DNA from: Parahaliea mediterranea | Lineage (GTDB): Bacteria > Pseudomonadota > Gammaproteobacteria > Pseudomonadales > Halieaceae | Length of the DNA: 64,000 nucleotides | Reading direction: 5' to 3' | NCBI RefSeq assembly: GCF_003402235.1 | Contig: NZ_QEWO01000004.1 | Location: 186,001 to 250,000, forward strand | In this document: positions 1-64,000 of the stretch, piece after piece | How positions within the stretch are numbered: position 1 is the first letter of the stretch | Layout: the number at the start of each line of letters is the position of its first letter | Translations under genes and position numbers: made by a program | The notes under the pieces: model-generated | Told to the model about the DNA's origin: nothing | Databases searched by the model: none | What the model saw: only the letters and a program-made list of their open reading frames with translations

Positions 1-1545
1 GTCGACAAACTGCACTGCGTCGGGCGTCCACCACTTGGCGATCTTGCCGTCGAACCAGGCGAGCATTTCCGCCTCGGTGAGGTCTTCGCCGTCCGGGGAC
101 TTCACTACAATCAGCAGCGGCCGCTCGCTCCACTTGGGATGGTAGTGGCCGATCACCGCGGCCTCTGCCACTTTCGGGTGGTCGGTGGCGACATTTTCCA
201 CTTCGATGGAGGAAATCCACTCGCCGCCGGATTTGATCACGTCTTTGGTGCGATCAGTGATGGCCATGTAGCCGTCCGGGTCGATGGTGGCCACGTCGCC
301 GGTTTCGAACCAGCCGTCGCTGTGGGCGCTGCCGCCCTCCAACTTGAAGTAGCTGGAGCAGATCCAGGGGCCGCGCACCATCAGTGAGCCGTAGGCCACG
401 CCATCCCAGGGCAGTTCGTCACCCTGTTCATCCACGATTTTCATTTCCACCCCGAACACCGGGCGGCCGGCCTTCAGGCGCAGTTTGGCAAAGGCGTCGG
501 GGCTGTACTTCTCGCGGCTGTCGGCGCTGGCGTTGATGCTGCCCAGGGGGCTCATTTCGGTCATGCCCCAGCCCACACGGGATTCCACACCGTACTTTTC
601 GAAGTCTTCCATAATGGACAAGGGGCAGGCCGCGCCGCCCACCACCACCCGCTGCAGGGAGTCGATGGTTTCGCCGCTTTTCTTCAGGTAGGCCAGCAGG
701 GCCAGCCACACGGTGGGCACGCCGGCGGACTGGGTCACGCCTTCTTCGTTGATCAGCGCCGCCAGGGTGGCGCCGTCACCCACTTTGGCGCCGGGGAAGA
801 CCATTTTTGACCCGGCCATGGGGCAGGAATAGGGAATGCCCCAGGCGTTGACGTGGAACATGGGCACAATGGGCAACACCGCGTCCTGGCGCGACAGGCC
901 CAGGGCGTCGGGCATCATGGATGCATAGGCGTGCAACAGGGTGGAGCGGTGGGAGTAAAGCACCCCTTTGGGGTTACCGGTGGTGCCGGAGGTGTAGCAC
1001 AGGGCGCAGGCTTCGTTTTCATCCAGCGCTGGCCAGTCGAAGTCGCTGCCCTGCCCGGCCAGCACGTCTTCGTAGCACAGGAGGTTGTCCACCTCGCCGG
1101 CGGGCATGTGCTCGGCGTTGGTGAGGGCAACCCAGCCCTTCACGCCGGGGCACTGGTCGGCAATAGCGGCCACCAGCGGCATGAAGTCGGGGTCGAAAAA
1201 CACGTACTGGTCTTCGGCGTGGTTGATGATGTAGACCAACTGCTCCGGGAACAGGCGCGGGTTGATGGTGTGGCACACAAAGCCCGAGCAGCTCGCCGCG
1301 TAGTAGGTTTCGAAGTGGCGGTAGTCGTTCCAGGCCAGGGTGGCAATGCGGTCGCCGCGCTGCACATTCCAGCCGGCCATGGCGTTGGCCAGCTGGCGCA
1401 CCCGGGCAAAGGCGTCGCGGTAGGTGTAGCGGTGGCGCGGGTTGTCCTTGGTCACCGACACAATTTCGCCGCCGCCATTGACGCGCTCGGCATGGTGCAT
1501 GATGGAGGTGACCGTGAGTGAGGTGTTCATCATCAGGCCGTTCAT
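1..1545 (-). CDS. Acyl-CoA ligase, DmdB-like (AMP-binding), 3' end outside window
   Basis: This enzyme activates a carboxylic acid with ATP and CoA through an acyl-adenylate. The 515 visible codons carry the adenylation signature [11 protein letters not shown] starting at Tyr184, a later [10 protein letters not shown] segment, GWFETGD, and the hinge region [13 protein letters not shown]. The start ATG at 1545 is preceded by AGGAG. Family members are about 540 residues, so only the last 25 or so are missing beyond base 1. The overall pattern fits the medium/long-chain and 3-methylmercaptopropionate-CoA ligase (DmdB) group, which marine gammaproteobacteria often carry. The substrate cannot be read from the sequence. 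Downstream genes on the same strand are not visible; upstream lies an MBL-fold hydrolase in the same orientation. Confidence 0.9.
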
Positions 1546-1651
1546 GGGTATCTCCTGTTTTACTGGTATTGTCAGGTGGCCCCATTATTGTTGTTCGGGC
1601 CGCTGATGACTGTCAGGAAGGCGACGCAATCACGCCGCCGGTGGTGCCGGG

Positions 1652-2488
1652 TTAGGCCGAAGTGGCCGGCTCCCAGCTGCCGTCCTCGTGCTGTGTGGCC
1701 CGCTGTTCCTGGCGCAGCTTGATCAGGTGGGCGGCCATCGACAATTTGGCCCACTCGTGGCGGCTGCTGTCCACGTCGTCGTAAACCACTTTCACCAGGG
1801 CGTCGGCATCGGCCCGGCCCAGTTGCTGCAAACCTGCCAGCACTTTGCGCTCGCGCCGCAGGCGGTGCTCCACCAGTTGGGCCACCTCGGCCCGGGGGTC
1901 GGCAATCACATCGCCGTGGCCGGGGGCAATGCACTGCAGGGGGTAGTCCAGCAGCAGTTCCAGGGAGGCGATGTAGGCCTTCATGTCGCCCCCCGGCGGC
2001 ACGATCACCACGGTGGAGCCCTTCATGATGTGATCGCCGGCGAACAGCATGCCCTCCTCTTCCAGCAAAAAGCAGAAGTGGTTGCTGACGTGGCCGGGGG
2101 TGTGCAGGGCGCGCAGGCTGAATTCCGGGGTTTGCAGCACAAAGTCGTGTTGCAGTTGAACGGTGGGCGCAAAGGTATCGTCCTGGAAGCGGTCATCCGC
2201 CGGCAGCGCCCCCAGCACCTCGGCGCCGGTGGCGGTGGCCAGGGCCTGCCAGGCGGGGGAGTGATCCGGGTGGGTGTGGGTGCAGACGATCCAGCGGATT
2301 TTGCCGGCCCCCGCTGCCAGTATGGCCTCGATGTGCTCCTCGATGGCCGGGCCCGGGTCCAGCACCGCCACCTGCTCGTGGCCAAGCAGGTAGGTGTTGG
2401 TGCCGGGGCCGGTCATCATGCCCGGGTTGGGCGCCACCAGGCGGCGCACCCGGGGGCTTAAGGCGTAGGGAATGCCGTGTTCGAGCAT
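1652..2488 (-). CDS. MBL-fold metallo-hydrolase (LACTB2-like)
   Basis: A 278-residue metallo-beta-lactamase-fold hydrolase. The metal-binding motif THTHPDHS is visible (His71, His73, Asp75, His76), followed by HTPGHVSNH, GDHIM and PGHGD, so all expected zinc ligands are present. The C-terminal 60 residues (from about 210) look like the winged-helix tail found in LACTB2-like and related hydrolases. Members of this family act on nucleic acids, thioesters or lactones; nothing here decides between these. It lies 5 bases downstream of fabV on the same strand and is probably cotranscribed with it, which weakly suggests a thioester or lipid-related role. Confidence 0.85.
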   Translation of the reverse strand: MLEHGIPYALSPRVRRLVAPNPGMMTGPGTNTYLLGHEQVAVLDPGPAIEEHIEAILAAGAGKIRWIVCTHTHPDHSPAWQALATATGAEVLGALPADDRFQDDTFAPTVQLQHDFVLQTPEFSLRALHTPGHVSNHFCFLLEEEGMLFAGDHIMKGSTVVIVPPGGDMKAYIASLELLLDYPLQCIAPGHGDVIADPRAEVAQLVEHRLRRERKVLAGLQQLGRADADALVKVVYDDVDSSRHEWAKLSMAAHLIKLRQEQRATQHEDGSWEPATSA

Positions 2489-2493
2489 GGCAA

Positions 2494-3684
2494 TCAGGCC
2501 AGGTTGCTGATTGGCACCACAGGGTCCACGTCGGCCTCGTAATCGACACCGTCGATCTCAAAGCCGAACAGGCGCAGAAACTCCCGCCGGTAGCCGTCAA
2601 AGTCGGACTCGGTGGTTAGGTTCTCGGTGCTGATGCGATCCCAGATATCCGCCACCGCCTGCTGTACGGCCGGCGCCAGTTCCTTGCCGTCGGCGCGCAG
2701 GCGCCCTTCCTGATCCCGCTGCGGCGCCGCATTGTAGAGGGAGTCGCGGAACAGGCCATCGACCTGCTCGATGCAGCCTTCGTGCACGCCCTGTTCCTTC
2801 ATGACCTTGAACAGAATAGCCAGGTAGATGGGCATGGCCGGAATGGCCGCAGAGGCCTGGGTTACCACGGCCTTGAGCACCGAGACGCGGGCATCGCCAC
2901 CCTTGGCCGCGAGCCGCTCGCGAATGGCCACCACCCGCTTGTCCAGGTCCTTCTTGGCTGCGCCGATGGTGCCGTGCCAGTAGATGTCCCAGGTGATCTT
3001 CTCGCCGATGTAGGTATAGGCGGTGGTTTTGGCGCCCTCGGCCAGCACACCGGCCTCGTCCAGGGCCTCGATCCACATCTGCCAGTCTTCACCGCCCATC
3101 ACCGCCACGGTGTTGTCGATTTCCTCCTGGCTGGCGGCCTCCAGGTGAAAGTCCTGGATCTCGCCCTTGTCGGTGTTGACGCCCTTTTGCACCGTGTCGC
3201 TGCCGATGGGCTTGAGGGTGGAGCTGTGTACCACCCCGGTCACCGGGTGCTGGCGGCGCGGGGCGGCCAGGGAGTAGACCACCAGGTCCACCTGGCCGAG
3301 GTCGGCCCTGATGGTATCGATGGTCTTTTGTTTGATCTCGTCGGAGAAGGCATCGCCGTTGATGCTTTTGGCGTAGAGGCCGTCGGCCTCGGCGTACTTG
3401 TGGAAGGCGGCGGAGTTATACCAGCCGGCCGTGCCGGGCTTTTTCTCGGTGCCCTCTTTCTCGAAGAAGATGCCGAGGGTGGCGGCACCGGCGCCGAAGG
3501 CGGCGCTGATGCGGGAGGCCAGGCCGTAACCGGTGGAGGCACCGATCACCAGCACCTTTTTGGGGCCATTGTCGATGGGCCCCTGGGCCTTCACGTAGTC
3601 GATCTGCTGGCGCACATTGGCGTCGCAACCGACGGGGTGGGTGGTAGTGCAGAGGAAACCGCGAACGCGTGGCTTGATAATCAT
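2494..3684 (-). CDS. fabV: Trans-2-enoyl-[ACP/CoA] reductase FabV
   Basis: NADH-dependent enoyl reductase that completes each cycle of type II fatty-acid elongation. The protein is 396 residues, as is normal for FabV. The nucleotide-binding signature [13 protein letters not shown] is at residues 46-58, and the FabV active-site pair Tyr235-(x8)-Lys244 falls in [16 protein letters not shown]. The frame is open a further 27 codons upstream, but family alignment and length support the ATG at 3684. FabV enzymes are known to be naturally tolerant of triclosan compared with FabI. No fabI is seen in this window. It is followed closely by the MBL hydrolase. Confidence 0.95.
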
Positions 3685-3765
3685 GGTGCGTGACTGACAT
3701 CCCGTTTGAAAGTGAAGCCAGGGGGGCGCCAAGCGCGCCCACCCCGGGACGGCAAAGTCTAGCAC

Positions 3766-3789
3766 GGGGATGCCCTGCGGGCAGTCCCC
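3766..3789 (-). terminator. Hairpin downstream of glycine-rich protein gene
   Basis: An imperfect inverted repeat: GGGG and TGCCC pair with GGGCA and CCCC. It lies between the stop of the glycine-rich protein gene and the fabV start, where a terminator would be expected. There is no clear U-tract, so intrinsic termination is uncertain. Confidence 0.35.
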
Positions 3790-3822
3790 TAACGCGCGCA
3801 GCCTCTTTGCGCAGCCATACCC

Positions 3823-4908
3823 CTAGCGCAGACGCCCCATTCCCAGTCCGGCCAGCAACAACACCCCCAGCAGCAGGAAGGGCAAAGGAACGGCCGGCAC
3901 AGGGCGCACGTCCTGGTGGGGAGCGGGGGCAGGTTCCGGTTCAGTCACCACCCCCCGCAAAATCACGTAGCCCGGGGCCCCGCCCTGGCCCGCCTCACCA
4001 TTACTGTGGCGAACATAGATCGGTACGGGGAGCCCCGGAACATCCTGGCGCTCGCCGCCGGTAACGGTGGGGGCACCTGCCCCGCCGGTGCCCGCCGCAT
4101 CGCCGCGGCCGGTGAAGCCGGGGGCGCCGGTGCCACCGTGCTCGGGCGTGTCGGGCTGGTACAGGCTGCCGTCGGGGTGCACCTGGCACACCTGGTTCAG
4201 TTGACCCGGGGCGATACTGGCTGACATGAACAGGGGGTTGACGTAGCCCGCGCAGTTGCCGCCCACGCCCCCCGCGCTGGCGCCCTGGGCGGGTGTGCCG
4301 GCGAAAACGAGTTGGCTTGTTTCGGTGTCCAGGGCATAAGCACCCCCACCCCCGCCGCCGCCAGCACCGCCCAGGGCCTGCACGCGGCCAGCGCCCGCAA
4401 CAACGCTGCTGGTGCCGCCGGCGCCACCGCCGCCGCCGGAAATCAGGCCCATGTCGGCATAGCCGCCGGAGGACGGGCTGCCCGGGTCGCCAGCGGGGTC
4501 GCCGGCACCGCCCGCCCCCGCCGGGGTGGGCTCGGGCGGGAATTCGCCGTTGGACTGGCCGCCGCCCTCGCCACCATCGCCCACGACAATGGTGATCACC
4601 TCACCGGGAGTCACTGCCAGGGTCTGGGTGACCTGCTCACCCAGGGCGCCATCGCCCCCCGCAGCACCGGTGGCGGTGGTCTCGCGAATCACGGAGCCGA
4701 AAAACACAAATGCAGAGGACGACGCCGAACCGCCGCTGCCACCACCGCCATCCCCGCCGGCGACCTCCAACTCGAGTTCCGATACGTTGTCGGGCACCGT
4801 GTAGCTGTAGGTGCCGGGCGTATCGAATGTCTCGCTGAATGCTTGCCCCCAGACAGCAGCGGGCATCACAAGGCTGATTAGTGCAGCAGCGCGTAGCATG
4901 ATGCTCAA
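3823..4908 (-). CDS. Secreted glycine-rich protein with C-terminal sorting signal
   Basis: A 361-residue exported protein of unknown function. A signal peptide covers about residues 1-21 and ends in a typical Ala-x-x-Ala-like site. The body is extremely glycine-rich, with long Gly/Ala/Ser stretches and runs such as GGGGGGG, resembling surface-exposed Gly_rich proteins. The C-terminus has a short motif AVPLP, a hydrophobic segment of about 18 residues and a final basic RLR: the layout of exosortase/XrtH-type sorting signals. The same kind of signal occurs inside the protein at 51730-53100. The start is read as TTG at 4908, because GGAGGG sits 6 bases before it; the next ATG (4899) would be 15 bases away. 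Confidence 0.75.
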   Translation of the reverse strand: MSIMLRAAALISLVMPAAVWGQAFSETFDTPGTYSYTVPDNVSELELEVAGGDGGGGSGGSASSSAFVFFGSVIRETTATGAAGGDGALGEQVTQTLAVTPGEVITIVVGDGGEGGGQSNGEFPPEPTPAGAGGAGDPAGDPGSPSSGGYADMGLISGGGGGAGGTSSVVAGAGRVQALGGAGGGGGGGAYALDTETSQLVFAGTPAQGASAGGVGGNCAGYVNPLFMSASIAPGQLNQVCQVHPDGSLYQPDTPEHGGTGAPGFTGRGDAAGTGGAGAPTVTGGERQDVPGLPVPIYVRHSNGEAGQGGAPGYVILRGVVTEPEPAPAPHQDVRPVPAVPLPFLLLGVLLLAGLGMGRLR

Positions 4909-5031
4909 TGGATTCCCTCCATAAAAACCGTTGATCGGATAGAGGCTGCATTGAACCAGCCCAAGCTCAAGGGACCTATGGCAGTGTGGACCAACTCCGG
5001 GAATTATTACAATTTTTATACATTTACCCGC

Positions 5032-6795
5032 TCAATAGTGGTTGGGCAGGTTGCTGATCCACAAAGTCTGGTAGGGCGCCAGCATCAATTGCTGGTCGTG
5101 ATGCTCGAATACTTCGCCGCTGATCAGGTCCTGCCAGGCGTGGGCGTCGATCAGGTTGATGTCCATCAGGTTCAGCGGCTGGGGCTCGGCACTGATGTTG
5201 GAGAGACAGAAGATGCTCTGGCGGCGGTCCAAGCTCTGGCGCCAGACGCCGAAAATGGCGCTGCCCAGGTGCAGGGTGAACTGGGTGGCGTTGGGGTGAA
5301 AGGCGGCCTGCCTGCGGCGGATGGCCAGCAGGGCTTTAAGGCGGGCAAAAATGCGGCTGTGGCTGCTGCGCGGATCATCCAGCACAGCCTGCAGGTGCGC
5401 CAGGCGCCACTGGTGGCGATTGATGGCCCGGGCATGGCCGGTGTTCTCCACCCGCTGGTGGTCGTTGTGGGTGCCGAGCAGGCTGTGCAGGTAAAGGCCG
5501 GGAATGCCCTCCAGGCCAAGCATGATGGCGTGGGCGCAGACAAAGCGCTCCAGCGCCCAGCCATCGGGGCCGGCCACGGTGCCCTGCAGGGCATCCACCA
5601 GGGCAATGTTGATTTCGTAGGGGCGGCTGGCGCCGTCTTCCAGCGCCCGGTAGGACACATGCCCGCCGAAGGACTGCATGGTGGCAATCAGACTGTCCAG
5701 TTCGTCATCCGACAGCAGCCCCTCCGCCGGGCGCAGGCCAATGCCGTCGTGGGAGGCAATGAAATTGAAGTAGGCGGTGCCATTCTGGGCCGGCGGCATG
5801 CTCATCACCCACTGTTTGAGATAGCCGCAATCGCCGGTCACCAGGGTATTCAGCAGCAGCGGCGGCAGGGAGAAGTTGTAAACGCAGTGGGCCTCGTTGG
5901 CGTTGCCGAAATAGGCCAGGTTCTCGCGGTTGGGGATGTTGGTCTCGGTGATCAGCACCGCATCGGCCCGCGCGTGCTCCACCAGGGTGCGCAGCAGGCG
6001 CACCACTTCGTGGGTCTGCTCAAGGTTCAGGCAGCTTGTGCCGGGCACCTTCCACAAAAAGGCCACCGCATCCAGGCGGAAGAGGCGCACGCCCTTATCG
6101 AGGTAGTGGCGCACGATGCTGACAAACTGTTTCAGTACATCCGGGTTGCGAAAATCCAGATCCACCTGGTCGTGGCTGAAGGTACACCAGACGTACTGGG
6201 TGCCCTCGCTGGTTTGCACTTCCTTCAGTAGCGGCGAAGTACGCGGGCGCACCACGGCGGACAGGTCATCCGCCGGCGAGGCGGTAAAAAAATAGCCCCT
6301 GCCGGGCGCCTGCCCCTTGAGGAAGTTCTCGAACCACAGGCTGCGGCTGGAACAGTGGTTGATCACCAGGTCGGCCATCAGGTCGTAACCCTCGGCAATG
6401 GCGCCAATGTCGCCCCAGTCGCCCAGCGCCTCGTTGACGCTGGAATAATCCAGCACCGCAAAGCCATCGTCGGAACTCCAGGGGTAAAAGGGCAGAATGT
6501 GCACCGCGCTCAGCAGCCCGTCACTGTGCTCATCCAGAAAGCGCTTGAGGGTCACCAGCGGTTTTTCGCCCTCGGCCAGCAGGCTGTCGCCATAGGTGAT
6601 GAGGACGGTATCGCACTGGCTCCAGTGATTAGTGTGCTGGGGCGGGGGGCTCTGCTCGGCCGCCAGGCCCATCAGCGCCAGCAGTTCCCCGGCCAGGGTG
6701 GCAGGCGCTACCGGCAGGGGCACATCACGATAGATGGACTGCAGGTGTTGCTCCACCCTGTCGCGCAGGGTGGGCAGGTTATCGCCTTGCTGCAT
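5032..6795 (-). CDS. Glucosylglycerate phosphorylase-type GH13_18 enzyme
   Basis: A 587-residue glycoside hydrolase family 13 protein of the sucrose-phosphorylase subfamily. The catalytic barrel is recognisable from [28 protein letters not shown], the nucleophile Asp242 in [10 protein letters not shown], the acid/base Glu284 in ITETNIPN and [10 protein letters not shown]. By neighbourhood the substrate should be glucosylglycerate, giving glucose 1-phosphate plus D-glycerate. The three upstream genes encode glucosyl-3-phosphoglycerate synthase, a matching phosphatase and a glycerate kinase. It starts 4 bases after gpgS, so it is the last gene of that operon. Sucrose or another glucoside remains possible; the context argues against it. 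Confidence 0.85.
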
Positions 6796-6799
6796 CAGT

Positions 6800-8023
6800 T
6801 CACCCCGCGTAGTCGCTGTTGTCCTGCTCCACCGCGTCCAGCAGGCGTTCGAGAATGTCGGGGATGGCGCTCTCCACCCGGCTCCAGCTGGGAATGAAGG
6901 GACGCTCCATGGGCCGGGCCAAAAAGGCTTCGCCGGCCTTCATAATGTTCTCCGCAAACAGTTCCACGGCCTTTTCCTCGTTGTGAATGTCGAGGGTGAG
7001 CCCGTTCATCACCGCGTCGTTGTGGTAGGTCTCCACAAAGTCCAGGGCAATGCGGTAGTAGGTGGCCTTCAAGGAGCGGAAGGTCTCGGTGTTGAAGGTG
7101 ACGCCGCGGGTGGCCAGCTTGCGAAACAGGGCCTTGGCGATATCGGTGGACATTTTGGACAGCCCCTGGCTGGCATCCTCCGCCGACAGGTCCTGATGCT
7201 TGTGATCGTACACATCGGCGATGTCCGCCTGGCACAGGCGGTTGTTGGCGTAGTTGCGGTACATCTCCGACAGCACGCCAATTTCCAGCCCCCAGTCGCT
7301 GGGGATGCGAATGTCGATGAGCACGTCGCGGCGGAAGGAAAACTCCCCCGCCAGCGGGTAGCGGAAGCTGTCCATGTACTCGATGAATTCCATGTCGCCG
7401 AGGGTTTTCTTCAGGGCGCGCAGCAGCGGGGTTACCAGCAGGCGGCTCACGCGCCCGTTGATTTTGCCGTCCGCCACCCGGGCGTAAAAGCCCTTGCAGA
7501 ACTCGTAGTTGAACTGGGGGTGGGCCACCGGGTAGATCAGCCGCGCCAGCAGGGCGCGGTCGTAGGTGAGAATGTCGCAGTCGTGCAGGGCAACCGACTC
7601 CGCCCGCTGGGACGCCAGGGTGTAGCCCATGCAGTACCAGACGTTGCGCCCCTTGCCCAGTTCCCGCGGCGCCAGGTCAAAGCGCTGCAGTTCTTCGTCC
7701 AGCGCGCGCAGCCGCGGGCCGTCGTTCCACAGCACCCGGTGGTGCTGCGGCAGGCGGGAGAAAAACGCCAGCGCGCTGCGGTACTGACTTTCGTCGGCCC
7801 GGTCCAGCCCCACCACAATCTGCGAGAGGTAGGGCACCTGCCGCAGGTGATCGACAATCCCTGGCAGGGCCTCGCCCTCCAGCTCCGAGTAGAGCGAGGG
7901 CAGAATCAGCCCCATGGGCCGGCGCCTGGCAAAGCGCACCAGCTCCGCTTCCATGGCCTCCAGCGGCCGGTCGGCCATGTTGTGCAGGGTGGTGATGATG
8001 CCGTTCTGGTAGAAGTCACCCAT
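6800..8023 (-). CDS. gpgS: Glucosyl-3-phosphoglycerate synthase (GT81)
   Basis: A 407-residue cytoplasmic glycosyltransferase expected to join glucose from an NDP-glucose donor to 3-phosphoglycerate. GT-A fold features visible are an N-terminal [10 protein letters not shown] region, the acidic LHDCDILTY metal-binding motif, and the downstream segment EFSFRRDVL, followed by [14 protein letters not shown]. These match the GT81 (GpgS) group. AAGGAG lies 8 bases before the ATG. It is third in the operon: kinase, phosphatase, synthase, phosphorylase. Its product is dephosphorylated to glucosylglycerate, an osmolyte associated with salt and nitrogen stress in other bacteria. A mannosyl rather than glucosyl donor cannot be excluded from sequence alone. 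Confidence 0.88.
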
Positions 8024-8035
8024 GGTCAGTTCTCC

Positions 8036-8866
8036 TTATTTGCCATTGCCGACGGGGCCATCCAGCCAGCGGGCCACACCTTCGGCCCAGCCGGCCGGGC
8101 CCATCGCGCGGCTGCGTATCACGCCCTCCGAACGTTGCAGGCTGGGGAAGGCATGGGCGGGGGAGCGCACCAGCAGCGCGGTTTCGGCCGCTTCCAGCAT
8201 GGCGCTGTCGTTGCCGCTGTCGCCGGCGGCCAGATCCGTTACCGGTGCCGGGAAGCAGCCGCGCAGCCAGCGCAGGGCGCGGCCCTTGTCGGTGTTGCCG
8301 CTCACGGCGAGAAAGCGCCCGCCCTGCAGCACCGTGGCCCCGGCTGCTTCGAGGTCTGCCCGAAAGCGCTGCTTGCGCGATTCGCGGCCAATCCAGTGCA
8401 CCGGTTCGCTGTATTCGCGCTGGTTAGCCTGGCGGGCCCGGGCCTCGGGCAGGCCGGTCAATGCCATGATGCCCCGGGTGCCAAGGCGGAAGAAGCTGGA
8501 GAACTCGCCGGAATAGGCGGCCTCCATGGATGCCAGCAGCTCCAGCCAGCGCGAGCGCGGCGGCGCGAATTCGCGCACCCAGTAGCCGTCGTAGGCGCGG
8601 GTGCCGGCGGGCGCCTGGGCAAAATACCCCTCGGGGATGAACACCGCCGCGCCGTTTTCCACCACAAAGGGGTGGCGGTTGCCCAGCTCGCTGCGCAGCT
8701 GTTCGATCTCCGCCCGGGTTTTACTGGTTACCGGCATCACGGGAATGCCCATGCGCTCCAGCGCGCGCAGGCGCGGCATGGCGTCGGCGTAGCTGTAGTT
8801 GTGGTGGTCGAGCAGAGTGCCGTCGAGGTCGGTAAACACCAGCCGGGTGGCTGCGGGTATCGTCAC
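8036..8866 (-). CDS. HAD-family glucosyl/mannosyl-3-phosphoglycerate phosphatase
   Basis: A 276-residue HAD-IIB phosphatase. The nucleophile motif FTDLDGTLL gives Asp13 and Asp15, PVTSKT is motif II, and GDSGNDSAML is the C-terminal metal-binding motif. The spacing with the YWVREF cap region matches the mannosyl-3-phosphoglycerate phosphatase (MpgP/YedP) family. In this operon it should remove the phosphate from glucosyl-3-phosphoglycerate to yield glucosylglycerate. Translation starts at GTG (8866), overlapping the kinase stop by 4 bases (GTGA), which implies translational coupling. Confidence 0.88.
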   Translation of the reverse strand: MTIPAATRLVFTDLDGTLLDHHNYSYADAMPRLRALERMGIPVMPVTSKTRAEIEQLRSELGNRHPFVVENGAAVFIPEGYFAQAPAGTRAYDGYWVREFAPPRSRWLELLASMEAAYSGEFSSFFRLGTRGIMALTGLPEARARQANQREYSEPVHWIGRESRKQRFRADLEAAGATVLQGGRFLAVSGNTDKGRALRWLRGCFPAPVTDLAAGDSGNDSAMLEAAETALLVRSPAHAFPSLQRSEGVIRSRAMGPAGWAEGVARWLDGPVGNGK

Positions 8867-9831
8867 CGGGTACCTCCGACGAGGATGTGCCGCTGGTCAT
8901 CCAGCGTGAACAGTTCGTCCACGCAGCCCGGCAGGGTGGCCAGTGACCATTCGGTGAGGCGCTGATAGTGCTGGATGAAGCGGGCCACCTGGGCCGGGGT
9001 CATGCTGTGGTCCCGAGTGCTGCAATCCAAGGCGCCGTGATCCGAGGCGCTTGGGTCAAGCGCGCCGCTGCCCAGGCGCTGGCGCAGCTTGTCCTCCTGC
9101 TCCTGGCGCCAGCGCTGCACGCAGGCAAAGGACGGGGCCGCCAGCATCACCCACACATCCACCAGGGCATGCACTGGCCCAAAGTCCCGCGCCAGCACGG
9201 CGTTCACCGCTACGCGCCAGCGGCCGTCGGGATCCTCCGCGCGCTCAAGGTCATTCACCGGTGCCAGCAGGGCATCGTCGGGCTGGGCATCCACCCCCAG
9301 GCACCACCCTTCAAACAGCACAATGTCCACCGGCTGGTTGACAGTGAGCCACTGTGTTGGCGGGCTGCGGTCATCCATGGCCTTGTCAAAGCGCGGCAGG
9401 TGCAGCGGGTGCTGCTCGCTCAGGTCGCCGGCCTTCAGGCGCTGCAGGCAACGCTGCATGAGCGGCATGTCGTGGGTGCCGGGCACGCCGCGGGTGGCCA
9501 GCAGCGGGTGCACCGCCGCGGCCAGGGCCTGGCGCTCGGCGCGGGTGAGGTAGAAGTCGTCCAGCGACAGGCTGACACAGTGCAGGCCACCCGCCGCCAG
9601 GGCATGGGCGAGGTAATCCACCAGAGTGGTTTTGCCCGAGCCCTGGCACCCATTAATGCCCACCATCAACGTCCCCTGCGCACCCTTGTGGTGCAAGCAC
9701 AGGCGCGTTACCAGCGGGTCGAACCACTTGCGGGCAGTGGCCAGATAGGCCGCCCCCAACTGGTGCCGCCGCAGGAAGTCCGCCTGCCAGGCGAGGGGGG
9801 GCGCTGCGGGCGCTTCAGCCACCGGTGTCAT
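8863..9831 (-). CDS. Glycerate kinase (P-loop, plant/YggC-type)
   Basis: A P-loop kinase of about 322 residues with the Walker A motif GCQGSGKTT at residues 61-69, then SLDDFYLT and LFEGWCLG. These are typical of the D-glycerate 3-kinase/uridine kinase-like family. It would phosphorylate glycerate released by the phosphorylase in the same operon, returning it as 3-phosphoglycerate. The start is ambiguous. The frame is open to a TTG at 9867 without a ribosome-binding site. GAAGGAG directly abuts the ATG at 9831 and lies 9 bases before an in-frame GTG at 9822, which may be the real start. It is the first gene of the operon. Confidence 0.82.
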   Translation of the reverse strand: MTPVAEAPAAPPLAWQADFLRRHQLGAAYLATARKWFDPLVTRLCLHHKGAQGTLMVGINGCQGSGKTTLVDYLAHALAAGGLHCVSLSLDDFYLTRAERQALAAAVHPLLATRGVPGTHDMPLMQRCLQRLKAGDLSEQHPLHLPRFDKAMDDRSPPTQWLTVNQPVDIVLFEGWCLGVDAQPDDALLAPVNDLERAEDPDGRWRVAVNAVLARDFGPVHALVDVWVMLAAPSFACVQRWRQEQEDKLRQRLGSGALDPSASDHGALDCSTRDHSMTPAQVARFIQHYQRLTEWSLATLPGCVDELFTLDDQRHILVGGTR

Positions 9832-9994
9832 CTCCTTCTCGCTGTCTTGCCATACACGGTATTCCAAGAGCAGTTTTCATGCCAATCGGTGCCGGCCTGT
9901 ACGCGCGCCTCTCGGCCAGGCGCTCAACGACACGCCCAGACAACACGCTCAAACGGCGCTGGCAGGAGCATGCCAATTGGGTTAATTTCAGGCC

Positions 9995-10978
9995 ATGAGT
10001 ACACCCGATGCCACGGCCCTGTCGCTGACCGAACCCCACCTGCCGCTGACTGAGCGACCCATCTACATTGTCAGCAACAGCGGCTCGGGCCACCAGGACA
10101 GTGACAAAAGCCGGGACATCATTGCCTCGGTGCTGGAAGCGGCCGGCCGCCAGTTTGAGTTTATTGCCATCAGCGATGGCGCGCGGCTGCCCGCCACCGC
10201 GCGGGACACGGCGACCCAGGCGCAAAAAGACGGTGGCATTGTGGTGGTGGCCGGTGGCGATGGCACCTTGAATACCGTCTGCCAGGCGCTGGCCGGCACC
10301 GGCATTCCCCTCGGGGTGATCCCCCAGGGCACCTTCAACTACTTTGCCCGCACCCACCAGATTCCCGAAGACACCGAGGCCGCCGCCCGCAGCCTGCTGG
10401 ATGCCACCATCCGGCCGGTGCATGCCGGCTTTCTCAACGACCAGCTGTTTCTGGTGAATGCCAGCCTGGGCCTGTACCCGCGCCTGCTGGAAGACCGCGA
10501 GGCCTACAAAAGCCAGCTCGGGCGCAGCCGGGTGGTGGCGCTGATCTCGGCCCTGGCCACTCTCAGCCGGGCCCACCGGGTGCTGACTGTAGAGGCGGAG
10601 GTGGCCGGGCAGCGGCGCGCCCTGCGCACCGTATCACTGGTGGTTGGCAACAACGCCCTGCAGTTGGAGCACATCGGGGTGGACCTCGGCGACGCCCTGC
10701 ACGGCGGCAAGCTGGCGGCGATGGTGGTGCGCCCCATCGGCACTCTGGCGCTTTACGGCCTGCTGTTGCGCGGCATGGCAAGGCGCCTGGGCAGCGCGGA
10801 GAACCTGGAAAGCTTCGCCTTTACCGGCATGCAGATCTGCCGCCGGCGCCAGCGCAGCATCAAGGTGGCACTGGACGGCGAGGTATCGCGGATGCGGCTG
10901 CCGCTGCGCTTTCGCGCCGCCCCCAACGCCCTGCCCCTGCTGGTGCCGCACACCACCACGGCCACGGCGGCAGAGTGA
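9995..10978 (+). CDS. Diacylglycerol/lipid kinase family protein
   Basis: A 327-residue member of the DAGK catalytic family (YegS/BmrU-like). The ATP-binding motif VVAGGDGTLNTV is near residue 85 and is followed by PLGVIPQGTFNYFAR, in place of the GT.ND.AR seen in many relatives. The C-terminal half forms the beta-rich domain with LALDGE-like elements. These enzymes phosphorylate a lipid or sphingoid acceptor at the membrane; the substrate is unknown here. The stop codon overlaps the start of the metallophosphoesterase (GTGA). It is divergent from the glucosylglycerate operon. Confidence 0.85.
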   Translation: MSTPDATALSLTEPHLPLTERPIYIVSNSGSGHQDSDKSRDIIASVLEAAGRQFEFIAISDGARLPATARDTATQAQKDGGIVVVAGGDGTLNTVCQALAGTGIPLGVIPQGTFNYFARTHQIPEDTEAAARSLLDATIRPVHAGFLNDQLFLVNASLGLYPRLLEDREAYKSQLGRSRVVALISALATLSRAHRVLTVEAEVAGQRRALRTVSLVVGNNALQLEHIGVDLGDALHGGKLAAMVVRPIGTLALYGLLLRGMARRLGSAENLESFAFTGMQICRRRQRSIKVALDGEVSRMRLPLRFRAAPNALPLLVPHTTTATAAE

Positions 10979-11802
10979 ACACCGTACTGCACCTGTCCGA
11001 CCCTCACTTTGGCACCGAGCAGCCGGCGGTGCAGCGCGCCCTGCTGGATTTTGCCGCTCGCCAGGCCCCCGAGGTGGTGCTGCTCAGCGGCGACATCACC
11101 CAGCGCGCCCGGCGCTCCCAGTTTGCCGCTGCCCGGCAGTTTATGGCGGCGCTGCCCGCGCCGGTAGTCGCAGTGCCTGGCAATCACGACATCCCCCTGT
11201 TCAACCTCGCCGCCCGCCTGCTGAACCCCTACGGCAACTACCGGCGGGCGCTGGGCGAAAACCTGGCCCCCACCTTTGAGAGCGCGTCGCTACTGGTGCT
11301 GGGGGTGAACTCCAGCCGGCCGGCGCGCCACGTGGACGGCGAAGTCTCCGCCGAACAGGTGGCGCAGGTGGCTGCGCGCCTGCGCCGCGCCGATGCCGGC
11401 CAGCTGCGTATTGTGATGCAGCATCACCCGGTTCGCGCGCAGGAGCCGTCGGATCTCGACAACCTGCTGATCGGGCGCGACGTGGCCGTGCCGGCCTGGG
11501 TGGACGCCGGCATGGATCTGCTGGTGGCCGGCCACATTCACCTGCCCTACGTGCAGCCACTGGCAGGCAGCGGACAGCGCCAGGCCTGGACGGCCCAGGC
11601 CGGCACCGCACTGTCGCGCCGCGTGCGCGGGGCGGTGCCCAACTCGGTGAACCTGATTCGTTACGATGCCGCGGGCAACGCCGCCAAAACTGCCTGCCGC
11701 CACCGCCGCTGCTGCGTGGAGCGCTGGGACTACAGCGAACAGGACGGCGCCTTTACCGTGGTCGCACAGCACGACCTGGCCTTTACCGACACCGCAGGCT
11801 GA
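10975..11802 (+). CDS. Calcineurin-like metallophosphoesterase
   Basis: A 275-residue phosphoesterase with every metal-site block in order: LSDPHFG near the N-terminus, LSGDITQ, VPGNHD, MQHHPV and AGHIHLP. The class includes phosphodiesterases and UDP-diacylglucosamine hydrolases. It starts at GTG and overlaps the lipid kinase by 4 bases, so the two are cotranslated. A role in turning over the kinase product or another lipid phosphate is an inference. The C-terminal 40 residues are rich in Cys and Arg (CRHRRCC), which is not part of the core fold. Confidence 0.85.
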   Translation: MNTVLHLSDPHFGTEQPAVQRALLDFAARQAPEVVLLSGDITQRARRSQFAAARQFMAALPAPVVAVPGNHDIPLFNLAARLLNPYGNYRRALGENLAPTFESASLLVLGVNSSRPARHVDGEVSAEQVAQVAARLRRADAGQLRIVMQHHPVRAQEPSDLDNLLIGRDVAVPAWVDAGMDLLVAGHIHLPYVQPLAGSGQRQAWTAQAGTALSRRVRGAVPNSVNLIRYDAAGNAAKTACRHRRCCVERWDYSEQDGAFTVVAQHDLAFTDTAG

Positions 11803-11844
11803 TCGACTCAACTGCCAATCCGGCGTCAGCTGCAAATAAAGCCC

Positions 11845-11872
11845 AAAAAACAGGGGCGCCGATTGGCGCCCC
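11845..11872 (-). terminator. Intrinsic terminator of the aceEF operon
   Basis: On the minus strand, a GC-rich stem with arms GGGGCGCC and GGCGCCCC and a 4-base loop is followed by TGTTTTTT. It lies 27 bases after the aceF stop and separates it from the convergent phosphoesterase gene. Confidence 0.8.
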
Positions 11873-11898
11873 CGATAATGCAGCAACAGCGTTGCGGC

Positions 11899-13662
11899 CT
11901 AGAACAGCAGCTTGCGAATGTCGCCGAGCAGGCCCACCAGCTGGGTGCAGAAGCGGCCAGCATCGCCGCCGTTGATGACCCGATGGTCGTAGGACAGACC
12001 CACCGGCATCAGGGTGCGCGGCACAAATTCCTGCCCGTTCCACACTGGCTTCACATCCGCCCGCGACACGCCAAGGATACCCACCTCCGGCGCGTTGACG
12101 ATGGGGGTAAAGCCGGTGCCGCCAATGCCGCCCAGGCTGGAGATGGTGAAGCAGCCGCCCTGCATGTCGGCCGGCTTGAGTTTGCGGTCGCGGGCCTTGC
12201 CGGCCATGTCCAGCACCTCCTCGGCCAGCTCCCACAGGGACTTCTGGTCGACGTCGCGAATCACCGGCACCAGCAGGCCCGCCGGGGTATCCACTGCCAT
12301 GCCGATGTGGATGTACTTTTTGTACACCAGGCTTTCGCCATCGACGGACAGGGAGGCGTTGAACTTGGGATTGTCCCTGAGGGCCACGGCGCAGGCCTTG
12401 AGCAAAAAGGGCATGGGCGTCAGCTTGGTGCCGCGCTTTTCCGCCTCGCCCTTCAGCTCCTTGCGGAAGGCTTCCAGGTCGGTGATGTCCGCCTCGTCAA
12501 ACTGGGTCACATGGGGCACGTTCAGCCAGTTGCGCTGCATGTTGGCGGCGGTAACCTTGTCCATCTTGCTGCGCCCCACCACCTCCACTTCGCCGAAGGC
12601 GGCAAAGTCCACCTCGGGCACCGGCGGGATACCGGCACCACCGGTGGCAGCCGGGCCGGTGCTTAGCGCGGTTTTGACAAAGGCCTGCACGTCTTCCTTC
12701 AGGATGCGCTGGCGAGGGCCGCTGCCGCTGACCCGATCCAGCTCCACGCCCAGTTCGCGGGCCAGTTTGCGCACCGCGGGGCCAGCGTAAACCGGGCCGC
12801 CCTTGCCCTTGTCCGCATCGCCTTTGGCAGCGGGGGCCTGGCTGGCCCGGGCCTGGGCTTTCGTTGCAGGGGCCGGCGCGCTGGCGGCGGATTTGGCCGG
12901 CGTGCTGTCCTTTTCGCCGTCTTTTGCACCGTCCTTTGCACCGTCCTTTGCGCTGTCGTTCGCACCGTCTTTTGCACTGTCATTGGCGCCGGCCGGCTGG
13001 CTGGCGCCGCTGACCTTGAGCTTCACCAGGTCGTCGCCCTGGCGCACGCTGGCGCCTTCCTTCACCAGAATCTCCAGCACTTCGCCGGCATCGGTGGAAG
13101 GTACTTCCATGGAGGCCTTGTCGGACTCCAGCACCACCAGCGAGTCGCCCTCGGCCACGGTATCGCCCACCGCAACGCTGATTTCGATCAGGTCCACGGC
13201 GTCGTCGGTGCCGATATCCGGCACGCTCACCACCACCTCGCGCTGGGCGCCGTCCTGCGCCGATGCGGCTGAGGCCTCGCCGTTGCCGGTCTCGCCATCG
13301 TCGCCAGCGCTCTCGTCCTGGGCGCTGGCTTCGCTGCGCGGCTCTTCGCCAGTATCGCCCTGGCTGTCGCTGTGCTCGGGGCTTGCGTTGGCGCTCTCAC
13401 CCTCGCTGGCGCCCTCGCCCTCACTGTCGCTTTCCAGCACCAGAATGGCGGAGCCCTCGGCCAGCTCGTCGCCCACCGCCACCAGTATCTCGGCCACGGT
13501 GCCGGCGTGACTGGCGGGGATTTCCATCGACGCCTTGTCGGACTCCAGCACGATCAGGCTCTGCTCCACCTCGATGGTGTCGCCCACCGCCACCAGTATC
13601 TCGATGACCTCGGCACCCTCGGCACCGCCGATGTCCGGTACATTCACTTGTTGTTTTGCCAT
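11899..13662 (-). CDS. aceF: Pyruvate dehydrogenase E2, dihydrolipoyl acetyltransferase
   Basis: A 587-residue core subunit of the pyruvate dehydrogenase complex, which transfers the acetyl group from lipoamide to CoA. There are two lipoyl domains, with lipoylated lysines in ESDKASMEIP (about 44) and ESDKASMEVP (about 178). A peripheral-subunit-binding domain follows near 295-330 (AVRKLARELGVELDRV). The C-terminal catalytic domain contains SYDHRVINGG (HxxxDG-type). The linkers are unusual. The one between lipoyl domains is about 60 residues and very acidic. The one after the second is a Lys-Asp-Gly-Ala repeat instead of the usual Ala-Pro hinge. It lies 32 bases downstream of aceE. Confidence 0.96.
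   Translation of the reverse strand: MAKQQVNVPDIGGAEGAEVIEILVAVGDTIEVEQSLIVLESDKASMEIPASHAGTVAEILVAVGDELAEGSAILVLESDSEGEGASEGESANASPEHSDSQGDTGEEPRSEASAQDESAGDDGETGNGEASAASAQDGAQREVVVSVPDIGTDDAVDLIEISVAVGDTVAEGDSLVVLESDKASMEVPSTDAGEVLEILVKEGASVRQGDDLVKLKVSGASQPAGANDSAKDGANDSAKDGAKDGAKDGEKDSTPAKSAASAPAPATKAQARASQAPAAKGDADKGKGGPVYAGPAVRKLARELGVELDRVSGSGPRQRILKEDVQAFVKTALSTGPAATGGAGIPPVPEVDFAAFGEVEVVGRSKMDKVTAANMQRNWLNVPHVTQFDEADITDLEAFRKELKGEAEKRGTKLTPMPFLLKACAVALRDNPKFNASLSVDGESLVYKKYIHIGMAVDTPAGLLVPVIRDVDQKSLWELAEEVLDMAGKARDRKLKPADMQGGCFTISSLGGIGGTGFTPIVNAPEVGILGVSRADVKPVWNGQEFVPRTLMPVGLSYDHRVINGGDAGRFCTQLVGLLGDIRKLLF
12903..12990 (-). repeat. Tandem short repeats encoding the AKDG linker of AceF
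   Basis: Reiterated 12- to 15-base units with a Gly-Ala-Lys-Asp or Gly-Ala-Asn-Asp-Ser pattern. They encode the charged flexible hinge between lipoyl domain 2 and the E3-binding domain. Such arrays are prone to length variation. Confidence 0.7.
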
Positions 13663-13694
13663 GACTGTCTCCTTGTATTCGGGTCGCTATCGGT

Positions 13695-16346
13695 TCAGAC
13701 GGACAGCGGATCCACCTTGTCGGGAGACACTCCCAGGGCGCGCATGGCTTCCACCACTACCCCGGCCTCCAACTGGCCTTCGTCGACCAGCGCTTTCAGC
13801 GCGGCCACCACGATGTATTCCCGGCTCACCTCGAAGAAGCGGCGCAGTTTGGCGCGCGTGTCGGAGCGCCCGAAACCGTCGGTACCCAGGGTGACGTAGC
13901 GCCCCGGCACAAACTCCCGCAACTGGTCGGTGTAGGACTTCATGTAGTCAGTGGCCACCACAACCGGCCCCTCGTGGCCTTCAAGCTGCTCGGTAATATA
14001 AGGCACCCGCGGGGTGTCCTCCGGGTGCAGCATGTTCCAGCGCAGGGCGGATTTACCCTCGCGCTGCAGTTCGTTGACGCTGGTGAGGCTCCAGATATCG
14101 GACTGCACTTTGTAGTCCTGCTCCAGGATGTCCGCCGCGGCTTCCACTTCGCGCAAAATGGTGCCGGCACCCATCAACTGCACCCGCAGGCCCTTTTTCT
14201 TCGGCCCGCGCTTGAGCAGGTACATGCCCTTCACAATGCCCTCTTCCGCGCCCTGGGGCATTTCCGGCTGCAGGTAGTTCTCGTTCATCGTGGTGATGTA
14301 ATAGAACTTGTTTTCGCCCTCCTGGTACATGCGGCGCAGGCCGTCCTGGACGATCACCGCCAGCTCAAAGGCGTAGGCCGGGTCGTAACTGACGCAGTTG
14401 GGAATGGTGCTGGCCAGCAGGTGGCTGTGGCCGTCCTGGTGCTGCAAGCCCTCGCCGTTCAGGGTGGTGCGCCCGGCCGTGGCGCCAATCAGAAAACCCC
14501 GTGCCTGGCTGTCGCCGGCGGCCCAGGCCAGGTCGCCAATGCGCTGGAAGCCGAACATGGAATAGAAGATGTAGAACGGCACCATCGGGTAGTTGCTGGT
14601 GCTGTAGGAGGTCGCCGCCGCCAGCCAGGCGGAGAAGGCGCCGGCTTCGTTGATGCCCTCTTCCAGAATCTGGCCCTTCTTGTCCTCTTTGTAGAACATG
14701 ATCTGGCCAGCGTCCTGGGGCGTGTAGCGCTGGCCCACCGAGGAGTAAATGCCCAGCTGGCGGAACATGCCCTCCATGCCGAAGGTGCGGGCCTCGTCGG
14801 GCACGATGGGCACCACGCGCTCGCCGATTTCCTTGTCCTTCACCAGGGCGGAGAGAATCCGCACAAAGGCCATGGTGGTGGAAATCTCCCGCTTGCCACT
14901 GCCTTTGAGCTGGTTGTCGAAGGTGGCCAGGGCCGGGGTGTTGAGCAACTCCGGCTTGGCACGCCGCGCCGGGATCAGGCCGCCCAGCTCTTCGCGGCGC
15001 TGCTTCATGTAGCGCATTTCCGGGCTGTCCGGGGCCGGGCGGTAGTAGGGCACATTCTTCAGCTCGGCGTCGGAGATGGGAATGCCAAAGCGGTCGCGGA
15101 AGGCCTTGAGGCTGTCCATGTCCAGCTTTTTCAGGGAGTGGGTCTCGTTGTTGGCCTCCCCCGCCTCACCGGTGCCGTAACCCTTCACTGTCATCGCCAG
15201 AATCACCGTGGGGCGCTCGTGCTGGGCCACCGCCTCGGCATAGGCGGCGTACACCTTGTAGGGGTCGTGACCGCCGCGGTTGAGGTACATGATGTCGTCG
15301 TCGGACAAGTCTTCCACCAGCTTGAGCGTTTCCGGGTATTTGCCGAAGAAGTGCTCGCGGGTGTAGGCGCCGCCATTGTACTTGTAGTTCTGCAGCTCGC
15401 CGTCGCAGACCTCATCCATGCGCTGTTGCAACAGGCCGGATTCATCGCGCTCCAGCAGCGGGTCCCACTTGCGGCCCCAGATGACTTTTTTCACATCCCA
15501 GCCGGCGCCGCGGAACACGCCTTCCAGCTCCTGGATGATTTTGCCGTTGCCGCGCACCGGGCCGTCCAGGCGCTGCAGGTTGCAGTTGACCACAAAAATC
15601 AGGTTGCCCAGCTTTTCGCGGCCGGCCATGGAAATGGCGCCCAGGGATTCCGGCTCGTCGCACTCGCCATCGCCCATGAAGCACCACACGTTGCGGTCGC
15701 TGTGGTCCAGCAGGCCGCGGCTCTGCTGGTATTTCATCACATGGGCCTGGTAGATCGCCTGGATGGGCCCGAGCCCCATGGACACCGTGGGGAACTGCCA
15801 GTAGTCGGGCATCAGCCAGGGGTGGGGGTAGGAGGACAGGCCATTGCCGTCCACCTCGCGGCGGAAGTTGTCGAGTTGCTCTTCCGACAAACGCCCCTCC
15901 AGGTAAGAGCGGGCGTACATGCCCGGCGCACTGTGGCCCTGGTAGAACACCAGGTCGCCGGGGTGGCCGTTGTTGGTGCCGCGGAAGAAGTAGTTAAAGC
16001 CCACATCGTAGAGGGTGGCGCTGGAGGAGAAGCTGGAGATATGCCCGCCCAGGCCCTCGTCGTTGTCGTTGGCGCGCATCACCATGGCCAGGGCGTTCCA
16101 GCGCACCAGCGAGCGAATGCGGCGCTCCATGAACAGGTCGCCCGGCATCAGCTTTTCGTCGGCCGGCGCGATGGTGTTGCGGAAGGGGGTGGTGATTGCC
16201 GGCGGCAGGCGCACGCCGGTCTCGGTGGCGTGCTTGGCCAGTTCCCGCAACAACCAGCTGGCCCGATCCGGGCCGCTGTATTTCAGTACGGCATCCAGTG
16301 CTTCCAGCCACTCCCGGGTTTCAATGGGATCCTTATCTTCGGTCAT
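13695..16346 (-). CDS. aceE: Pyruvate dehydrogenase E1 component, homodimeric
   Basis: Thiamine-diphosphate-dependent decarboxylase that feeds acetyl groups to AceF. The protein is 883 residues, as normal for single-chain AceE. Visible hallmarks are the N-terminal DPIETREWLEAL, the FMGDGECDEPESLGAI thiamine-binding segment, and the NLQRLDGPVRGNGKI region, followed by QELEGVFRGAGW. The frame extends 26 codons upstream, but the ATG at 16346 matches the family start and has AGGAG about 11 bases upstream. It is the first gene of an aceE-aceF operon. Dihydrolipoamide dehydrogenase (E3) is not in the window. Confidence 0.97.
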   Translation of the reverse strand: MTEDKDPIETREWLEALDAVLKYSGPDRASWLLRELAKHATETGVRLPPAITTPFRNTIAPADEKLMPGDLFMERRIRSLVRWNALAMVMRANDNDEGLGGHISSFSSSATLYDVGFNYFFRGTNNGHPGDLVFYQGHSAPGMYARSYLEGRLSEEQLDNFRREVDGNGLSSYPHPWLMPDYWQFPTVSMGLGPIQAIYQAHVMKYQQSRGLLDHSDRNVWCFMGDGECDEPESLGAISMAGREKLGNLIFVVNCNLQRLDGPVRGNGKIIQELEGVFRGAGWDVKKVIWGRKWDPLLERDESGLLQQRMDEVCDGELQNYKYNGGAYTREHFFGKYPETLKLVEDLSDDDIMYLNRGGHDPYKVYAAYAEAVAQHERPTVILAMTVKGYGTGEAGEANNETHSLKKLDMDSLKAFRDRFGIPISDAELKNVPYYRPAPDSPEMRYMKQRREELGGLIPARRAKPELLNTPALATFDNQLKGSGKREISTTMAFVRILSALVKDKEIGERVVPIVPDEARTFGMEGMFRQLGIYSSVGQRYTPQDAGQIMFYKEDKKGQILEEGINEAGAFSAWLAAATSYSTSNYPMVPFYIFYSMFGFQRIGDLAWAAGDSQARGFLIGATAGRTTLNGEGLQHQDGHSHLLASTIPNCVSYDPAYAFELAVIVQDGLRRMYQEGENKFYYITTMNENYLQPEMPQGAEEGIVKGMYLLKRGPKKKGLRVQLMGAGTILREVEAAADILEQDYKVQSDIWSLTSVNELQREGKSALRWNMLHPEDTPRVPYITEQLEGHEGPVVVATDYMKSYTDQLREFVPGRYVTLGTDGFGRSDTRAKLRRFFEVSREYIVVAALKALVDEGQLEAGVVVEAMRALGVSPDKVDPLSV

Positions 16347-16396
16347 AAGCGGTATCGCTCCTGTGTCATTGTGCCGGCCGCTGCGCGAAACACTAA

Positions 16397-16424
16397 ATTC
16401 TAATTTGACACTCAAGTGCCGCAA
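16397..16424 (-). promoter_or_regulatory. Candidate sigma-70 promoter of aceEF
   Basis: Reading the minus strand, TTGCGG and TAGAAT are separated by 16 bases and lie about 50 bases before the aceE start. The surrounding 297-base gap to the next gene also holds the terminator of the neighbouring M16 peptidase gene. No PdhR-type operator was identified with confidence. Confidence 0.4.
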
Positions 16425-16570
16425 CGCGTCCCGGAAGTATAGGCGACGGGGATGTTTTTGCCTAAATAATAACCGGCCTCGCGCACCGGAATGTAAAAAT
16501 ACTACCGCATGACGCAGCGAATTGGAACATTGGTTCCATTTTAGAATGATTAAAACCTGCCCAACCGTCG

Positions 16571-16604
16571 AAAAAAAGCCCCGCGCTGCGGGGCAACGCG
16601 GGGC
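16571..16604 (-). terminator. Intrinsic terminator after the M16 peptidase gene
   Basis: On the minus strand, arms GCCCCGCG and CGCGGGGC with an 11-base loop are followed by seven T residues, 40 bases after the stop codon. Four T residues on the other side give weak bidirectional character. Confidence 0.85.
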
Positions 16605-16643
16605 TTTTCGCCATTTTTGCTGTAGTAAATTTACATAAGCGCC

Positions 16644-19508
16644 CTACTCGATCACGTAGGCCGCATGCCCGTCCTTAATGGCCGCAGGGTGCTGGAAAAC
16701 CCTGTCCGCGCCAGCCGGCAGTTTGCCCCAGCGGCCTGGCGCCACAGCCTGCAGGGAGCGGTTGTGGTGCTGGAACTCGCGCTGGTAATAGGCCTGCCAG
16801 CCCGCCAAATCCAGCGCCTGCACCGCGCTGGCCAGCTGGCTGCGGCCATCAAAGGCGTACTGCTTTTTGGCAATGGACTGCCAGAAAAACTCCGCCCGCT
16901 CCCAAAGGTTCTTGTCTGGCTTGGTGATTTCGTGAACCAGGGCTGCCTGGTGACGCGCGAACTGCTCCGGCGTCACCGCCTCCGGCACCGCTGCCATAAA
17001 GGCCGCCATGGCCGCCGCCACATCGGGCGCCGAGGCGCTGGGCGACTGGATCAGCAACACCAGCCCGGGTACGTCCAACTGCGCCCAGGGCAGGGCCGCC
17101 ACCACGTAACCCAGCTGCTGCTCGGTGCGCAGCTGCTGGAAGAAGCCGGACTTGATGATCTGGCCGGTGAGGGCCGTGGCGGCCCGGTCGGGCCAGGTTG
17201 CCCCGGCACCCTGCAGGTACCAGGCAATCACCGCATCGTCATGGGGCACATCGGCGGCCAGTTGCAGGGCCTCACCGGCGGCCAGTTTGAGCACTTTGAG
17301 GGGCGGCAGTGCCGGCGCCGGGCCTTGCGGCAACAGGGCCGCCAGCTGCGCCACCACGGTGTCGCCCTGGGCCGGCAGGTAGTTGCCGTACATGAGAGTT
17401 TCGGCGCTGGCCCCGCGCCAGAAGGCCTCGGCATAGGCCTGCACATCTGCCAGTGTCATGCCCTGCAGGGCGGCGATCAGGTCCTGCTCGCCCCACTCGC
17501 CATACAGCAGCGCCTCGCGCAGGTCGTCAATCACCTGGTTCGAAGGTCGCTTGGCCACGGTGTTCTGCAGGCCGCGAATCATATCGGCGCGAATATTGGC
17601 AAACCGTGCCGCATCGAATTGGGGCTTCTGCAGGGTGTCCAGCAGGCGCGCCAGCAGCAGCGACTGTTTGTCGGTATAGCCGCTGATGCGCAGGCTGATG
17701 CCCTGGGCATGCTTGTACAGGTCGAAGTTGAGCCCCGCCAGCAGGGCCGGGTAGGTAAATTCGTTCACCGCATCGCGCAGCAGGGCGGTGTAGAGTACCG
17801 CACCGGCGGTTTGCCGGGCACTCTGGCCCACCTCAGGGGAGCGGAAGTTGATGTAGATGCCCCCCTTGGGCAGCCGGAACTGTGCATCCTGCAGGAACCA
17901 CAGCGTCTGGCGGCCCTGCTCAAGCACCCGCTGGGGCACGTCCGGCACCGGCTCCTGCAGCGCAACCAGTTCCACGTCTTCGGCGATGAATTCATTGGGC
18001 GCCGGCAGGTGCAGGTTCGGCTCGGCCTGCGGGCTGAGCCAGCCGGCCCGGGCGGCGGCGTTCACATGCCGCCTGGCATAAGGTACCTCGTAGTGGCTGG
18101 AGACCTGATCCGTCTGCACGCCCTCATCGGTGAGTGTCACCAGGGCGTTTTCCGGGGTGACCGAGGCCAGCAGCTCGCCCAGCAGGGCGGGCTGGTAGTC
18201 GCGCATCAGGTAAGGGCCCTGCAGCACATCCTCCGGCTTGAAGTAGTGCATGCCGCTGGCCAGGCTGCTCACGTAGTTGATCGGCTCCGGGTCTTCCTTG
18301 AAGCGAAAGCGCAGGGCCGCCAGTTGCGCCTGTTCATCGTACAGCCTTTGCTGCGGCCCCTGCTCGCGCAGCATGTCGAGGTAGGCAAAGAGGATTTGCA
18401 GCACGCGCTGGTACTGGGCAACGCCGCGCTCGGTCAGGTTCACGTTGACGCTGAACAGGGCGCCGCCACGCCAGCCAAGGCCCGAGCCGGCCGACAGGCT
18501 TTCCGCCAGGCCCTCTGCCTTGAGCTGCGACAGCACGCTGCCCTCCCCTTCGTGCCCCACCAGGTTGCCGAGGTAGGACAGGGGCTGCACTTCGTAATCG
18601 CTGCGGTAGTCCGCCACCGGGAAGGACACATCCAGCTGGCGCAGGGTGGCCTGCGGCTTCACGGTCACCAGCATCGGCAGCTGCTCGGCGGTAAACAGTG
18701 GCGCATCAATGGCCGGCGGCTGGTAGTCGCGATTGGGCACCGGCGAGAACATGGGTGTGACCAGCGCCTCAAGTTCGTCGAGGGATTCCCTGCCCAGCAC
18801 CACCAGGCGCATGGCATTGGCCGAATAATGCTGGTGGTAGAAGGCCAGCAGTTCGTCGCGGATGCTGGCGCCGGGGCGATCCGCCAGGCTGTCCAGGCTG
18901 CCCACGGCAAACTGGCTGAAGGGGTGCGCCGGGTTCATGACTTCCTGCAATACGTCCAGGCCGCGCCGGGGGTCGCTCTTCAGCCCCATCTGGTACTCGG
19001 CCTCAACCGCGTTCTTCTCCCTGTCCACATACTCGGCATCAAAGCGCGGCGCAATGAAGAACTGGGCAAAGCGGTCCAGCGCCTGGGGCAGGTAGGCGGC
19101 ATTGATGTCGAAGAAGTAATTGGTGTGCTCGAAGCTGGTGTAGGCGTTGCGGGAACCGCCGTGCTCGGTCACAAACTCCTCGTACTCCGCCGGGTCGGGG
19201 TACTTGTCGGTGCCCAGGAACAGCATGTGCTCCAGAAAGTGCGCCAGGCCGCCGCGGCCAGCGGGGTTGTCACCGCTGCCGACCTCGACATCCAGGGCGG
19301 CGGCCGCCTTGGGGGTGTTCGGGTCCGACACCAGCAGCACCTGCAGGCCGTTGTCCAGCGTCAGCAGGCGGTAGGCATGCTTGTCGTTGGGGCTCTTGGC
19401 CGGGGTGATCGCTGCACTGGGCGCGGGGCCGGTGGCGCAGGCCGCCAGCAGCAGGGAACACACAAGCAACAGGGACAGCAGGCCCCGCCAGAGGATTTTC
19501 ACCGGCAT
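16644..19508 (-). CDS. Insulinase-like M16 zinc peptidase, lipoprotein (pitrilysin type)
   Basis: A 954-residue protease, close to the length of E. coli pitrilysin. The inverted zinc motif HFLEH is at residues 90-94, and the third ligand Glu171 lies in NAVEAE, 77 residues later as in pitrilysin. The N-terminal 23 residues form a lipoprotein signal ending LLAAC, so Cys24 should be lipidated and the enzyme anchored in the periplasm or outer membrane. That is unlike classical soluble pitrilysin. The C-terminal half includes the non-catalytic M16 repeats. It starts 3 bases after the stop of the AI-2E-family permease and is last in the tusA-like/perM/peptidase operon. Confidence 0.92.
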   Translation of the reverse strand: MPVKILWRGLLSLLLVCSLLLAACATGPAPSAAITPAKSPNDKHAYRLLTLDNGLQVLLVSDPNTPKAAAALDVEVGSGDNPAGRGGLAHFLEHMLFLGTDKYPDPAEYEEFVTEHGGSRNAYTSFEHTNYFFDINAAYLPQALDRFAQFFIAPRFDAEYVDREKNAVEAEYQMGLKSDPRRGLDVLQEVMNPAHPFSQFAVGSLDSLADRPGASIRDELLAFYHQHYSANAMRLVVLGRESLDELEALVTPMFSPVPNRDYQPPAIDAPLFTAEQLPMLVTVKPQATLRQLDVSFPVADYRSDYEVQPLSYLGNLVGHEGEGSVLSQLKAEGLAESLSAGSGLGWRGGALFSVNVNLTERGVAQYQRVLQILFAYLDMLREQGPQQRLYDEQAQLAALRFRFKEDPEPINYVSSLASGMHYFKPEDVLQGPYLMRDYQPALLGELLASVTPENALVTLTDEGVQTDQVSSHYEVPYARRHVNAAARAGWLSPQAEPNLHLPAPNEFIAEDVELVALQEPVPDVPQRVLEQGRQTLWFLQDAQFRLPKGGIYINFRSPEVGQSARQTAGAVLYTALLRDAVNEFTYPALLAGLNFDLYKHAQGISLRISGYTDKQSLLLARLLDTLQKPQFDAARFANIRADMIRGLQNTVAKRPSNQVIDDLREALLYGEWGEQDLIAALQGMTLADVQAYAEAFWRGASAETLMYGNYLPAQGDTVVAQLAALLPQGPAPALPPLKVLKLAAGEALQLAADVPHDDAVIAWYLQGAGATWPDRAATALTGQIIKSGFFQQLRTEQQLGYVVAALPWAQLDVPGLVLLIQSPSASAPDVAAAMAAFMAAVPEAVTPEQFARHQAALVHEITKPDKNLWERAEFFWQSIAKKQYAFDGRSQLASAVQALDLAGWQAYYQREFQHHNRSLQAVAPGRWGKLPAGADRVFQHPAAIKDGHAAYVIE

Positions 19509-19511
19509 GTT

Positions 19512-20594
19512 TTACTCCGTGGTTTGTTGAAGGGGCGGCGCATCGTCCGCGCGGGTGGGCCAGGCATGGATAATGGCCTTGATGAGGGTGGCCAGGGGAA
19601 TGGCGAAGAAGACCCCCCACAGCCCCCAGATGCCACCGAAGAACAGCACCGCAATGATGATGGCCACCGGGTGCAGGTTGACGGCCTCTGAAAACAGCAG
19701 CGGCACCAGCACATTGCCATCGAGCGCCTGAATCACAAAATAGGCCAGCACCAGGTAATAGAAGTCGTTGCCAAAGCCCCACTGGAAGTAGGCCACCATA
19801 ACAACCGGCAGCGTCACCAGGGCCGCGCCGATGTAGGGAATAATGACCGACAGCCCCACCAGCAAGCCCAGCAGGGCCGAATAGCGCAGCCCCATCCAGG
19901 CAAAGCAGATGTAGCTGGTGGCGCCCACGATGAGGATTTCCAGCACCTTGCCGCGGGCGTAGTTGGCCACCTGGGTATTCATTTCACTCCAGATCCGCCG
20001 CAGCAGGGGGCGCTCCTGCGGCAGGAAGCTGCCACACCAGGCCAGCAACTGCTGGCGATCCTTGAGAAAGAAGAACACCAGGATGGGGATGAGGATCATA
20101 TACACCAGCACCGTGAGAATGCCCGGAATGCTGGCCAGCGAACGGGTCACCAGGGCCTGGCCGAATTCGGCGATTTCCGCCTGGGCCACCCCCACCACCT
20201 GATTGAGCTGGGCCTGGCTGAAAAATTCCGGATAGCGCGCCGGCAGCACCCCCAGCAGCTGCCGGCCCTGGTCGAGCATGCGCGGCATTTCGCCGGCCAG
20301 CGCCAGCATCTGGCGCCAGGCCATCGGCAACAGGCCGAGGAAGAACCCGAAGAAGGCCCCCACAAACACCAGAAAGGCCACGCTCACCCCCACCCACTGG
20401 GGCAGGCCGTGGCGCTGCAACTGGGCCGCCAGGCCCTGCATAAGATAGGCCAGCACAATGGCCGCCAGCACCGGCGCCAGAATGTCGCCCATGGTCATCA
20501 GCAGCACCACCGACAGGGTCAGCAGCACCAGCAGCAGGACGGACTCCTCCTCGAACAGGTAGCGGCGGTACCACTTGCGGAAAATCTCCAACAT
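19512..20594 (-). CDS. AI-2E family (PerM-like) membrane transporter
   Basis: A 360-residue inner-membrane protein with about seven to eight hydrophobic segments, including LLVLLTLSVVLL, VSVAFLVFVGAFFGFFLGLL and LTVLVYMILIPILVFFFLKD. That pattern and the GLSVIIPYIGA block belong to the AI-2E/PerM superfamily. The physiological substrate is unsettled for most members. The frame is open 52 codons upstream, but hydrophobic topology and spacing support the ATG at 20594, 4 bases after the TusA-like stop. Confidence 0.88.
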   Translation of the reverse strand: MLEIFRKWYRRYLFEEESVLLLVLLTLSVVLLMTMGDILAPVLAAIVLAYLMQGLAAQLQRHGLPQWVGVSVAFLVFVGAFFGFFLGLLPMAWRQMLALAGEMPRMLDQGRQLLGVLPARYPEFFSQAQLNQVVGVAQAEIAEFGQALVTRSLASIPGILTVLVYMILIPILVFFFLKDRQQLLAWCGSFLPQERPLLRRIWSEMNTQVANYARGKVLEILIVGATSYICFAWMGLRYSALLGLLVGLSVIIPYIGAALVTLPVVMVAYFQWGFGNDFYYLVLAYFVIQALDGNVLVPLLFSEAVNLHPVAIIIAVLFFGGIWGLWGVFFAIPLATLIKAIIHAWPTRADDAPPLQQTTE

Positions 20595-20598
20595 CGAA

Positions 20599-20832
20599 TC
20601 AGGCCTTCTGCAGCAGGTGAATGTAGAGACCGTCGCGATCCTCGGATTGCAGCAGATGATGGCCAGACTGGCGGGAGAAGGCTTCAAAGTCGCGCAAGGA
20701 TCCCTGGTCTGTCGACAGCACGCGCAGCTGCTCGCCGCTGGCCAGGGCATTCAGTGCCCGCTTGGCCATCAGCAGCGGCATGGGGCACTGCAGGCCAGTG
20801 GCGTCCACTTCCTGCACTTCGCTTTGAGACAT
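20599..20832 (-). CDS. TusA/SirA-like sulfur carrier protein
   Basis: A 77-residue protein with the N-terminal CPMP motif (Cys16) of the TusA/SirA/YedF family, which carries persulfide sulfur for tRNA thiolation or molybdenum-cofactor chemistry. The ATG at 20832 gives the normal length; a longer frame upstream is not supported by homology. The order TusA-like/perM next to bepA and nadA matches the Pseudomonas aeruginosa PA1004-PA1007 neighbourhood. There the TusA-like protein (PA1006) has been linked to molybdenum homeostasis and nitrate use. A similar role here is inference. Confidence 0.88.
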   Translation of the reverse strand: MSQSEVQEVDATGLQCPMPLLMAKRALNALASGEQLRVLSTDQGSLRDFEAFSRQSGHHLLQSEDRDGLYIHLLQKA

Positions 20833-21001
20833 CCAGGGGCTTCCAGTTATTCGGGCGCGCCCAGTATAGCCATTCGCCCCTGCACACCCAACAGAGCCTG
20901 AACTTTTTGCCGCCCGGCGACTCACAATCAACAGCTGCGCGGCCCTGGCTGCGTATCCCCGTGCCCGGTGCATGGCGTACAATGCCCAACGACCTGAACC
21001 C

Positions 21002-22495
21002 ATGGGACTGACTTCTCACGTGCTGTTTCGCGGTAACCCTGCCCGCCTTCTCGCCCGACGCCTCGGCCCCGCGCTGCTGGCCGGGGCGGTGTGCCTGCCG
21101 GCGCTGGGCCAGGGTACAGAAAACCTGAAGCTGCCCAACCTGGGCGAGGCCAGCACCAGCCTGTTCTCCGCCGAGTACGAACACCAGCTTGGCCGCACCT
21201 GGCTGCGTATTTTCCGCAGCCAGGTGCCCACCATGAACGACCCGCTGCTGTTCGAGTACCTGGAAAACCTCATCTATGAACTGGTCACCCACAGCGAGCT
21301 GAAGGACCGCCGCATCGAACTGGTGGTGGTGGACGACCCCAACATCAACGCCTTTGCCGTGCCCGGCGGCGTGATCGGGGTGAACAACGGCCTGCTGCTG
21401 TACGCCCAGAGCGAAGACGAACTGGCCACCGTACTGGCCCACGAGATTGCCCACCTCAGCCAGCGCCACTTCTCGCGCCGGGTGGAGTTTGCCCAGAACC
21501 AACAGCCCCTGAACCTGGCCGCCATGCTGGCCGGCTTTGTGCTGCTGGCGGCGGGCGGCGGCGACGCCGGCATGGCGGCCCTGTCGGCAGCCCAGGCCGC
21601 GGCCCAGGATTCCGCCCTGCGCTACAGCCGCAGCAACGAGGCAGAAGCAGACCGGGTGGGCATGCAGACCCTGGCGGCGGCGGGCTTTGACCCCCACGCG
21701 GCGCCAGCCATGTTTGAGCGCATGCTGCAGGCCACCCGCTATGCCGGCGGCAACCGGGTGCCGGAATTTTTGCGCACCCACCCCCTCAGCGAAAACCGCA
21801 TTGCCGACACCCGCAACCGCGCGCGCCAGTACCCCGAACAGGCCGCCGAGGTGAACCTGGACTACCAGCTGATGCGGGCGCGCGTCACCAATCAACTGGC
21901 AGACACCCCGGAAGAAGCAGTGCAGAAGTTTCGCAGCGAACTGGATGGCACCAGCCGCTCCCACGAGGCGGCCCAGTACGGTCTGGTGCTGGCCCTGACC
22001 GATGCCGGGCGTATTGACGAAGCCGCCCTGCAGCTGGATGGCATCTGGTCCAGCAACCCGAGCCGCCTGGAATATATTATTGCCGACGCGGAAATCGACA
22101 TTGCCCGCAACGAGCCGGGCAAAGCGGCCGAGAAGCTGGCCCAGCGACTGAAGCGCTCACCGGGCAACCACCCCCTGACCATGACCTACGCCAAGGCACT
22201 GATGCGCAACCAGCAGGCTCATGTGGCGGAAGAAGTGCTGGTTGAGCAGAGCAAGCGCAAGGCCAACGACCCGGGCCTGTGGTATCTGCTGGCCGAGGTG
22301 CAGGGGCTGTCCGGGAATATCGTCGGGCTGCACCAGTCCAGAGCCGAGTACTTCATCCTGAACGGCATTCTGGACGAGGCGGAAAAGCAGCTGAACTACG
22401 CCCTGAAACTGGCCACCAAGGACTACCCCACCACCGCCAAAATCCAGCAGCGCCTGCGGGATGTGGCCGAGCTGCGCCAGCAGATGGAAGGCTAA
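21002..22495 (+). CDS. bepA: BepA-like M48 metalloprotease with TPR tail
   Basis: A periplasmic quality-control protease of the outer-membrane assembly pathway, about 497 residues. A signal peptide (LAGAVCLPALGQG) is followed by the M48 catalytic domain with HEIAHLSQRH and the third zinc ligand in NEAEADRVG. The C-terminal 230 residues form TPR-like helices, as in E. coli BepA, which binds LptD and BamA. An in-frame ATG at 20972 is possible, but neither start has a strong ribosome-binding site; 21002 gives the better signal peptide. It is divergent from the tusA-like gene and convergent with nadA. Confidence 0.9.
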   Translation: MGLTSHVLFRGNPARLLARRLGPALLAGAVCLPALGQGTENLKLPNLGEASTSLFSAEYEHQLGRTWLRIFRSQVPTMNDPLLFEYLENLIYELVTHSELKDRRIELVVVDDPNINAFAVPGGVIGVNNGLLLYAQSEDELATVLAHEIAHLSQRHFSRRVEFAQNQQPLNLAAMLAGFVLLAAGGGDAGMAALSAAQAAAQDSALRYSRSNEAEADRVGMQTLAAAGFDPHAAPAMFERMLQATRYAGGNRVPEFLRTHPLSENRIADTRNRARQYPEQAAEVNLDYQLMRARVTNQLADTPEEAVQKFRSELDGTSRSHEAAQYGLVLALTDAGRIDEAALQLDGIWSSNPSRLEYIIADAEIDIARNEPGKAAEKLAQRLKRSPGNHPLTMTYAKALMRNQQAHVAEEVLVEQSKRKANDPGLWYLLAEVQGLSGNIVGLHQSRAEYFILNGILDEAEKQLNYALKLATKDYPTTAKIQQRLRDVAELRQQMEG

Positions 22496-22539
22496 ACGGG
22501 TTTAGGGGCAGGGCCGCGGCGCGGCAGCCCGGTCAATCC

Positions 22540-23613
22540 TCAGGCGTTACCCTTGACCTGCAGTTTGAGATCCGCGGCGAAGTCCAGCATGCGCCGCAGC
22601 GGCACCATGGCCTGCTCCCCCACCGCAGGGTCAACGAAAATTTCATTGTCAGTGCGATCGAACACGCCGGCCAGGCTTTCCAGTTCGTTCATGGCCATCC
22701 ACGGGCAGTTGGCGCAGCTGCGGCAGGTCGCCCCGTTGCCGGCGGTGGGGGCAATGATGAACTCCTTGCCCGGCGCCAGCTGCTGCAGTTTGTAGAAGAT
22801 GCCCTGGTCCGTGGCCACGATGAATCGCTCGTTGTCCATTTCCTGGGCGGCACGAATGATCTGGGTGGTGGAACCCACGCGGTCGGCCAGCTCCAGCACC
22901 GAGGCCGGCGACTCCGGGTGCACCAGCACCGCCGCGTCCGGGTAGACCTTTTTCAGGTCGGCGATGCCCCGGGCCTTGAACTCTTCGTGCACAATGCAGG
23001 CGCCGTCCCACATCAGGATATCGGCACCACTTTCACGGCGCACGTAGTCGCCCAGGTGGCGGTCGGGGGCCCAGATGATTTTCTCGCCCTTGGCGGCCAG
23101 GTGCTCGGCCACATCCAGGGCAATGCTGGAGGTGACCACCCAGTCGGCCCGCGCCTTTACTGCCGCCGAGGTATTCGCGTAAACCACCACCGTGCGATCC
23201 GGGTGCTGGTCGCAGAAGGCGGAGAACTCATCGATCGGGCAGCCAAGGTCCAGGGAGCAGGTGGCTTCCAGGGTCGGCATCAGCACCCGCTTCTGGGGCG
23301 TCAGAATTTTCGCGGTTTCGCCCATGAACTTGACCCCGGCAACCACCAGGGTGTCGGCCGGATGGTCGTGCCCGAAGCGGGCCATCTCCAGCGAATCGGA
23401 TACGCAGCCGCCGGTTTCCTCCGCCAGGGCCTGGATGGCCGGCGCGGTGTAGTAATGCGCCACGATCACTGCATTCTTTTCTTTCAGACGCTGCTTGATG
23501 CGCGCCTTGAGCGCCGCCTCCTGCTGCGGCGAGAGCTGGCTGCGCTCGGCGTTATCCAGATGGTACTGCACCTGCTGGCGAATGGTTTCCAGTTTTTCGG
23601 ACGCTAGACTCAT
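22540..23613 (-). CDS. nadA: Quinolinate synthase NadA
   Basis: Iron-sulfur enzyme that condenses iminoaspartate with dihydroxyacetone phosphate to quinolinate in NAD synthesis. The 357-residue protein shows the cluster-ligand regions [19 protein letters not shown] and [10 protein letters not shown], plus [10 protein letters not shown] and HPESPASV. The start at 23613 ([12 protein letters not shown]) fits the family length. The reading frame is open for over 200 codons further upstream, but that part overlaps a divergent gene and is not conserved. It is convergent with bepA. Confidence 0.96.
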
Positions 23614-23775
23614 GGGGGATACTGCGGGGAAAATCGCGATGGGATAATGCCCGATTCTACCACAGATTGGCGCGCTGGAAATTCTGCCGTAAAGTAGGTG
23701 GCCATCCGCGCTGGCAGGCGGCATTGCCGAACCTTCATCACCCACAGAAATAAACACACTAATAAAAAGGATGCC

Positions 23776-24276
23776 ATGAGCCAGTTCGACTACGTGAAAA
23801 CCCGCCGCGAGGACGTGCGCCCTATCTCTGACAAACAGGTGCCGCTGGTGCGCTTCTTCCTGAAATGGGCCACCCGCCTGCAGGTTGCCGGCTTTCGCGC
23901 CAGCAAGGGTCGCATCATGAACACCTTCCCCGGCGGTTTCCCGGTGTGCGTGGTGACAACCCTGGGCGCAAAGAGCCGCAAGCCCCGCCGCATTGCCCTG
24001 ATCCACTTGCCCATCGGCGAGGACAAACTGCTGGTTGCCTCCCAGGGCGGCATGCCGCGCAACCCCGCCTGGTACTACAACATCCGGGCCAACCCCGAGG
24101 TGCAGATCATGGTGGACGGCGAAGAACACGCCTACCTGGCACGCCAGGTGAGCGCCGAGGAAAAGGCCGAACTGTGGCCCCACCTGTGCTCGCTCTACCC
24201 CGATTTTGACGAATACCAGGCACGCACCGACCGGGACATTCCCGTGTTTCGCTGCCGCCGCACCAACGCCGGCTGA
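23776..24276 (+). CDS. Nitroreductase-family deazaflavin (F420)-type oxidoreductase
   Basis: A 166-residue protein of the DDN/TIGR00026 type. Visible family features are [17 protein letters not shown], the [16 protein letters not shown] block and [12 protein letters not shown]. Characterised relatives in actinobacteria use the deazaflavin coenzyme F420; cofactor use in a gammaproteobacterium is unproven. AAAGG lies about 6 bases before the ATG at 23776, which decides the start over an upstream in-frame codon. It is divergent from nadA. A second F420-associated family member lies at 47244-48284. Confidence 0.82.
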
Positions 24277-24379
24277 ATCGGCGATATTCACCAACCCGCT
24301 TGCAACCATTGCGCCGCTCGCCGCCCTCCCCTATCGTGCGCGGGCAACTTCCCACGCCACAGCACCCAGCGAGGACACC

Positions 24380-24769
24380 ATGATCTGCTCACTACGCCGC
24401 GCGGCCATCGCCGCTTCCCTGTTATTCAGCATGGCCTCCAACAGCAGCCACGCAGAACAACGCTTCGATCACTTCCAGGGCGCCCCCGCCGCCTCGGTCG
24501 CCGAGGCGCTCAGCAACTTGGAGGTATACAACGAGTACCTGCAAACCCTGCTGGACAAGGACCAGCAACTCAGCGATGCCGACATGGGCAAAATTCACCA
24601 GCTCAGCTACACACTGGAAAACGCCATCCAGAAGCTGCAGGAAGAGTTGAACGGGATTGCCGCCAGCCTGGAAGAAGTTCACCTGGGCTCCGAGCAACTG
24701 CAGCGCGAGCGGGTGCTGGAAAACGGCCAGGACTACCTCAAGCGCAGCCGGGCGGTAACCGGGCGTTAG
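24380..24769 (+). CDS. Small exported protein, probable DUF6746 family
   Basis: A 129-residue protein with a cleavable signal peptide (ending SNSSHA, then EQRFDHF). The mature part is helical: VAEALSNLEVYNEYLQTLL, then LSDADMGKIHQLSYTLENA, and LEEVHLGSEQLQRE. The layout resembles DUF6746 periplasmic proteins, whose function is unknown. The ATG at 24380 has GAGGA 5 bases upstream. It ends 150 bases before the first GGDEF-EAL gene. That gap is AT-rich, then has an 8-base-pair hairpin (24854-24876). Confidence 0.72.
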   Translation: MICSLRRAAIAASLLFSMASNSSHAEQRFDHFQGAPAASVAEALSNLEVYNEYLQTLLDKDQQLSDADMGKIHQLSYTLENAIQKLQEELNGIAASLEEVHLGSEQLQRERVLENGQDYLKRSRAVTGR

Positions 24770-24919
24770 GCTGGCCCGCACAAATATTTCACAAACAAGT
24801 ACTAGAATTAATTTAAGAAGCTGCGTATAACCCCATGTAATATAACAATTTAGCAGGCGCCGAATGGCGGCGCCTGAACAAGGCCGGAACAGGCCCGGGG
24901 CGACCATTCAGGGGCACAG

Positions 24920-26626
24920 GTGGAACAGCACACCGTTCTGATCATTTCCGATAATCCGGCGGATGGCGCCGTGCTGTCGGCCTGCCTGCGGCGCGCCCTG
25001 CCCCGCCGCTTTCACCTTGCCAGCAACGACAACCTTGAACGCCCCCTGGAAGCCCTGCTCGACCCGGCCCTGGATGCCATCATCCTCGCCGAAGGCCCGG
25101 AGTCTGAATACCTGCTGCGCCTGGCGCAAAAGCACTTTGTGCCGGCGCCCATCATCCTTCTGCTGGACGAGGTTGACGAGCACACCGCCACCCGCCTGAA
25201 AGAGTTTGGCGCCCAGGACTACCTGCTGCGCGGCCAGTTGCAGGATGCCCTGGTGCACCGGGTGCTGGACTACAGCATCCAGCTGAAGCAGGCGCGCCTG
25301 ACCATTGAGCAACTGTCCAACCGGGACAGCCTCACCGGCGCCCTCAACCGGGCCGGCTTTCGTGCCCACCTGGAGCGCGCCGTGGAACGCTCCAGCCGCT
25401 ACAACTTCACCACCGCCCTCCTCTATATCAACATCGATCGCTTCGCCAACATCAACGACCACTACGGCGAAAGCAACGGCGACGCGCTGATCCAGACCCT
25501 GGCCCGCCGCCTCGGCAACAAGCTGCGCAACACCGACAGCCTGGCGCGGTTGGGCGGCGACGAGTTTGCCATCGTGCTGGAGGATGTTGGATCCGCCGCG
25601 GATGTGGAACTGATTGTGGGCAAGATGCTGACCTCCCTGTCGGCACCGGTGGTGATCAATGACCAGCAGGTCTCCATTGATTGCAGCATCGGCGCCGCCC
25701 TGTTCCCGGACGACGGCGCCGACATCGCCGACCTGATCGACGCCGCCCGCAACGCCATGCAGCAGGCCAAATCGGTGCAGGGCAGCAAGTACATACGCTT
25801 CAGCAGCCAGATTCTGTTCGATGTCACCGGCAGCAACACCCTGGCCGCCGAGTTGCGCACCGCGGTGCGCAAAAACCAGTTTGAGCTGCACTACCAACCG
25901 CGGGTCGACCTGCAAACGGGACTGCTGGTGGGGCTGGAAGCCCTGCTGCGCTGGAACCATCCGGAACGCGGCCTGATCTGCCCCGGCGAGTTCATTAAGG
26001 AATGCGAAGACATGGGACTGATGAGCACCATCGGTTACCAGGTCATCCAGCACGCCTGCCACGCCCTGAACTGGCTGCAGGACCAGGGCCTTGAACACGT
26101 GGACGTGGCGGTCAACGTGTCCTTCAGCCAGATGCAGGACGAACGCTTTGTAGGCGTTGTTAAGGACATTCTGCAGCGCACCGACACCGACCCCAACAAC
26201 CTCGAATTTGAGCTGACCGAAAGCACCATTCTGAAAAGCCCCGGTGCCATTAAAACGCGCATGGACGAGCTGCGCCTGCTGGGGATTTCCTTCTCGCTGG
26301 ATGATTTTGGCACCGGCTTTTCGCAGCTGTCGCACCTGACGGAACTGCCCATCTCCGCACTGAAAATAGACGGCGCGTTTGTGCGCGAGCTGCCGCACAA
26401 CCCACAGCAGGTTGCCGTCAGCAGCATGATCATTGAAATGGCCCAGCGCCTTGGCATGAAGGTGATTGCCGAGGGCGCCGAAACCTATGAGCAGGTGAGC
26501 TTCCTGCGCGCGCAGGCCTGCCACCAGGTGCAGGGTTTTTACTACAGCCCGGCAATTCCCCTGCAGCAGCTGCCCCGCTTCGTGCAGGAGCAGCGATTCA
26601 AACGCCGTGAACGCATCCCGTCCTGA
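24920..26626 (+). CDS. GGDEF-EAL protein with degenerate receiver domain
   Basis: A 568-residue cytoplasmic protein for cyclic-di-GMP turnover. Residues 1-125 resemble a CheY receiver, but the phospho-acceptor position reads ILAEGPE (no Asp) and the conserved Lys is missing, so it is probably not phosphorylated. The GGDEF domain has LGGDEF near 211 with an inhibitory-site RxxD (RNTD) five residues before GGDEF. The EAL domain begins at GLEALLRW near 338 and keeps ELTES, LDDFGTG, ALKID, AEGAE and QGFYYS, so phosphodiesterase residues are intact. The start is GTG with GGGG nearby. It is followed at 80 bases by a second GGDEF-EAL gene. Confidence 0.92.
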   Translation: MEQHTVLIISDNPADGAVLSACLRRALPRRFHLASNDNLERPLEALLDPALDAIILAEGPESEYLLRLAQKHFVPAPIILLLDEVDEHTATRLKEFGAQDYLLRGQLQDALVHRVLDYSIQLKQARLTIEQLSNRDSLTGALNRAGFRAHLERAVERSSRYNFTTALLYINIDRFANINDHYGESNGDALIQTLARRLGNKLRNTDSLARLGGDEFAIVLEDVGSAADVELIVGKMLTSLSAPVVINDQQVSIDCSIGAALFPDDGADIADLIDAARNAMQQAKSVQGSKYIRFSSQILFDVTGSNTLAAELRTAVRKNQFELHYQPRVDLQTGLLVGLEALLRWNHPERGLICPGEFIKECEDMGLMSTIGYQVIQHACHALNWLQDQGLEHVDVAVNVSFSQMQDERFVGVVKDILQRTDTDPNNLEFELTESTILKSPGAIKTRMDELRLLGISFSLDDFGTGFSQLSHLTELPISALKIDGAFVRELPHNPQQVAVSSMIIEMAQRLGMKVIAEGAETYEQVSFLRAQACHQVQGFYYSPAIPLQQLPRFVQEQRFKRRERIPS

Positions 26627-26705
26627 GCCGCCCTCCGTTGCGCTGGGTTTAGCCCGGCGTAAGTGGTAGCCTAACTGCGAAGCGAAAAGGCGCGTTCCAG
26701 CACTC

Positions 26706-28511
26706 ATGTCATCCAGCACCCCTTCCAGGCTCCGCGCAAAGGTCCTTGTCAGCGACGACGACATCAACGTGCGCCTGCTTACCCGACAGTGCCTGGAAGC
26801 CGAGGGCATGGCGGTGGTGGAAGCCAGCAACGGCCCGGAAACCATCGACGTGTTTGTGCGCGAACGGCCAGACCTTGTTTTCCTGGATGTGGAAATGCCC
26901 GGCATGAGCGGACTGGAAGTGTGCAAGCGCATCCGGCAGATGCCCCAGGGCGAATCCATCCCTATCATGATTGTGACCGGCTCCGACGATCGCCAGTCCA
27001 TCGACCAGGGTTTTGAGGCAGGCGCCACCCAGTACAAGACGAAGCCGGTGAACTGGTCGCTGCTGGGGCGCGATGTGCAGTACATGCTACGCGCCAGCAA
27101 CGCCTTTAACGCGCTGAAACGACAGGAAGACCGCCTGCGCTACCTGGCCTACTACGACCCACTCACCAGCCTGCCCAACCGGCGCAGTTTCAATGAACAG
27201 CTCAACCGTATTCTCAAGCGCAGCCAGCGCCGCGGTTCCAACGCCGCGCTGATGTTCATCGACCTCGACCACTTCAAACGCATCAATGACTCCATTGGCC
27301 ACGGCCGCGGTGATCGCCTGCTGGTGGAAATTGCCAAGCGCTTGAGCAGTGAGTTACGCGAGGACGACGCCATCAACTACATCGCCGAGAATCACAACGG
27401 CGAAGCGATGGATGCCGCCACCGAAATTGCCCGCCTGGGTGGAGACGAGTTTACCGTTGTGCTCTCCGACGTACCGGACACCAGCCATGTGGAGAGCGTG
27501 GCTAAGCGTATTCTACGCAGCCTGTCAGAACCCATCGCACTGCAGTCGCACAACCCGGTAGTGACCCCGAGTATCGGCATTGCCCTCTACCCGCAGGACG
27601 GCACCGACCCCGACAGCCTGGTGCGCAATGCAGACACGGCCATGTATGCCGCCAAGGCCGAGGGGCGCGCCTGCTACCGCTTTTACAACGAAGACATGAA
27701 CGCCAAGGCGGTCGAGCAACTCAAGATGGAAGAAGAGTTGCGCCACGCCATGGGCAACCAGGAACTGGAGCTGCGCTACCAACCACAAATCGCCACCGAC
27801 AGCGGCAGTGTTGTAGGGCTGGAAGCACTGCTGCGCTGGAAGCACCCGGTGCGCGGGATGGTGCCGCCCAGCGAGTTCATCCCGGTGGCAGAGCGCACCG
27901 GGATGATCATTGAGCTTGGCGAATGGGTCATTGAAGAAGTCGCCCGCCACTGTGCCTACTGGGATACCCTGAAACTGCCGGAATTCCGGGTGAGCGTGAA
28001 CATCTCCTCCATCCAGTTCAACCAGCGCGACCTGGCCACACGGGTGTCACACATCCTCGCCGCCTCGGGTCTTAGCGCTTCGCGCCTGGAGTTGGAGCTC
28101 ACCGAGAGCGCCATCATGACGGACGCACCAACCAACATCGCCAAATTGCGCGAACTGAAGGCACTGGGGCTTGCGTTGGCGGTTGACGACTTCGGCACGG
28201 GTTATTCCTCCCTGAGCTACCTGAAGCGCTTCCCCATCGACACACTCAAAATCGACCAGAGCTTTATCACTGACCTCGGCAGTCCTGATGGCGCAGCCAT
28301 TGTCGATGCCATACTCGCCCTGTCCAGCTCCCTCAAGCTGCAGGTGATTGCCGAAGGTATCGAGACTGAAGACCAGCTTGGCTACCTGCTGCGGCGCAAC
28401 TGCCATTTGCTCCAGGGCTACTACTTTTCGCGCCCGATTTACCCGGAAGATGTTCCCACCTTGCTCAAGCAGGACTTCGGCCCGGTACTGCAACGACTCG
28501 CCAGCGCCTAG
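26706..28511 (+). CDS. Response regulator with GGDEF and EAL domains
   Basis: A 601-residue response regulator. The receiver domain (1-125) has SDDD, phospho-acceptor Asp61 in FLDVEMPG, VTGSDD and Lys in KTKPV, so it looks active. The GGDEF domain has RLGGDEF near 245. The inhibitory-site motif REDD is displaced by an insertion of about 18 residues relative to the usual spacing. The EAL domain (GLEALLRWKHP near 372, ELTES, VDDFGTGYSS, LKIDQSF, AEGIE, LLQGYYFS) keeps catalytic residues. It ends 11 bases before the subtilase gene. A natural phospho-donor would be one of the hybrid kinases downstream, but this is inference. Confidence 0.93.
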   Translation: MSSSTPSRLRAKVLVSDDDINVRLLTRQCLEAEGMAVVEASNGPETIDVFVRERPDLVFLDVEMPGMSGLEVCKRIRQMPQGESIPIMIVTGSDDRQSIDQGFEAGATQYKTKPVNWSLLGRDVQYMLRASNAFNALKRQEDRLRYLAYYDPLTSLPNRRSFNEQLNRILKRSQRRGSNAALMFIDLDHFKRINDSIGHGRGDRLLVEIAKRLSSELREDDAINYIAENHNGEAMDAATEIARLGGDEFTVVLSDVPDTSHVESVAKRILRSLSEPIALQSHNPVVTPSIGIALYPQDGTDPDSLVRNADTAMYAAKAEGRACYRFYNEDMNAKAVEQLKMEEELRHAMGNQELELRYQPQIATDSGSVVGLEALLRWKHPVRGMVPPSEFIPVAERTGMIIELGEWVIEEVARHCAYWDTLKLPEFRVSVNISSIQFNQRDLATRVSHILAASGLSASRLELELTESAIMTDAPTNIAKLRELKALGLALAVDDFGTGYSSLSYLKRFPIDTLKIDQSFITDLGSPDGAAIVDAILALSSSLKLQVIAEGIETEDQLGYLLRRNCHLLQGYYFSRPIYPEDVPTLLKQDFGPVLQRLASA

Positions 28512-28522
28512 CCGCGGATCAG

Positions 28523-30505
28523 ATGATGCCACGCTTGCTCTACGGCCTTGCCGGCGCAACCTTGACGCTGCTGTCACTGGCACTGGCACTGCCGCCAGCG
28601 ACTGCCCGGGCGCAGGCCGACGATACCCCCCTGATGCGGGTGATGCTGCAGGGAGAGTCCGCCAGCCAGCTCAGTGCCTTGGTCAAGCAGCGCGGTGGCA
28701 TCGTCACCCACGAGCTGCACATCATCAACGCCGTTGGCGCCAGGGTCACCCGCCAACAGCTTGACGGCATCCTGCAGTCACCCCTGGTGTCGCGCCATAT
28801 TGACGATTTGTCCATCCGGCCCGAGGAAGAGACCGAGGAGCAGTGCAACGTCGGCGCCGGCCTGGAACTGGAAATCGGCCCCGATGCCCTGCGTTGGCCG
28901 CTGTATAACAAAGGCTCGGCGCCGGTCAGCCTGAACCAACTGGCCCTGGCCTGGCCAGCGCAGATGGGCGAGTTGCAGGGCCTGTACTACAACGGCGCCC
29001 CCCTGGCCTATAAAAAAGCCAGCGGTGGCGATAGCATGGAACTCAGCCTGGACGCCACTGCAACCCGGCTGGCGCCGGGCGACAGCGCCCTGCTGGCCCT
29101 GCGCTTTGACGGCAGCAGTGCCTCCGTCAGCCAGCAGGATATCGACCTCACCGCCCGCTTTGCCGAGGGTTGCAACACCGAGCTGATTCCCGGCTATGCC
29201 CACTACGGGAACGATACCTATTACCCCAGCGTGGTGGGCGCCTCCGCCCTGCACCGGCTCGGCATTACCGGCCAGGGCGTGACCGTTGCAGTGCTGGACT
29301 CCGGGCTGTGGGAGCACGTCTCACTCAGCCACGACACCCGGGGCCGCTACCGGGTGAAGGGCCGTTACGATGCCATTGCCGACCGGCAGGGCCAGGAGGT
29401 TTTCGACGAGAGCGGCCACGGCACACACATGACCAGCGTACTCGCCCACAGCGGCCCCGTGCTTGCCAAGGGGCAGCCCGACGGCAGCTTTATGGGCATA
29501 GCGCCGGATGTCGACATTGTGTCGGTGAAGGCCTTCAATCGGTCGGGGCAAGGTGATTTTCTCGACATCGTTCGCGGCATACAGTGGATTGTGGACCAGC
29601 GCGAGGCACTGAATATCCGGGTGCTGAACCTGTCCTTCGCCGCCCGGCCGCGCTGGCCCTACTGGCTCGACCCGATTGACCAGGCGGTGATGCGCGCCTG
29701 GCAGGCGGGCATCACCGTGGTTGCCGCCGCCGGCAACGACGGACCGGAGCCCATGACCATCGGCTCCCCGGGCAACCTGCCCTACATTATCACCGTGGGC
29801 GCCGTGACCGATTCCTGGACGCCGGATGATCGCAACGACGACTACATCCCAGACTTTTCCTCCCTGGGGCCCACCCCAAGCGCCCACATCAAACCCGACA
29901 TTGTGGCCCCCGGCGGCCATATCGCCGGCATTACCCGACCGGGCTCCACCCTGACCATTGAACACCCCGACTACCTGCTGAGCAGCGGCGAATTTGTCAT
30001 GACCGGCACCTCCCAGGCCAGCGCCCTGGTCAGCGGCATTGTGGCCCTTCTGCTGCAGCTAGAGCCGGATTTGAGCCCCGACGACATCAAGTGCAAGCTG
30101 ACCTCCAGCGCCGAGCCCGCCATCAACCGCGACGGGCGCTTTGCCTACAGTCCCTTCCAGCAGGGATACGGCTACATCAATGCCAGCCGGGCCGTTACCC
30201 TGGGCAAGCGTGGCTGCGGCAACGTCGGCCTGGACCTGGCCCAGGACATCGACAACCAGCAGCACTACGAAGGGCCCGCCATCATCAACGATAGCGGCGT
30301 GGCCACCCTGCCTGGCCTTGAGGCCCTGTACAGCGGCGAGGCTACAGAAAAAGGCATGAGCGACAACCGCCGCTGGGGGGTAAAAGCCCATATCGAGCGC
30401 GCCGGTGGCCCCGCCGACGGCCAGTCCCCGATTGACTGGCCCAGCATGTACGAGGAAGAACGGACCGCCATCCAGCGCCTGTCCCGCCCCCCAGGTACCC
30501 TCTAG
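28523..30505 (+). CDS. Secreted subtilisin-family (S8) serine peptidase
   Basis: A 660-residue exported protease. A signal peptide covers about 1-31 (ATARAQA). It is followed by a propeptide-like region (LVKQRGGIVTHELHIINAVG) and a beta-rich stretch. The catalytic triad is complete: Asp259 in VLDSGLW, His299 in GHGTHMT, Ser497 in GTSQASA, with the oxyanion Asn in AAAGNDGP. The last 110 residues are not part of the catalytic core and resemble a C-terminal extension seen in secreted subtilases. It starts 11 bases after the response regulator and is probably cotranscribed. Processing of the adjacent repeat protein is a testable possibility. A G-rich tract begins at its stop codon. Confidence 0.92.
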   Translation: MMPRLLYGLAGATLTLLSLALALPPATARAQADDTPLMRVMLQGESASQLSALVKQRGGIVTHELHIINAVGARVTRQQLDGILQSPLVSRHIDDLSIRPEEETEEQCNVGAGLELEIGPDALRWPLYNKGSAPVSLNQLALAWPAQMGELQGLYYNGAPLAYKKASGGDSMELSLDATATRLAPGDSALLALRFDGSSASVSQQDIDLTARFAEGCNTELIPGYAHYGNDTYYPSVVGASALHRLGITGQGVTVAVLDSGLWEHVSLSHDTRGRYRVKGRYDAIADRQGQEVFDESGHGTHMTSVLAHSGPVLAKGQPDGSFMGIAPDVDIVSVKAFNRSGQGDFLDIVRGIQWIVDQREALNIRVLNLSFAARPRWPYWLDPIDQAVMRAWQAGITVVAAAGNDGPEPMTIGSPGNLPYIITVGAVTDSWTPDDRNDDYIPDFSSLGPTPSAHIKPDIVAPGGHIAGITRPGSTLTIEHPDYLLSSGEFVMTGTSQASALVSGIVALLLQLEPDLSPDDIKCKLTSSAEPAINRDGRFAYSPFQQGYGYINASRAVTLGKRGCGNVGLDLAQDIDNQQHYEGPAIINDSGVATLPGLEALYSGEATEKGMSDNRRWGVKAHIERAGGPADGQSPIDWPSMYEEERTAIQRLSRPPGTL

Positions 30506-30531
30506 GGGCGCCGGGGGCCGGGGGCCGGGGG
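30505..30531 (+). other. G-quadruplex-like G-tract
   Basis: Four runs of G (4, 5, 5 and 5) separated by 4, 2 and 2 bases begin in the stop codon of the subtilase gene. This fits the usual G-quadruplex pattern on the + strand and in the mRNA. It is followed at once by an A-rich tract. It could help end the upstream transcript or be a slippage-prone repeat. Confidence 0.55.
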
Positions 30532-30835
30532 CCGGTAAAAAAACCAAAAAAATAGCGCAATCAGGCGCACTCCATATTTTCTTTTATTTTCAATAGCTTA
30601 AACACAGAACCTGGCCGCACAACCTGCCGGAGCCGTCCTGTGCCGCCAGGCCTAACCCAAAATGGGCATATACAGTCCTTCTACACCCCAACACCAATCC
30701 GTATAACAAAGTCAAACAGCGAAACAAAAGGCTGTGAACCGCATCTCAGGGACGGATGCAAAGTAGAGACACGGGTCACAGAATGGCCTGTCAGGATGGT
30801 TTGCAAGACAACTCAAGTATTGGTGGGGCAGCACA
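30506..30835 (+). promoter_or_regulatory. 330-base leader region of the repeat-protein gene
   Basis: No gene is visible here. The first part is a G-tract then an AT-rich segment (30536-30600). A possible -10 (TATAAC, 30702-30707) lies about 130 bases before the start codon, with only a weak -35. Downstream of it lies a nested set of complementary segments (30719-30804). GTGGGGC precedes the ATG at 30836 as a plausible ribosome-binding site. Confidence 0.5.
30719..30804 (+). promoter_or_regulatory. Predicted structured 5' leader RNA
   Basis: Three nested pairings are visible. GC-g-AAAC (30719-30725) pairs with GTTTGC (30799-30804). CTGTGA plus CC (30732-30740) pairs with GG plus TCACAG (30773-30781). 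GCATC (30741-30745) pairs with GATGC (30755-30759). The unpaired parts contain GGGACG and GCAAAG and are followed by CACGGGTC, words that recall c-di-GMP-I (GEMM) riboswitches. The canonical uninterrupted GACGCAAAGCC and the side-by-side hairpins are absent. It may be a degenerate or distinct RNA element. Confidence 0.4.
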
Positions 30836-31693
30836 ATGAAAACTTCTTCTCTGGTGAAATCTGTACGTCTGGCTGTCGGCGCATTGTTCTGCGCGACTTC
30901 TTTTCAAGCGCTGTCTGCAAGCCCCGTTTTGCAGGGCGAAGCAACCTCCAGTGCTGCTGCCACGCAGGTTCACCAGGTAACACACAGCCTGGCAGCCAAC
31001 GCGACTTACACCTCCAACGCGGGTTACAAGTGGGGTCGCACCGCCGATGCAAAGCCAGCCATTGCCCACTGGGCACGCCAGTCCGCCTCCCGCGGTGAAA
31101 GCTACAAGTGGGGCCAGGACGGCCAGTCCGATCAGCTGGGCTATGCCAACACTGAATCCACCGCTTACACTTGGGGCACCGAGAACTTCGCCAAGCAGTC
31201 TGGCTACAAGTGGCGCATCAATTCCTTCGCCGACCAGGCCGGTTACAAGTGGCGCATCAACTCCTTCGCCGACCAGGCCGGCTACAAGTGGCGCATCAAT
31301 TCCTTCGCTGACCAGGCCGGCTACAAGTGGCGCATCAACTCCTTCGCTGACCAGGCTGGCTACAAGTGGCGCATCAACTCCTTCGCTGACCAGGCCGGTT
31401 ACAAGTGGCGCATCAATTCCTTCGCTGACCAGGCTGGCTACAAGTGGCGCATCAACTCCTTCGCTGACCAGGCCGGTTACAAGTGGCGCATCAATTCCTT
31501 CGCTGACCAGGCCGGCTACAAGTGGCGCATCAACTCCTTCGCTGACCAGGCCGGTTACAAGTGGCGCATCAACTCCTTCGCCGAGCAGGCTGGTTACAAG
31601 TGGCGCATCAACTCCTTCGCCGAGCAGGCTGGTTACAAGTGGCGCATCAACTCCTTCGCCGAGCAGGCTGGTTACAAGTGGCGCATCAACTAA
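30836..31693 (+). CDS. Secreted 13-residue tandem-repeat protein of unknown function
   Basis: A 285-residue protein. A signal peptide covers about 1-27 (FCATSFQALSA). A short region follows, then imperfect copies of a 13-residue unit (YKWGRTADAKPAI, AHWARQSASRGES, YKWGQDGQSDQLG, YTWGTENFAKQSG). Twelve full copies of GYKWRINSFADQA come next, the last three with Glu for Asp, and a final GYKWRIN before the stop. Every unit has invariant Tyr, Lys, Trp, Arg and Phe, with no Cys or Pro. I do not recognise a family. Options are an amyloid or solenoid matrix protein, or a polyprotein of identical peptides. It is preceded by a secreted subtilase and followed by its own terminator and two propeller sensor kinases. 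Confidence 0.85.
   Translation: MKTSSLVKSVRLAVGALFCATSFQALSASPVLQGEATSSAAATQVHQVTHSLAANATYTSNAGYKWGRTADAKPAIAHWARQSASRGESYKWGQDGQSDQLGYANTESTAYTWGTENFAKQSGYKWRINSFADQAGYKWRINSFADQAGYKWRINSFADQAGYKWRINSFADQAGYKWRINSFADQAGYKWRINSFADQAGYKWRINSFADQAGYKWRINSFADQAGYKWRINSFADQAGYKWRINSFAEQAGYKWRINSFAEQAGYKWRINSFAEQAGYKWRIN
31202..31690 (+). repeat. 39-bp tandem repeat, 12 full copies plus 21 bp
   Basis: In-frame array with period exactly 39 bases. Units differ almost only at synonymous third positions (GGC/GGT, AAC/AAT, GCC/GCT). Units 10-12 are identical to each other and carry the GAG (Glu) change. This pattern indicates recent unit duplication with selection to keep the peptide. Confidence 0.97.
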
Positions 31694-31740
31694 GCGGTGG
31701 ACGGTAGGGCCCTGCCCGGCCTTACCCGACGCCTTAGCGA

Positions 31741-31768
31741 AAAGCCCGTCCAACAGGACGGGCTTTTT
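31741..31768 (+). terminator. Intrinsic terminator of the repeat-protein gene
   Basis: Stem AAAGCCCGTCC / GGACGGGCTTT with a 4-base loop (AACA), ending in a run of five T residues. It isolates the repeat gene from the kinase gene that starts at 31882. Confidence 0.92.
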
Positions 31769-31881
31769 GCGTTTAGAAGCCCCAGTCATTTCAACGGCCT
31801 GGTCGGCCCACATAAAGTAGTTTCAACAAATCCAATCCATTAGACTCGTCCAGTCTGGTCTACCGTATTGGAACGCAGGAA

Positions 31882-34800
31882 ATGAACTATCTGCTGACAC
31901 TGCTGTGTCTACTGCTGTGCAGCGCCCGCGTCGGCGCTTCAGCGGCTGAGGCAGATGTCACCATCAGTTTTCATCCTGCCGTGTTTGCCAATGACCTGAC
32001 GCAGAAGACCGTCAGCCAGATTTTCCAGGACTCCACCGGCGCCATCTGGTTTGCATCACTAGAAGGCCTCAATCGCTACAACGGGCACGAACTGGAAAAC
32101 TTCCGGTACTCGCCCGGCAGCCCGGACAGCCTGAGTTCCGACCATGTTACCGGCATCACCGAAGACAAAAACGGCACGATATGGATCTCTACGGTCGGCG
32201 GCGGCCTAAACCGCTTTGACCCCGCGAAGAACACGTTTTCTGCTCAGTACCTGGATCGTAACAACCCGGATGGACTGCTTTCCAATGATGTCAATACGGT
32301 CTTCACCGACAGCGCCGGCCAGATCTGGCTCGGCCATGCCAATGCGTTTTCCTCCCTCGACCCGCAGACCGGCAAGTTCAGTCACTACACCCTGAACGAC
32401 AAACTATCTGCCCCCTTCGGTGACATCATCAGTTTTTCCCAGTCTGCCGACGGCAGAATCTGGATTGCCGCCACCGATGCCGGCATTCTGGTTCTCGACC
32501 CAAAATCTCGGACGATCACACCAATACAGCGCGATGCGACGGGGCGTTTCCCCCCAACCGAGAATATCATCGACACAGCCATCGACAGTCGCAACCGGCT
32601 CTGGATTGCGAGCACCACCAACGGGGTCGGGTTCCTGGACCTGAATACCGGCCAACGCCGCCACTTCCAGTACCAGGCGTCGAACGTTAACTCGCTTCCC
32701 TCCAACGCGGCGTTCAAAATATTCGAGGATCAGAACGGCTATATCTGGATAGGCACCCAGGAAGGGCTTTGCTACTTCAGCGACCGCAGCGACAGCTTCA
32801 CCCGGATCAACACCAACAACGCCAACCTGCCCAGCGACCCTATCTACAGTATTTTCCAATCAGCGGAAGGGCAGTACTGGATAGGCACCTACGATGGCCT
32901 GGCCACCGGAACCCGGCTTATCTTCCCCACCTACAACGAGGCCAACACCAACCTCTCCAGCGACTCGGTCAATACCTTCGCCGAAACCGGCGATGGCAGC
33001 TTCTGGGTGGGCACCGACAACGGCCTCAACCGCCTTCGCCCGGATCACCAGAACTTCGAGTGGATCAACCAGTACACCTTCCCCAGCATCTCCAGCGGCA
33101 AGGTCATGAGCCTGCTTGGCGAGGACGACGCCATCTGGGTAGGCACCTTCGATGAGGGCTTGAACCGCATTGACCTCAACAACAACCAGGTTGAGGTGTT
33201 CAGAAAATCCGCCAGCGGCAACAACACCATTCCCGCCAACGGCATCACCTCGATTATCCGCGGCAGCGACCAGCGGATATACATCGGCACCTTTGGCGGC
33301 GGGCTGAGTGTCTACAACGAAGCCCAGAAAACCTTCACCAACTACCAGCACAACCCGGCAGACAGAAATAGCCTGAGCAGCAACAAGGTCATTGCGGTCT
33401 ACCAGGATTCCCTGGGCTACGTTTGGGTGGGCACCGAGAACGGGCTCAACGGGTTCGACCCGAAAACCGGGCAGTTCGTCCGCCTGTTCTCGGAGCGCGG
33501 CAATCCCGACAGCCTTTCCAATGACATGGTCTGGGCCTTCTATGAAGACCCAAGAGGCAACCTGTGGCTTGGCACCAACGGCGGCGGCCTGAATCGCTGG
33601 AGCCGGCAAGACAGGCAGGCCATGAACAATCACTTCGACAAATACACCAACAACTCGGGCCTGCCCAGTTCTCATATCTACGGCATACAGCCGAGCCAGG
33701 ACGGCGGTATCTGGCTGTCGCACAACAACGGCGCCAGCCTGCTCAACCCGAACTCTGGCCAGGCGCGCCATTTTGGCATCCGCGATGGCCTGCAGGATCG
33801 GGAATTCAACCTGGGCGCCTCGTACCGCGCCAGTGACGGCAGTGTGTACTTTGGGGGCAACCGCGGCTACAACCTGATCAACAGCGAAAACTACACCCAT
33901 GAAACCACACCGCCCAAGGTCAGCATTTCCGAAATACGGATAATGAACCAGCGGGCGGTGTTCGATGAGCCTTACAACAGCCTGGACCAGGTCAATCTGG
34001 GCTATCGGGACATCATGGTCTCCTTTGAGTTTTTTGCCGCCCATTACACCAACCCCGGGCTTATCAAATACGCCTACAAACTTGACGGCATTAACACCGA
34101 CTGGGTGATCTCGGAGTCATCGCGCATTGCAACCTTCACCACCCTGCCGGCAGGGGAGTACACCTTGCGACTGGCCGCGGCCACCCCCAGCGGCGTGTGG
34201 AACTGGGACGCGGTGCAATTGCCCATCAGCGTATCGCCTCCCCCCTGGCTGAGCAGGCCCGCGTACGTTCTCTACACCCTGATTGGCCTGGTGCTGCTTT
34301 GGATTCCGTTCTACCGCAACAAGCGGCAGGCCATGCTGTCCAGGAACCGTCAGATCGAGCTTGAAGCGAAAGTCGCCGAGCGAACCCAGGATCTGGAAGA
34401 GGCGAGAAAAATCGCCGAGCGCGCCAACAAAGCGAAATCCGAATTTCTTGCCACCATCAGCCATGAAATCAGGACCCCGCTGCACGGCATGATTGGCATG
34501 ACCGACCTGCTGTTGCACACCAAACTCAGCTCCCAGCAGCGAAAGTTTGCCGACGCAGCGCGCAACAGCGGCGAGTCCCTACTGAACCTCATCAATGAAA
34601 TTCTGGATTTCTCGAAAATCGAAGCCAAGAAGATCGTCCTGGAAAGCACTGCCTTTGACCTGCCCAAACTCGTGGAAGACGTGTGCTTTCTCCAGGCAAG
34701 CATGGCGAAGCGCAAGCAGATTGATCTGCTGCCCATCATCAACTTGCCGTACCAGGTTGAGTGCCTGGGCGATCCAACCAAAATCCGCCAGATACTGACC

Positions 34801-36351
34801 AACCTGGTCAACAATGCCATAAAGTTCACCCACGAAGGCTATATCCGCATTGAGGTCTCATTCAGCGCCGCAGCCGGGCAAGCTCCAGATATTGCTACCT
34901 TCAACATAAAGGACACGGGTATCGGCATGGATGCCAACACGCTGGCAAAAATTTTCGATCCCTTTACCCAGGCCGATGCCAGTACAACGAGAGAATACGG
35001 CGGTACCGGCCTTGGTCTGACGATATGCCAGCAGTACATCGACCTGATGGGTGGCGACATTGCGATCCAGTCAGCGCTGGGAGAAGGGACTGACATCCAA
35101 TTCTCCATCCCGCTGGAGGTTACAAAGACGGGTGACTTTGCAGGGCACACTGCATTTTCTTCCGCCCTTGTGGTGTGTGCCAATGATAATCGCCAGCGTA
35201 TGGTGTGTACTCAACTTGAACGGCTTGCCATACGCCCCGTGAGCGCCCCCACACTCGACCACTCCACGCTGTCCCACACTGGCGGGCAGTTGGTGATGGT
35301 TGATCCGTCGGCATCTGCACTTGATCACAACGCACTGAACACCCTGCAATCGATGTCGAATGTGATTCTTATCGCCTCTGAGGAAGCCCTTGATGAGTCG
35401 TTGCACCAATGCGCGTTCCCGCTATTGGAACCGCCCATTACCTTGGACAATTTATTGCGCGCAGTGGAAGAGGTCAGTGGTGCAGACAGTACCCGCACCG
35501 GGCCTTCCGCGATTGCCAAATCGCATCACTCGGCAAGAATACTGGTTGCAGAAGATGTAGAAACCAACCAGAGGATTGTCCGTGAGATGCTGGAGTTGCT
35601 CGGCCATGAAGTGGTCATTGCAGAAAACGGTGAGAAAGCCGTTGCAGCGTTTCGCGCGCAGAAAATTGACCTGGTGTTTATGGATTGCCAGATGCCGGTG
35701 ATGGACGGCTTCAGAGCTTCGAAGGCTATCCGCGAATATGAAGAAGACCAGAGCCTTGAAAAAACGCCTATTATTGCCCTCTCGGCCGGCGCTTCTGGCA
35801 ACGACAAGGCCCTGGCCCGGCAGGCCGGTATGGACCACTACCTCTCCAAGCCCTACACCTTTGACGATTTGTCCGAATCCATCGAGGCCTATTGCCATAC
35901 CTACCACGGCAACGCCGTTGCCCTGGGGCCTCGCCGGATCATTACCGACCCGGCACAGGGGGCCGATGCGGCACCGGAGGACAGCTCCAACCTGGTGATA
36001 GGGTCGGCCATCGACAACATTCGCTCGCTGGAAACACAAACGGGCCGCGACATATTGCCGGTGGTGTTCGATGGCTATAGCCGCCAATTCGAGGAAAAAC
36101 TCATTGAGCTGCGCAGCGCCAATGAACAGGGCGCGATGACGCAGATCTATCAGGCGTCCCATGCCATCAAATCGATGAGCGCCAATATCGGCGCCGCCAT
36201 GGTCAGGAAGATCGCCGGCGAGATCGAGGAAAAATCCAAGGCCAACAGCGCTTACGATTACGCCTACTCGATCGATAACCTGGAGGATGCCCACTACGAA
36301 TTCAGCCAGTTCTTCCGGCAACAATTCCTGAAAAACACAGGAACCGACTAG
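31882..36351 (+). CDS. Hybrid histidine kinase with periplasmic propeller, Y_Y_Y, REC and Hpt
   Basis: A 1489-residue one-protein phosphorelay. A signal peptide (1-22) is followed by a periplasmic two-component-propeller region with many repeats of the form D..G.IW.GT..GLN (about 30-690). Next come a Y_Y_Y domain (about 700-785) and one membrane span (794-812). The kinase core has phospho-His861 in [25 protein letters not shown] and GGTGLGL. A degenerate receiver-like region follows (about 1093-1200). A true receiver has Asp1268 in [11 protein letters not shown], and an Hpt domain has His1427 in [12 protein letters not shown]. Such BaeS/HTCS-like sensors often detect oligosaccharides or other periplasmic ligands. 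The ligand here is unknown. The second propeller kinase starts 20 bases later. Confidence 0.93.
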
Positions 36352-36371
36352 ACAACCAAGAATCCACAGCC

Positions 36372-39300
36372 TTGACAGATACCCGCTTGTACCGACGCTC
36401 CACCACGCTCAGGGCAATCGCCCTGCTCCTGCTGTTGGTCGCCGGCAGCGGACACCGGTTCGTGCTGGCCAGCAACGCAGGTGAGCAGTTCCACATTTCT
36501 CCCACTGGGTCTTCGAGCACACGGTCGCACAGCACCATACTGGCGATCGTAAAGGCACAAAGCGGGCTGGTCTGGGTGGCCGCAGCGGGCGGCGTCGCTG
36601 TCTACGATGGACACCGGGTCACCTCCTACACCGACTGGATCGACAGCGACGGCAGGCATCGCGCGCTGAACGTCTCGGCCATGGCGCAAACCCGTTCGGG
36701 CATCCTCCTTCTGGCAACCCACGGCAGCGGGCTGCTCGCCTTTGACCCGGCCACCAACGGCTTTGTACCGGCCCGCCAGAAGATTCCGCTGAATACCACG
36801 GCCGATGATGAGAACATCACCCGCGTGTTTGTCGATGGCCGTGGAAACGTTTGGCTTGGCCTGGACTCTGGCCTGGTAACATCCCTTGATGAAGCCGCCG
36901 GGCTGCCGGGAAGCTACGCCAAACTCGATAGCCCGGTGGCGGACATCACCGAGGAAGCTGACGGCACCGTCTACGCCCTGGGTACCGATGGCCAGCTCGC
37001 AATCTTTAGCAGGGCCCACCCCACGCCCGCCATCGTCGACCTCAAGGCCCTCTGCCAGCCGTCCCTGCACAGTCTGACGGCCATTCACCCCCTGTCCGGC
37101 TCAACCGTTTTGTTGGGCACGCGGGGCGATGGCCTGTACCTGCAAGACCTCAGCAAGGGGAAGTGCCGCAAAGAAGGGCTGAGTGATGCATTGGCCGGCG
37201 TCATCGCCGACACCGTGGTGCATGACATTGTGTCAGACACCACCGATGACTCGCTGTGGATAGGCACCGACCGCGGACTGTTCCACCGCAACGCGGGGCA
37301 GGCCAGCAGGTTCCATCAGCGCAATTCGGATATCAGCAACAATGAAGTCACCAGCCTGCTCAGCGCCGACAGCGGGCTGCTGTGGATTGGCACCTACGCG
37401 GGGCTGAACATTGGCACCCGGTCACTGTTCGAGAGTGTTACCGCGCACAACCAGCCGCTGTTGAGTACCGTGTTTGCCATAGACGGCAATGACACCCTTG
37501 GCACCTGGATAGCGACCTACGACAACCTCTTTCGCGAAGACCCGACAACGGGCCAGCTGACGCCCATCGACCAACTGTTCCCTGGTCTCGATGCGGCGTC
37601 ACTGGGCATCATGAGCCTCCATGTGCATCAGCGTTATCTTTATATCGGCACCAGAAACAGGGGGCTGGTGGTGCTGGATACCGAGCGGCGGCGGCGCTCT
37701 GCCTATCACAGCCAAAGCGTGCCCGGCCTGCCCAGCAACTCCGTCAGCGCCATCCTCACCACCGACGCCGGTGAACTGCTGGTGGGCACCCACGGCGCCG
37801 GGCTGGCGGTGATCACCCTGTGGCCAGGCGCAACCAGGCGCACCGCTGTGGTCGATACCGCCGATGGGCTTCTCCACAACAACGTCACCGCGCTCTTTCG
37901 GCATTCCGATGGCCGCCTGTTTGTCGCCAGCGAGGGCGGCCTGCAGGTTTTTCATCCATCCACCGGAGCCTTTGACGATGTTATTTTCACCGGTGAGTCG
38001 CCGGGCCACGGTACTGTCGCGGCGCTGTCCCTCACCGAAGACAGCCACGGCTGCCTCTGGATTGGTACCTACCGGCAGGGCCTGTTTCTCCTCGACACCG
38101 GCCACGGCCCGGGCCAGCTCACCGCGCGCCCGGTAACAACCGGCGCACCGATCAGCAAAACGGTGTATGCCCTGCAGGCGGACAACAGCGGCGCTGTGTG
38201 GGCCTCCACCAACCGGGGCCTTAGCCGCATCGGGCCCGATTTGTCGGTGCACAATTTCCGCTACAAACACGGGCTCCAGGGGCCGGATTTCGAATTCGGC
38301 GCCTCGTATCAAGCCACTAGCGGCCAAATCTATTTTGGCGGCAGCCACGGATACAACCGCTTTGACCCCGCCGCCTTCAGCCTTAGCAGCCAGCCGGCGC
38401 CCGTCGTGCTGACCGGTATCACCATTGCCGGCAAGGCCCGGGCGCTGCACACCACCGCGCAACAGCCCGCCAGCATCGAGCTATCGCATGCGGATTACTA
38501 CGTCACCTTCGACTTCAGTGCGCTCGACTATGTCGACCCCGACAGCAACCTGTACCGCTACAAGCTCGAAGGCTTCGACCCGGACTGGGTCAGCATCGGC
38601 AACCGCAGCAGCGCCACCTACACCAACCTGCCACCGGGGAACTACCAGTTTCGGGTGCAGGCCGCCAATTCAAACGGCGTCTGGAATTTCGACGGCGCCA
38701 GCCTGGCGCTGTATGTCAGCCCTCCGCCGTGGCGCCAGTGGTGGGCCTGGTGCCTGTATGCGGCCGCCCTTTTGCTGCTTGGCCGCCAGGCCAAGCGCAG
38801 CTACGACAGGCACATTATCCACCGGGCCACCCAGCAACGGGCCACGGCGCTGGCACTCACCGCCGACAGGGCCCTGGACGATGCCCAGGAACAGCTGGAG
38901 GAACAGGCCCAGTTGGTAGAGGCGATTCACCAGTTCAACCTCGTCAGGCTAACCCTGCTGCGCGAATGCCTTGCCCGGCAGGCCAAAACGCTGCCACCAC
39001 CCGAGTACGCCGCGCTGCAACGCCATATTTGCGGCCGCCTCAGCGCCATGCAGTGCCTGGAGCAGGCCCTGCGCTATTGCCACGAGGAGCTACTGGCCAA
39101 CCTGCACAGCTACACCAACGACCTGGCGCAGCAGTTGGAGGCGGCCCATAGCGCCGGCGAGCGCATTGTGCTGGTGAACGACCTGCCAGAACAGCTCCTG
39201 CCCGCCAGCGCGGCCCTGCCCCTGTCCATCATCCTGTACGAGTTGCTGGAAAACGCCTACGCCCACGCCTTTGCCGCCTTCCCTGAGGGGGGCATTGTCA

Positions 39301-39524
39301 TCGTCAGGGCGCATTATGGTGATGCCGCAAAGGGCGAGGCGGCCCTGTTCGAGATTGTGGATAACGGCGCCGGTTTACCGCCGGCCGTTGCCATCGACAC
39401 GCCCGCTTCGCCAGGCCTTGCCACCGTGGCGGAGCTGGTTCGCTCGCTGGGTGGAACGCTCAGCGTGCAGCGCAGTAAGGGAACACACTACAGCCTGCGA
39501 GTGCCCGCCATCGGCCGGCCGTAG
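36372..39524 (+). CDS. Propeller/Y_Y_Y sensor kinase with atypical DHp region
   Basis: A 1050-residue sensor built like its upstream neighbour: N-terminal signal or membrane segment (AIALLLLLVAGSG), two-component-propeller repeats, a Y_Y_Y domain (about 700-785) and a membrane span (about 789-808). The cytoplasmic part resembles HisKA_2 kinases. It has a coiled coil, then His853 in AIHQFNLVRL where relatives have IHHRVKNNL, followed by an HATPase with YELLENAYAHAF and IVDNGAGL. No receiver or Hpt is attached. The start is TTG (36372), 20 bases after the hybrid kinase gene. The propellers may have arisen by duplication. Whether the atypical DHp is phosphorylated cannot be told from sequence. 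Confidence 0.88.
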   Translation: MTDTRLYRRSTTLRAIALLLLLVAGSGHRFVLASNAGEQFHISPTGSSSTRSHSTILAIVKAQSGLVWVAAAGGVAVYDGHRVTSYTDWIDSDGRHRALNVSAMAQTRSGILLLATHGSGLLAFDPATNGFVPARQKIPLNTTADDENITRVFVDGRGNVWLGLDSGLVTSLDEAAGLPGSYAKLDSPVADITEEADGTVYALGTDGQLAIFSRAHPTPAIVDLKALCQPSLHSLTAIHPLSGSTVLLGTRGDGLYLQDLSKGKCRKEGLSDALAGVIADTVVHDIVSDTTDDSLWIGTDRGLFHRNAGQASRFHQRNSDISNNEVTSLLSADSGLLWIGTYAGLNIGTRSLFESVTAHNQPLLSTVFAIDGNDTLGTWIATYDNLFREDPTTGQLTPIDQLFPGLDAASLGIMSLHVHQRYLYIGTRNRGLVVLDTERRRRSAYHSQSVPGLPSNSVSAILTTDAGELLVGTHGAGLAVITLWPGATRRTAVVDTADGLLHNNVTALFRHSDGRLFVASEGGLQVFHPSTGAFDDVIFTGESPGHGTVAALSLTEDSHGCLWIGTYRQGLFLLDTGHGPGQLTARPVTTGAPISKTVYALQADNSGAVWASTNRGLSRIGPDLSVHNFRYKHGLQGPDFEFGASYQATSGQIYFGGSHGYNRFDPAAFSLSSQPAPVVLTGITIAGKARALHTTAQQPASIELSHADYYVTFDFSALDYVDPDSNLYRYKLEGFDPDWVSIGNRSSATYTNLPPGNYQFRVQAANSNGVWNFDGASLALYVSPPPWRQWWAWCLYAAALLLLGRQAKRSYDRHIIHRATQQRATALALTADRALDDAQEQLEEQAQLVEAIHQFNLVRLTLLRECLARQAKTLPPPEYAALQRHICGRLSAMQCLEQALRYCHEELLANLHSYTNDLAQQLEAAHSAGERIVLVNDLPEQLLPASAALPLSIILYELLENAYAHAFAAFPEGGIVIVRAHYGDAAKGEAALFEIVDNGAGLPPAVAIDTPASPGLATVAELVRSLGGTLSVQRSKGTHYSLRVPAIGRP

Positions 39525-39627
39525 GGGGCGTTCACTCGGCAGCGACAGCCGCTGCTGCGCTTTTTGGCTGGCAAGGTGTAAGCACCGCTAATACCTCGCT
39601 ATGCGATGCTACGTGATGCCAACCCCA

Positions 39628-40386
39628 TCAACGCCCAACAAAATGCGGCGCGCGCTTCTCCTTCTGGGCGGCAAAGCCTTCCTGCAGGTCTGCCGAGTCA
39701 CGGCACTGGGCCACCAGGGCATCGGCGCGGCCAGCATCCAGACTGCCGGCGGCCACCCCGGCAATGATTGCCTTCATGGACTGGACCGCCAGCGGCGCTA
39801 GGCTCGCCAGTTGCTCGGCGAAAGCCGTCACTTCGTCGTCCAGGCGCTCCCGGGGCAGGCGAAAATCCAGAAAGCCGATGTCCAGCATGCCCTGGCAATC
39901 CAGTGTCTCTGCCGCCAGCAACAGGCGCTTGGCCGCGCTCACCCCCAGGCGCTGCACAAAGCGCTGGATGCCGCCAACGGGATAGCACAGGCCAATAGCC
40001 GCCGCCGGCACCCGCAGGCGGCTGCCCTCCACGCCAAAGCGAAAATCGCAGCTGAGCGCCAGCTCCACGCCGCCGCCAAACACGTTGCCATTGATGGCGG
40101 CGACGGTGGGAATGGCCAGCGCCGCCAACTGGTCGGTGGTTTCCTGGAACAGCTCGCCGGAAATCCGGCCACTGTTGAGTTCAGCCAGCGAGGCCCCCGC
40201 ACAAAACGTCTTGCCGCCGGCACCGCTAACCACCAGCACGCGCGGCGCATTGGGCCCGTGCAGCCCGGCAAGAATATCGCGGATGGCGTACAGTTCGTCG
40301 CCGCCCAGGGCGTTGTGCCGCGCGGGCACATTCAGCAGCAGCCGGCCTACCTGGCCATTCTGTTGGTAGTGGATGGTATCGGTCAT
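39628..40386 (-). CDS. Enoyl-CoA hydratase/isomerase family protein
   Basis: A 252-residue crotonase-fold protein. The CoA-binding segment ARHNALGGDEL, the oxyanion region KTFCAGASLAEL and the second block INGNVFGGGVELALSCDFR are visible. The position of the catalytic acid, usually Glu in classical hydratases, reads as VGGIQRFVQRLG, so the exact reaction (hydration, isomerisation, other) is uncertain. The start ATG is at 40386; a longer open frame upstream lacks homology. It is divergent from the tag gene. Confidence 0.85.
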   Translation of the reverse strand: MTDTIHYQQNGQVGRLLLNVPARHNALGGDELYAIRDILAGLHGPNAPRVLVVSGAGGKTFCAGASLAELNSGRISGELFQETTDQLAALAIPTVAAINGNVFGGGVELALSCDFRFGVEGSRLRVPAAAIGLCYPVGGIQRFVQRLGVSAAKRLLLAAETLDCQGMLDIGFLDFRLPRERLDDEVTAFAEQLASLAPLAVQSMKAIIAGVAAGSLDAGRADALVAQCRDSADLQEGFAAQKEKRAPHFVGR

Positions 40387-40496
40387 TGTCAGCCCCTTAT
40401 CAACGCCGGCGGATTTTCCCACAGGGCATGGCCCTTCGCCACGCCCTGTGGACACCGCCCGTCCCTCCACACCATACTTGCCACAAACAGGAGACG

Positions 40497-41084
40497 ATGA
40501 CGATGACCCAACGCTGTGGCTGGTGCGGTGATGACCCGCTGTATGTGGACTACCACGATACCGAATGGGGTGTGCCAGTGCGCGACGACGCCACCCTGTT
40601 TGAATTTCTGATGCTCGAGGGCGCACAGGCCGGGCTGTCCTGGATCACGGTGCTGCGCAAGCGCGAGGGCTATCGCCGCCTGTTCGCCGGCTTTGATGCG
40701 GTCAAGGTGGCAAAATTCACCGACGCCCAGCTGGAAAAACGCCTGGAGGACCCGGGCATCGTCCGCAACCGGCTCAAGGTGTTCGGGGCCCGCACCAACG
40801 CGCGGGCCTTTCTGGAAACCCAGGCCGCCTTTGGCAGCTTCAGCCATTACCTATGGAACTTTGTGGACGGCAAGCCAATCCAGAACCGGTGGAAGCGCCT
40901 GCAGCAGGTGCCGGCTACCACCCCCCTGTCGGACACCATCAGCAAGGACATGAAACGCCGCGGTTTCACCTTTGTCGGGTCCACCATCATCTACGCCCAC
41001 ATGCAGGCCACCGGCATGGTCAACGACCACACGCTGGACTGCTTCCGGCACAGCGAATGCGCCCAGCTTGGTACAAGCCCCTGA
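40497..41084 (+). CDS. tag: DNA-3-methyladenine glycosylase I
   Basis: Base-excision repair enzyme that removes 3-methyladenine. The 195-residue protein has the zinc-snap ligands of Tag: Cys7 in RCGWC, His20 in DYHDTEWG, and the C-terminal His and Cys in NDHTLDCF. The ATG at 40497 has CAGGAG about 5 bases upstream, which decides it over an earlier in-frame start. Confidence 0.95.
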   Translation: MTMTQRCGWCGDDPLYVDYHDTEWGVPVRDDATLFEFLMLEGAQAGLSWITVLRKREGYRRLFAGFDAVKVAKFTDAQLEKRLEDPGIVRNRLKVFGARTNARAFLETQAAFGSFSHYLWNFVDGKPIQNRWKRLQQVPATTPLSDTISKDMKRRGFTFVGSTIIYAHMQATGMVNDHTLDCFRHSECAQLGTSP

Positions 41085-41178
41085 GCCGCCGGACTGGACA
41101 GCGACAAAAATAATACCTAAAGTTTGAATTTTAGACGAGGAAGTATGGGCGAGCTGCTTTGCAGGCTGCCCCAACGGC

Positions 41179-42453
41179 ATGAGCCAGGATAAACCCAGCG
41201 CCTCACCCTTCAACCGCTCCGCCCAGCACGACGCCAAGCGGACGGCGATACTGTCCCAGGCCGCCAGGCTGTTCAACTACAAAGGGTCCCGCGCCACCAC
41301 TCTGCAAGACATTGCCGCAACCCTGGGCCTGACCAAAACCAGCCTGTACTACTACGTTAAAACCAAGGAAGAGCTGATCTACCAGTGCTACATGGCGGCG
41401 CTGCAGCATCACCTGCGGCAGATGGATGTCATCGAGGAGCAGCACAGCAGTGCGCTGGAGCGCGTTCGCGCCTTTTTCCTGTCGCACTTCGACAACTGGC
41501 TCAGCGCCCATGAGGGGCGCGGCCCCTATATCGCCGCCCTGCTGGAAATTGCCTCCCTCAAGGGGCCGCATCGCAAGGAAGTGGAAGCCACCTACATCGC
41601 CATGTTCAAGCGCCTGCGCCAGTACCTGCGCGACGGCGCCAGCGACGGCAGCCTGCGGGCGCTGGAGAGCACCTCCGCCACCCGCGCCATCCTGGGCTCG
41701 GTGGACTGGGTTTTTTCCTGGCTGCACACGGTGGAACGCGACCAGGTTATGGCAACCGCCGAGCAGGCCTTCAACGTACTGCATCACGGCCTTTACGCCG
41801 GCGCCGACGACTACCAGGCGAGCGCCAGCGAGCCGGGCTCGGCCCCCAGCGCCTATGTGCACGGCTTTGACCGTGAAGAGCAGAACCGCCTGAAGCAGCA
41901 GGCCTTCTTTCGCGCCGGCACCTGGTTCTTCAACAAACAGGGCTTCAACGGCACCTCGCTGGATGAGATTGCAGAGCACCTGAATGTCTCCAAGGGCGCC
42001 TTCTACTATCACATCAAGAACAAGGAAGACCTGCTCTACCACTGCTATCGCTACTCCCAGGACGCCATCGACCGCATTTACGGTGAAGCCCGCCAGTTGC
42101 CGGGCACCGGCCTTGAGAAAATCGCCCAGAGCTGCCGGCAGGTTTTTCGCGTGCAGAACTCCGACGACGGGCCCCTTATTCGCTACAACACCATTACCGC
42201 CCTGCCGATGAAGCGCCGCAAGGAAGTCCTTGAACGCACGGATGCTTCCAGCGCCTGCTTCGGGGACTTCATCCGCGAGGGCATGCAGGACGGCACCGTG
42301 CGCCAGGTGGCGCCCTTCATCGCCCAGCAGCTTATTTCCGGCGCCACCAACGCCTCCATGGAAATTGGCCTGTGGCGCCGGGTGGACGACCTGGACAGCG
42401 CCGCCAACGACTACTTTGATATTTTCTACAACGGCCTGGTGCCCCGCGCCTGA
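41179..42453 (+). CDS. Tandem double TetR-family transcriptional regulator
   Basis: A 424-residue protein made of two complete TetR/AcrR repressor halves joined head to tail. The first helix-turn-helix is near residues 42-68 (LQDIAATLGLTKTSLYYYVKTK). The second is near 250-290 (SLDEIAEHLNVSKGAFYYH, then IKNKEDLL). Each is followed by its own helical ligand-binding region. Normal TetR proteins are about 200 residues and dimerise, so this is effectively a covalent dimer. It lies just upstream of tesB on the same strand and may control acyl-CoA genes. Confidence 0.9.
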   Translation: MSQDKPSASPFNRSAQHDAKRTAILSQAARLFNYKGSRATTLQDIAATLGLTKTSLYYYVKTKEELIYQCYMAALQHHLRQMDVIEEQHSSALERVRAFFLSHFDNWLSAHEGRGPYIAALLEIASLKGPHRKEVEATYIAMFKRLRQYLRDGASDGSLRALESTSATRAILGSVDWVFSWLHTVERDQVMATAEQAFNVLHHGLYAGADDYQASASEPGSAPSAYVHGFDREEQNRLKQQAFFRAGTWFFNKQGFNGTSLDEIAEHLNVSKGAFYYHIKNKEDLLYHCYRYSQDAIDRIYGEARQLPGTGLEKIAQSCRQVFRVQNSDDGPLIRYNTITALPMKRRKEVLERTDASSACFGDFIREGMQDGTVRQVAPFIAQQLISGATNASMEIGLWRRVDDLDSAANDYFDIFYNGLVPRA

Positions 42454-42483
42454 GCAAATCCCCGCCCACCGATGGAGCCCCCT

Positions 42484-43347
42484 TTGAACACGTTGCTCGA
42501 GAAATTGATTCGCCAGCTGGAAGTAGAGCGCATCGACCGCTTCTTGTTTCTCGGCAAGAGCCCGAAATTCCCACCGCGGGTGTTTGGCGGCCAGGTGCTG
42601 GCCCAGGCGCTCTACGCCGCCAGCCAGACGGTGAACAGCGAGCGCCTGGTGCACTCCATGCACGGCTACTTCCTGCGCCCTGGCGACCCGGCCAAGCAGA
42701 TCATCTACGATGTGGACCCAATCCGCGACGGTGGCAGCTTTACCACCCGCCGGGTGGTGGCCAAGCAGGATGGCGTGGCCATCTTCAATAGCGCTCTGTC
42801 ATTCCAGGCCGAGGAGGCAGGGCTGGAGCACCAGGCCAGCGCGCCCCAGGTCACCGCGCCGGAAGGCCTGGAAACCGATGCCCAGTACTGGACGCGCATG
42901 GCCGAGGAACGGCCGGGCCTGGTGCACGATGGCATGATGATGCAGCCGATTGAACGCCGCCCGGTGGAGCGGCGCGACCTGGAACAGCCCCAGCCCACTG
43001 AGCCGGTGCAGCACTACTGGTTTCGCGTGCCCACGGACATTGGCGACAACCCGGTGCGCCACCAGATGCTGCTGGCCTACATGTCGGATTTTGCCCTGCT
43101 CGGCACTGCCATGCTGCCCCACCCCTACAGCGGGCGTACCAGGGGCATGCAGGTGGCGAGCCTGGATCACGCCATCTGGTTTCACCGCCGGGCGCGTGTG
43201 GACGACTTCCTGCTTTACACCATGGACAGCCCGGCAGCCGGCGGGGGCCGCGGTTTCAGTCGCGGCAGCTTCTACACTCGCGACGGGGTGCTGATTGCCT
43301 CAACGGCCCAGGAATCCCTGCAGCGCCTGCCCCGGGACGAGGGCTAG
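42484..43347 (+). CDS. tesB: Acyl-CoA thioesterase II (TesB-like)
   Basis: A 287-residue double-hotdog thioesterase that hydrolyses acyl-CoA. Family blocks visible are RVFGGQVLAQAL, HSMHGYFLRPGD, RDGGSFTTRRV, HQMLLAYMSDF and SLDHAIWFHRR (the DHA motif with catalytic Asp). The start is read as TTG at 42484 because GGAG lies 6 bases upstream and the N-terminus then matches the family (NTLLEKLIRQL). An ATG 12 bases earlier has no ribosome-binding site. Its stop codon overlaps that of the convergent sixA-like gene in the palindrome CTAG. Confidence 0.92.
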   Translation: MNTLLEKLIRQLEVERIDRFLFLGKSPKFPPRVFGGQVLAQALYAASQTVNSERLVHSMHGYFLRPGDPAKQIIYDVDPIRDGGSFTTRRVVAKQDGVAIFNSALSFQAEEAGLEHQASAPQVTAPEGLETDAQYWTRMAEERPGLVHDGMMMQPIERRPVERRDLEQPQPTEPVQHYWFRVPTDIGDNPVRHQMLLAYMSDFALLGTAMLPHPYSGRTRGMQVASLDHAIWFHRRARVDDFLLYTMDSPAAGGGRGFSRGSFYTRDGVLIASTAQESLQRLPRDEG

Positions 43348-43898
43348 TTCACCACCGTCTGCAGACTGCGCCCGAGTGACACCAACTGCAGCCGCCCGGC
43401 CTGCAGGCAAAACTCGGTGACCGAGGCATTATCCGGCCAGAAGCACAGCACCTCGTCGCGCCCCTCGGCCTCGGCAACCGCCGCGTTAATCACCAGAAAA
43501 TGGGTAAAAACCAGGGTGGGCCGGGCGAGGCCTTCAAGGGCATCAACCAATCCCTGGCGCCATTGCCACAGGGCGGCCGGCTGGCCCGGCCACTGCTGTT
43601 GCATAAACTGGCGCAGCCACGGCTTGCGCTGCTCCATGGCCACCGGCACCGGCACTTCCCGGTAGGCGGGCTCAATCGCTACAGACAGGCCACTGGCAGC
43701 CGCCAGCGGCGCCGCGGTTTCCAGCGCCCGGGCCTTCGGGCTGCTGAGAATCTGCCAGTCATCCGCCCCCAGGCGCAGCAACAATGCCTGCGCGGTGTCA
43801 CTGGCCTGCTGCCGGCCGCGCTCGCTCAGGCCCGGGTCTTCATGCTGGCCCCACTCGGCCGCAGCCTCGCCGTGGCGCACCAGCAGAATGCGCGTCAC
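43344..43898 (-). CDS. sixA: Phosphohistidine phosphatase, SixA-like
   Basis: A 184-residue histidine phosphatase. The catalytic RHGE motif is in LLVRHGEAAA near the N-terminus, with LSERGRQQA and later ILSSPKARALETA and FTHFLVIN. Length and order match SixA, which removes phosphate from phosphohistidine in Hpt or PTS proteins. The start overlaps the preceding gene by 4 bases (ATGA). Confidence 0.85.
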   Translation of the reverse strand: MTRILLVRHGEAAAEWGQHEDPGLSERGRQQASDTAQALLLRLGADDWQILSSPKARALETAAPLAAASGLSVAIEPAYREVPVPVAMEQRKPWLRQFMQQQWPGQPAALWQWRQGLVDALEGLARPTLVFTHFLVINAAVAEAEGRDEVLCFWPDNASVTEFCLQAGRLQLVSLGRSLQTVVN

Positions 43899-44602
43899 CG
43901 GTAGGTCACCAGGTTCTCGCCCGCTTCCCTGCCCATCATCTGCAGGAAGGAGCGGTCATTGAAGTAGGACAGGGACACCTTGTCGCCGCTGTAAAACAGC
44001 TGGGTGACAGAGCAGTTGAAAATCGGTTCGTAGAAACGGTAGGTATGCTCGCCCCCCAGCCCCAGCACCTGGGCCACCGCAGTGGCGATGGTGCCGCCAG
44101 AGGTGAACACTGCCACCGTCTTGCCGGCACCCTGCTCGGCCATCAGGTCGCGAAGGGCGGCGCGCACGCCACCGGAATAATCCGCCCAGCTCTGGATGCC
44201 AGGGTGCTGGCAAGCCGGCGATACCCAGTGATTGAACACCGCCTCGATCACTTTCTGGTAATCCTTGCTATCGCTCAGGCCCTTGTCCATCAGCGCTTTC
44301 AGGCGGGGATTGCTGTCCACCAGTTGCGGCACCAGGTGTTCAACCTGCTCATCGTTGCGCACCTCGTTAAAGCGCGCATCAATACGGTGGCTTACCTCCC
44401 GGGGCTGGCTGGCCAGTGCCAGTTGGGTCGTCTCCCGCTGGCGCAGCAGGTCGCCGCTGTAGGCGGCGTCCAGGTGGATGCCGTTGTCCGCCAGATAGCG
44501 CCCCATGGCGCTGGCCTGGCGACAGCCGAGGTCGGAGAGTTTGTCGTAGTCGTCGGCGCCAAAGGAGGCCTGGCCGTGGCGAATCAGGTACAGGGTCGCC
44601 AT
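43895..44602 (-). CDS. Histidine phosphatase family protein
   Basis: A 235-residue phosphatase of the phosphoglycerate-mutase-like branch. Visible features are LIRHGQASFGADDYD, LSDLGCRQA, the SGDLLRQRETTQL segment and FTSGGTIATA. The substrate is unknown. It overlaps aceK and sixA by short 4-base or smaller junctions, so the three are one transcriptional unit. Confidence 0.85.
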   Translation of the reverse strand: MATLYLIRHGQASFGADDYDKLSDLGCRQASAMGRYLADNGIHLDAAYSGDLLRQRETTQLALASQPREVSHRIDARFNEVRNDEQVEHLVPQLVDSNPRLKALMDKGLSDSKDYQKVIEAVFNHWVSPACQHPGIQSWADYSGGVRAALRDLMAEQGAGKTVAVFTSGGTIATAVAQVLGLGGEHTYRFYEPIFNCSVTQLFYSGDKVSLSYFNDRSFLQMMGREAGENLVTYR

Positions 44603-46380
44603 TACACCGCCTCCGCCACGGCTGCTGCTTCACGCGGGAAGCGCAGCTTGCGCCGATAGGGGAAGAAGTCCTCGATATGCCCCTGGCGGATGCGTTCCTG
44701 CAAACCCTGCCAGAAGGCCACGTCGTAAATATCACTGTGCATAGCGTCAAACACCTTCCTTGCGCGCTGGTTGCCGGAGAAAAACAGGCGAAACTCCTCC
44801 GGGAAAATATCGTTGGGCCCCACGGTGTACCAGGGCTTGCTGGCCAGCTCTTCCGCCTCGCTGCGGGGCTCGGGAATCTTGCGGAAGTTGCAGTCCATCA
44901 GCGGCTGGATTTCGTCGTAGTCGTAAAACACCACCCGGCCGTGGCGGGTCACGCCAAAGTTTTTCAGCAGCATGTCGCCGGGGAAGATATTGGCCGCGGC
45001 CAGCTGTTTGATGGCGTTACCGTATTCATCCATCACCGCCGCAATCTGCTCGTCTGTCGCGTCCTGCAGGTAGAGGTTGAGGGGCGTCATGCGCCGCTCC
45101 ACATAAACGTGCTTGATGATCAGGGCCTTGCCGTGCTCCTCGATCAGCGACGGCGCCACCTTGCGCAACTCTTCCATCAACTCCTCAGAGAAACGCTCGC
45201 GGGCAAAGGCCAGGTTGGTGAACTCCTGGGTATCCGCCATGCGCCCAGCCCGGTCCCAGCGCTTTACCAGCCGGTACTTGGCCTTGACCTGTTCGTGGGT
45301 CATTTCCTTGGGCGGAGTGAAGCGATCCTTGATGATTTTGAACACAAAATCGTAGGACGGCATGGTGAACACGCTCATCACCATGCCCTTGATACCGGGG
45401 GCAATGATGAACTGGTCGGTGGTGCGGGTCATATGCCGGTAGGCACAGCGGTGGTAGTAGGTTTTGCCGTGCTTGTTGTAACCCATCGCGCTGTAGATTT
45501 CCGAAATGGGTTTGGCCGGCATCAGCTGCTGTAAAAACAGCACATACTGCGAGGGGATGCTGGCATCCACCATGAAGTAGGAACGGGTAAAACTGAACAG
45601 CACACTGCACTTGTCGGCACCAAACAGGACGGTGTCGACAAACACCTCGGCGTCCTCTTTGGCGTTCTGCATCAGCGGGAACACGATGGGCATGGAGTCC
45701 GACCCGGCCGCAATACGCCCGACAATATAGGCGCCCTTGTTGCGGAAGAAGTGATGCTCCAGCATCTGGAATTCGACACCGTCGCGACCCAGATCAAAGC
45801 GCGGCGCCAGAAAGCTCTCTATCGCCTCCACAATAAAGCCGATGTCCCGCTCCAGGTTCTCGTAGGGCAGGCTAAAGGCGTAGTCGGCAAACAGCGCCCG
45901 CAGCAGTTCGGGCAAAGAGCCATCCAGCGGGTAGCGCCGCACGACCTTGCGGAAGTCCGAGGGCGGCATATCGCCCTGGGGCGAGAACACAAAGGCGTGC
46001 TCGTCGCGAATTTTGCGATGCTTGAACACCGCGCAGTACACCGAGTTGAAGAAGGTCTCGGCCATCTCGAAGTTGTTGTGGCCCTCTATCAGACTGGCAT
46101 ACTCGGCCTTGGTGTCGGTCCAGAACTGGTAGTCGCGCAGCTGGTCACCAGCGATAAGCTCGACCACATCCAGCACCGCCGTGGTTTTGGCCTTGTACAG
46201 GTCGATACGCTCAATCGACGAGGCGTGCATGCCGTGCCAGTCGGCATTTTCAAAGCGGGTGCGTGCCGCCAGGGTAACGTTCTGGAACTCGGCAAAGTAG
46301 GATTCAAAGCCGTTGAGAATGCTGCGGGCAAAGCGCTCTTTCTTCTCTGTCTGGCTCACGTCCCGCAGCTCACCGGACAT
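44602..46380 (-). CDS. aceK: Isocitrate dehydrogenase kinase/phosphatase
   Basis: Bifunctional enzyme that switches isocitrate dehydrogenase off by phosphorylation to favour the glyoxylate bypass, and on again. The 592-residue protein spans the full family length. Recognisable blocks are QFWTDTKAEYASLIEG, NMFPGD-like IFPGDMLLKNFGVTRHG and VVFYDYDEI, followed by PLMDCNFRKIPEP. The ATG at 46380 has GGGGGA 6 bases upstream. An ATG at 46401 has none, so 46380 is preferred. No aceA or aceB is in the window. Two histidine phosphatase genes follow with overlapping ends. Confidence 0.96.
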   Translation of the reverse strand: MSGELRDVSQTEKKERFARSILNGFESYFAEFQNVTLAARTRFENADWHGMHASSIERIDLYKAKTTAVLDVVELIAGDQLRDYQFWTDTKAEYASLIEGHNNFEMAETFFNSVYCAVFKHRKIRDEHAFVFSPQGDMPPSDFRKVVRRYPLDGSLPELLRALFADYAFSLPYENLERDIGFIVEAIESFLAPRFDLGRDGVEFQMLEHHFFRNKGAYIVGRIAAGSDSMPIVFPLMQNAKEDAEVFVDTVLFGADKCSVLFSFTRSYFMVDASIPSQYVLFLQQLMPAKPISEIYSAMGYNKHGKTYYHRCAYRHMTRTTDQFIIAPGIKGMVMSVFTMPSYDFVFKIIKDRFTPPKEMTHEQVKAKYRLVKRWDRAGRMADTQEFTNLAFARERFSEELMEELRKVAPSLIEEHGKALIIKHVYVERRMTPLNLYLQDATDEQIAAVMDEYGNAIKQLAAANIFPGDMLLKNFGVTRHGRVVFYDYDEIQPLMDCNFRKIPEPRSEAEELASKPWYTVGPNDIFPEEFRLFFSGNQRARKVFDAMHSDIYDVAFWQGLQERIRQGHIEDFFPYRRKLRFPREAAAVAEAV

Positions 46381-46452
46381 AGCGATCCCCCTGCCTGACA
46401 TGCGGCTTCGTCGTTTGGAATTTCATCGCCTGCAATGTCACAACCTGGCGCC

Positions 46453-47244
46453 TCACAGCTTGGGGTTGCCGAACTTGCGCCGCAGTTTGCGCATGCCACC
46501 CAGCCAGCGGTCGTAGTTGGCGGCCTTGTGGGCGCGATAGTCGACAACTTCCTTGTGGGGCAGAATCAGGAAGCTCTCCTCGGCCAGCCCGTCAATGACC
46601 GCCTGGGCCACCGCCTCGGCGCTGATCACCCCGTCCACGCCGGCGGTACCGCCGTCCTTGTTGTCGCCGATCATGCGCGTTGCCACCGCCTGGGGGCACA
46701 GGGCAGACACCTTGATGCCATCGTCGCCATGGGTGATGGCCAGCGCCTCGGCAAAGCCGATGGCCGCATGCTTGGTGGTCGAGTAGGCGGCATCGCCCAC
46801 CTGGTTGAGCAGGCCCGCCGCGGAGGCGGTGTTCAAAAAGTAACCCTCGCCACGGCGGATCATTCCGGGCAGGCAGGCACGGGCGGCGTACACGTGGGAC
46901 ATCACGTGAATATCCCACATGGCCTGCCACGTGCTGTTGGGCGCCGAGGTGGCATGCCAGGGCTCGCCATCGCCGGCGATAATACCGGCGTTGCTGCAGA
47001 ACAGGTCGATACGGCCGTGCTGCCCTTCCACCGCCTGCACCATGGCGGCAATCTGCGCCTCGTCGCGCACGTCCACCCCGTAGGCTTCACCGCCTATGGC
47101 CGTGGCCACTTTGGCGGCGTTGTCTTTTTCCAGGTCTGCCACCACCACGCAGGCAGCGCCCTCGGCGGCAAATCGCTCGCACAGCGCCCTGCCAATGCCA
47201 TTGGCGCCGCCGGTGACCACAACGACCTTGCCCTGCACCTGCAT
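46453..47244 (-). CDS. SDR family oxidoreductase
   Basis: A 263-residue short-chain dehydrogenase. The cofactor motif TGGANGIG is near residues 10-17, with NAG in CSNAGII and the active-site YSTTK. Asp in VVADLEK suggests NAD rather than NADP. Its start overlaps the stop of the luciferase-like gene (TGATG). Context suggests oxidation of a hydroxyacyl or steroid-type intermediate. Confidence 0.88.
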   Translation of the reverse strand: MQVQGKVVVVTGGANGIGRALCERFAAEGAACVVVADLEKDNAAKVATAIGGEAYGVDVRDEAQIAAMVQAVEGQHGRIDLFCSNAGIIAGDGEPWHATSAPNSTWQAMWDIHVMSHVYAARACLPGMIRRGEGYFLNTASAAGLLNQVGDAAYSTTKHAAIGFAEALAITHGDDGIKVSALCPQAVATRMIGDNKDGGTAGVDGVISAEAVAQAVIDGLAEESFLILPHKEVVDYRAHKAANYDRWLGGMRKLRRKFGNPKL

Positions 47245-48284
47245 CAGAGCAACTCCTTGGCGAACAGCTCCAGCACCGCCGTATCGTGAACGCCGAGCAG
47301 CATGGTGCCCACTTCGCCGCGCTTGCCGGCCTCTTTCCAGGGCGCCAGGCGCTCGACAATGCGCTCCTTGGGCCCCACCAGGGCCACCTCGTCCAGCAGG
47401 GCATTGGGCACTTTGGCTTCCGCCTCGGCCTTTTTACCCGACAGGTAGAGCTCCTGGATCTGCTGCGCCTCATCGCCGTAGCCGAGGCGGGTGGCGTAGT
47501 CGTTGTAGAAGTTCTTGTTCTTCGCGCCCATGCCGCCGATGTACAGGGCCAGCCAGGGGCGCAGGGAGTCGTAGGCGGCTTCCAAATCGTCGTTCATCGC
47601 CACAGACACAAAGGGCGCCACGTCGAAGTTGTCCAGGCTCTTGCCGTTGCCAGCCTTGTCGAAACCCTGCTGGATGTGCTCGCCCAGCACGTCGAATTTG
47701 TTCGGGTCCATCCACACCGGGAACACGCCATCGGCAACCTCACCGGCACAGCGCAGCCCCGCGGGAGTGATGGAGGCGGTGTAGATGGGGATATCCGGGC
47801 TGCCGCTGAGGATGGACTTCAGGGGCTTGCCAAGGCCGGTGGTGCCGGGGCCCTTGTTGGGCAGCTGGTACATATCGCCGTCGAACTCCACCGGGCCGTC
47901 GCGCTCCATGATTTTGCGCATGATCTGGATGTACTCGCGGGTGCGTGTCACCGGCTTGCCGTAGGGCACGCCGTGCCAGCCTTCCACCACCTGGGGGCCC
48001 GAGGCGCCAAGGCCTACGATAAAGCGGCCGCCAGAGAGCTGGTCCAGGGACATGGCGGTCATGGCGCACATGGCCGGGCTGCGGGCCGGCATCTGCATGA
48101 TGGCGGTGCCCACGCGAATCTTGCTGGTGTTGGCCAGCACCCAGGTGGCGGTGGTAACCGCGTCGTTGCCGTAGGCCTCGGCGGTCCACACCGAGTCGTA
48201 ACCCATGGTTTCCGCCTGCTGGATCAGGTCCAGGGGCAGGTGAATCTCTTTGCCGGAATAGCCGAGCAGAAAGCCTAGTTTCAT
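47244..48284 (-). CDS. Luciferase-like (LLM) oxidoreductase, Rv3520c type
   Basis: A 346-residue TIM-barrel monooxygenase/reductase. The segments TAEAYGNDAVTTATW, QMPARSPAMCAMTAMSLDQL and GRFIVGLGASGPQVVEGWHG match the F420-associated Rv3520c (TIGR03559) group of mycobacteria. That group uses coenzyme F420 by annotation; F420 use in this organism is unproven. The ATG at 48284 begins MKLGFLLGYSG as in the family. It sits between an acyl-CoA dehydrogenase pair and an SDR in one operon. Confidence 0.85.
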   Translation of the reverse strand: MKLGFLLGYSGKEIHLPLDLIQQAETMGYDSVWTAEAYGNDAVTTATWVLANTSKIRVGTAIMQMPARSPAMCAMTAMSLDQLSGGRFIVGLGASGPQVVEGWHGVPYGKPVTRTREYIQIMRKIMERDGPVEFDGDMYQLPNKGPGTTGLGKPLKSILSGSPDIPIYTASITPAGLRCAGEVADGVFPVWMDPNKFDVLGEHIQQGFDKAGNGKSLDNFDVAPFVSVAMNDDLEAAYDSLRPWLALYIGGMGAKNKNFYNDYATRLGYGDEAQQIQELYLSGKKAEAEAKVPNALLDEVALVGPKERIVERLAPWKEAGKRGEVGTMLLGVHDTAVLELFAKELL

Positions 48285-48382
48285 TGTTGTGCTCCGGATA
48301 GGCGGGCGTTGGCGCCCGGTCAAGGTGGGGTATCTACGTTACGCCGGCCAGCGCCCGGGGGCAAACCCGGGCGCTGGCATCT

Positions 48383-49519
48383 TCATGCGTAGCGCAGCGC
48401 GTCAAAGCGGCCCTGGTGATAGTCGCCGTTGCCGAAGGTGGCGTTGATCATCATCAGGCGCTTGGCATAGTGGCCGATATCCAGTTCGTCGGTCAGGCCC
48501 ATGCCGCCGTGCAGCTGGATAGCCTCGCCGTAGATCAGCTTGCCGGCACGATCGACCATGGCCTTCAGGGCATGCGCCGTGGTGGCGGCTGAGTCGGCGC
48601 CCTCTTCCAGTTCGCACACCGCGCGGTACAGCAGGGACTTGGTCTGCTCGTAGGCCATGAAGGTATCCACCATGCGGTGCTGCAGGGCCTGGAAGCTGCC
48701 AATGGCCACGCCGAACTGCTTGCGCGTTTTGGTGTATTCCAGGGTCTTGGCGTTGAGCTGGGCCATGATGCCAAGCGCCTCAGCTGCCAGGGCCACCACG
48801 GCGGACTGCACCACCGGCTCAATCAGCGCCAGGGCGCCACCGGCCTCGCCAATCAGCGCGGTGGCAGGCACCGCCACGTTATCCAGGGTGATATTGGCCA
48901 CCGTCTGGCCGTCCATCTGCTTGAAGGGGGTCACCACCACCCCCGCCGCGCTGGCCGGCACCAGAAAGAGGCTGATGCCCTCGGCGTCGGCCTGCTCCCC
49001 GGCGGTGCGCGCGCTGACGATCAGCGCATCAGCATTGGCGCCGTTGAACACCACAACTTTTTCGCCGTTAAGGCGATAGCCCTCGCCGTCATTGCTGGCG
49101 CGGGTTTTCACATCGCGCAGTTCAAAGCGACTCTGGCGCTCAAGGTAGGCAAACGCGCCCTGGCAGCTGCCCTCAATGATTTTGGGCAGGTATTCATCGG
49201 CCAGGGCCTGGTTGCCGCCGCGCTGCAGCAGGGCGCCAAACAACAGCACCGTGGCCAGGTAGGGCTCCAGCACCAGGCCCTTGCCGAATTCCTCCATCAG
49301 CAGCATGGTGTCCACCGGGCCACCGCCGAAGCCGCCGTACTCTTCGGCGAAGGGCACCGACAGCCAGCCCAGTTCGGCAAAGGTCTGCCACTGCTGGGCG
49401 CTCATGCCGGCCTGGGAGTCGGCAATGGTGCGGCGGGTTTCAAAGTCGTAGCTGTCCTGCACGTAACGGGCGACGCTGTCGCGCAGCATGCTTTGTTCTT
49501 CAGTGAAATCGAAATTCAT
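48383..49519 (-). CDS. Acyl-CoA dehydrogenase, small-subunit (PimD/FadE) type
   Basis: A 378-residue flavoprotein dehydrogenase. N-terminal FTEEQSMLRDSVARY, the middle beta-domain and the C-terminal LHGGMGLTDELDIGHY are typical of the acyl-CoA dehydrogenase fold. Adjacent pairs of this kind often form heteromeric enzymes, in which one subunit supplies the catalytic base. It lies 17 bases downstream of the other dehydrogenase and 98 bases upstream of the luciferase-like gene. Confidence 0.9.
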   Translation of the reverse strand: MNFDFTEEQSMLRDSVARYVQDSYDFETRRTIADSQAGMSAQQWQTFAELGWLSVPFAEEYGGFGGGPVDTMLLMEEFGKGLVLEPYLATVLLFGALLQRGGNQALADEYLPKIIEGSCQGAFAYLERQSRFELRDVKTRASNDGEGYRLNGEKVVVFNGANADALIVSARTAGEQADAEGISLFLVPASAAGVVVTPFKQMDGQTVANITLDNVAVPATALIGEAGGALALIEPVVQSAVVALAAEALGIMAQLNAKTLEYTKTRKQFGVAIGSFQALQHRMVDTFMAYEQTKSLLYRAVCELEEGADSAATTAHALKAMVDRAGKLIYGEAIQLHGGMGLTDELDIGHYAKRLMMINATFGNGDYHQGRFDALRYA

Positions 49520-49536
49520 GGTGTTATCTCCCGTGC

Positions 49537-50715
49537 TTACAGGCCCAGCACGGCCTTGGCGATGATGTTTTTCTGCACCTCGTTGGAGCCCCCGTATACA
49601 GTCGCGGCGCGGCCGTACATAAAGGACTGGCGGGCAGCGCTGCCGAATGCATGGCCGAGTTGCTCGGCGCTGAGCGCATTGGGCAGTACCCCCTGGTAGT
49701 AGGCTGCCAGGTCCATGCGTAGCTCCTGGATAGCCTGCTGGATTTCCGTGCCCTTGATCTTGAGCAGGGACGATTCCGCCCCCGGCGCGCCGCCGGATGC
49801 CACCGTGGCCAGCACCCGCAACTCGGTGAACTCCAGCGCCATCAGCTCGATCTCGATATTCGACAGGCGCTTGCGGAACAGCGAATCGTCAAGCAGGCGC
49901 TGGCCGCCATTGACCTCTGCGGCCGCCTCCTGGCGCACCATTTCCAGGCCGCGCTTGCTGTCTGCCACACCAGCGATGGTAGTGCGCTCGTGGGCAAGCA
50001 GGGCCTTGGCGTAGGTCCAGCCCTTGTCCTGCTCGCCAATGCGGTTGGCCACCGGCACCCGCACGTCGTTGAACTCCACTTCGTTCAGGCTGTGGTGATT
50101 GTCGATGGACACAATGGGGTTTACCTTGATGCCCGGGCTTTTCATATCGATCAGCAGGAAGGTGATGCCCTCCTGCTTCTTGCCCTCGTTGTTGGTGCGC
50201 ACCAGGCAGAAAATCCAGTCGGCGTACTGGGCGTAGGTCGTCCAGATTTTGGCGCCATTTACGACATAATCGTCACCATCGAGCACCGCTTTGGTCTTCA
50301 GGGATGCCAGATCGGACCCGGAGCCCGGCTCCGAATAGCCCTGGCACCACCAGTCGTCACTGCGCAGAATGCGGGGCAGAAAGCGCGCCTTCTGTTCGTC
50401 GTTGCCAAAGGTATAGATAACCGGCGCCACCATCTGCAGGCCAAAGGGCACCACATCGCGAATGCCATGGGCCGCGCGCTCAGACTCGTAGATGTACTTC
50501 TGGGTGGGGCTCCAACCCGTGCCGCCGTACTCCACCGGCCAGTTGGGGGCAATCCAGCCCTGCTCGAAGAGCCGCTTCTGCCAGTCCACCACCGCGTCCT
50601 TGAAGGTAGCTTTGTCCGCCAGGCGAGCCTGCAACTCGGCGTCGTAGGCATGCTTGAAAAAGGCCCGAACCTCATCGCGAAAGGCGATGTCATCGGGGGA
50701 GAAGCGGGTATCCAT
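49537..50715 (-). CDS. Acyl-CoA dehydrogenase, large-subunit (PimC/FadE) type
   Basis: A 392-residue acyl-CoA dehydrogenase beginning MDTRFSPDDIAFRDEVRAF. FAD-domain motifs CQGYSEPGSGSDLA and WTTYAQYADW, and the C-terminal ATVYGGSNEVQKNIIAKAVLGL-type tail, match pimeloyl-CoA dehydrogenase large subunits and actinobacterial FadE partners of steroid side-chain oxidation. It is the first gene of the operon; the second dehydrogenase follows at 17 bases. The substrate is unknown. Confidence 0.9.
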   Translation of the reverse strand: MDTRFSPDDIAFRDEVRAFFKHAYDAELQARLADKATFKDAVVDWQKRLFEQGWIAPNWPVEYGGTGWSPTQKYIYESERAAHGIRDVVPFGLQMVAPVIYTFGNDEQKARFLPRILRSDDWWCQGYSEPGSGSDLASLKTKAVLDGDDYVVNGAKIWTTYAQYADWIFCLVRTNNEGKKQEGITFLLIDMKSPGIKVNPIVSIDNHHSLNEVEFNDVRVPVANRIGEQDKGWTYAKALLAHERTTIAGVADSKRGLEMVRQEAAAEVNGGQRLLDDSLFRKRLSNIEIELMALEFTELRVLATVASGGAPGAESSLLKIKGTEIQQAIQELRMDLAAYYQGVLPNALSAEQLGHAFGSAARQSFMYGRAATVYGGSNEVQKNIIAKAVLGL

Positions 50716-50887
50716 GTGAACCTCCTGGGGCCCGGATTTGACCTTTGGGTATGTTTATTGTGTGAGGGGCATGTACGATAGCGACATTATGCAGTGTAGA
50801 CAAGCGTGGCTGCTGCTGTGGGGGCTGAAAAGCGTTCGCTAATTTAATGAGGCTGGTTAAGGGATAGCGCCGCACAACGGTCGTGAG

Positions 50888-51094
50888 GTGCCCACCGACC
50901 TTAAGATCGACGGAAACAAGTACGACCTATGTCGTCAAATTAGACTGACAGCCACGGAACTGGCCTTTAAGGCGATGTACGAAACGCTGGACGGTAAGCC
51001 ATTTCCCCCATCGTCGAAATTAGTCGGCGTCGAGCAGCTGCCCTACACCGAAATGCCGGTCGAAATTTCTGCCATCGCGGCGCTAGACACCTGA
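50888..51094 (+). pseudogene. RidA-like gene fragment (tentative)
   Basis: A 68-codon open frame whose last 35 residues (KLVGVEQLPYTEMPVEISAIAAL region) resemble the C-terminal strand pattern of RidA/YjgF proteins, where ST.VGV..L..P...VEI.AIA is typical. The N-terminal half has no clear match and the length is half that of RidA. It is probably a 5'-truncated remnant left in the IS-disturbed island. Confidence 0.35.
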
Positions 51095-51139
51095 TGTTCG
51101 TCACGCGCTGCTGCAATGAGACTTGGCGCGCATGTGGGC

Positions 51140-51645
51140 TTGGGTTGACACAAGCTATGACACCCGAGGTTTTGTCACACAATATCGTTCCATTCGCGTG
51201 ACCGCGCATGTAGTTCAGAATACGAAACGCACTGGCGGCTCCGCGATCGATGACAGAACGACACGGCATCCCGGGTGCAACATCTCGATGCGAAAGAGAA
51301 AATGCATCACGCAGTGTTTTGGTTGGGCCAAGATCATCGGTGGACTGCGCCAATTGATGTTCAGGGGCCTGGAGCGCGTCGACCAGCGCTTCACTCTGGC
51401 GATGGCAGTTTACAACCTGGTGCGGATGCGCACATTGGTAGCGCAATGATCGCCCAGGACAGCGTATGCGGCCTCGATCTGTGTGGATATGAGCCAAATC
51501 CAGACTGCGGACGCGTTGCTTGCCAGTTCGACGGCTCATTGAGCGACCAGCACATGAAGATGCGGCACTGCTCCAAGGAACACCGGCTACGTTCCCGGTG
51601 AATTGCGAAGCGTTTCGTCTCACCTGTTTTTCAACGGCTTGCTAA
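51140..51645 (+). mobile_element. Decayed 3' fragment of an IS5-type element
   Basis: From about 51153 on, this stretch matches the C-terminal transposase region and right end of the copy at 53316-54605 with many substitutions (for example GYDTRGFVT, NTKRTGGSA, RTTRHPG, RKCI.QCFGWAK and GGLRQLMF). It ends with a right terminal repeat TTTTTCAACGGCTTG followed by CTAA. The left part and start are missing. Unlike the other copy, it keeps the GGCCTGGAGCG stretch intact. Confidence 0.8.
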
Positions 51646-51729
51646 CTGGCAGGTTACTCAACGTTCATGGCTTCGTTGGCAGTGTGAGCCTTAAAGATGA
51701 CTGCTGGGAAAACGCAGTGAAACATCAAA

Positions 51730-53100
51730 TTATTGCTCGACACAGTACAATCCAGGGTCAAATACATTACATGACAGTTCTATTACCCGAATGGAAAAGG
51801 CGTCATCCAAGTCGGACCATCCAAACGCTCCCTCTAGGGCAGTATCCGAACTTGACCAGGATGAACATGTCTCAGGCGCCACCGCCCATCGACCAGCAGA
51901 AACGATGTCGATACCTGTCCAAATTTCAATGGGCAATGAACTGGACGTACTGAAAGGCAGGTTAAGCGGAAAATCAAACACCGCAACGGTATTTGCACGC
52001 GCGATAAAATCCTCTGTCGCATTGAAGTAACTGGTACCCGCGCTCAACACCCAGTCAACGGCTGGATCAGGCCCGCGATCAGCACCACCAAGCAGGGCTG
52101 CATACACGCCACCACTCGGCTTGTTCGCGTCTTCGTTACACTTTTGATCGGCCCCCGCTATGCCGCCGAGATCACCATTGAACGAGCCCGCCGTCACAAA
52201 TATTCGCTTATCCTCGGAGGAAATGGACATGAGGGCCGCACTTTCAGCGCCAATGGTATACGCGGCAGACGCGGTCAGGGTCAATTCGACCGTCTCGCTG
52301 GGATCGTAGACCTGATCATCGAGCACGGTGATGGTTACATCGACCGATGACGCCCCGGCGGGAATTGTCACTGCTGTCAGGCTATCGACAGCATAGTCCT
52401 CAGCGTCGGTCAGATCAGCGGTAGGCGTGCCGGTAATCCCTGTCGCGCTGCCGCCCAAAGTAAAGCTGACGTCCAGTGGATTAGTGGTATCCCCGGTTCT
52501 GGCTAGAGTGAAAGCCCCCGGTGTCGGAGACCCGGATTCAACGCCATCGGCTTGCTTGATGACGGTGACCTCGGGCAGTGTACAGGTATAGTCAGTATGA
52601 CAACTGGCACCCTCGGGAAGCGGCATGCCTGTGACACATTCATTCGCAGGAGAGTTCGAGGTGCAGGCCGGTGGTGGTGTGATATCAGTGATGGCAAGGG
52701 CCACCCCAGCTGTGTTGGTATAGCTTGCCTCGCCCAGCGGGATATCGACCGTGCCACCGCCAGGCTGGCTCAGTGCAATCATCAAAGCGGCGATGGCCGT
52801 CGGAACTTGCATGCTGGAGATAGCGCCTAACCCGGTGCCGATGGCCAGCAGCAGAATGCCGTGGAGTTTTTTGCCGTGCTGGCGGCGTAGATAGCGCCCA
52901 CCCAAAACGGCCAGGCCAATTGCCAGTGGCAGGAGTAGCAGTGAGGGAATCGGCACGGCCTGAACGGTTGAGCCGCCGCCAGCGGCGGGCTCGACGGCCG
53001 GTCTGTAGGTTAAAGAACCGGTCTGCGCCAGAGAGGGAGTACTGGCAAGCAGCAGAAGAAAGGTGCTGCCAGGCCCTAAGGTGCTCATTCGTTTTATCAT
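51730..53100 (-). CDS. Midcut-by-XrtH-type surface protein with Calx-beta and DUF1554
   Basis: A 456-residue exported protein. A signal peptide (1-26) is followed by a short stretch and then an internal sorting-like signal: AVPIPS at 48-53, a hydrophobic segment, and the basic GRYLRRQ near 68-74. A second hydrophobic segment covers about 80-97. A domain with spaced Cys (PPPACTSN, GASCHTDYTC) follows, as in 'midcut-by-XrtH' proteins. Next come a Calx-beta-like domain (VTIPAGASSVDVTITVLDD), then a DUF1554 lectin-like domain (IFVTAGSFNGDLGGIAGADQ). AGGAG precedes the ATG at 53100. The gene is flanked by two IS5-type copies. No exosortase is in the window. Confidence 0.8.
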   Translation of the reverse strand: MIKRMSTLGPGSTFLLLLASTPSLAQTGSLTYRPAVEPAAGGGSTVQAVPIPSLLLLPLAIGLAVLGGRYLRRQHGKKLHGILLLAIGTGLGAISSMQVPTAIAALMIALSQPGGGTVDIPLGEASYTNTAGVALAITDITPPPACTSNSPANECVTGMPLPEGASCHTDYTCTLPEVTVIKQADGVESGSPTPGAFTLARTGDTTNPLDVSFTLGGSATGITGTPTADLTDAEDYAVDSLTAVTIPAGASSVDVTITVLDDQVYDPSETVELTLTASAAYTIGAESAALMSISSEDKRIFVTAGSFNGDLGGIAGADQKCNEDANKPSGGVYAALLGGADRGPDPAVDWVLSAGTSYFNATEDFIARANTVAVFDFPLNLPFSTSSSLPIEIWTGIDIVSAGRWAVAPETCSSWSSSDTALEGAFGWSDLDDAFSIRVIELSCNVFDPGLYCVEQ

Positions 53101-53315
53101 TGTCGCTTTCTGCTCCTGTGCTGCCGTGCTAGGAAGCGGCACTGTCCAACGCTATTTTTTAGGTCAGCCGGGGAGGATAGTCGGGCATCGCTAGCCATTC
53201 GTCAGTACAGCAAAACGTCGCAGGATGAAGTAAATCATGGTACAGCGCTCGTTGCCAAGTCTATGGTGAATGCCAGATGGGTGACGTCCACCCGCGTTCC
53301 TGAATGGGGTACTAG

Positions 53316-54605
53316 CAGGCTGCTGAAAGACCCCTGCCTACCGGCAGTGGGTTTGAGACAATGCAGATATCGATTCCGGCGGAGACGCGAACCATGCGCG
53401 GCGGCGACAACTACACTAAAAGCCGTTTCTCTGTCGTCCGACTTGAAGACTTCGTTCCTGCCAGCCACCCGCTGCTTCCGCTTCGCCTTTGGATCAACGA
53501 CGCGCTTGAGCGTATGGATTTGCTGTTCAGCCGGATGTACGACAAGGGTCACCTGGGCGGACGTCCGAGCATCGCTCCCGAGAAGCTGCTTCGCGCCATG
53601 CTTCTGCAGGTCTTCTACAGCATCCGCAGTGAGCGACAACTCGTTGAGCAGATTTCCTACAACCTGCTGTTCCGCTGGTTCGTCGGGCTTTCTATCGATG
53701 ACAAGGTCTGGAACCACAGCGTATTCAGCAAGAACCGAGACCGTATGCTTGAGCACGATGTTGTGAAAGCGTTCTTCAATCAGGTCGTTGAGATGGCTGA
53801 GCAGGAAGATCTTCTCTCCAGCGAACACTTCAGCATTGATGGTACACCGCTGAAGGCTTGGGCGGGCCACAAGAGCATCCGCCGAAGGGATGGATCTGAC
53901 AGTGATCGACCGCCGGATGGCTGGCACGGTGAGAAGCGCAGCAACAAGACGCATGCGCGACTACGGATCCGGACAGTCGAATCTACAAGAAAACGCGAGG
54001 CACTGCGGCTGAACTGGCGTACCTTGGCCATGCGCTCAGCGACAATCGGCATTCCCTGATCGTGAACGTGCGTACAACCCATGCAACAGGTAAAGCAGAA
54101 CGTGAAGCTACTGCTTCGATGCTGGGCGACATTGGCGAGGGCAAACGGGTGACACTGGGTGCCGACAAAGGCTATGACACCCGAGGTTTTGTCACAGACT
54201 GTCGATCCATTCGTGTGACGCCGCATGTAGTGCAGAACACGAAACGCACCGGCGGCTCCGCGACCGACGACAGAACGACACGGCACCCCGGGTACGACAT
54301 CTCGATGCGAAAGCGAAAATGTATCGAGCAATGCTTTGGCTGGGCGAAGACCATCGGTGGACTTCGCCAATTAATGTTCAGGGCCTGGAGCGTTTCACTC
54401 TGGCGATGGCAGCTTACAATCTGGTGCCGATGCACACGTTGGTAGCGCAATGGTCGCCCGGGACGGCCTATGCGTGCGGCGTCGATCTGTCCGGTTGTGA
54501 ACCGAATTCAGACTGCGGACGCGATGCGGCACTGCTCCGAGGAACACCGGTTGCAATCACGGTGAATTGCGAAGTGCTTAATCTCAGCAGTCTTTCAACG
54601 GCCTG
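53316..54605 (+). mobile_element. IS5-type insertion sequence, inactivated
   Basis: A 1290-base element with terminal inverted repeats at 53316-53336 and 54585-54605 (17 of 21 positions match; core GTTGAAAGAC/GCTGAAAGAC). A CTAG flanks each end (53312-53315, 54606-54609), consistent with a 4-base target duplication of the YTAR type used by IS5. The transposase frame is broken (see next entry). The insertion lies between the midcut-type gene and two exported-protein genes. Confidence 0.88.
53361..54452 (+). pseudogene. IS5-family transposase, frameshifted
   Basis: The N-terminal part reads normally (YTKSRFSVVRLEDFVPASHP, LLQVFYSIRSERQLVEQI, HSVFSKNRDR, HFSIDGTPLKAW with the first catalytic Asp). 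Near 53957 a one-base loss shifts the frame just after NKTHA. The continuation TDPDSRIYKK and NVRTTHATGKAEREA, with LGADKGYDT (second Asp) and CFGWAKT (Glu upstream), is in another frame. Near 54375 a second lesion (one base missing plus about 12 bases lost relative to the decayed copy) shifts it again. The ATG at 53394 is an alternative start. Confidence 0.85.
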
Positions 54606-54616
54606 CTAGGCACCCA

Positions 54617-55192
54617 CTAAGGGGCGGAGGAACCAAGCAGCGTTTTCAATAGCTGCCAAGGGAAGGGCTTGAGTTGCTCCAGGCGCTGGGCGGGCGAGCG
54701 CTCGCTGTCGGTCAGCCGGAAACTGGCCACCAGTACCGTGTCCTGCCCGGCGCCGTCACGCGGCCCGGCCACTTCGGTAATCATGAAAACAATGGTGTCG
54801 TGGCGGTCGTGGAAAACATAGGTCATCTTGCCGGGAAACGGCTTTTTATCACTGTGGCTGAGCCCCCCAACGGCGAAGCTCACACTGAAATCCAGCTGCG
54901 ATGGCGGCAGGCGCTCTACATCGAAACGCTCCAGCGCCAGAAATTTAAAGACGAACTGCAAGTGCCCACGCTGCCCGCTGGTGCGGCGATACTCACATTG
55001 GCTGTAAAACGTGGGGATATGCTCGTTGCTGGACAGGGGTTTGACCGGCGCACCAAGGACGCCCACCGCCAGCGACTGGGTCAGCTGCTCACAGGCCTCT
55101 GGTATCGTTGCAATCTGCTCGGGCAGGCCCGCCCAGACTGGGCGAGTCATACTCAGCAATATCACGGCGAACATCACGCTTGCTGTGCGCAT
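54617..55192 (-). CDS. Exported protein of unknown function
   Basis: A 191-residue protein with a signal peptide ending VWAGLPEQ. The mature part has two cysteines (EACEQL near 32 and SQCEYRR near 65) and a beta-rich pattern, ending in LKPFPWQLLKTLLGS. I do not recognise a family. AAGGAG lies 5 bases before the ATG at 55192. It follows the lipoprotein gene at 53 bases, and the two share the opening pattern Cys-x2-Leu then a Cys-hydrophobic strand, so they may be distant relatives. Confidence 0.7.
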   Translation of the reverse strand: MRTASVMFAVILLSMTRPVWAGLPEQIATIPEACEQLTQSLAVGVLGAPVKPLSSNEHIPTFYSQCEYRRTSGQRGHLQFVFKFLALERFDVERLPPSQLDFSVSFAVGGLSHSDKKPFPGKMTYVFHDRHDTIVFMITEVAGPRDGAGQDTVLVASFRLTDSERSPAQRLEQLKPFPWQLLKTLLGSSAP

Positions 55193-55245
55193 GGGCACTC
55201 CTTTAGCTTTAGCATCGCCCGCCAACACCGCGCGGGCGATACTGG

Positions 55246-55950
55246 CTATTTGTTGAGCAGGCCCTGGGCCAGGGCCACGGCACGCTGGCGATCATCGGCG
55301 CGGCTCTCGCCGGCGTTGACTGTCAGGTGCAGCACTTGCACCCCGTCCACCACACTGAGCTGGCGCATACTCTCGGCCCAGGCGGCCTTGTCGCCCACGC
55401 CATCCACCGGCACAACATCGGCCTGGATGGTCACCTGCCGGGTTTCGGTACCGCCGGTCACACCCTCGGTCAGCTTGCGCATGGCACCGTCAAAATTGGC
55501 CAGGGCCTGGGCGGGGCTCTCGGCGGGCTCCAGCAGGGTCAGGGACACCTCGGAATAAGCCTTGATGGATGGCAGTGCGACGTCTTCGCCGCGGGTTTTG
55601 CGAAGCAGGTAGTCATTCATGGCAGCCGCCTGCGCTTGCGCCAGTTCCTCGGCGTTGGGCTTGGGGATCTGCACAATACACAGGGGGTGCGGCGAATACT
55701 GGCTGGGTCGACGGTTAACGGGGGCGTCTGCGCTCATTTCGAAATGCTCACCCAGTAGTGCGTCGCTCAACAGCGTGCAGGGGTCCGCACTGGCGAATCG
55801 CGCGCCGTGTCCATCGCCGGAACTCACGCTGCTACCATCGCCGCCACTACTGCCACTACCGCTGCCACCGGCAGTCCCGTCCCCGCAGCCCACCAGCAGC
55901 AACGCCAGTAACCAGGGTACGCCAATCCATTGAAACCGGGCGTTGTTCAT
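55246..55950 (-). CDS. Lipoprotein of unknown function
   Basis: A 234-residue lipoprotein: lipobox LLVGC (Cys22 predicted lipidated), then a Gly/Ser linker, then a domain beginning DPCTLLSDALLGEHFEM with a second Cys in HPLCIVQIP. Its opening resembles that of the downstream 191-residue exported protein. The family is not recognised. GGGGAAG precedes the ATG at 55950. It is divergent from the phospholipase C gene, separated by 318 bases. Confidence 0.7.
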   Translation of the reverse strand: MNNARFQWIGVPWLLALLLVGCGDGTAGGSGSGSSGGDGSSVSSGDGHGARFASADPCTLLSDALLGEHFEMSADAPVNRRPSQYSPHPLCIVQIPKPNAEELAQAQAAAMNDYLLRKTRGEDVALPSIKAYSEVSLTLLEPAESPAQALANFDGAMRKLTEGVTGGTETRQVTIQADVVPVDGVGDKAAWAESMRQLSVVDGVQVLHLTVNAGESRADDRQRAVALAQGLLNK

Positions 55951-56268
55951 GTGCTTCCCCTTATTATGCTTGTGAACGTTTGTGAACGCGTGAGCGCGCC
56001 ATAGCCTGACTATAGACCAGTTTGCGACACCAGCCCCACTAGCAGCCCACCCGGCGATGGCAGCGCGCGGATACGGCCAGCCGGTTACCTGCGCCGCGCC
56101 GGTATCGCCCCATACAGGAATCGAGCGGTTCAGCAACGCACTCGCGCAATGAAAGCCGCTGGGTATCGCAATTAACCATACCTGTAACAGCTAATCGCAT
56201 TAGGGCAGCGGCGCCTTACGGTACAGAATAGGCGAATCGTCTGCCACTTCGGATAATCAGGTTCCAAC
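55951..56268. promoter_or_regulatory. Divergent intergenic region, 318 bases
   Basis: This separates the lipoprotein gene from the divergent phospholipase C gene and should hold promoters for both. A short direct repeat GTGAACG-x4-GTGAACG (around 55971) is visible. I see no clear Pho-box or other operator and no gene. Confidence 0.4.
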
Positions 56269-58485
56269 ATGCCGACTTCCCGCCGCGATTTTTTGCGCTC
56301 CGCCACTACCCTTACCGCCGCATCGTCGCTGGCATCGCTGCCGCCGCTGATCCAGCAGGCCCTGGCGGTGGAGGCCAACCACGTGACCGGCACCATCCGC
56401 GATGTGGAGCACATTGTGATCCTGATGCAGGAGAACCGCTCCTTCGACCACTACTTCGGCACCCTCAAAGGGGTGCGCGGCTTTGGCGATCGCTTTCCCA
56501 TTCCGCTGGAAAGCGGCAAGCCGGTGTGGTTTGAAAGCGACGGGCAGCGTGACATCACGCCCTTCCACCTGGACCAGGACACCATGAATGCGCTGAAGGC
56601 CAATACGACCTCGCACGAAATCGCCGACACCCAGGCCGCCTGGAACCAGGGTAAGTTTGGCTACTGGCCCAAGTACAAGCTGGATATGCGCACCCGCCAG
56701 ACCACCGGGCACTCCATGGGTTACTACACCCGCGCGGAGATCCCCTTTCAGTTTGCCCTGGCGGACGCCTTTACCCTGTGCGACAACTACCACTGCAGCG
56801 TAGCCTCCGGCACCGACCCCAATCGTATTTTTTTCTTCTCTGGCGCCAACTACGACCCGAAGCGCTGCGCCCAGGGGCTCAATCACACACCGGAGAATTC
56901 CGAACCGAACAACCTGCGCTGCTGGGTAACGGGGCAGTGGCCAGACCCGGGCTATGCGTATCTTGGTGAAGGCTTTGACTGGCCCACTCTGCCCGAACTG
57001 CTGCAGGACGCCGGCGTCAGCTGGCGCATCTACCAGGACCCCAACAACAACTGGACCGGCGCCATGCACGGCTGCCTGGCCTTCAACAGCTTCCGCCAGG
57101 CTCAGAAAGGATCGCCCCTCTACGAGCAGGGCATGAGCCACTGGACCCTGGCCGACCTGGCGCAGCAGGTGAAGGACGAAACCCTGCCCCAGGTGTCCTG
57201 GATACTGCCCTCGCAGGCCGACTGCGAACACGCTGAAGGTTCCAGTCCACTCAGCGGCGCGGACTTCACGGCGCAGGTGCTGGCAGCGCTGGTGGCCAAC
57301 CCGAAGGTGTGGAGCAAAACCGCCCTGTTCATCACCTTTGACGAAAACGACGGCTATTTTGACCACCTGCCACCGCCGGCGGTGCCCTCCTACAACCCGG
57401 ACGGCTCGCTGGCCGGCGACGCCACCCTCGATGTGCGCGGCCACTACTTTGAAGCGCCAGGTTTTGAGCCCTACCGCGACCTGTTGCGCGAACGCATGCT
57501 CAAGCTGATGAATATCGATATGCCGCCACTGAACCAGTATCTGGACCCGCGCGACAGCGAGCACGGCCTGGTGCGCCCCTATGGCATGGGGCCGCGGGTG
57601 CCGATGTATGTGGTGTCTCCCTGGAGCCGGGGCGGCTGGGTAAGCTCCCAGGTGTTTGACCACTCATCGGTGGGGCGTTTTCTGGAGCAGCGCTTTGGCA
57701 TCACTGTGCCGGCCATTTCACCCTGGAACCGGGCCGTGGCGGGCGACCTGACCAGCGCCTTCGACTTTGTCTCGCCCAATGACCCTTCACTGCCGCCGCT
57801 GCCCAATACACGCGAGCGCCTGACGCTGGAAAAAACCCAGCTGACCATGCCCGCCGCCGCCGCGCCCGACCCGCTGCCCGCTTTTGCGCAGGAGCCCGGC
57901 ACCCGCCCCTCACGGCCAACCGGCTATGCCCTGCAGGTTCACGACCGCGTCGACGAAGCCGGCAACGTCACCCTGCAGTTTGTGAACGACGGTGCGGTGG
58001 GCGCGGTCTTCCATGTCTACGATCATCGCCACCTGGACCGCATTCCCCGCCGCTACACCGTCGAAGCGGGCAAGTCACTGACGGCAGCCTGGAGCGGCGA
58101 CGACGGCCTCTACGACCTGGAAGTTCACAGTACCAACGGCTTTTTTCGGCGTTTCAGCGGCCGCAGCGCCAGTGTCAGCCATGAAAGCGTCGCGCTGCAG
58201 CTGCGGCTGAGCTACGCGCCGGCCACCGACACCCTCAAGGCCAGTATCCACAACGCCGGCACAGGCAGCGCCCGGCTTGAGATCAGCGCCAATGCCTATC
58301 GCGAGGACGGGCCCTGGCCACTGAACATTGCACCGGGGGAGACCACAGAGCAGGCCTGGTCACTCAAGGACAGCGGTAACTGGTACGACTTCACCCTGAG
58401 CAGCGACAGCTACCAGCGCCGGGTTGCCGGGCGCATGGAAAACGGCCGGGACCTGATCAGCGACCCGGCCATGGCAAGGGGCTAG
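56269..58485 (+). CDS. Phosphocholine-specific phospholipase C, Tat-exported
   Basis: A 738-residue phosphoesterase that cleaves phosphatidylcholine and similar lipids. The Tat signal SRRDFLRS is at the N-terminus. Catalytic-domain blocks are EHIVILMQENRSFDHYFGT near residue 47, WILPSQADCEHAEG and FDENDGYFDH, typical of the PLC/acid phosphatase superfamily (PlcN/PlcH-like). The C-terminal 220 residues form two Ig-like domains, as in the phosphocholine-specific type. It stands alone; a convergent hairpin separates it from cnoX. Confidence 0.93.
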   Translation: MPTSRRDFLRSATTLTAASSLASLPPLIQQALAVEANHVTGTIRDVEHIVILMQENRSFDHYFGTLKGVRGFGDRFPIPLESGKPVWFESDGQRDITPFHLDQDTMNALKANTTSHEIADTQAAWNQGKFGYWPKYKLDMRTRQTTGHSMGYYTRAEIPFQFALADAFTLCDNYHCSVASGTDPNRIFFFSGANYDPKRCAQGLNHTPENSEPNNLRCWVTGQWPDPGYAYLGEGFDWPTLPELLQDAGVSWRIYQDPNNNWTGAMHGCLAFNSFRQAQKGSPLYEQGMSHWTLADLAQQVKDETLPQVSWILPSQADCEHAEGSSPLSGADFTAQVLAALVANPKVWSKTALFITFDENDGYFDHLPPPAVPSYNPDGSLAGDATLDVRGHYFEAPGFEPYRDLLRERMLKLMNIDMPPLNQYLDPRDSEHGLVRPYGMGPRVPMYVVSPWSRGGWVSSQVFDHSSVGRFLEQRFGITVPAISPWNRAVAGDLTSAFDFVSPNDPSLPPLPNTRERLTLEKTQLTMPAAAAPDPLPAFAQEPGTRPSRPTGYALQVHDRVDEAGNVTLQFVNDGAVGAVFHVYDHRHLDRIPRRYTVEAGKSLTAAWSGDDGLYDLEVHSTNGFFRRFSGRSASVSHESVALQLRLSYAPATDTLKASIHNAGTGSARLEISANAYREDGPWPLNIAPGETTEQAWSLKDSGNWYDFTLSSDSYQRRVAGRMENGRDLISDPAMARG

Positions 58486-58504
58486 CCCGCCCGAGCGGGC
58501 GGGC
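58485..58504. terminator. Convergent GC hairpin between plc and cnoX
   Basis: A perfect 9-base-pair stem GCCCGCCCG / CGGGCGGGC with a 2-base centre overlaps the last base of the plc stop codon. There is no U-tract, so it may work as a barrier or a factor-dependent terminator for both convergent genes. Confidence 0.5.
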
Positions 58505-58512
58505 GGCGGATA

Positions 58513-59376
58513 TCAGTAGAGCAGGCTGTAGAGCTTGCGCTGGTACTCAGCGGCCAGGGGGTCGCCCTTGCCGAGGCTGGCAATGGCGTCCAGGAAGGAC
58601 TTTTTGGTTGCGCCGTCGGCGTGGTTGATGTCCGCCTTCAGGATCAGGAACAGGTTCTCCAGGGCCTCTTTGGCGTAGCCGCTGCCGGAGTAGGCCACCG
58701 CCAGCTGGGCGCGCAGGTCGCGATTGTCCGGGTCCTGTTCCAGCTGCTGTTCCAGCGCCTCGATCTCCGGGGATTTGGCCGCCTCGCGCTTCAGGGTGAC
58801 CTGGGCCTTGAGCTGCTCCCAGCTTGGGTCCTGATCCGCCATGCGCACGGTATCGAGCACCTGTTCGGCCTCGTCCAGGCGCATCGCCTCGATCAGGCAG
58901 TGGGCGTAGGCCAGGGTGATGTCATGCGCCTGGCCGGAATCCTCCCAGGCCTGGCGCAGGGGGCTAAGGGCCGCGGCAAAATCGCCCTTGGCCATGGCCT
59001 CCTGGGCCATTTGCAGCAGGCCGTCCCAGGCCTTGGGCAGGTATTTGGCCAGCAGCTCCCGCACCTGGGCCTCGGACTGGGCACCGGCAAAGCCGTCCAC
59101 CGGCTGGCCGTCCTGCATCACCATCACGGTGGGCAGGCTGCGCACGCCAAACTGCTGGGTGATCATCTGCTGCTGGTCGGCGTTGACCTTGGCCAGCAGG
59201 AAGGCCCCGTTGTACTCCCGGGCGATTTTCTCCAGCACCGGCATCAGCACCTTGCAGGGCTCGCACCAGTCGGCCCAGAAATCCACCACCACCGGACGCT
59301 GGTGGGATTCCTCAATCAGCAGCTGGGCGGCGTTGGTTTCGTCGATATCGACGATAATGTCGGCGGCGGCATTCAT
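58513..59376 (-). CDS. cnoX: Thioredoxin-fold co-chaperone CnoX
   Basis: A 287-residue protein: a thioredoxin domain with WCEPC (Cys38 and Cys41, so redox-competent, unlike E. coli CnoX with SxxC) and a TPR-like C-terminal half. CnoX proteins guard unfolded proteins under oxidative chlorine stress and pass them to GroEL or DnaK. It is the last gene after dapB on the same strand, in a chaperone block with dnaK and dnaJ. Confidence 0.9.
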   Translation of the reverse strand: MNAAADIIVDIDETNAAQLLIEESHQRPVVVDFWADWCEPCKVLMPVLEKIAREYNGAFLLAKVNADQQQMITQQFGVRSLPTVMVMQDGQPVDGFAGAQSEAQVRELLAKYLPKAWDGLLQMAQEAMAKGDFAAALSPLRQAWEDSGQAHDITLAYAHCLIEAMRLDEAEQVLDTVRMADQDPSWEQLKAQVTLKREAAKSPEIEALEQQLEQDPDNRDLRAQLAVAYSGSGYAKEALENLFLILKADINHADGATKKSFLDAIASLGKGDPLAAEYQRKLYSLLY

Positions 59377-59418
59377 GCGCGGGTTCCTCTGTGTATGGCG
59401 TGCGGGGCCAAGCCCCGT

Positions 59419-61394
<1,976 letters not shown>

Positions 61395-61465
61395 GGTGGC
61401 CGTGGCCCTGGTTGATCCGTCCTACAAATGACTACGCGGGCCCAGTGTCCCGCGTGCGTTGCCAG

Positions 61466-61503
61466 CTGCCGGCCACCCCCACACGGGCGGGGATGGCCGG
61501 CAG
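61466..61503 (-). other. Strong hairpin between dnaK and dnaJ
   Basis: A perfect 10-base arm pair CTGCCGGCCA / TGGCCGGCAG is extended by inner C/G runs. There is no U-tract. Its position in the dnaK-dnaJ spacer suggests partial attenuation or an RNA-stability element. Confidence 0.5.
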
Positions 61504-61571
61504 TGTCTTCAAGGCCCGCCGCGCCTGCCGGATACTCCCGGGCCGGGCGCTGCGGGCCTGAACTGCCCGAC

Positions 61572-63497
61572 TTACTTCTTGTCGTCGTTCACTTCCTCGA
61601 ACTCGGCATCGACCACGTCGTCGCCATCGTTCTTGGCACTGTCGCCGGCGTTATCGGCGGCGCCTTCACCGGCGGCGGCCTGGGCCTGGTACATCTTCTG
61701 GGCCACGGGGCCGGTCGCCTCGGTCAGCTTGGTGGCTGCCGCGTCGATGGCGTCCTTGTCGTCGCCCTTCAGGGCTTCCTCGGCCTCGGCAATCGCCGCT
61801 TCAATAGCAGACTTCTCGTCGTCGGTCGCGTGTTCGCCACCTTCTTCCAGGGTCTTCTTCGCCGCATGCACCAGGCCTTCACAGGTATTGCGCGCGGTGA
61901 TGAGCTCCTCGAACTTCTTGTCCGCCTCGGCGTTGGCCTCGGCGTCGGCCACCATCTTCTCGATGTCCTCCTCGCTCAAACCGCCGGACGCGGTGATGCG
62001 GATGGACTGCTCCTTGTTGGTGGCCTTGTCCTTGGCGGACACGTTCAGGATGCCGTTGGCGTCCAGGTCGAAGGTCACCTCGATCTGGGGCATGCCGCGG
62101 GGCGCCGGCGGGATGTCCGCCAGGTCGAAGCGACCCAGGGATTTGTTCTGGGACGCCTGCTTGCGCTCACCCTGCACCACATGAATGGTCACGGCGGTCT
62201 GGTTGTCTTCCGCGGTGGAGAAGGTCTGCGATTTCTTGGTCGGAATCGTGGTGTTCTTCTCGATCAGCGGGGTCGCCACGCCACCCATGGTTTCGATACC
62301 CAGGGTCAGCGGGGTCACGTCCAGCAGCAGCACGTCCTTCACGTCGCCGGACAGCACGGCGCCCTGGATGGCGGCGCCCATGGCCACGGCCTCGTCGGGG
62401 TTCACGTCCTTGCGCGGCTCCTTGCCAAAGAAGTCGGCCACCACCTTCTGCACCATCGGCATGCGGGTCTGGCCACCGACCAGGATCACTTCCTGAATCT
62501 CGCTGGGGCTCAGGTCGGCGTCTTTCAGGGCCACTTTCACCGGCTCCATGGAGCGCTTGACCAGCTCTTCCACCAACGACTCCAGCTTGGAACGGCTCAG
62601 CTTGACCACCAGGTGTTTCGGGCCGGTGGCATCGGCGGTGATATAAGGCAGGTTGACCTCGGTCTGCTGCGAACTGGACAGCTCGATCTTGGCCTTCTCG
62701 GCGGCTTCTTTCAGGCGCTGCAGGGCCAGCGGATCGTTGTGCAGGTCGATGCCGCTCTCTTTCTTGAACTCTGCCGCCAGGTACTCGATCAGGCGCATGT
62801 CGAAGTCTTCACCACCCAGGAAGGTATCGCCATTGGTGGACAGCACCTCGAACTGGTGCTCGCCGTCCACTTCGGCAATCTCGATGATGGAGATGTCGAA
62901 GGTGCCGCCGCCCAGGTCGTAAACCGCCACGGTGCGATCGCCCTTGGCCTTGTCCATGCCATAGGCCAGCGCCGCCGCGGTGGGCTCGTTGATGATGCGC
63001 TTCACTTCCAGGCCGGCGATTTTGCCGGCGTCCTTGGTGGCCTGGCGCTGGGAGTCGTTGAAGTAGGCCGGCACGGTGATTACCGCGGCGTCGACCTTCT
63101 CGCCCAGGTATTCCTCGGCGGTTTTCTTCATCTTGCGCAGGACTTCAGCGGACACCTGGGGCGGTGCCATCTTGTTGTCCTTCACCTGTACCCAGGCGTC
63201 GCCGTTGTCGGCCTCGATGATCTTGTAGGGGACCATCTTGATGTCTTTCTGAACCACATCGTCCTTGAACTTGCGGCCGATCAGGCGCTTCACCGCAAAC
63301 AGGGTGTTCTGCGGGTTGGTCACGGCCTGGCGCTTGGCGCTCTGGCCCACCAGAATCTCGCCGTCTTCGGTGTAGGCGACGATGGAAGGCGTGGTGCGAT
63401 CGCCCTCTGAGTTTTCAATGACCTTGGCCGATGTGCCATCCAGCACGGACACACACGAGTTGGTGGTGCCGAGGTCGATACCGATAATCTTGCCCAT
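61572..63497 (-). CDS. dnaK: Molecular chaperone DnaK (Hsp70)
   Basis: A 641-residue Hsp70. The N-terminus [16 protein letters not shown], the phosphate-binding [10 protein letters not shown] and VGGQTRMP are canonical, and the C-terminus ends EEVNDDKK. A strong GGAGGA lies 6 bases before the ATG. It is the second gene of the grpE-dnaK-dnaJ-dapB cluster; any heat-shock promoter would lie beyond the window, upstream of grpE. Confidence 0.98.
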
Positions 63498-63593
63498 GGT
63501 TGTTCCTCCTTCAATGGCCAGCTCTGCCGGCCATGTTCAATGCGATGTTCTCTATATTGGCGCTAGTTGGTGCTTTTCAAGGGGCGCTGGCTG

Positions 63594-64000
63594 CTAGCTG
63601 GCCGCCTTGCTCACCATCACCATGGCCGGGCGCACCAGCCGCTCGTTCAGGGTGTAGCCCTTTTGCATCACGGCAATCACCGTGTTGGGCTCCACGTCGG
63701 GGTTCTCCACCATGCTCATGGCCTGGTGCAGCTGCGGGTCGAAGGGCTCGCCCTGGGGGTCTACGGCGACAATGTTGAAGCGCTTCAAGGCGTCTTGCAG
63801 GCTCTTCAGGGTCAGCTCCACGCCCTCGGCGATGGCCTTCACCTGGGCTTCGTCGCCCGCGGCGGATTCCAGCGCGCGCTCCAGGTTGTCCACCACCGGC
63901 AGCAGTTCCCGGGCGAAACCTTCCAAGGCAAATTTGCGGGCCTTTTCCACGTCCAGCTCGGCGCGGCGCTTGGCGTTCTGGGCCTCGGCCTGGGCGCGCA
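63594..64000 (-). CDS. grpE: Nucleotide exchange factor GrpE, 5' end outside window
   Basis: The visible C-terminal 134 or so residues of GrpE: a coiled-coil end ([20 protein letters not shown]), the helix [13 protein letters not shown] and the beta-wing region [16 protein letters not shown], then [17 protein letters not shown]. It ends at TAG (63594-63596), 96 bases before dnaK. GrpE releases ADP from DnaK. Confidence 0.95.

Follow-up and report, generated by a model that had tools for sequence, protein, structure and literature searches.

A six-gene set found in the window (the whole stretch of 64,000 nucleotides of Parahaliea mediterranea that was analysed) is a real conserved module of Halieaceae, a marine family. 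The strongest result is that two of its genes, encoding a secreted repeat protein (REP) and a hybrid histidine kinase with a propeller ectodomain (HHK1), have been exchanged together between related species. It is proposed, with a chance that we put slightly above even, that REP is the precursor of a peptide in many copies and HHK1 its reader, the two acting as signal and receptor in a cassette whose output is c-di-GMP.

Organisation of the locus

All features described here lie on the + strand. GGDEF-EAL protein A (24920-26626; Pfam EAL 5e-68, GGDEF 6e-41) is followed by a REC-GGDEF-EAL protein B, here RR_B (26706-28511; Pfam REC, GGDEF and EAL), and by a secreted S8 subtilase (28523-30505; Pfam Peptidase_S8 2e-49). 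REP (30836-31693), with a signal peptide judged by eye from the sequence, contains a 39-nt tandem repeat array at 31205-31691. Behind it are located HHK1 (31882-36351; Pfam Reg_prop, Y_Y_Y, HisKA, HATPase, REC and Hpt) and the propeller sensor HK2 (36372-39524; Pfam Reg_prop, Y_Y_Y and HATPase). The gaps between the six successive ORFs are 79, 11, 330, 188 and 20 nt, and the spacings of 80, 11 and 20 bases given in a first-pass annotation were correct within one base. Its domain assignments (GGDEF-EAL, subtilase, propeller sensors) were matched by Pfam; of the seven + strand features that it listed, the strand and the lack of an intervening foreign gene were confirmed, the number of genes being six.

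A gap of 330 nt on the 5' side and a strong terminator-like hairpin with a T run on the 3' side (31737-31770; -28.5 kcal/mol, z -7.2, none of 200 shuffles equally good) separate REP from the adjacent genes. Given this gap and this hairpin, REP is probably transcribed on its own. A promoter scan gave nothing above chance (3 found, 3.9 expected); its terminator rule missed the hairpin, which was folded separately.

Conserved residues were checked in alignments of members above a length limit (76 subtilases, 75 RR_B, 48 protein A, 52 HHK1 and 35 HK2). The subtilase keeps Asp, His, Ser and the oxyanion Asn in 76/76, as expected of an S8 peptidase. RR_B has the REC Asp in 74/75 with one gap, and every checked GGDEF and EAL residue in at least 74/75; it adjoins the subtilase on its 5' side in 78 of 85 loci. 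In protein A homologues GGDEF D and E as well as EAL E and L are kept in 48/48, and the protein is an accessory one, not found in several otherwise complete loci, for example in the stretches of G005, G014, G015, G016 and G025. HHK1 has the HisKA His and the REC Asp in 52/52 and the Hpt His in 51/52 with one gap. The earlier description of two propeller kinases is upheld for HHK1; HK2 has propeller domains too, but the phospho-acceptor His is not conserved in it (His in 15/35 at the column looked at). Control of the LapD/LapG type is not indicated, the LapD model, with its cut-off of 1020 bits, giving scores of 122 and 141, and the protease being of the S8 family.

Distribution in Halieaceae

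Co-occurrence across relatives, put forward in the first-pass annotation, was borne out. REP was detected in 68 of 140 family genomes, each of which has the subtilase, and in none of the 56 genomes lacking it (both 68, subtilase only 16, REP only 0, neither 56). The corresponding numbers for subtilase and HHK1 are 61, 23, 2 and 54. Sixty of the 68 REP genomes gave HHK1 matches, long in 54 and weaker or partial in 6. The finding that had been named as speaking against a module, a repeat gene commonly occurring with no subtilase or kinases beside it, was largely not made.

At E 1e-15 HHK1 was not found in eight REP genomes, four of them rated 91-97% complete. In seven of the eight the contig ends at most 1.05 kb past the subtilase; G151 is not cut there, so HHK1 may truly be absent in this set. 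Of six examined genomes without HHK1 beside the subtilase and REP, five (G007, G144, G146, G154 and G156) keep it elsewhere and G151 does not. In G003 REP, HHK1 and HK2 are jointly missing between two present flanks, and no match to HHK1 occurs elsewhere in that genome. The gene of a secreted candidate precursor adjoins that of a membrane histidine kinase, the signal peptides being judged by eye.

Exchange of REP and HHK1 types

In genus g27 (Haliea) the HHK1 propellers fall into two types, with 60-87% identity within a type and 38-42% between them. The repeat unit tracks the HHK1 type and not the species in 7/7 genomes, in which RR_B is 87-100% identical; seven of eight genomes were compared, G070 being left out as it ends before REP, and G067 is partly sequenced. 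An 8-kb alignment at 96% between close relatives runs up to the start codon of REP and breaks off there. In three pairs of different type the alignment ends at most 21 nt from this codon, whereas in three pairs of the same type it continues.

The same association was seen on trees of 45 taxa. Unit positions 1-8 need 61 steps on the HHK1-propeller tree as against 76 on the subtilase (S8) and 74 on the RR_B tree, a preference that none of 400 simulations equalled for either comparison; positions 9-13 showed no preference for any tree in the same test. The S8 data (p 0.0003) and those of RR_B reject a single clade for units of the YRW kind, which the HHK1 data do not reject, and unit residue 2 shifts with the HHK1 type in 5/5 and 6/6 independent pairs; these two tests used 26 of the 45 taxa, with taxa and labels picked after the step-count trees had been seen. 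In a Mantel distance test the HHK1 propeller came out no better than the subtilase as the partner of the unit. Partial correlations of the unit were 0.50 with the S8 catalytic domain, 0.36 with the S8 pro-region, 0.39 with the kinase part of HK2, and for the HHK1 propeller 0.21 (34 taxa) and 0.01 (27 taxa with HK2).

It can be said that REP and HHK1, and probably HK2, constitute a cassette that exists in types and is exchanged as a whole. The idea that a propeller kinase reads the repeat, raised in the earlier annotation, is supported by this joint exchange as far as sequence comparison goes. The candidate signal and receptor co-vary over a constant output gene, a pattern to be read with the Mantel result against it and with linkage, the main caveat: as neighbours, REP and HHK1 move in one recombination regardless of function.

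Proposed mechanism and alternatives

REP would be exported as a mostly unfolded precursor bearing many copies of a short motif, a YKWGIR-like core of 6-8 residues with an ADQAG-like spacer between copies, and the adjacent secreted subtilase would free or trim these copies. The core may then be bound by the periplasmic propeller of HHK1, setting its HisKA-REC-Hpt relay, which would hand phosphate to RR_B, the presumed target of the phosphorelay, and so alter c-di-GMP. For HK2 the role of a modulating partner is more probable than that of a full kinase. Related species would differ in signal and receptor, with protease and output unchanged. Export, cleavage, binding, phosphotransfer, the change in c-di-GMP and any cell-to-cell role are steps that we infer. 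Putative cutting of REP into identical peptides by the subtilase fits, at the level of sequence, with arrays that as a rule end after unit residue six and with natural fusions of the two proteins. Repeats are fused to the subtilase in 5 family genomes, and Trp repeats stand on the subtilase's own tail in 8 genomes outside the family. In 7 of these 8 a propeller sensor adjoins the fused subtilase and is tied to c-di-GMP enzymes, the outputs being GGDEF (4), GGDEF with EAL (1) and HisKA-REC-Hpt with a homologue of RR_B behind it (2).

An alternative extends a reading of the first-pass annotation, that of a repeat-built matrix controlled by c-di-GMP and monitored by the kinases. Here REP would serve in the matrix as an adhesive or structural component of amyloid-like or solenoid form, with its production under the control of the c-di-GMP enzymes, and would be trimmed by the subtilase and monitored by the propellers. 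Near-perfect secreted repeats do adjoin c-di-GMP enzymes, AlphaFold2 predicted regular beta strands across the array (pLDDT 68-78 per ten-residue block), and the top fold match was the amyloid FapC, which was not significant (E 0.15, probability 0.04). The solenoid model was, however, discarded as evidence, since AlphaFold2 is described, in the accessible part of one report, as giving confident but unrealistic solenoids for perfect repeats (PMC11795689), and a natural REP with few units is predicted to be unfolded, from a shallower alignment (20 rows against 46). REP members vary from 2-3 to about 20 units with a period of 12 or 13, or have a single motif; no Curlin or Fap family was matched in Pfam and NCBIfam profile searches, and exchange of types together with a receptor is unexpected for a matrix protein. 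This alternative is weakened and is considered unlikely.

The repeat, whether separate or part of the subtilase, could also be a decoy substrate. The propeller would then sense it in intact or cut form and so gauge the proteolysis that the same cell carries out outside, instead of receiving a signal from other cells. Repeats on subtilase tails are in its favour, as is the fact that split subtilases retain one similar motif at the C-terminus (RRWGVKAH in the window, resembling the REP unit; Trp column 74/76) and that unit distance follows the subtilase in the Mantel test. Types of REP and HHK1 nevertheless swap over a constant subtilase, which suggests specificity between REP and the sensor, and a monitor needs no types; we regard this explanation as about as unlikely as the matrix. 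That REP and HHK1 are functionally unlinked and travel together from adjacency only appears improbable to a still higher degree. The short gap between them, the movement of both genes in every exchange found and the eight REP genomes without detected HHK1 agree with it; yet the subtilase, also near, stays behind, unlinked HHK1 persists in five of the six genomes examined, both genes were lost jointly in G003, and repeat and propeller are found together again, differently arranged, in genomes beyond the family. The signal-receptor cassette has a broader version, tentative and one that we lean against: a multicopy peptide released by the subtilase would be exchanged between Gram-negative cells, read by a propeller and converted to c-di-GMP, with self-recognition types and with subtilase-tail repeats as the older self-contained form. 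Were it true, it would amount to a Gram-negative peptide language, whose exchangeable types let relatives recognise their own kind.

Relation to known systems

Agr, ComQXPA and ComCDE are peptide-pheromone two-component systems with exchangeable signal and receptor types and a conserved output. The module resembles them in a secreted precursor gene beside a membrane histidine kinase gene with a protease gene nearby, and in signal and receptor varying jointly over a conserved output. In contrast to these systems it is Gram-negative, has a candidate multicopy precursor and a propeller ectodomain, and has a subtilase where they use AgrB, ComQ or an ABC peptidase (no AgrB, ComQ or C39 ABC peptidase family was matched by Pfam in any of the six genes) and a c-di-GMP enzyme in place of a transcription factor as output.

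Kex2 is a subtilase-family protease, and the final copy in the yeast alpha-factor precursor runs up to the stop codon. Kex2-processed repeat proteins are described, in the accessible part of one paper, as tandem peptide copies with spacers (PMC9769878). Spaced tandem copies, a subtilase-family protease and a last copy at the stop codon are shared with REP, which differs in being bacterial, in the histidine kinase instead of a GPCR and in having no dibasic site in most unit consensuses. Cyanobactins combine a multicore precursor with PatA/PatG subtilases in bacteria; the likeness ends there, no modification enzyme being present among the six genes and the subtilase scoring 43.6 bits, far below the NCBIfam PatA/PatG cut-off of 421.05. 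The HTCS of Bacteroides are hybrid histidine kinases with a Reg_prop/Y_Y_Y ectodomain, as in HHK1; the Pfam matches of HHK1 finish with REC and Hpt without a C-terminal AraC DNA-binding domain, and its neighbours are c-di-GMP enzymes.

To our knowledge, little is known about the ligands of Reg_prop propellers on c-di-GMP pathways. In the accessible part of a review of c-di-GMP sensing the word propeller does not occur, and direct evidence is given for two quorum-signal receptors, neither of them for a peptide (PMC8846402). The literature searched, with subscription journals mostly outside its scope, contained no description of this module at the level of titles and abstract openings, and YKWGIR had no occurrence in it. 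The module offers a genetically encoded candidate ligand, and dozens of species show its exact letters. Nature has also set up two-type experiments in Haliea, where close relatives differ in their REP-HHK1 type, making ligand, specificity and output directly testable.

Repeat units and their variation

Pfam matches of REP to HTH_AraC, Inhibitor_I29 and DUF3110 and two PHROG matches were attributed to periodicity, no stretch passing alone; the PDB gave no sequence relative, its one match (E 0.09) being an antibody chain, and none of 22 pattern matches in viral contigs was confirmed. REP-like plasmid matches (84 records, mostly Klebsiella) were judged chance similarity of repetitive sequence: all were below 60% identity, the best listed being 32%, and none covered 80% of the query.

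In REP of the window the signal peptide is followed by a region of loose YKWG/YTWG motifs and by 12 units of 13 residues (9 x YKWRINSFADQAG and 3 x YKWRINSFAEQAG), with a final half unit YKWRIN ending at the stop codon. Tandem Repeats Finder gave 12.5 copies with 95% matches, a repetition far above chance expectation. The REP alignment holds 46 members. In a lineage of four genomes (G090, G101, G105 and G118) a small single-motif protein replaces the array; their short subtilases fell below the length limit and outside the 76. The last Trp is placed exactly three residues before the stop in 44 of 48 closed arrays, counted among 85 loci after leaving out contig-cut, fused and single-motif forms and failures of the 13-residue filter (e.g. 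G153, with 12-residue units). Comparison of units within arrays gives a pN/pS of 0.20 for the pooled set of 52 arrays, each holding three or more units. Residue 6 of the unit is R in 47 of 58 and otherwise K, N, S, Q or M (N in the window), and with this residue variable no one cleavage rule is evident. A dibasic KR or RR site in each copy was not observed, most of the 58 unit consensuses having one basic residue, at position 6. RR is present in some g6 units (WGRR).

Locus and repeat unit

The interval 24920-39524 delimited in the first-pass annotation is exact and equals the span of six plus-strand genes, ordered by ORFs and domains as GGDEF-EAL protein A, RR_B (REC-GGDEF-EAL protein B), the secreted subtilase S8, the secreted 13-residue repeat protein REP, the hybrid histidine kinase HHK1 with a propeller sensor (Reg_prop, Y_Y_Y) and HK2, a shorter propeller protein with HATPase. 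The intergenic gaps are 79, 11, 330, 188 and 20 nt. REP comprises a signal peptide (recognised by eye), a stretch of loose YKWG/YTWG motifs and an array of nine YKWRINSFADQAG and three YKWRINSFAEQAG units, with the stop directly after the final YKWRIN. It is probably a separate transcript, because a strong terminator-like hairpin with its T run lies 3' of the gene. No convincing family for REP was found in Pfam, NCBIfam or PHROG, and no PDB chain resembled it.

The consensus of the unit (one repeat copy) is [Y/S/F][K/R]WG[I/L/F/V/R][R/K/N][S/N]x[A/S][D/E]Q[A/S/T][G/A], with Gln 11 in 56 of 58. The period is 13 in most REPs and 12 in some (G153, G147), and the number of units ranges from 2-3 (G025, G154) to about 20 (G066, G074). 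In closed arrays the stop falls exactly three residues past the last Trp in 44/48 and at most three in 46/48. Between copies of an array, silent differences per site are about five times amino-acid changes (pooled pN/pS 0.20 in 52 arrays; single arrays 0 to 0.88), which argues that the copies are kept by selection. AlphaFold2 drew strands for a long array (pLDDT 68-78), but it is reported to draw them for meaningless perfect repeats as well (PMC11795689). The natural short REP of G025 was modelled unfolded (pLDDT 53, pTM 0.12), on an alignment depth of 20 rows versus 46 for the long array.

Exchange of REP-HHK1 types

HHK1 propellers of genus g27 fall into two groups, with 60-87% identity among members of a group and 38-42% across groups. 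The units are YKWGFRSYADQAG in G028, G066, G071 and G072 and YRWGIRNVADQAG in G068 and G069; only GYRWGIRNV of the unit was seen in G067. These types cut across relatedness: G071 and G068 share 100% identity in RR_B and 92% in the subtilase, but 41% in the HHK1 propeller and 26% in the N-part of REP. The two loci can be aligned at the DNA level for 8026 bp (96.3%), as far as position 8152 of the G071 locus, in which REP begins at 8144. Scored in 200-nt windows, RR_B is 100% identical, the subtilase 81-98% and the 400 nt leading up to REP 82-84%; further on, identity is 42-61%. Likewise, the long G072/G069 alignment stops 21 nt short of the REP start, and between the window and G002 the last 70% stretch stops 6 nt inside REP, whereas alignments of the same-type pairs G067/G068, G028/G071 and window/G001 continue into REP.

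Among 45 taxa, unit positions 1-8 require 61 steps on the HHK1-propeller tree versus 76 (S8) and 74 (RR_B), and positions 9-13 require 44, 42 and 42. Under a simple simulation model, positions 1-8 evolved along the S8 or RR_B tree favoured HHK1 as strongly in 0/400 runs; the value observed at positions 9-13 was unremarkable (198/400 and 172/400 for S8 and RR_B). In a 26-taxon set, picked with its labels after those step counts, S8 (p 0.0003) and RR_B data reject a single clade of the seven YRW members, which is compatible with HHK1 (propeller p 0.36; a supported clade, 96, in the rest of HHK1), and unit residue 2 shifts with HHK1 type in every independent pair (5/5 on the S8 tree, sign test 0.06; 6/6 on the RR_B tree, 0.03). 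A distance-based test opposed this: given RR_B, unit correlation with the subtilase was 0.50 (catalytic) and 0.36 (pro-region), compared with 0.21 for the HHK1 propeller (0.01 in a 27-taxon set) and 0.39 for the kinase part of HK2. Either the subtilase, too, may be co-evolving with the unit, as expected of a processing enzyme, or 13-residue distances may be too coarse.

Distribution and gene order

REP is present in 23 of 58 genomes, the window's own counted, and all 23 belong to its family. A search of 140 family genomes (cut-offs E <=1e-60 for subtilase, 1e-100 for HHK1, 0.001 for REP) gave 84, 63 and 68 genomes, respectively. The subtilase occurs in 68/68 REP genomes and REP in 0/56 subtilase-free ones (Fisher 1e-24, a p too small owing to shared ancestry); subtilase and HHK1 co-occur in 61, with 23 having subtilase alone, two HHK1 alone and 54 neither. 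REP went unmatched in 16 genomes that have the subtilase. Five of them carry the repeats as a fusion to the subtilase (G008, G010, G033, G081, G082; with Phe instead of Trp in G010 and G081), and in four the REP position is taken by a small protein that starts like a signal peptide and has a single motif (G090, G101, G105, G118). One has a short REP recognised by eye (G092), and in five the contig runs out no more than 317 nt from the subtilase match (G011, G070, G133, G139, G158). The sixteenth, G003, lacks REP, HHK1 and HK2 and has no HHK1 match elsewhere in its genome, while nadA, the two GGDEF-EAL genes, the subtilase and the gene for enoyl-CoA hydratase are all present. In the four single-motif genomes the subtilase is shorter, and its printed C-terminus has no REP-like motif. 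The split subtilase of the window (28523-30505) retains a single unit-like motif, the C-terminal RRWGVKAH.

RR_B lies immediately upstream of the subtilase in 78/85 loci. Where at least 6 kb extend beyond the subtilase, HHK1 follows on the same strand in 41/50 loci, the remaining nine being G003, G010, G081, G082, G144, G146, G151, G154 and G156. Of the 41, 34 have a recognisable HK2 after HHK1, and the enoyl-CoA hydratase gene lies downstream on the opposite strand in 35/50. In G007, G144, G146, G154 and G156, HHK1 is elsewhere in the genome near that gene, and REP stays at the subtilase. The subtilase match of locus L041, in the one-contig genome G034, is in two overlapping pieces, a frameshift or sequencing error.

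Outside the family, the fused subtilase of G010 (L093) as query matched 3/368 other genomes in a class sample (E 1e-70) and 5/397 in a phylum sample (E 1e-60), all five from one further family. All eight subtilases carry short Trp-bearing C-terminal repeats (AYLWFD, GYLWNN, GDPWGGGY, GGLIWKN.., AVIWRLN.., EAFMWD, GVVWNNERAQPSNPVAE). A propeller protein adjoins in 7/8 genomes; in G177 (L157) none was found in 10 kb on one side of the subtilase, and on the other side the contig ends about 50 nt past it. The propeller output is GGDEF in L158, L165, L166 and L168 (L165 and L166 just above the Pfam cut-off, L168 just below) and GGDEF-EAL in L159; L167 and L169 have propeller-HisKA-HATPase-REC-Hpt, then a homologue of RR_B with 50% and 45% identity, respectively. 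Within the family, a propeller-GGDEF protein is found in G010 as well. Overall, the repeat, the subtilase, the propeller and the c-di-GMP enzyme associate in several layouts, including direct repeat-protease and propeller-c-di-GMP enzyme fusions. Among the matches listed, Klebsiella, Raoultella and Enterobacter plasmids carry an often unannotated stretch of about 180 residues, 29-32% identical to the REP array.

Proposed mechanism

The most economical account, given slightly better than even chances, is a putative system in which the unit core (its YKWGIR-like start) would be a self-made ligand, the subtilase its processing protease, HHK1 a typed receptor and c-di-GMP the output. As proposed from the genes, the REP-HHK1 module would work like peptide-pheromone systems with types, but it is a member of none of the known families tested. 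The main caveats are the REP-HHK1 linkage and eight REP genomes without detected HHK1, the latter slightly reducing confidence in this explanation. HHK1 is unmatched at 1e-100 in 14/68 REP genomes; at 1e-15 six show a weaker or partial match (G017, G077, G080, G115, G119, G152) and eight show none (G024, G026, G030, G064, G079, G086, G087, G151). The contig breaks off no more than 1.05 kb past the subtilase match in all of them but G151, which is not cut there. With completeness ratings of 91-97% for four of the eight, real absence is possible.

Among aligned proteins, the catalytic triad and oxyanion Asn are intact in 76/76 subtilases, the receiver Asp in 74/75 RR_B proteins (one gap) and the GGDEF and EAL residues checked each in at least 74/75. 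HHK1 has the HisKA His and receiver Asp in 52/52 and the Hpt His in 51/52 (one gap). HK2 is probably a partner. In 35 aligned HK2 proteins no conserved phospho-acceptor was found (His 15/35 at the column examined), and the protein (36372-39524) evolves very fast, its propeller being 48% identical between the window and G001, of the same genus, where RR_B is 95%; HK2 may therefore be a receptor partner without kinase activity.

Other features of the window

The nadA ORF (22540-24309) encodes 589 aa with the NadA domain confined to its second half (270-576), and in many relatives the match begins only at about residue 206-233. A 486-aa ORF at 41203-42663 has no Pfam or NCBIfam match; in a number of related loci, relatives of it lie past the gene for enoyl-CoA hydratase. 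A second short tandem repeat (12905-12991; about six copies of a 12-nt unit) is contained in the gene for a 2-oxoacid dehydrogenase acyltransferase (11899-13662) and perhaps encodes a flexible linker.
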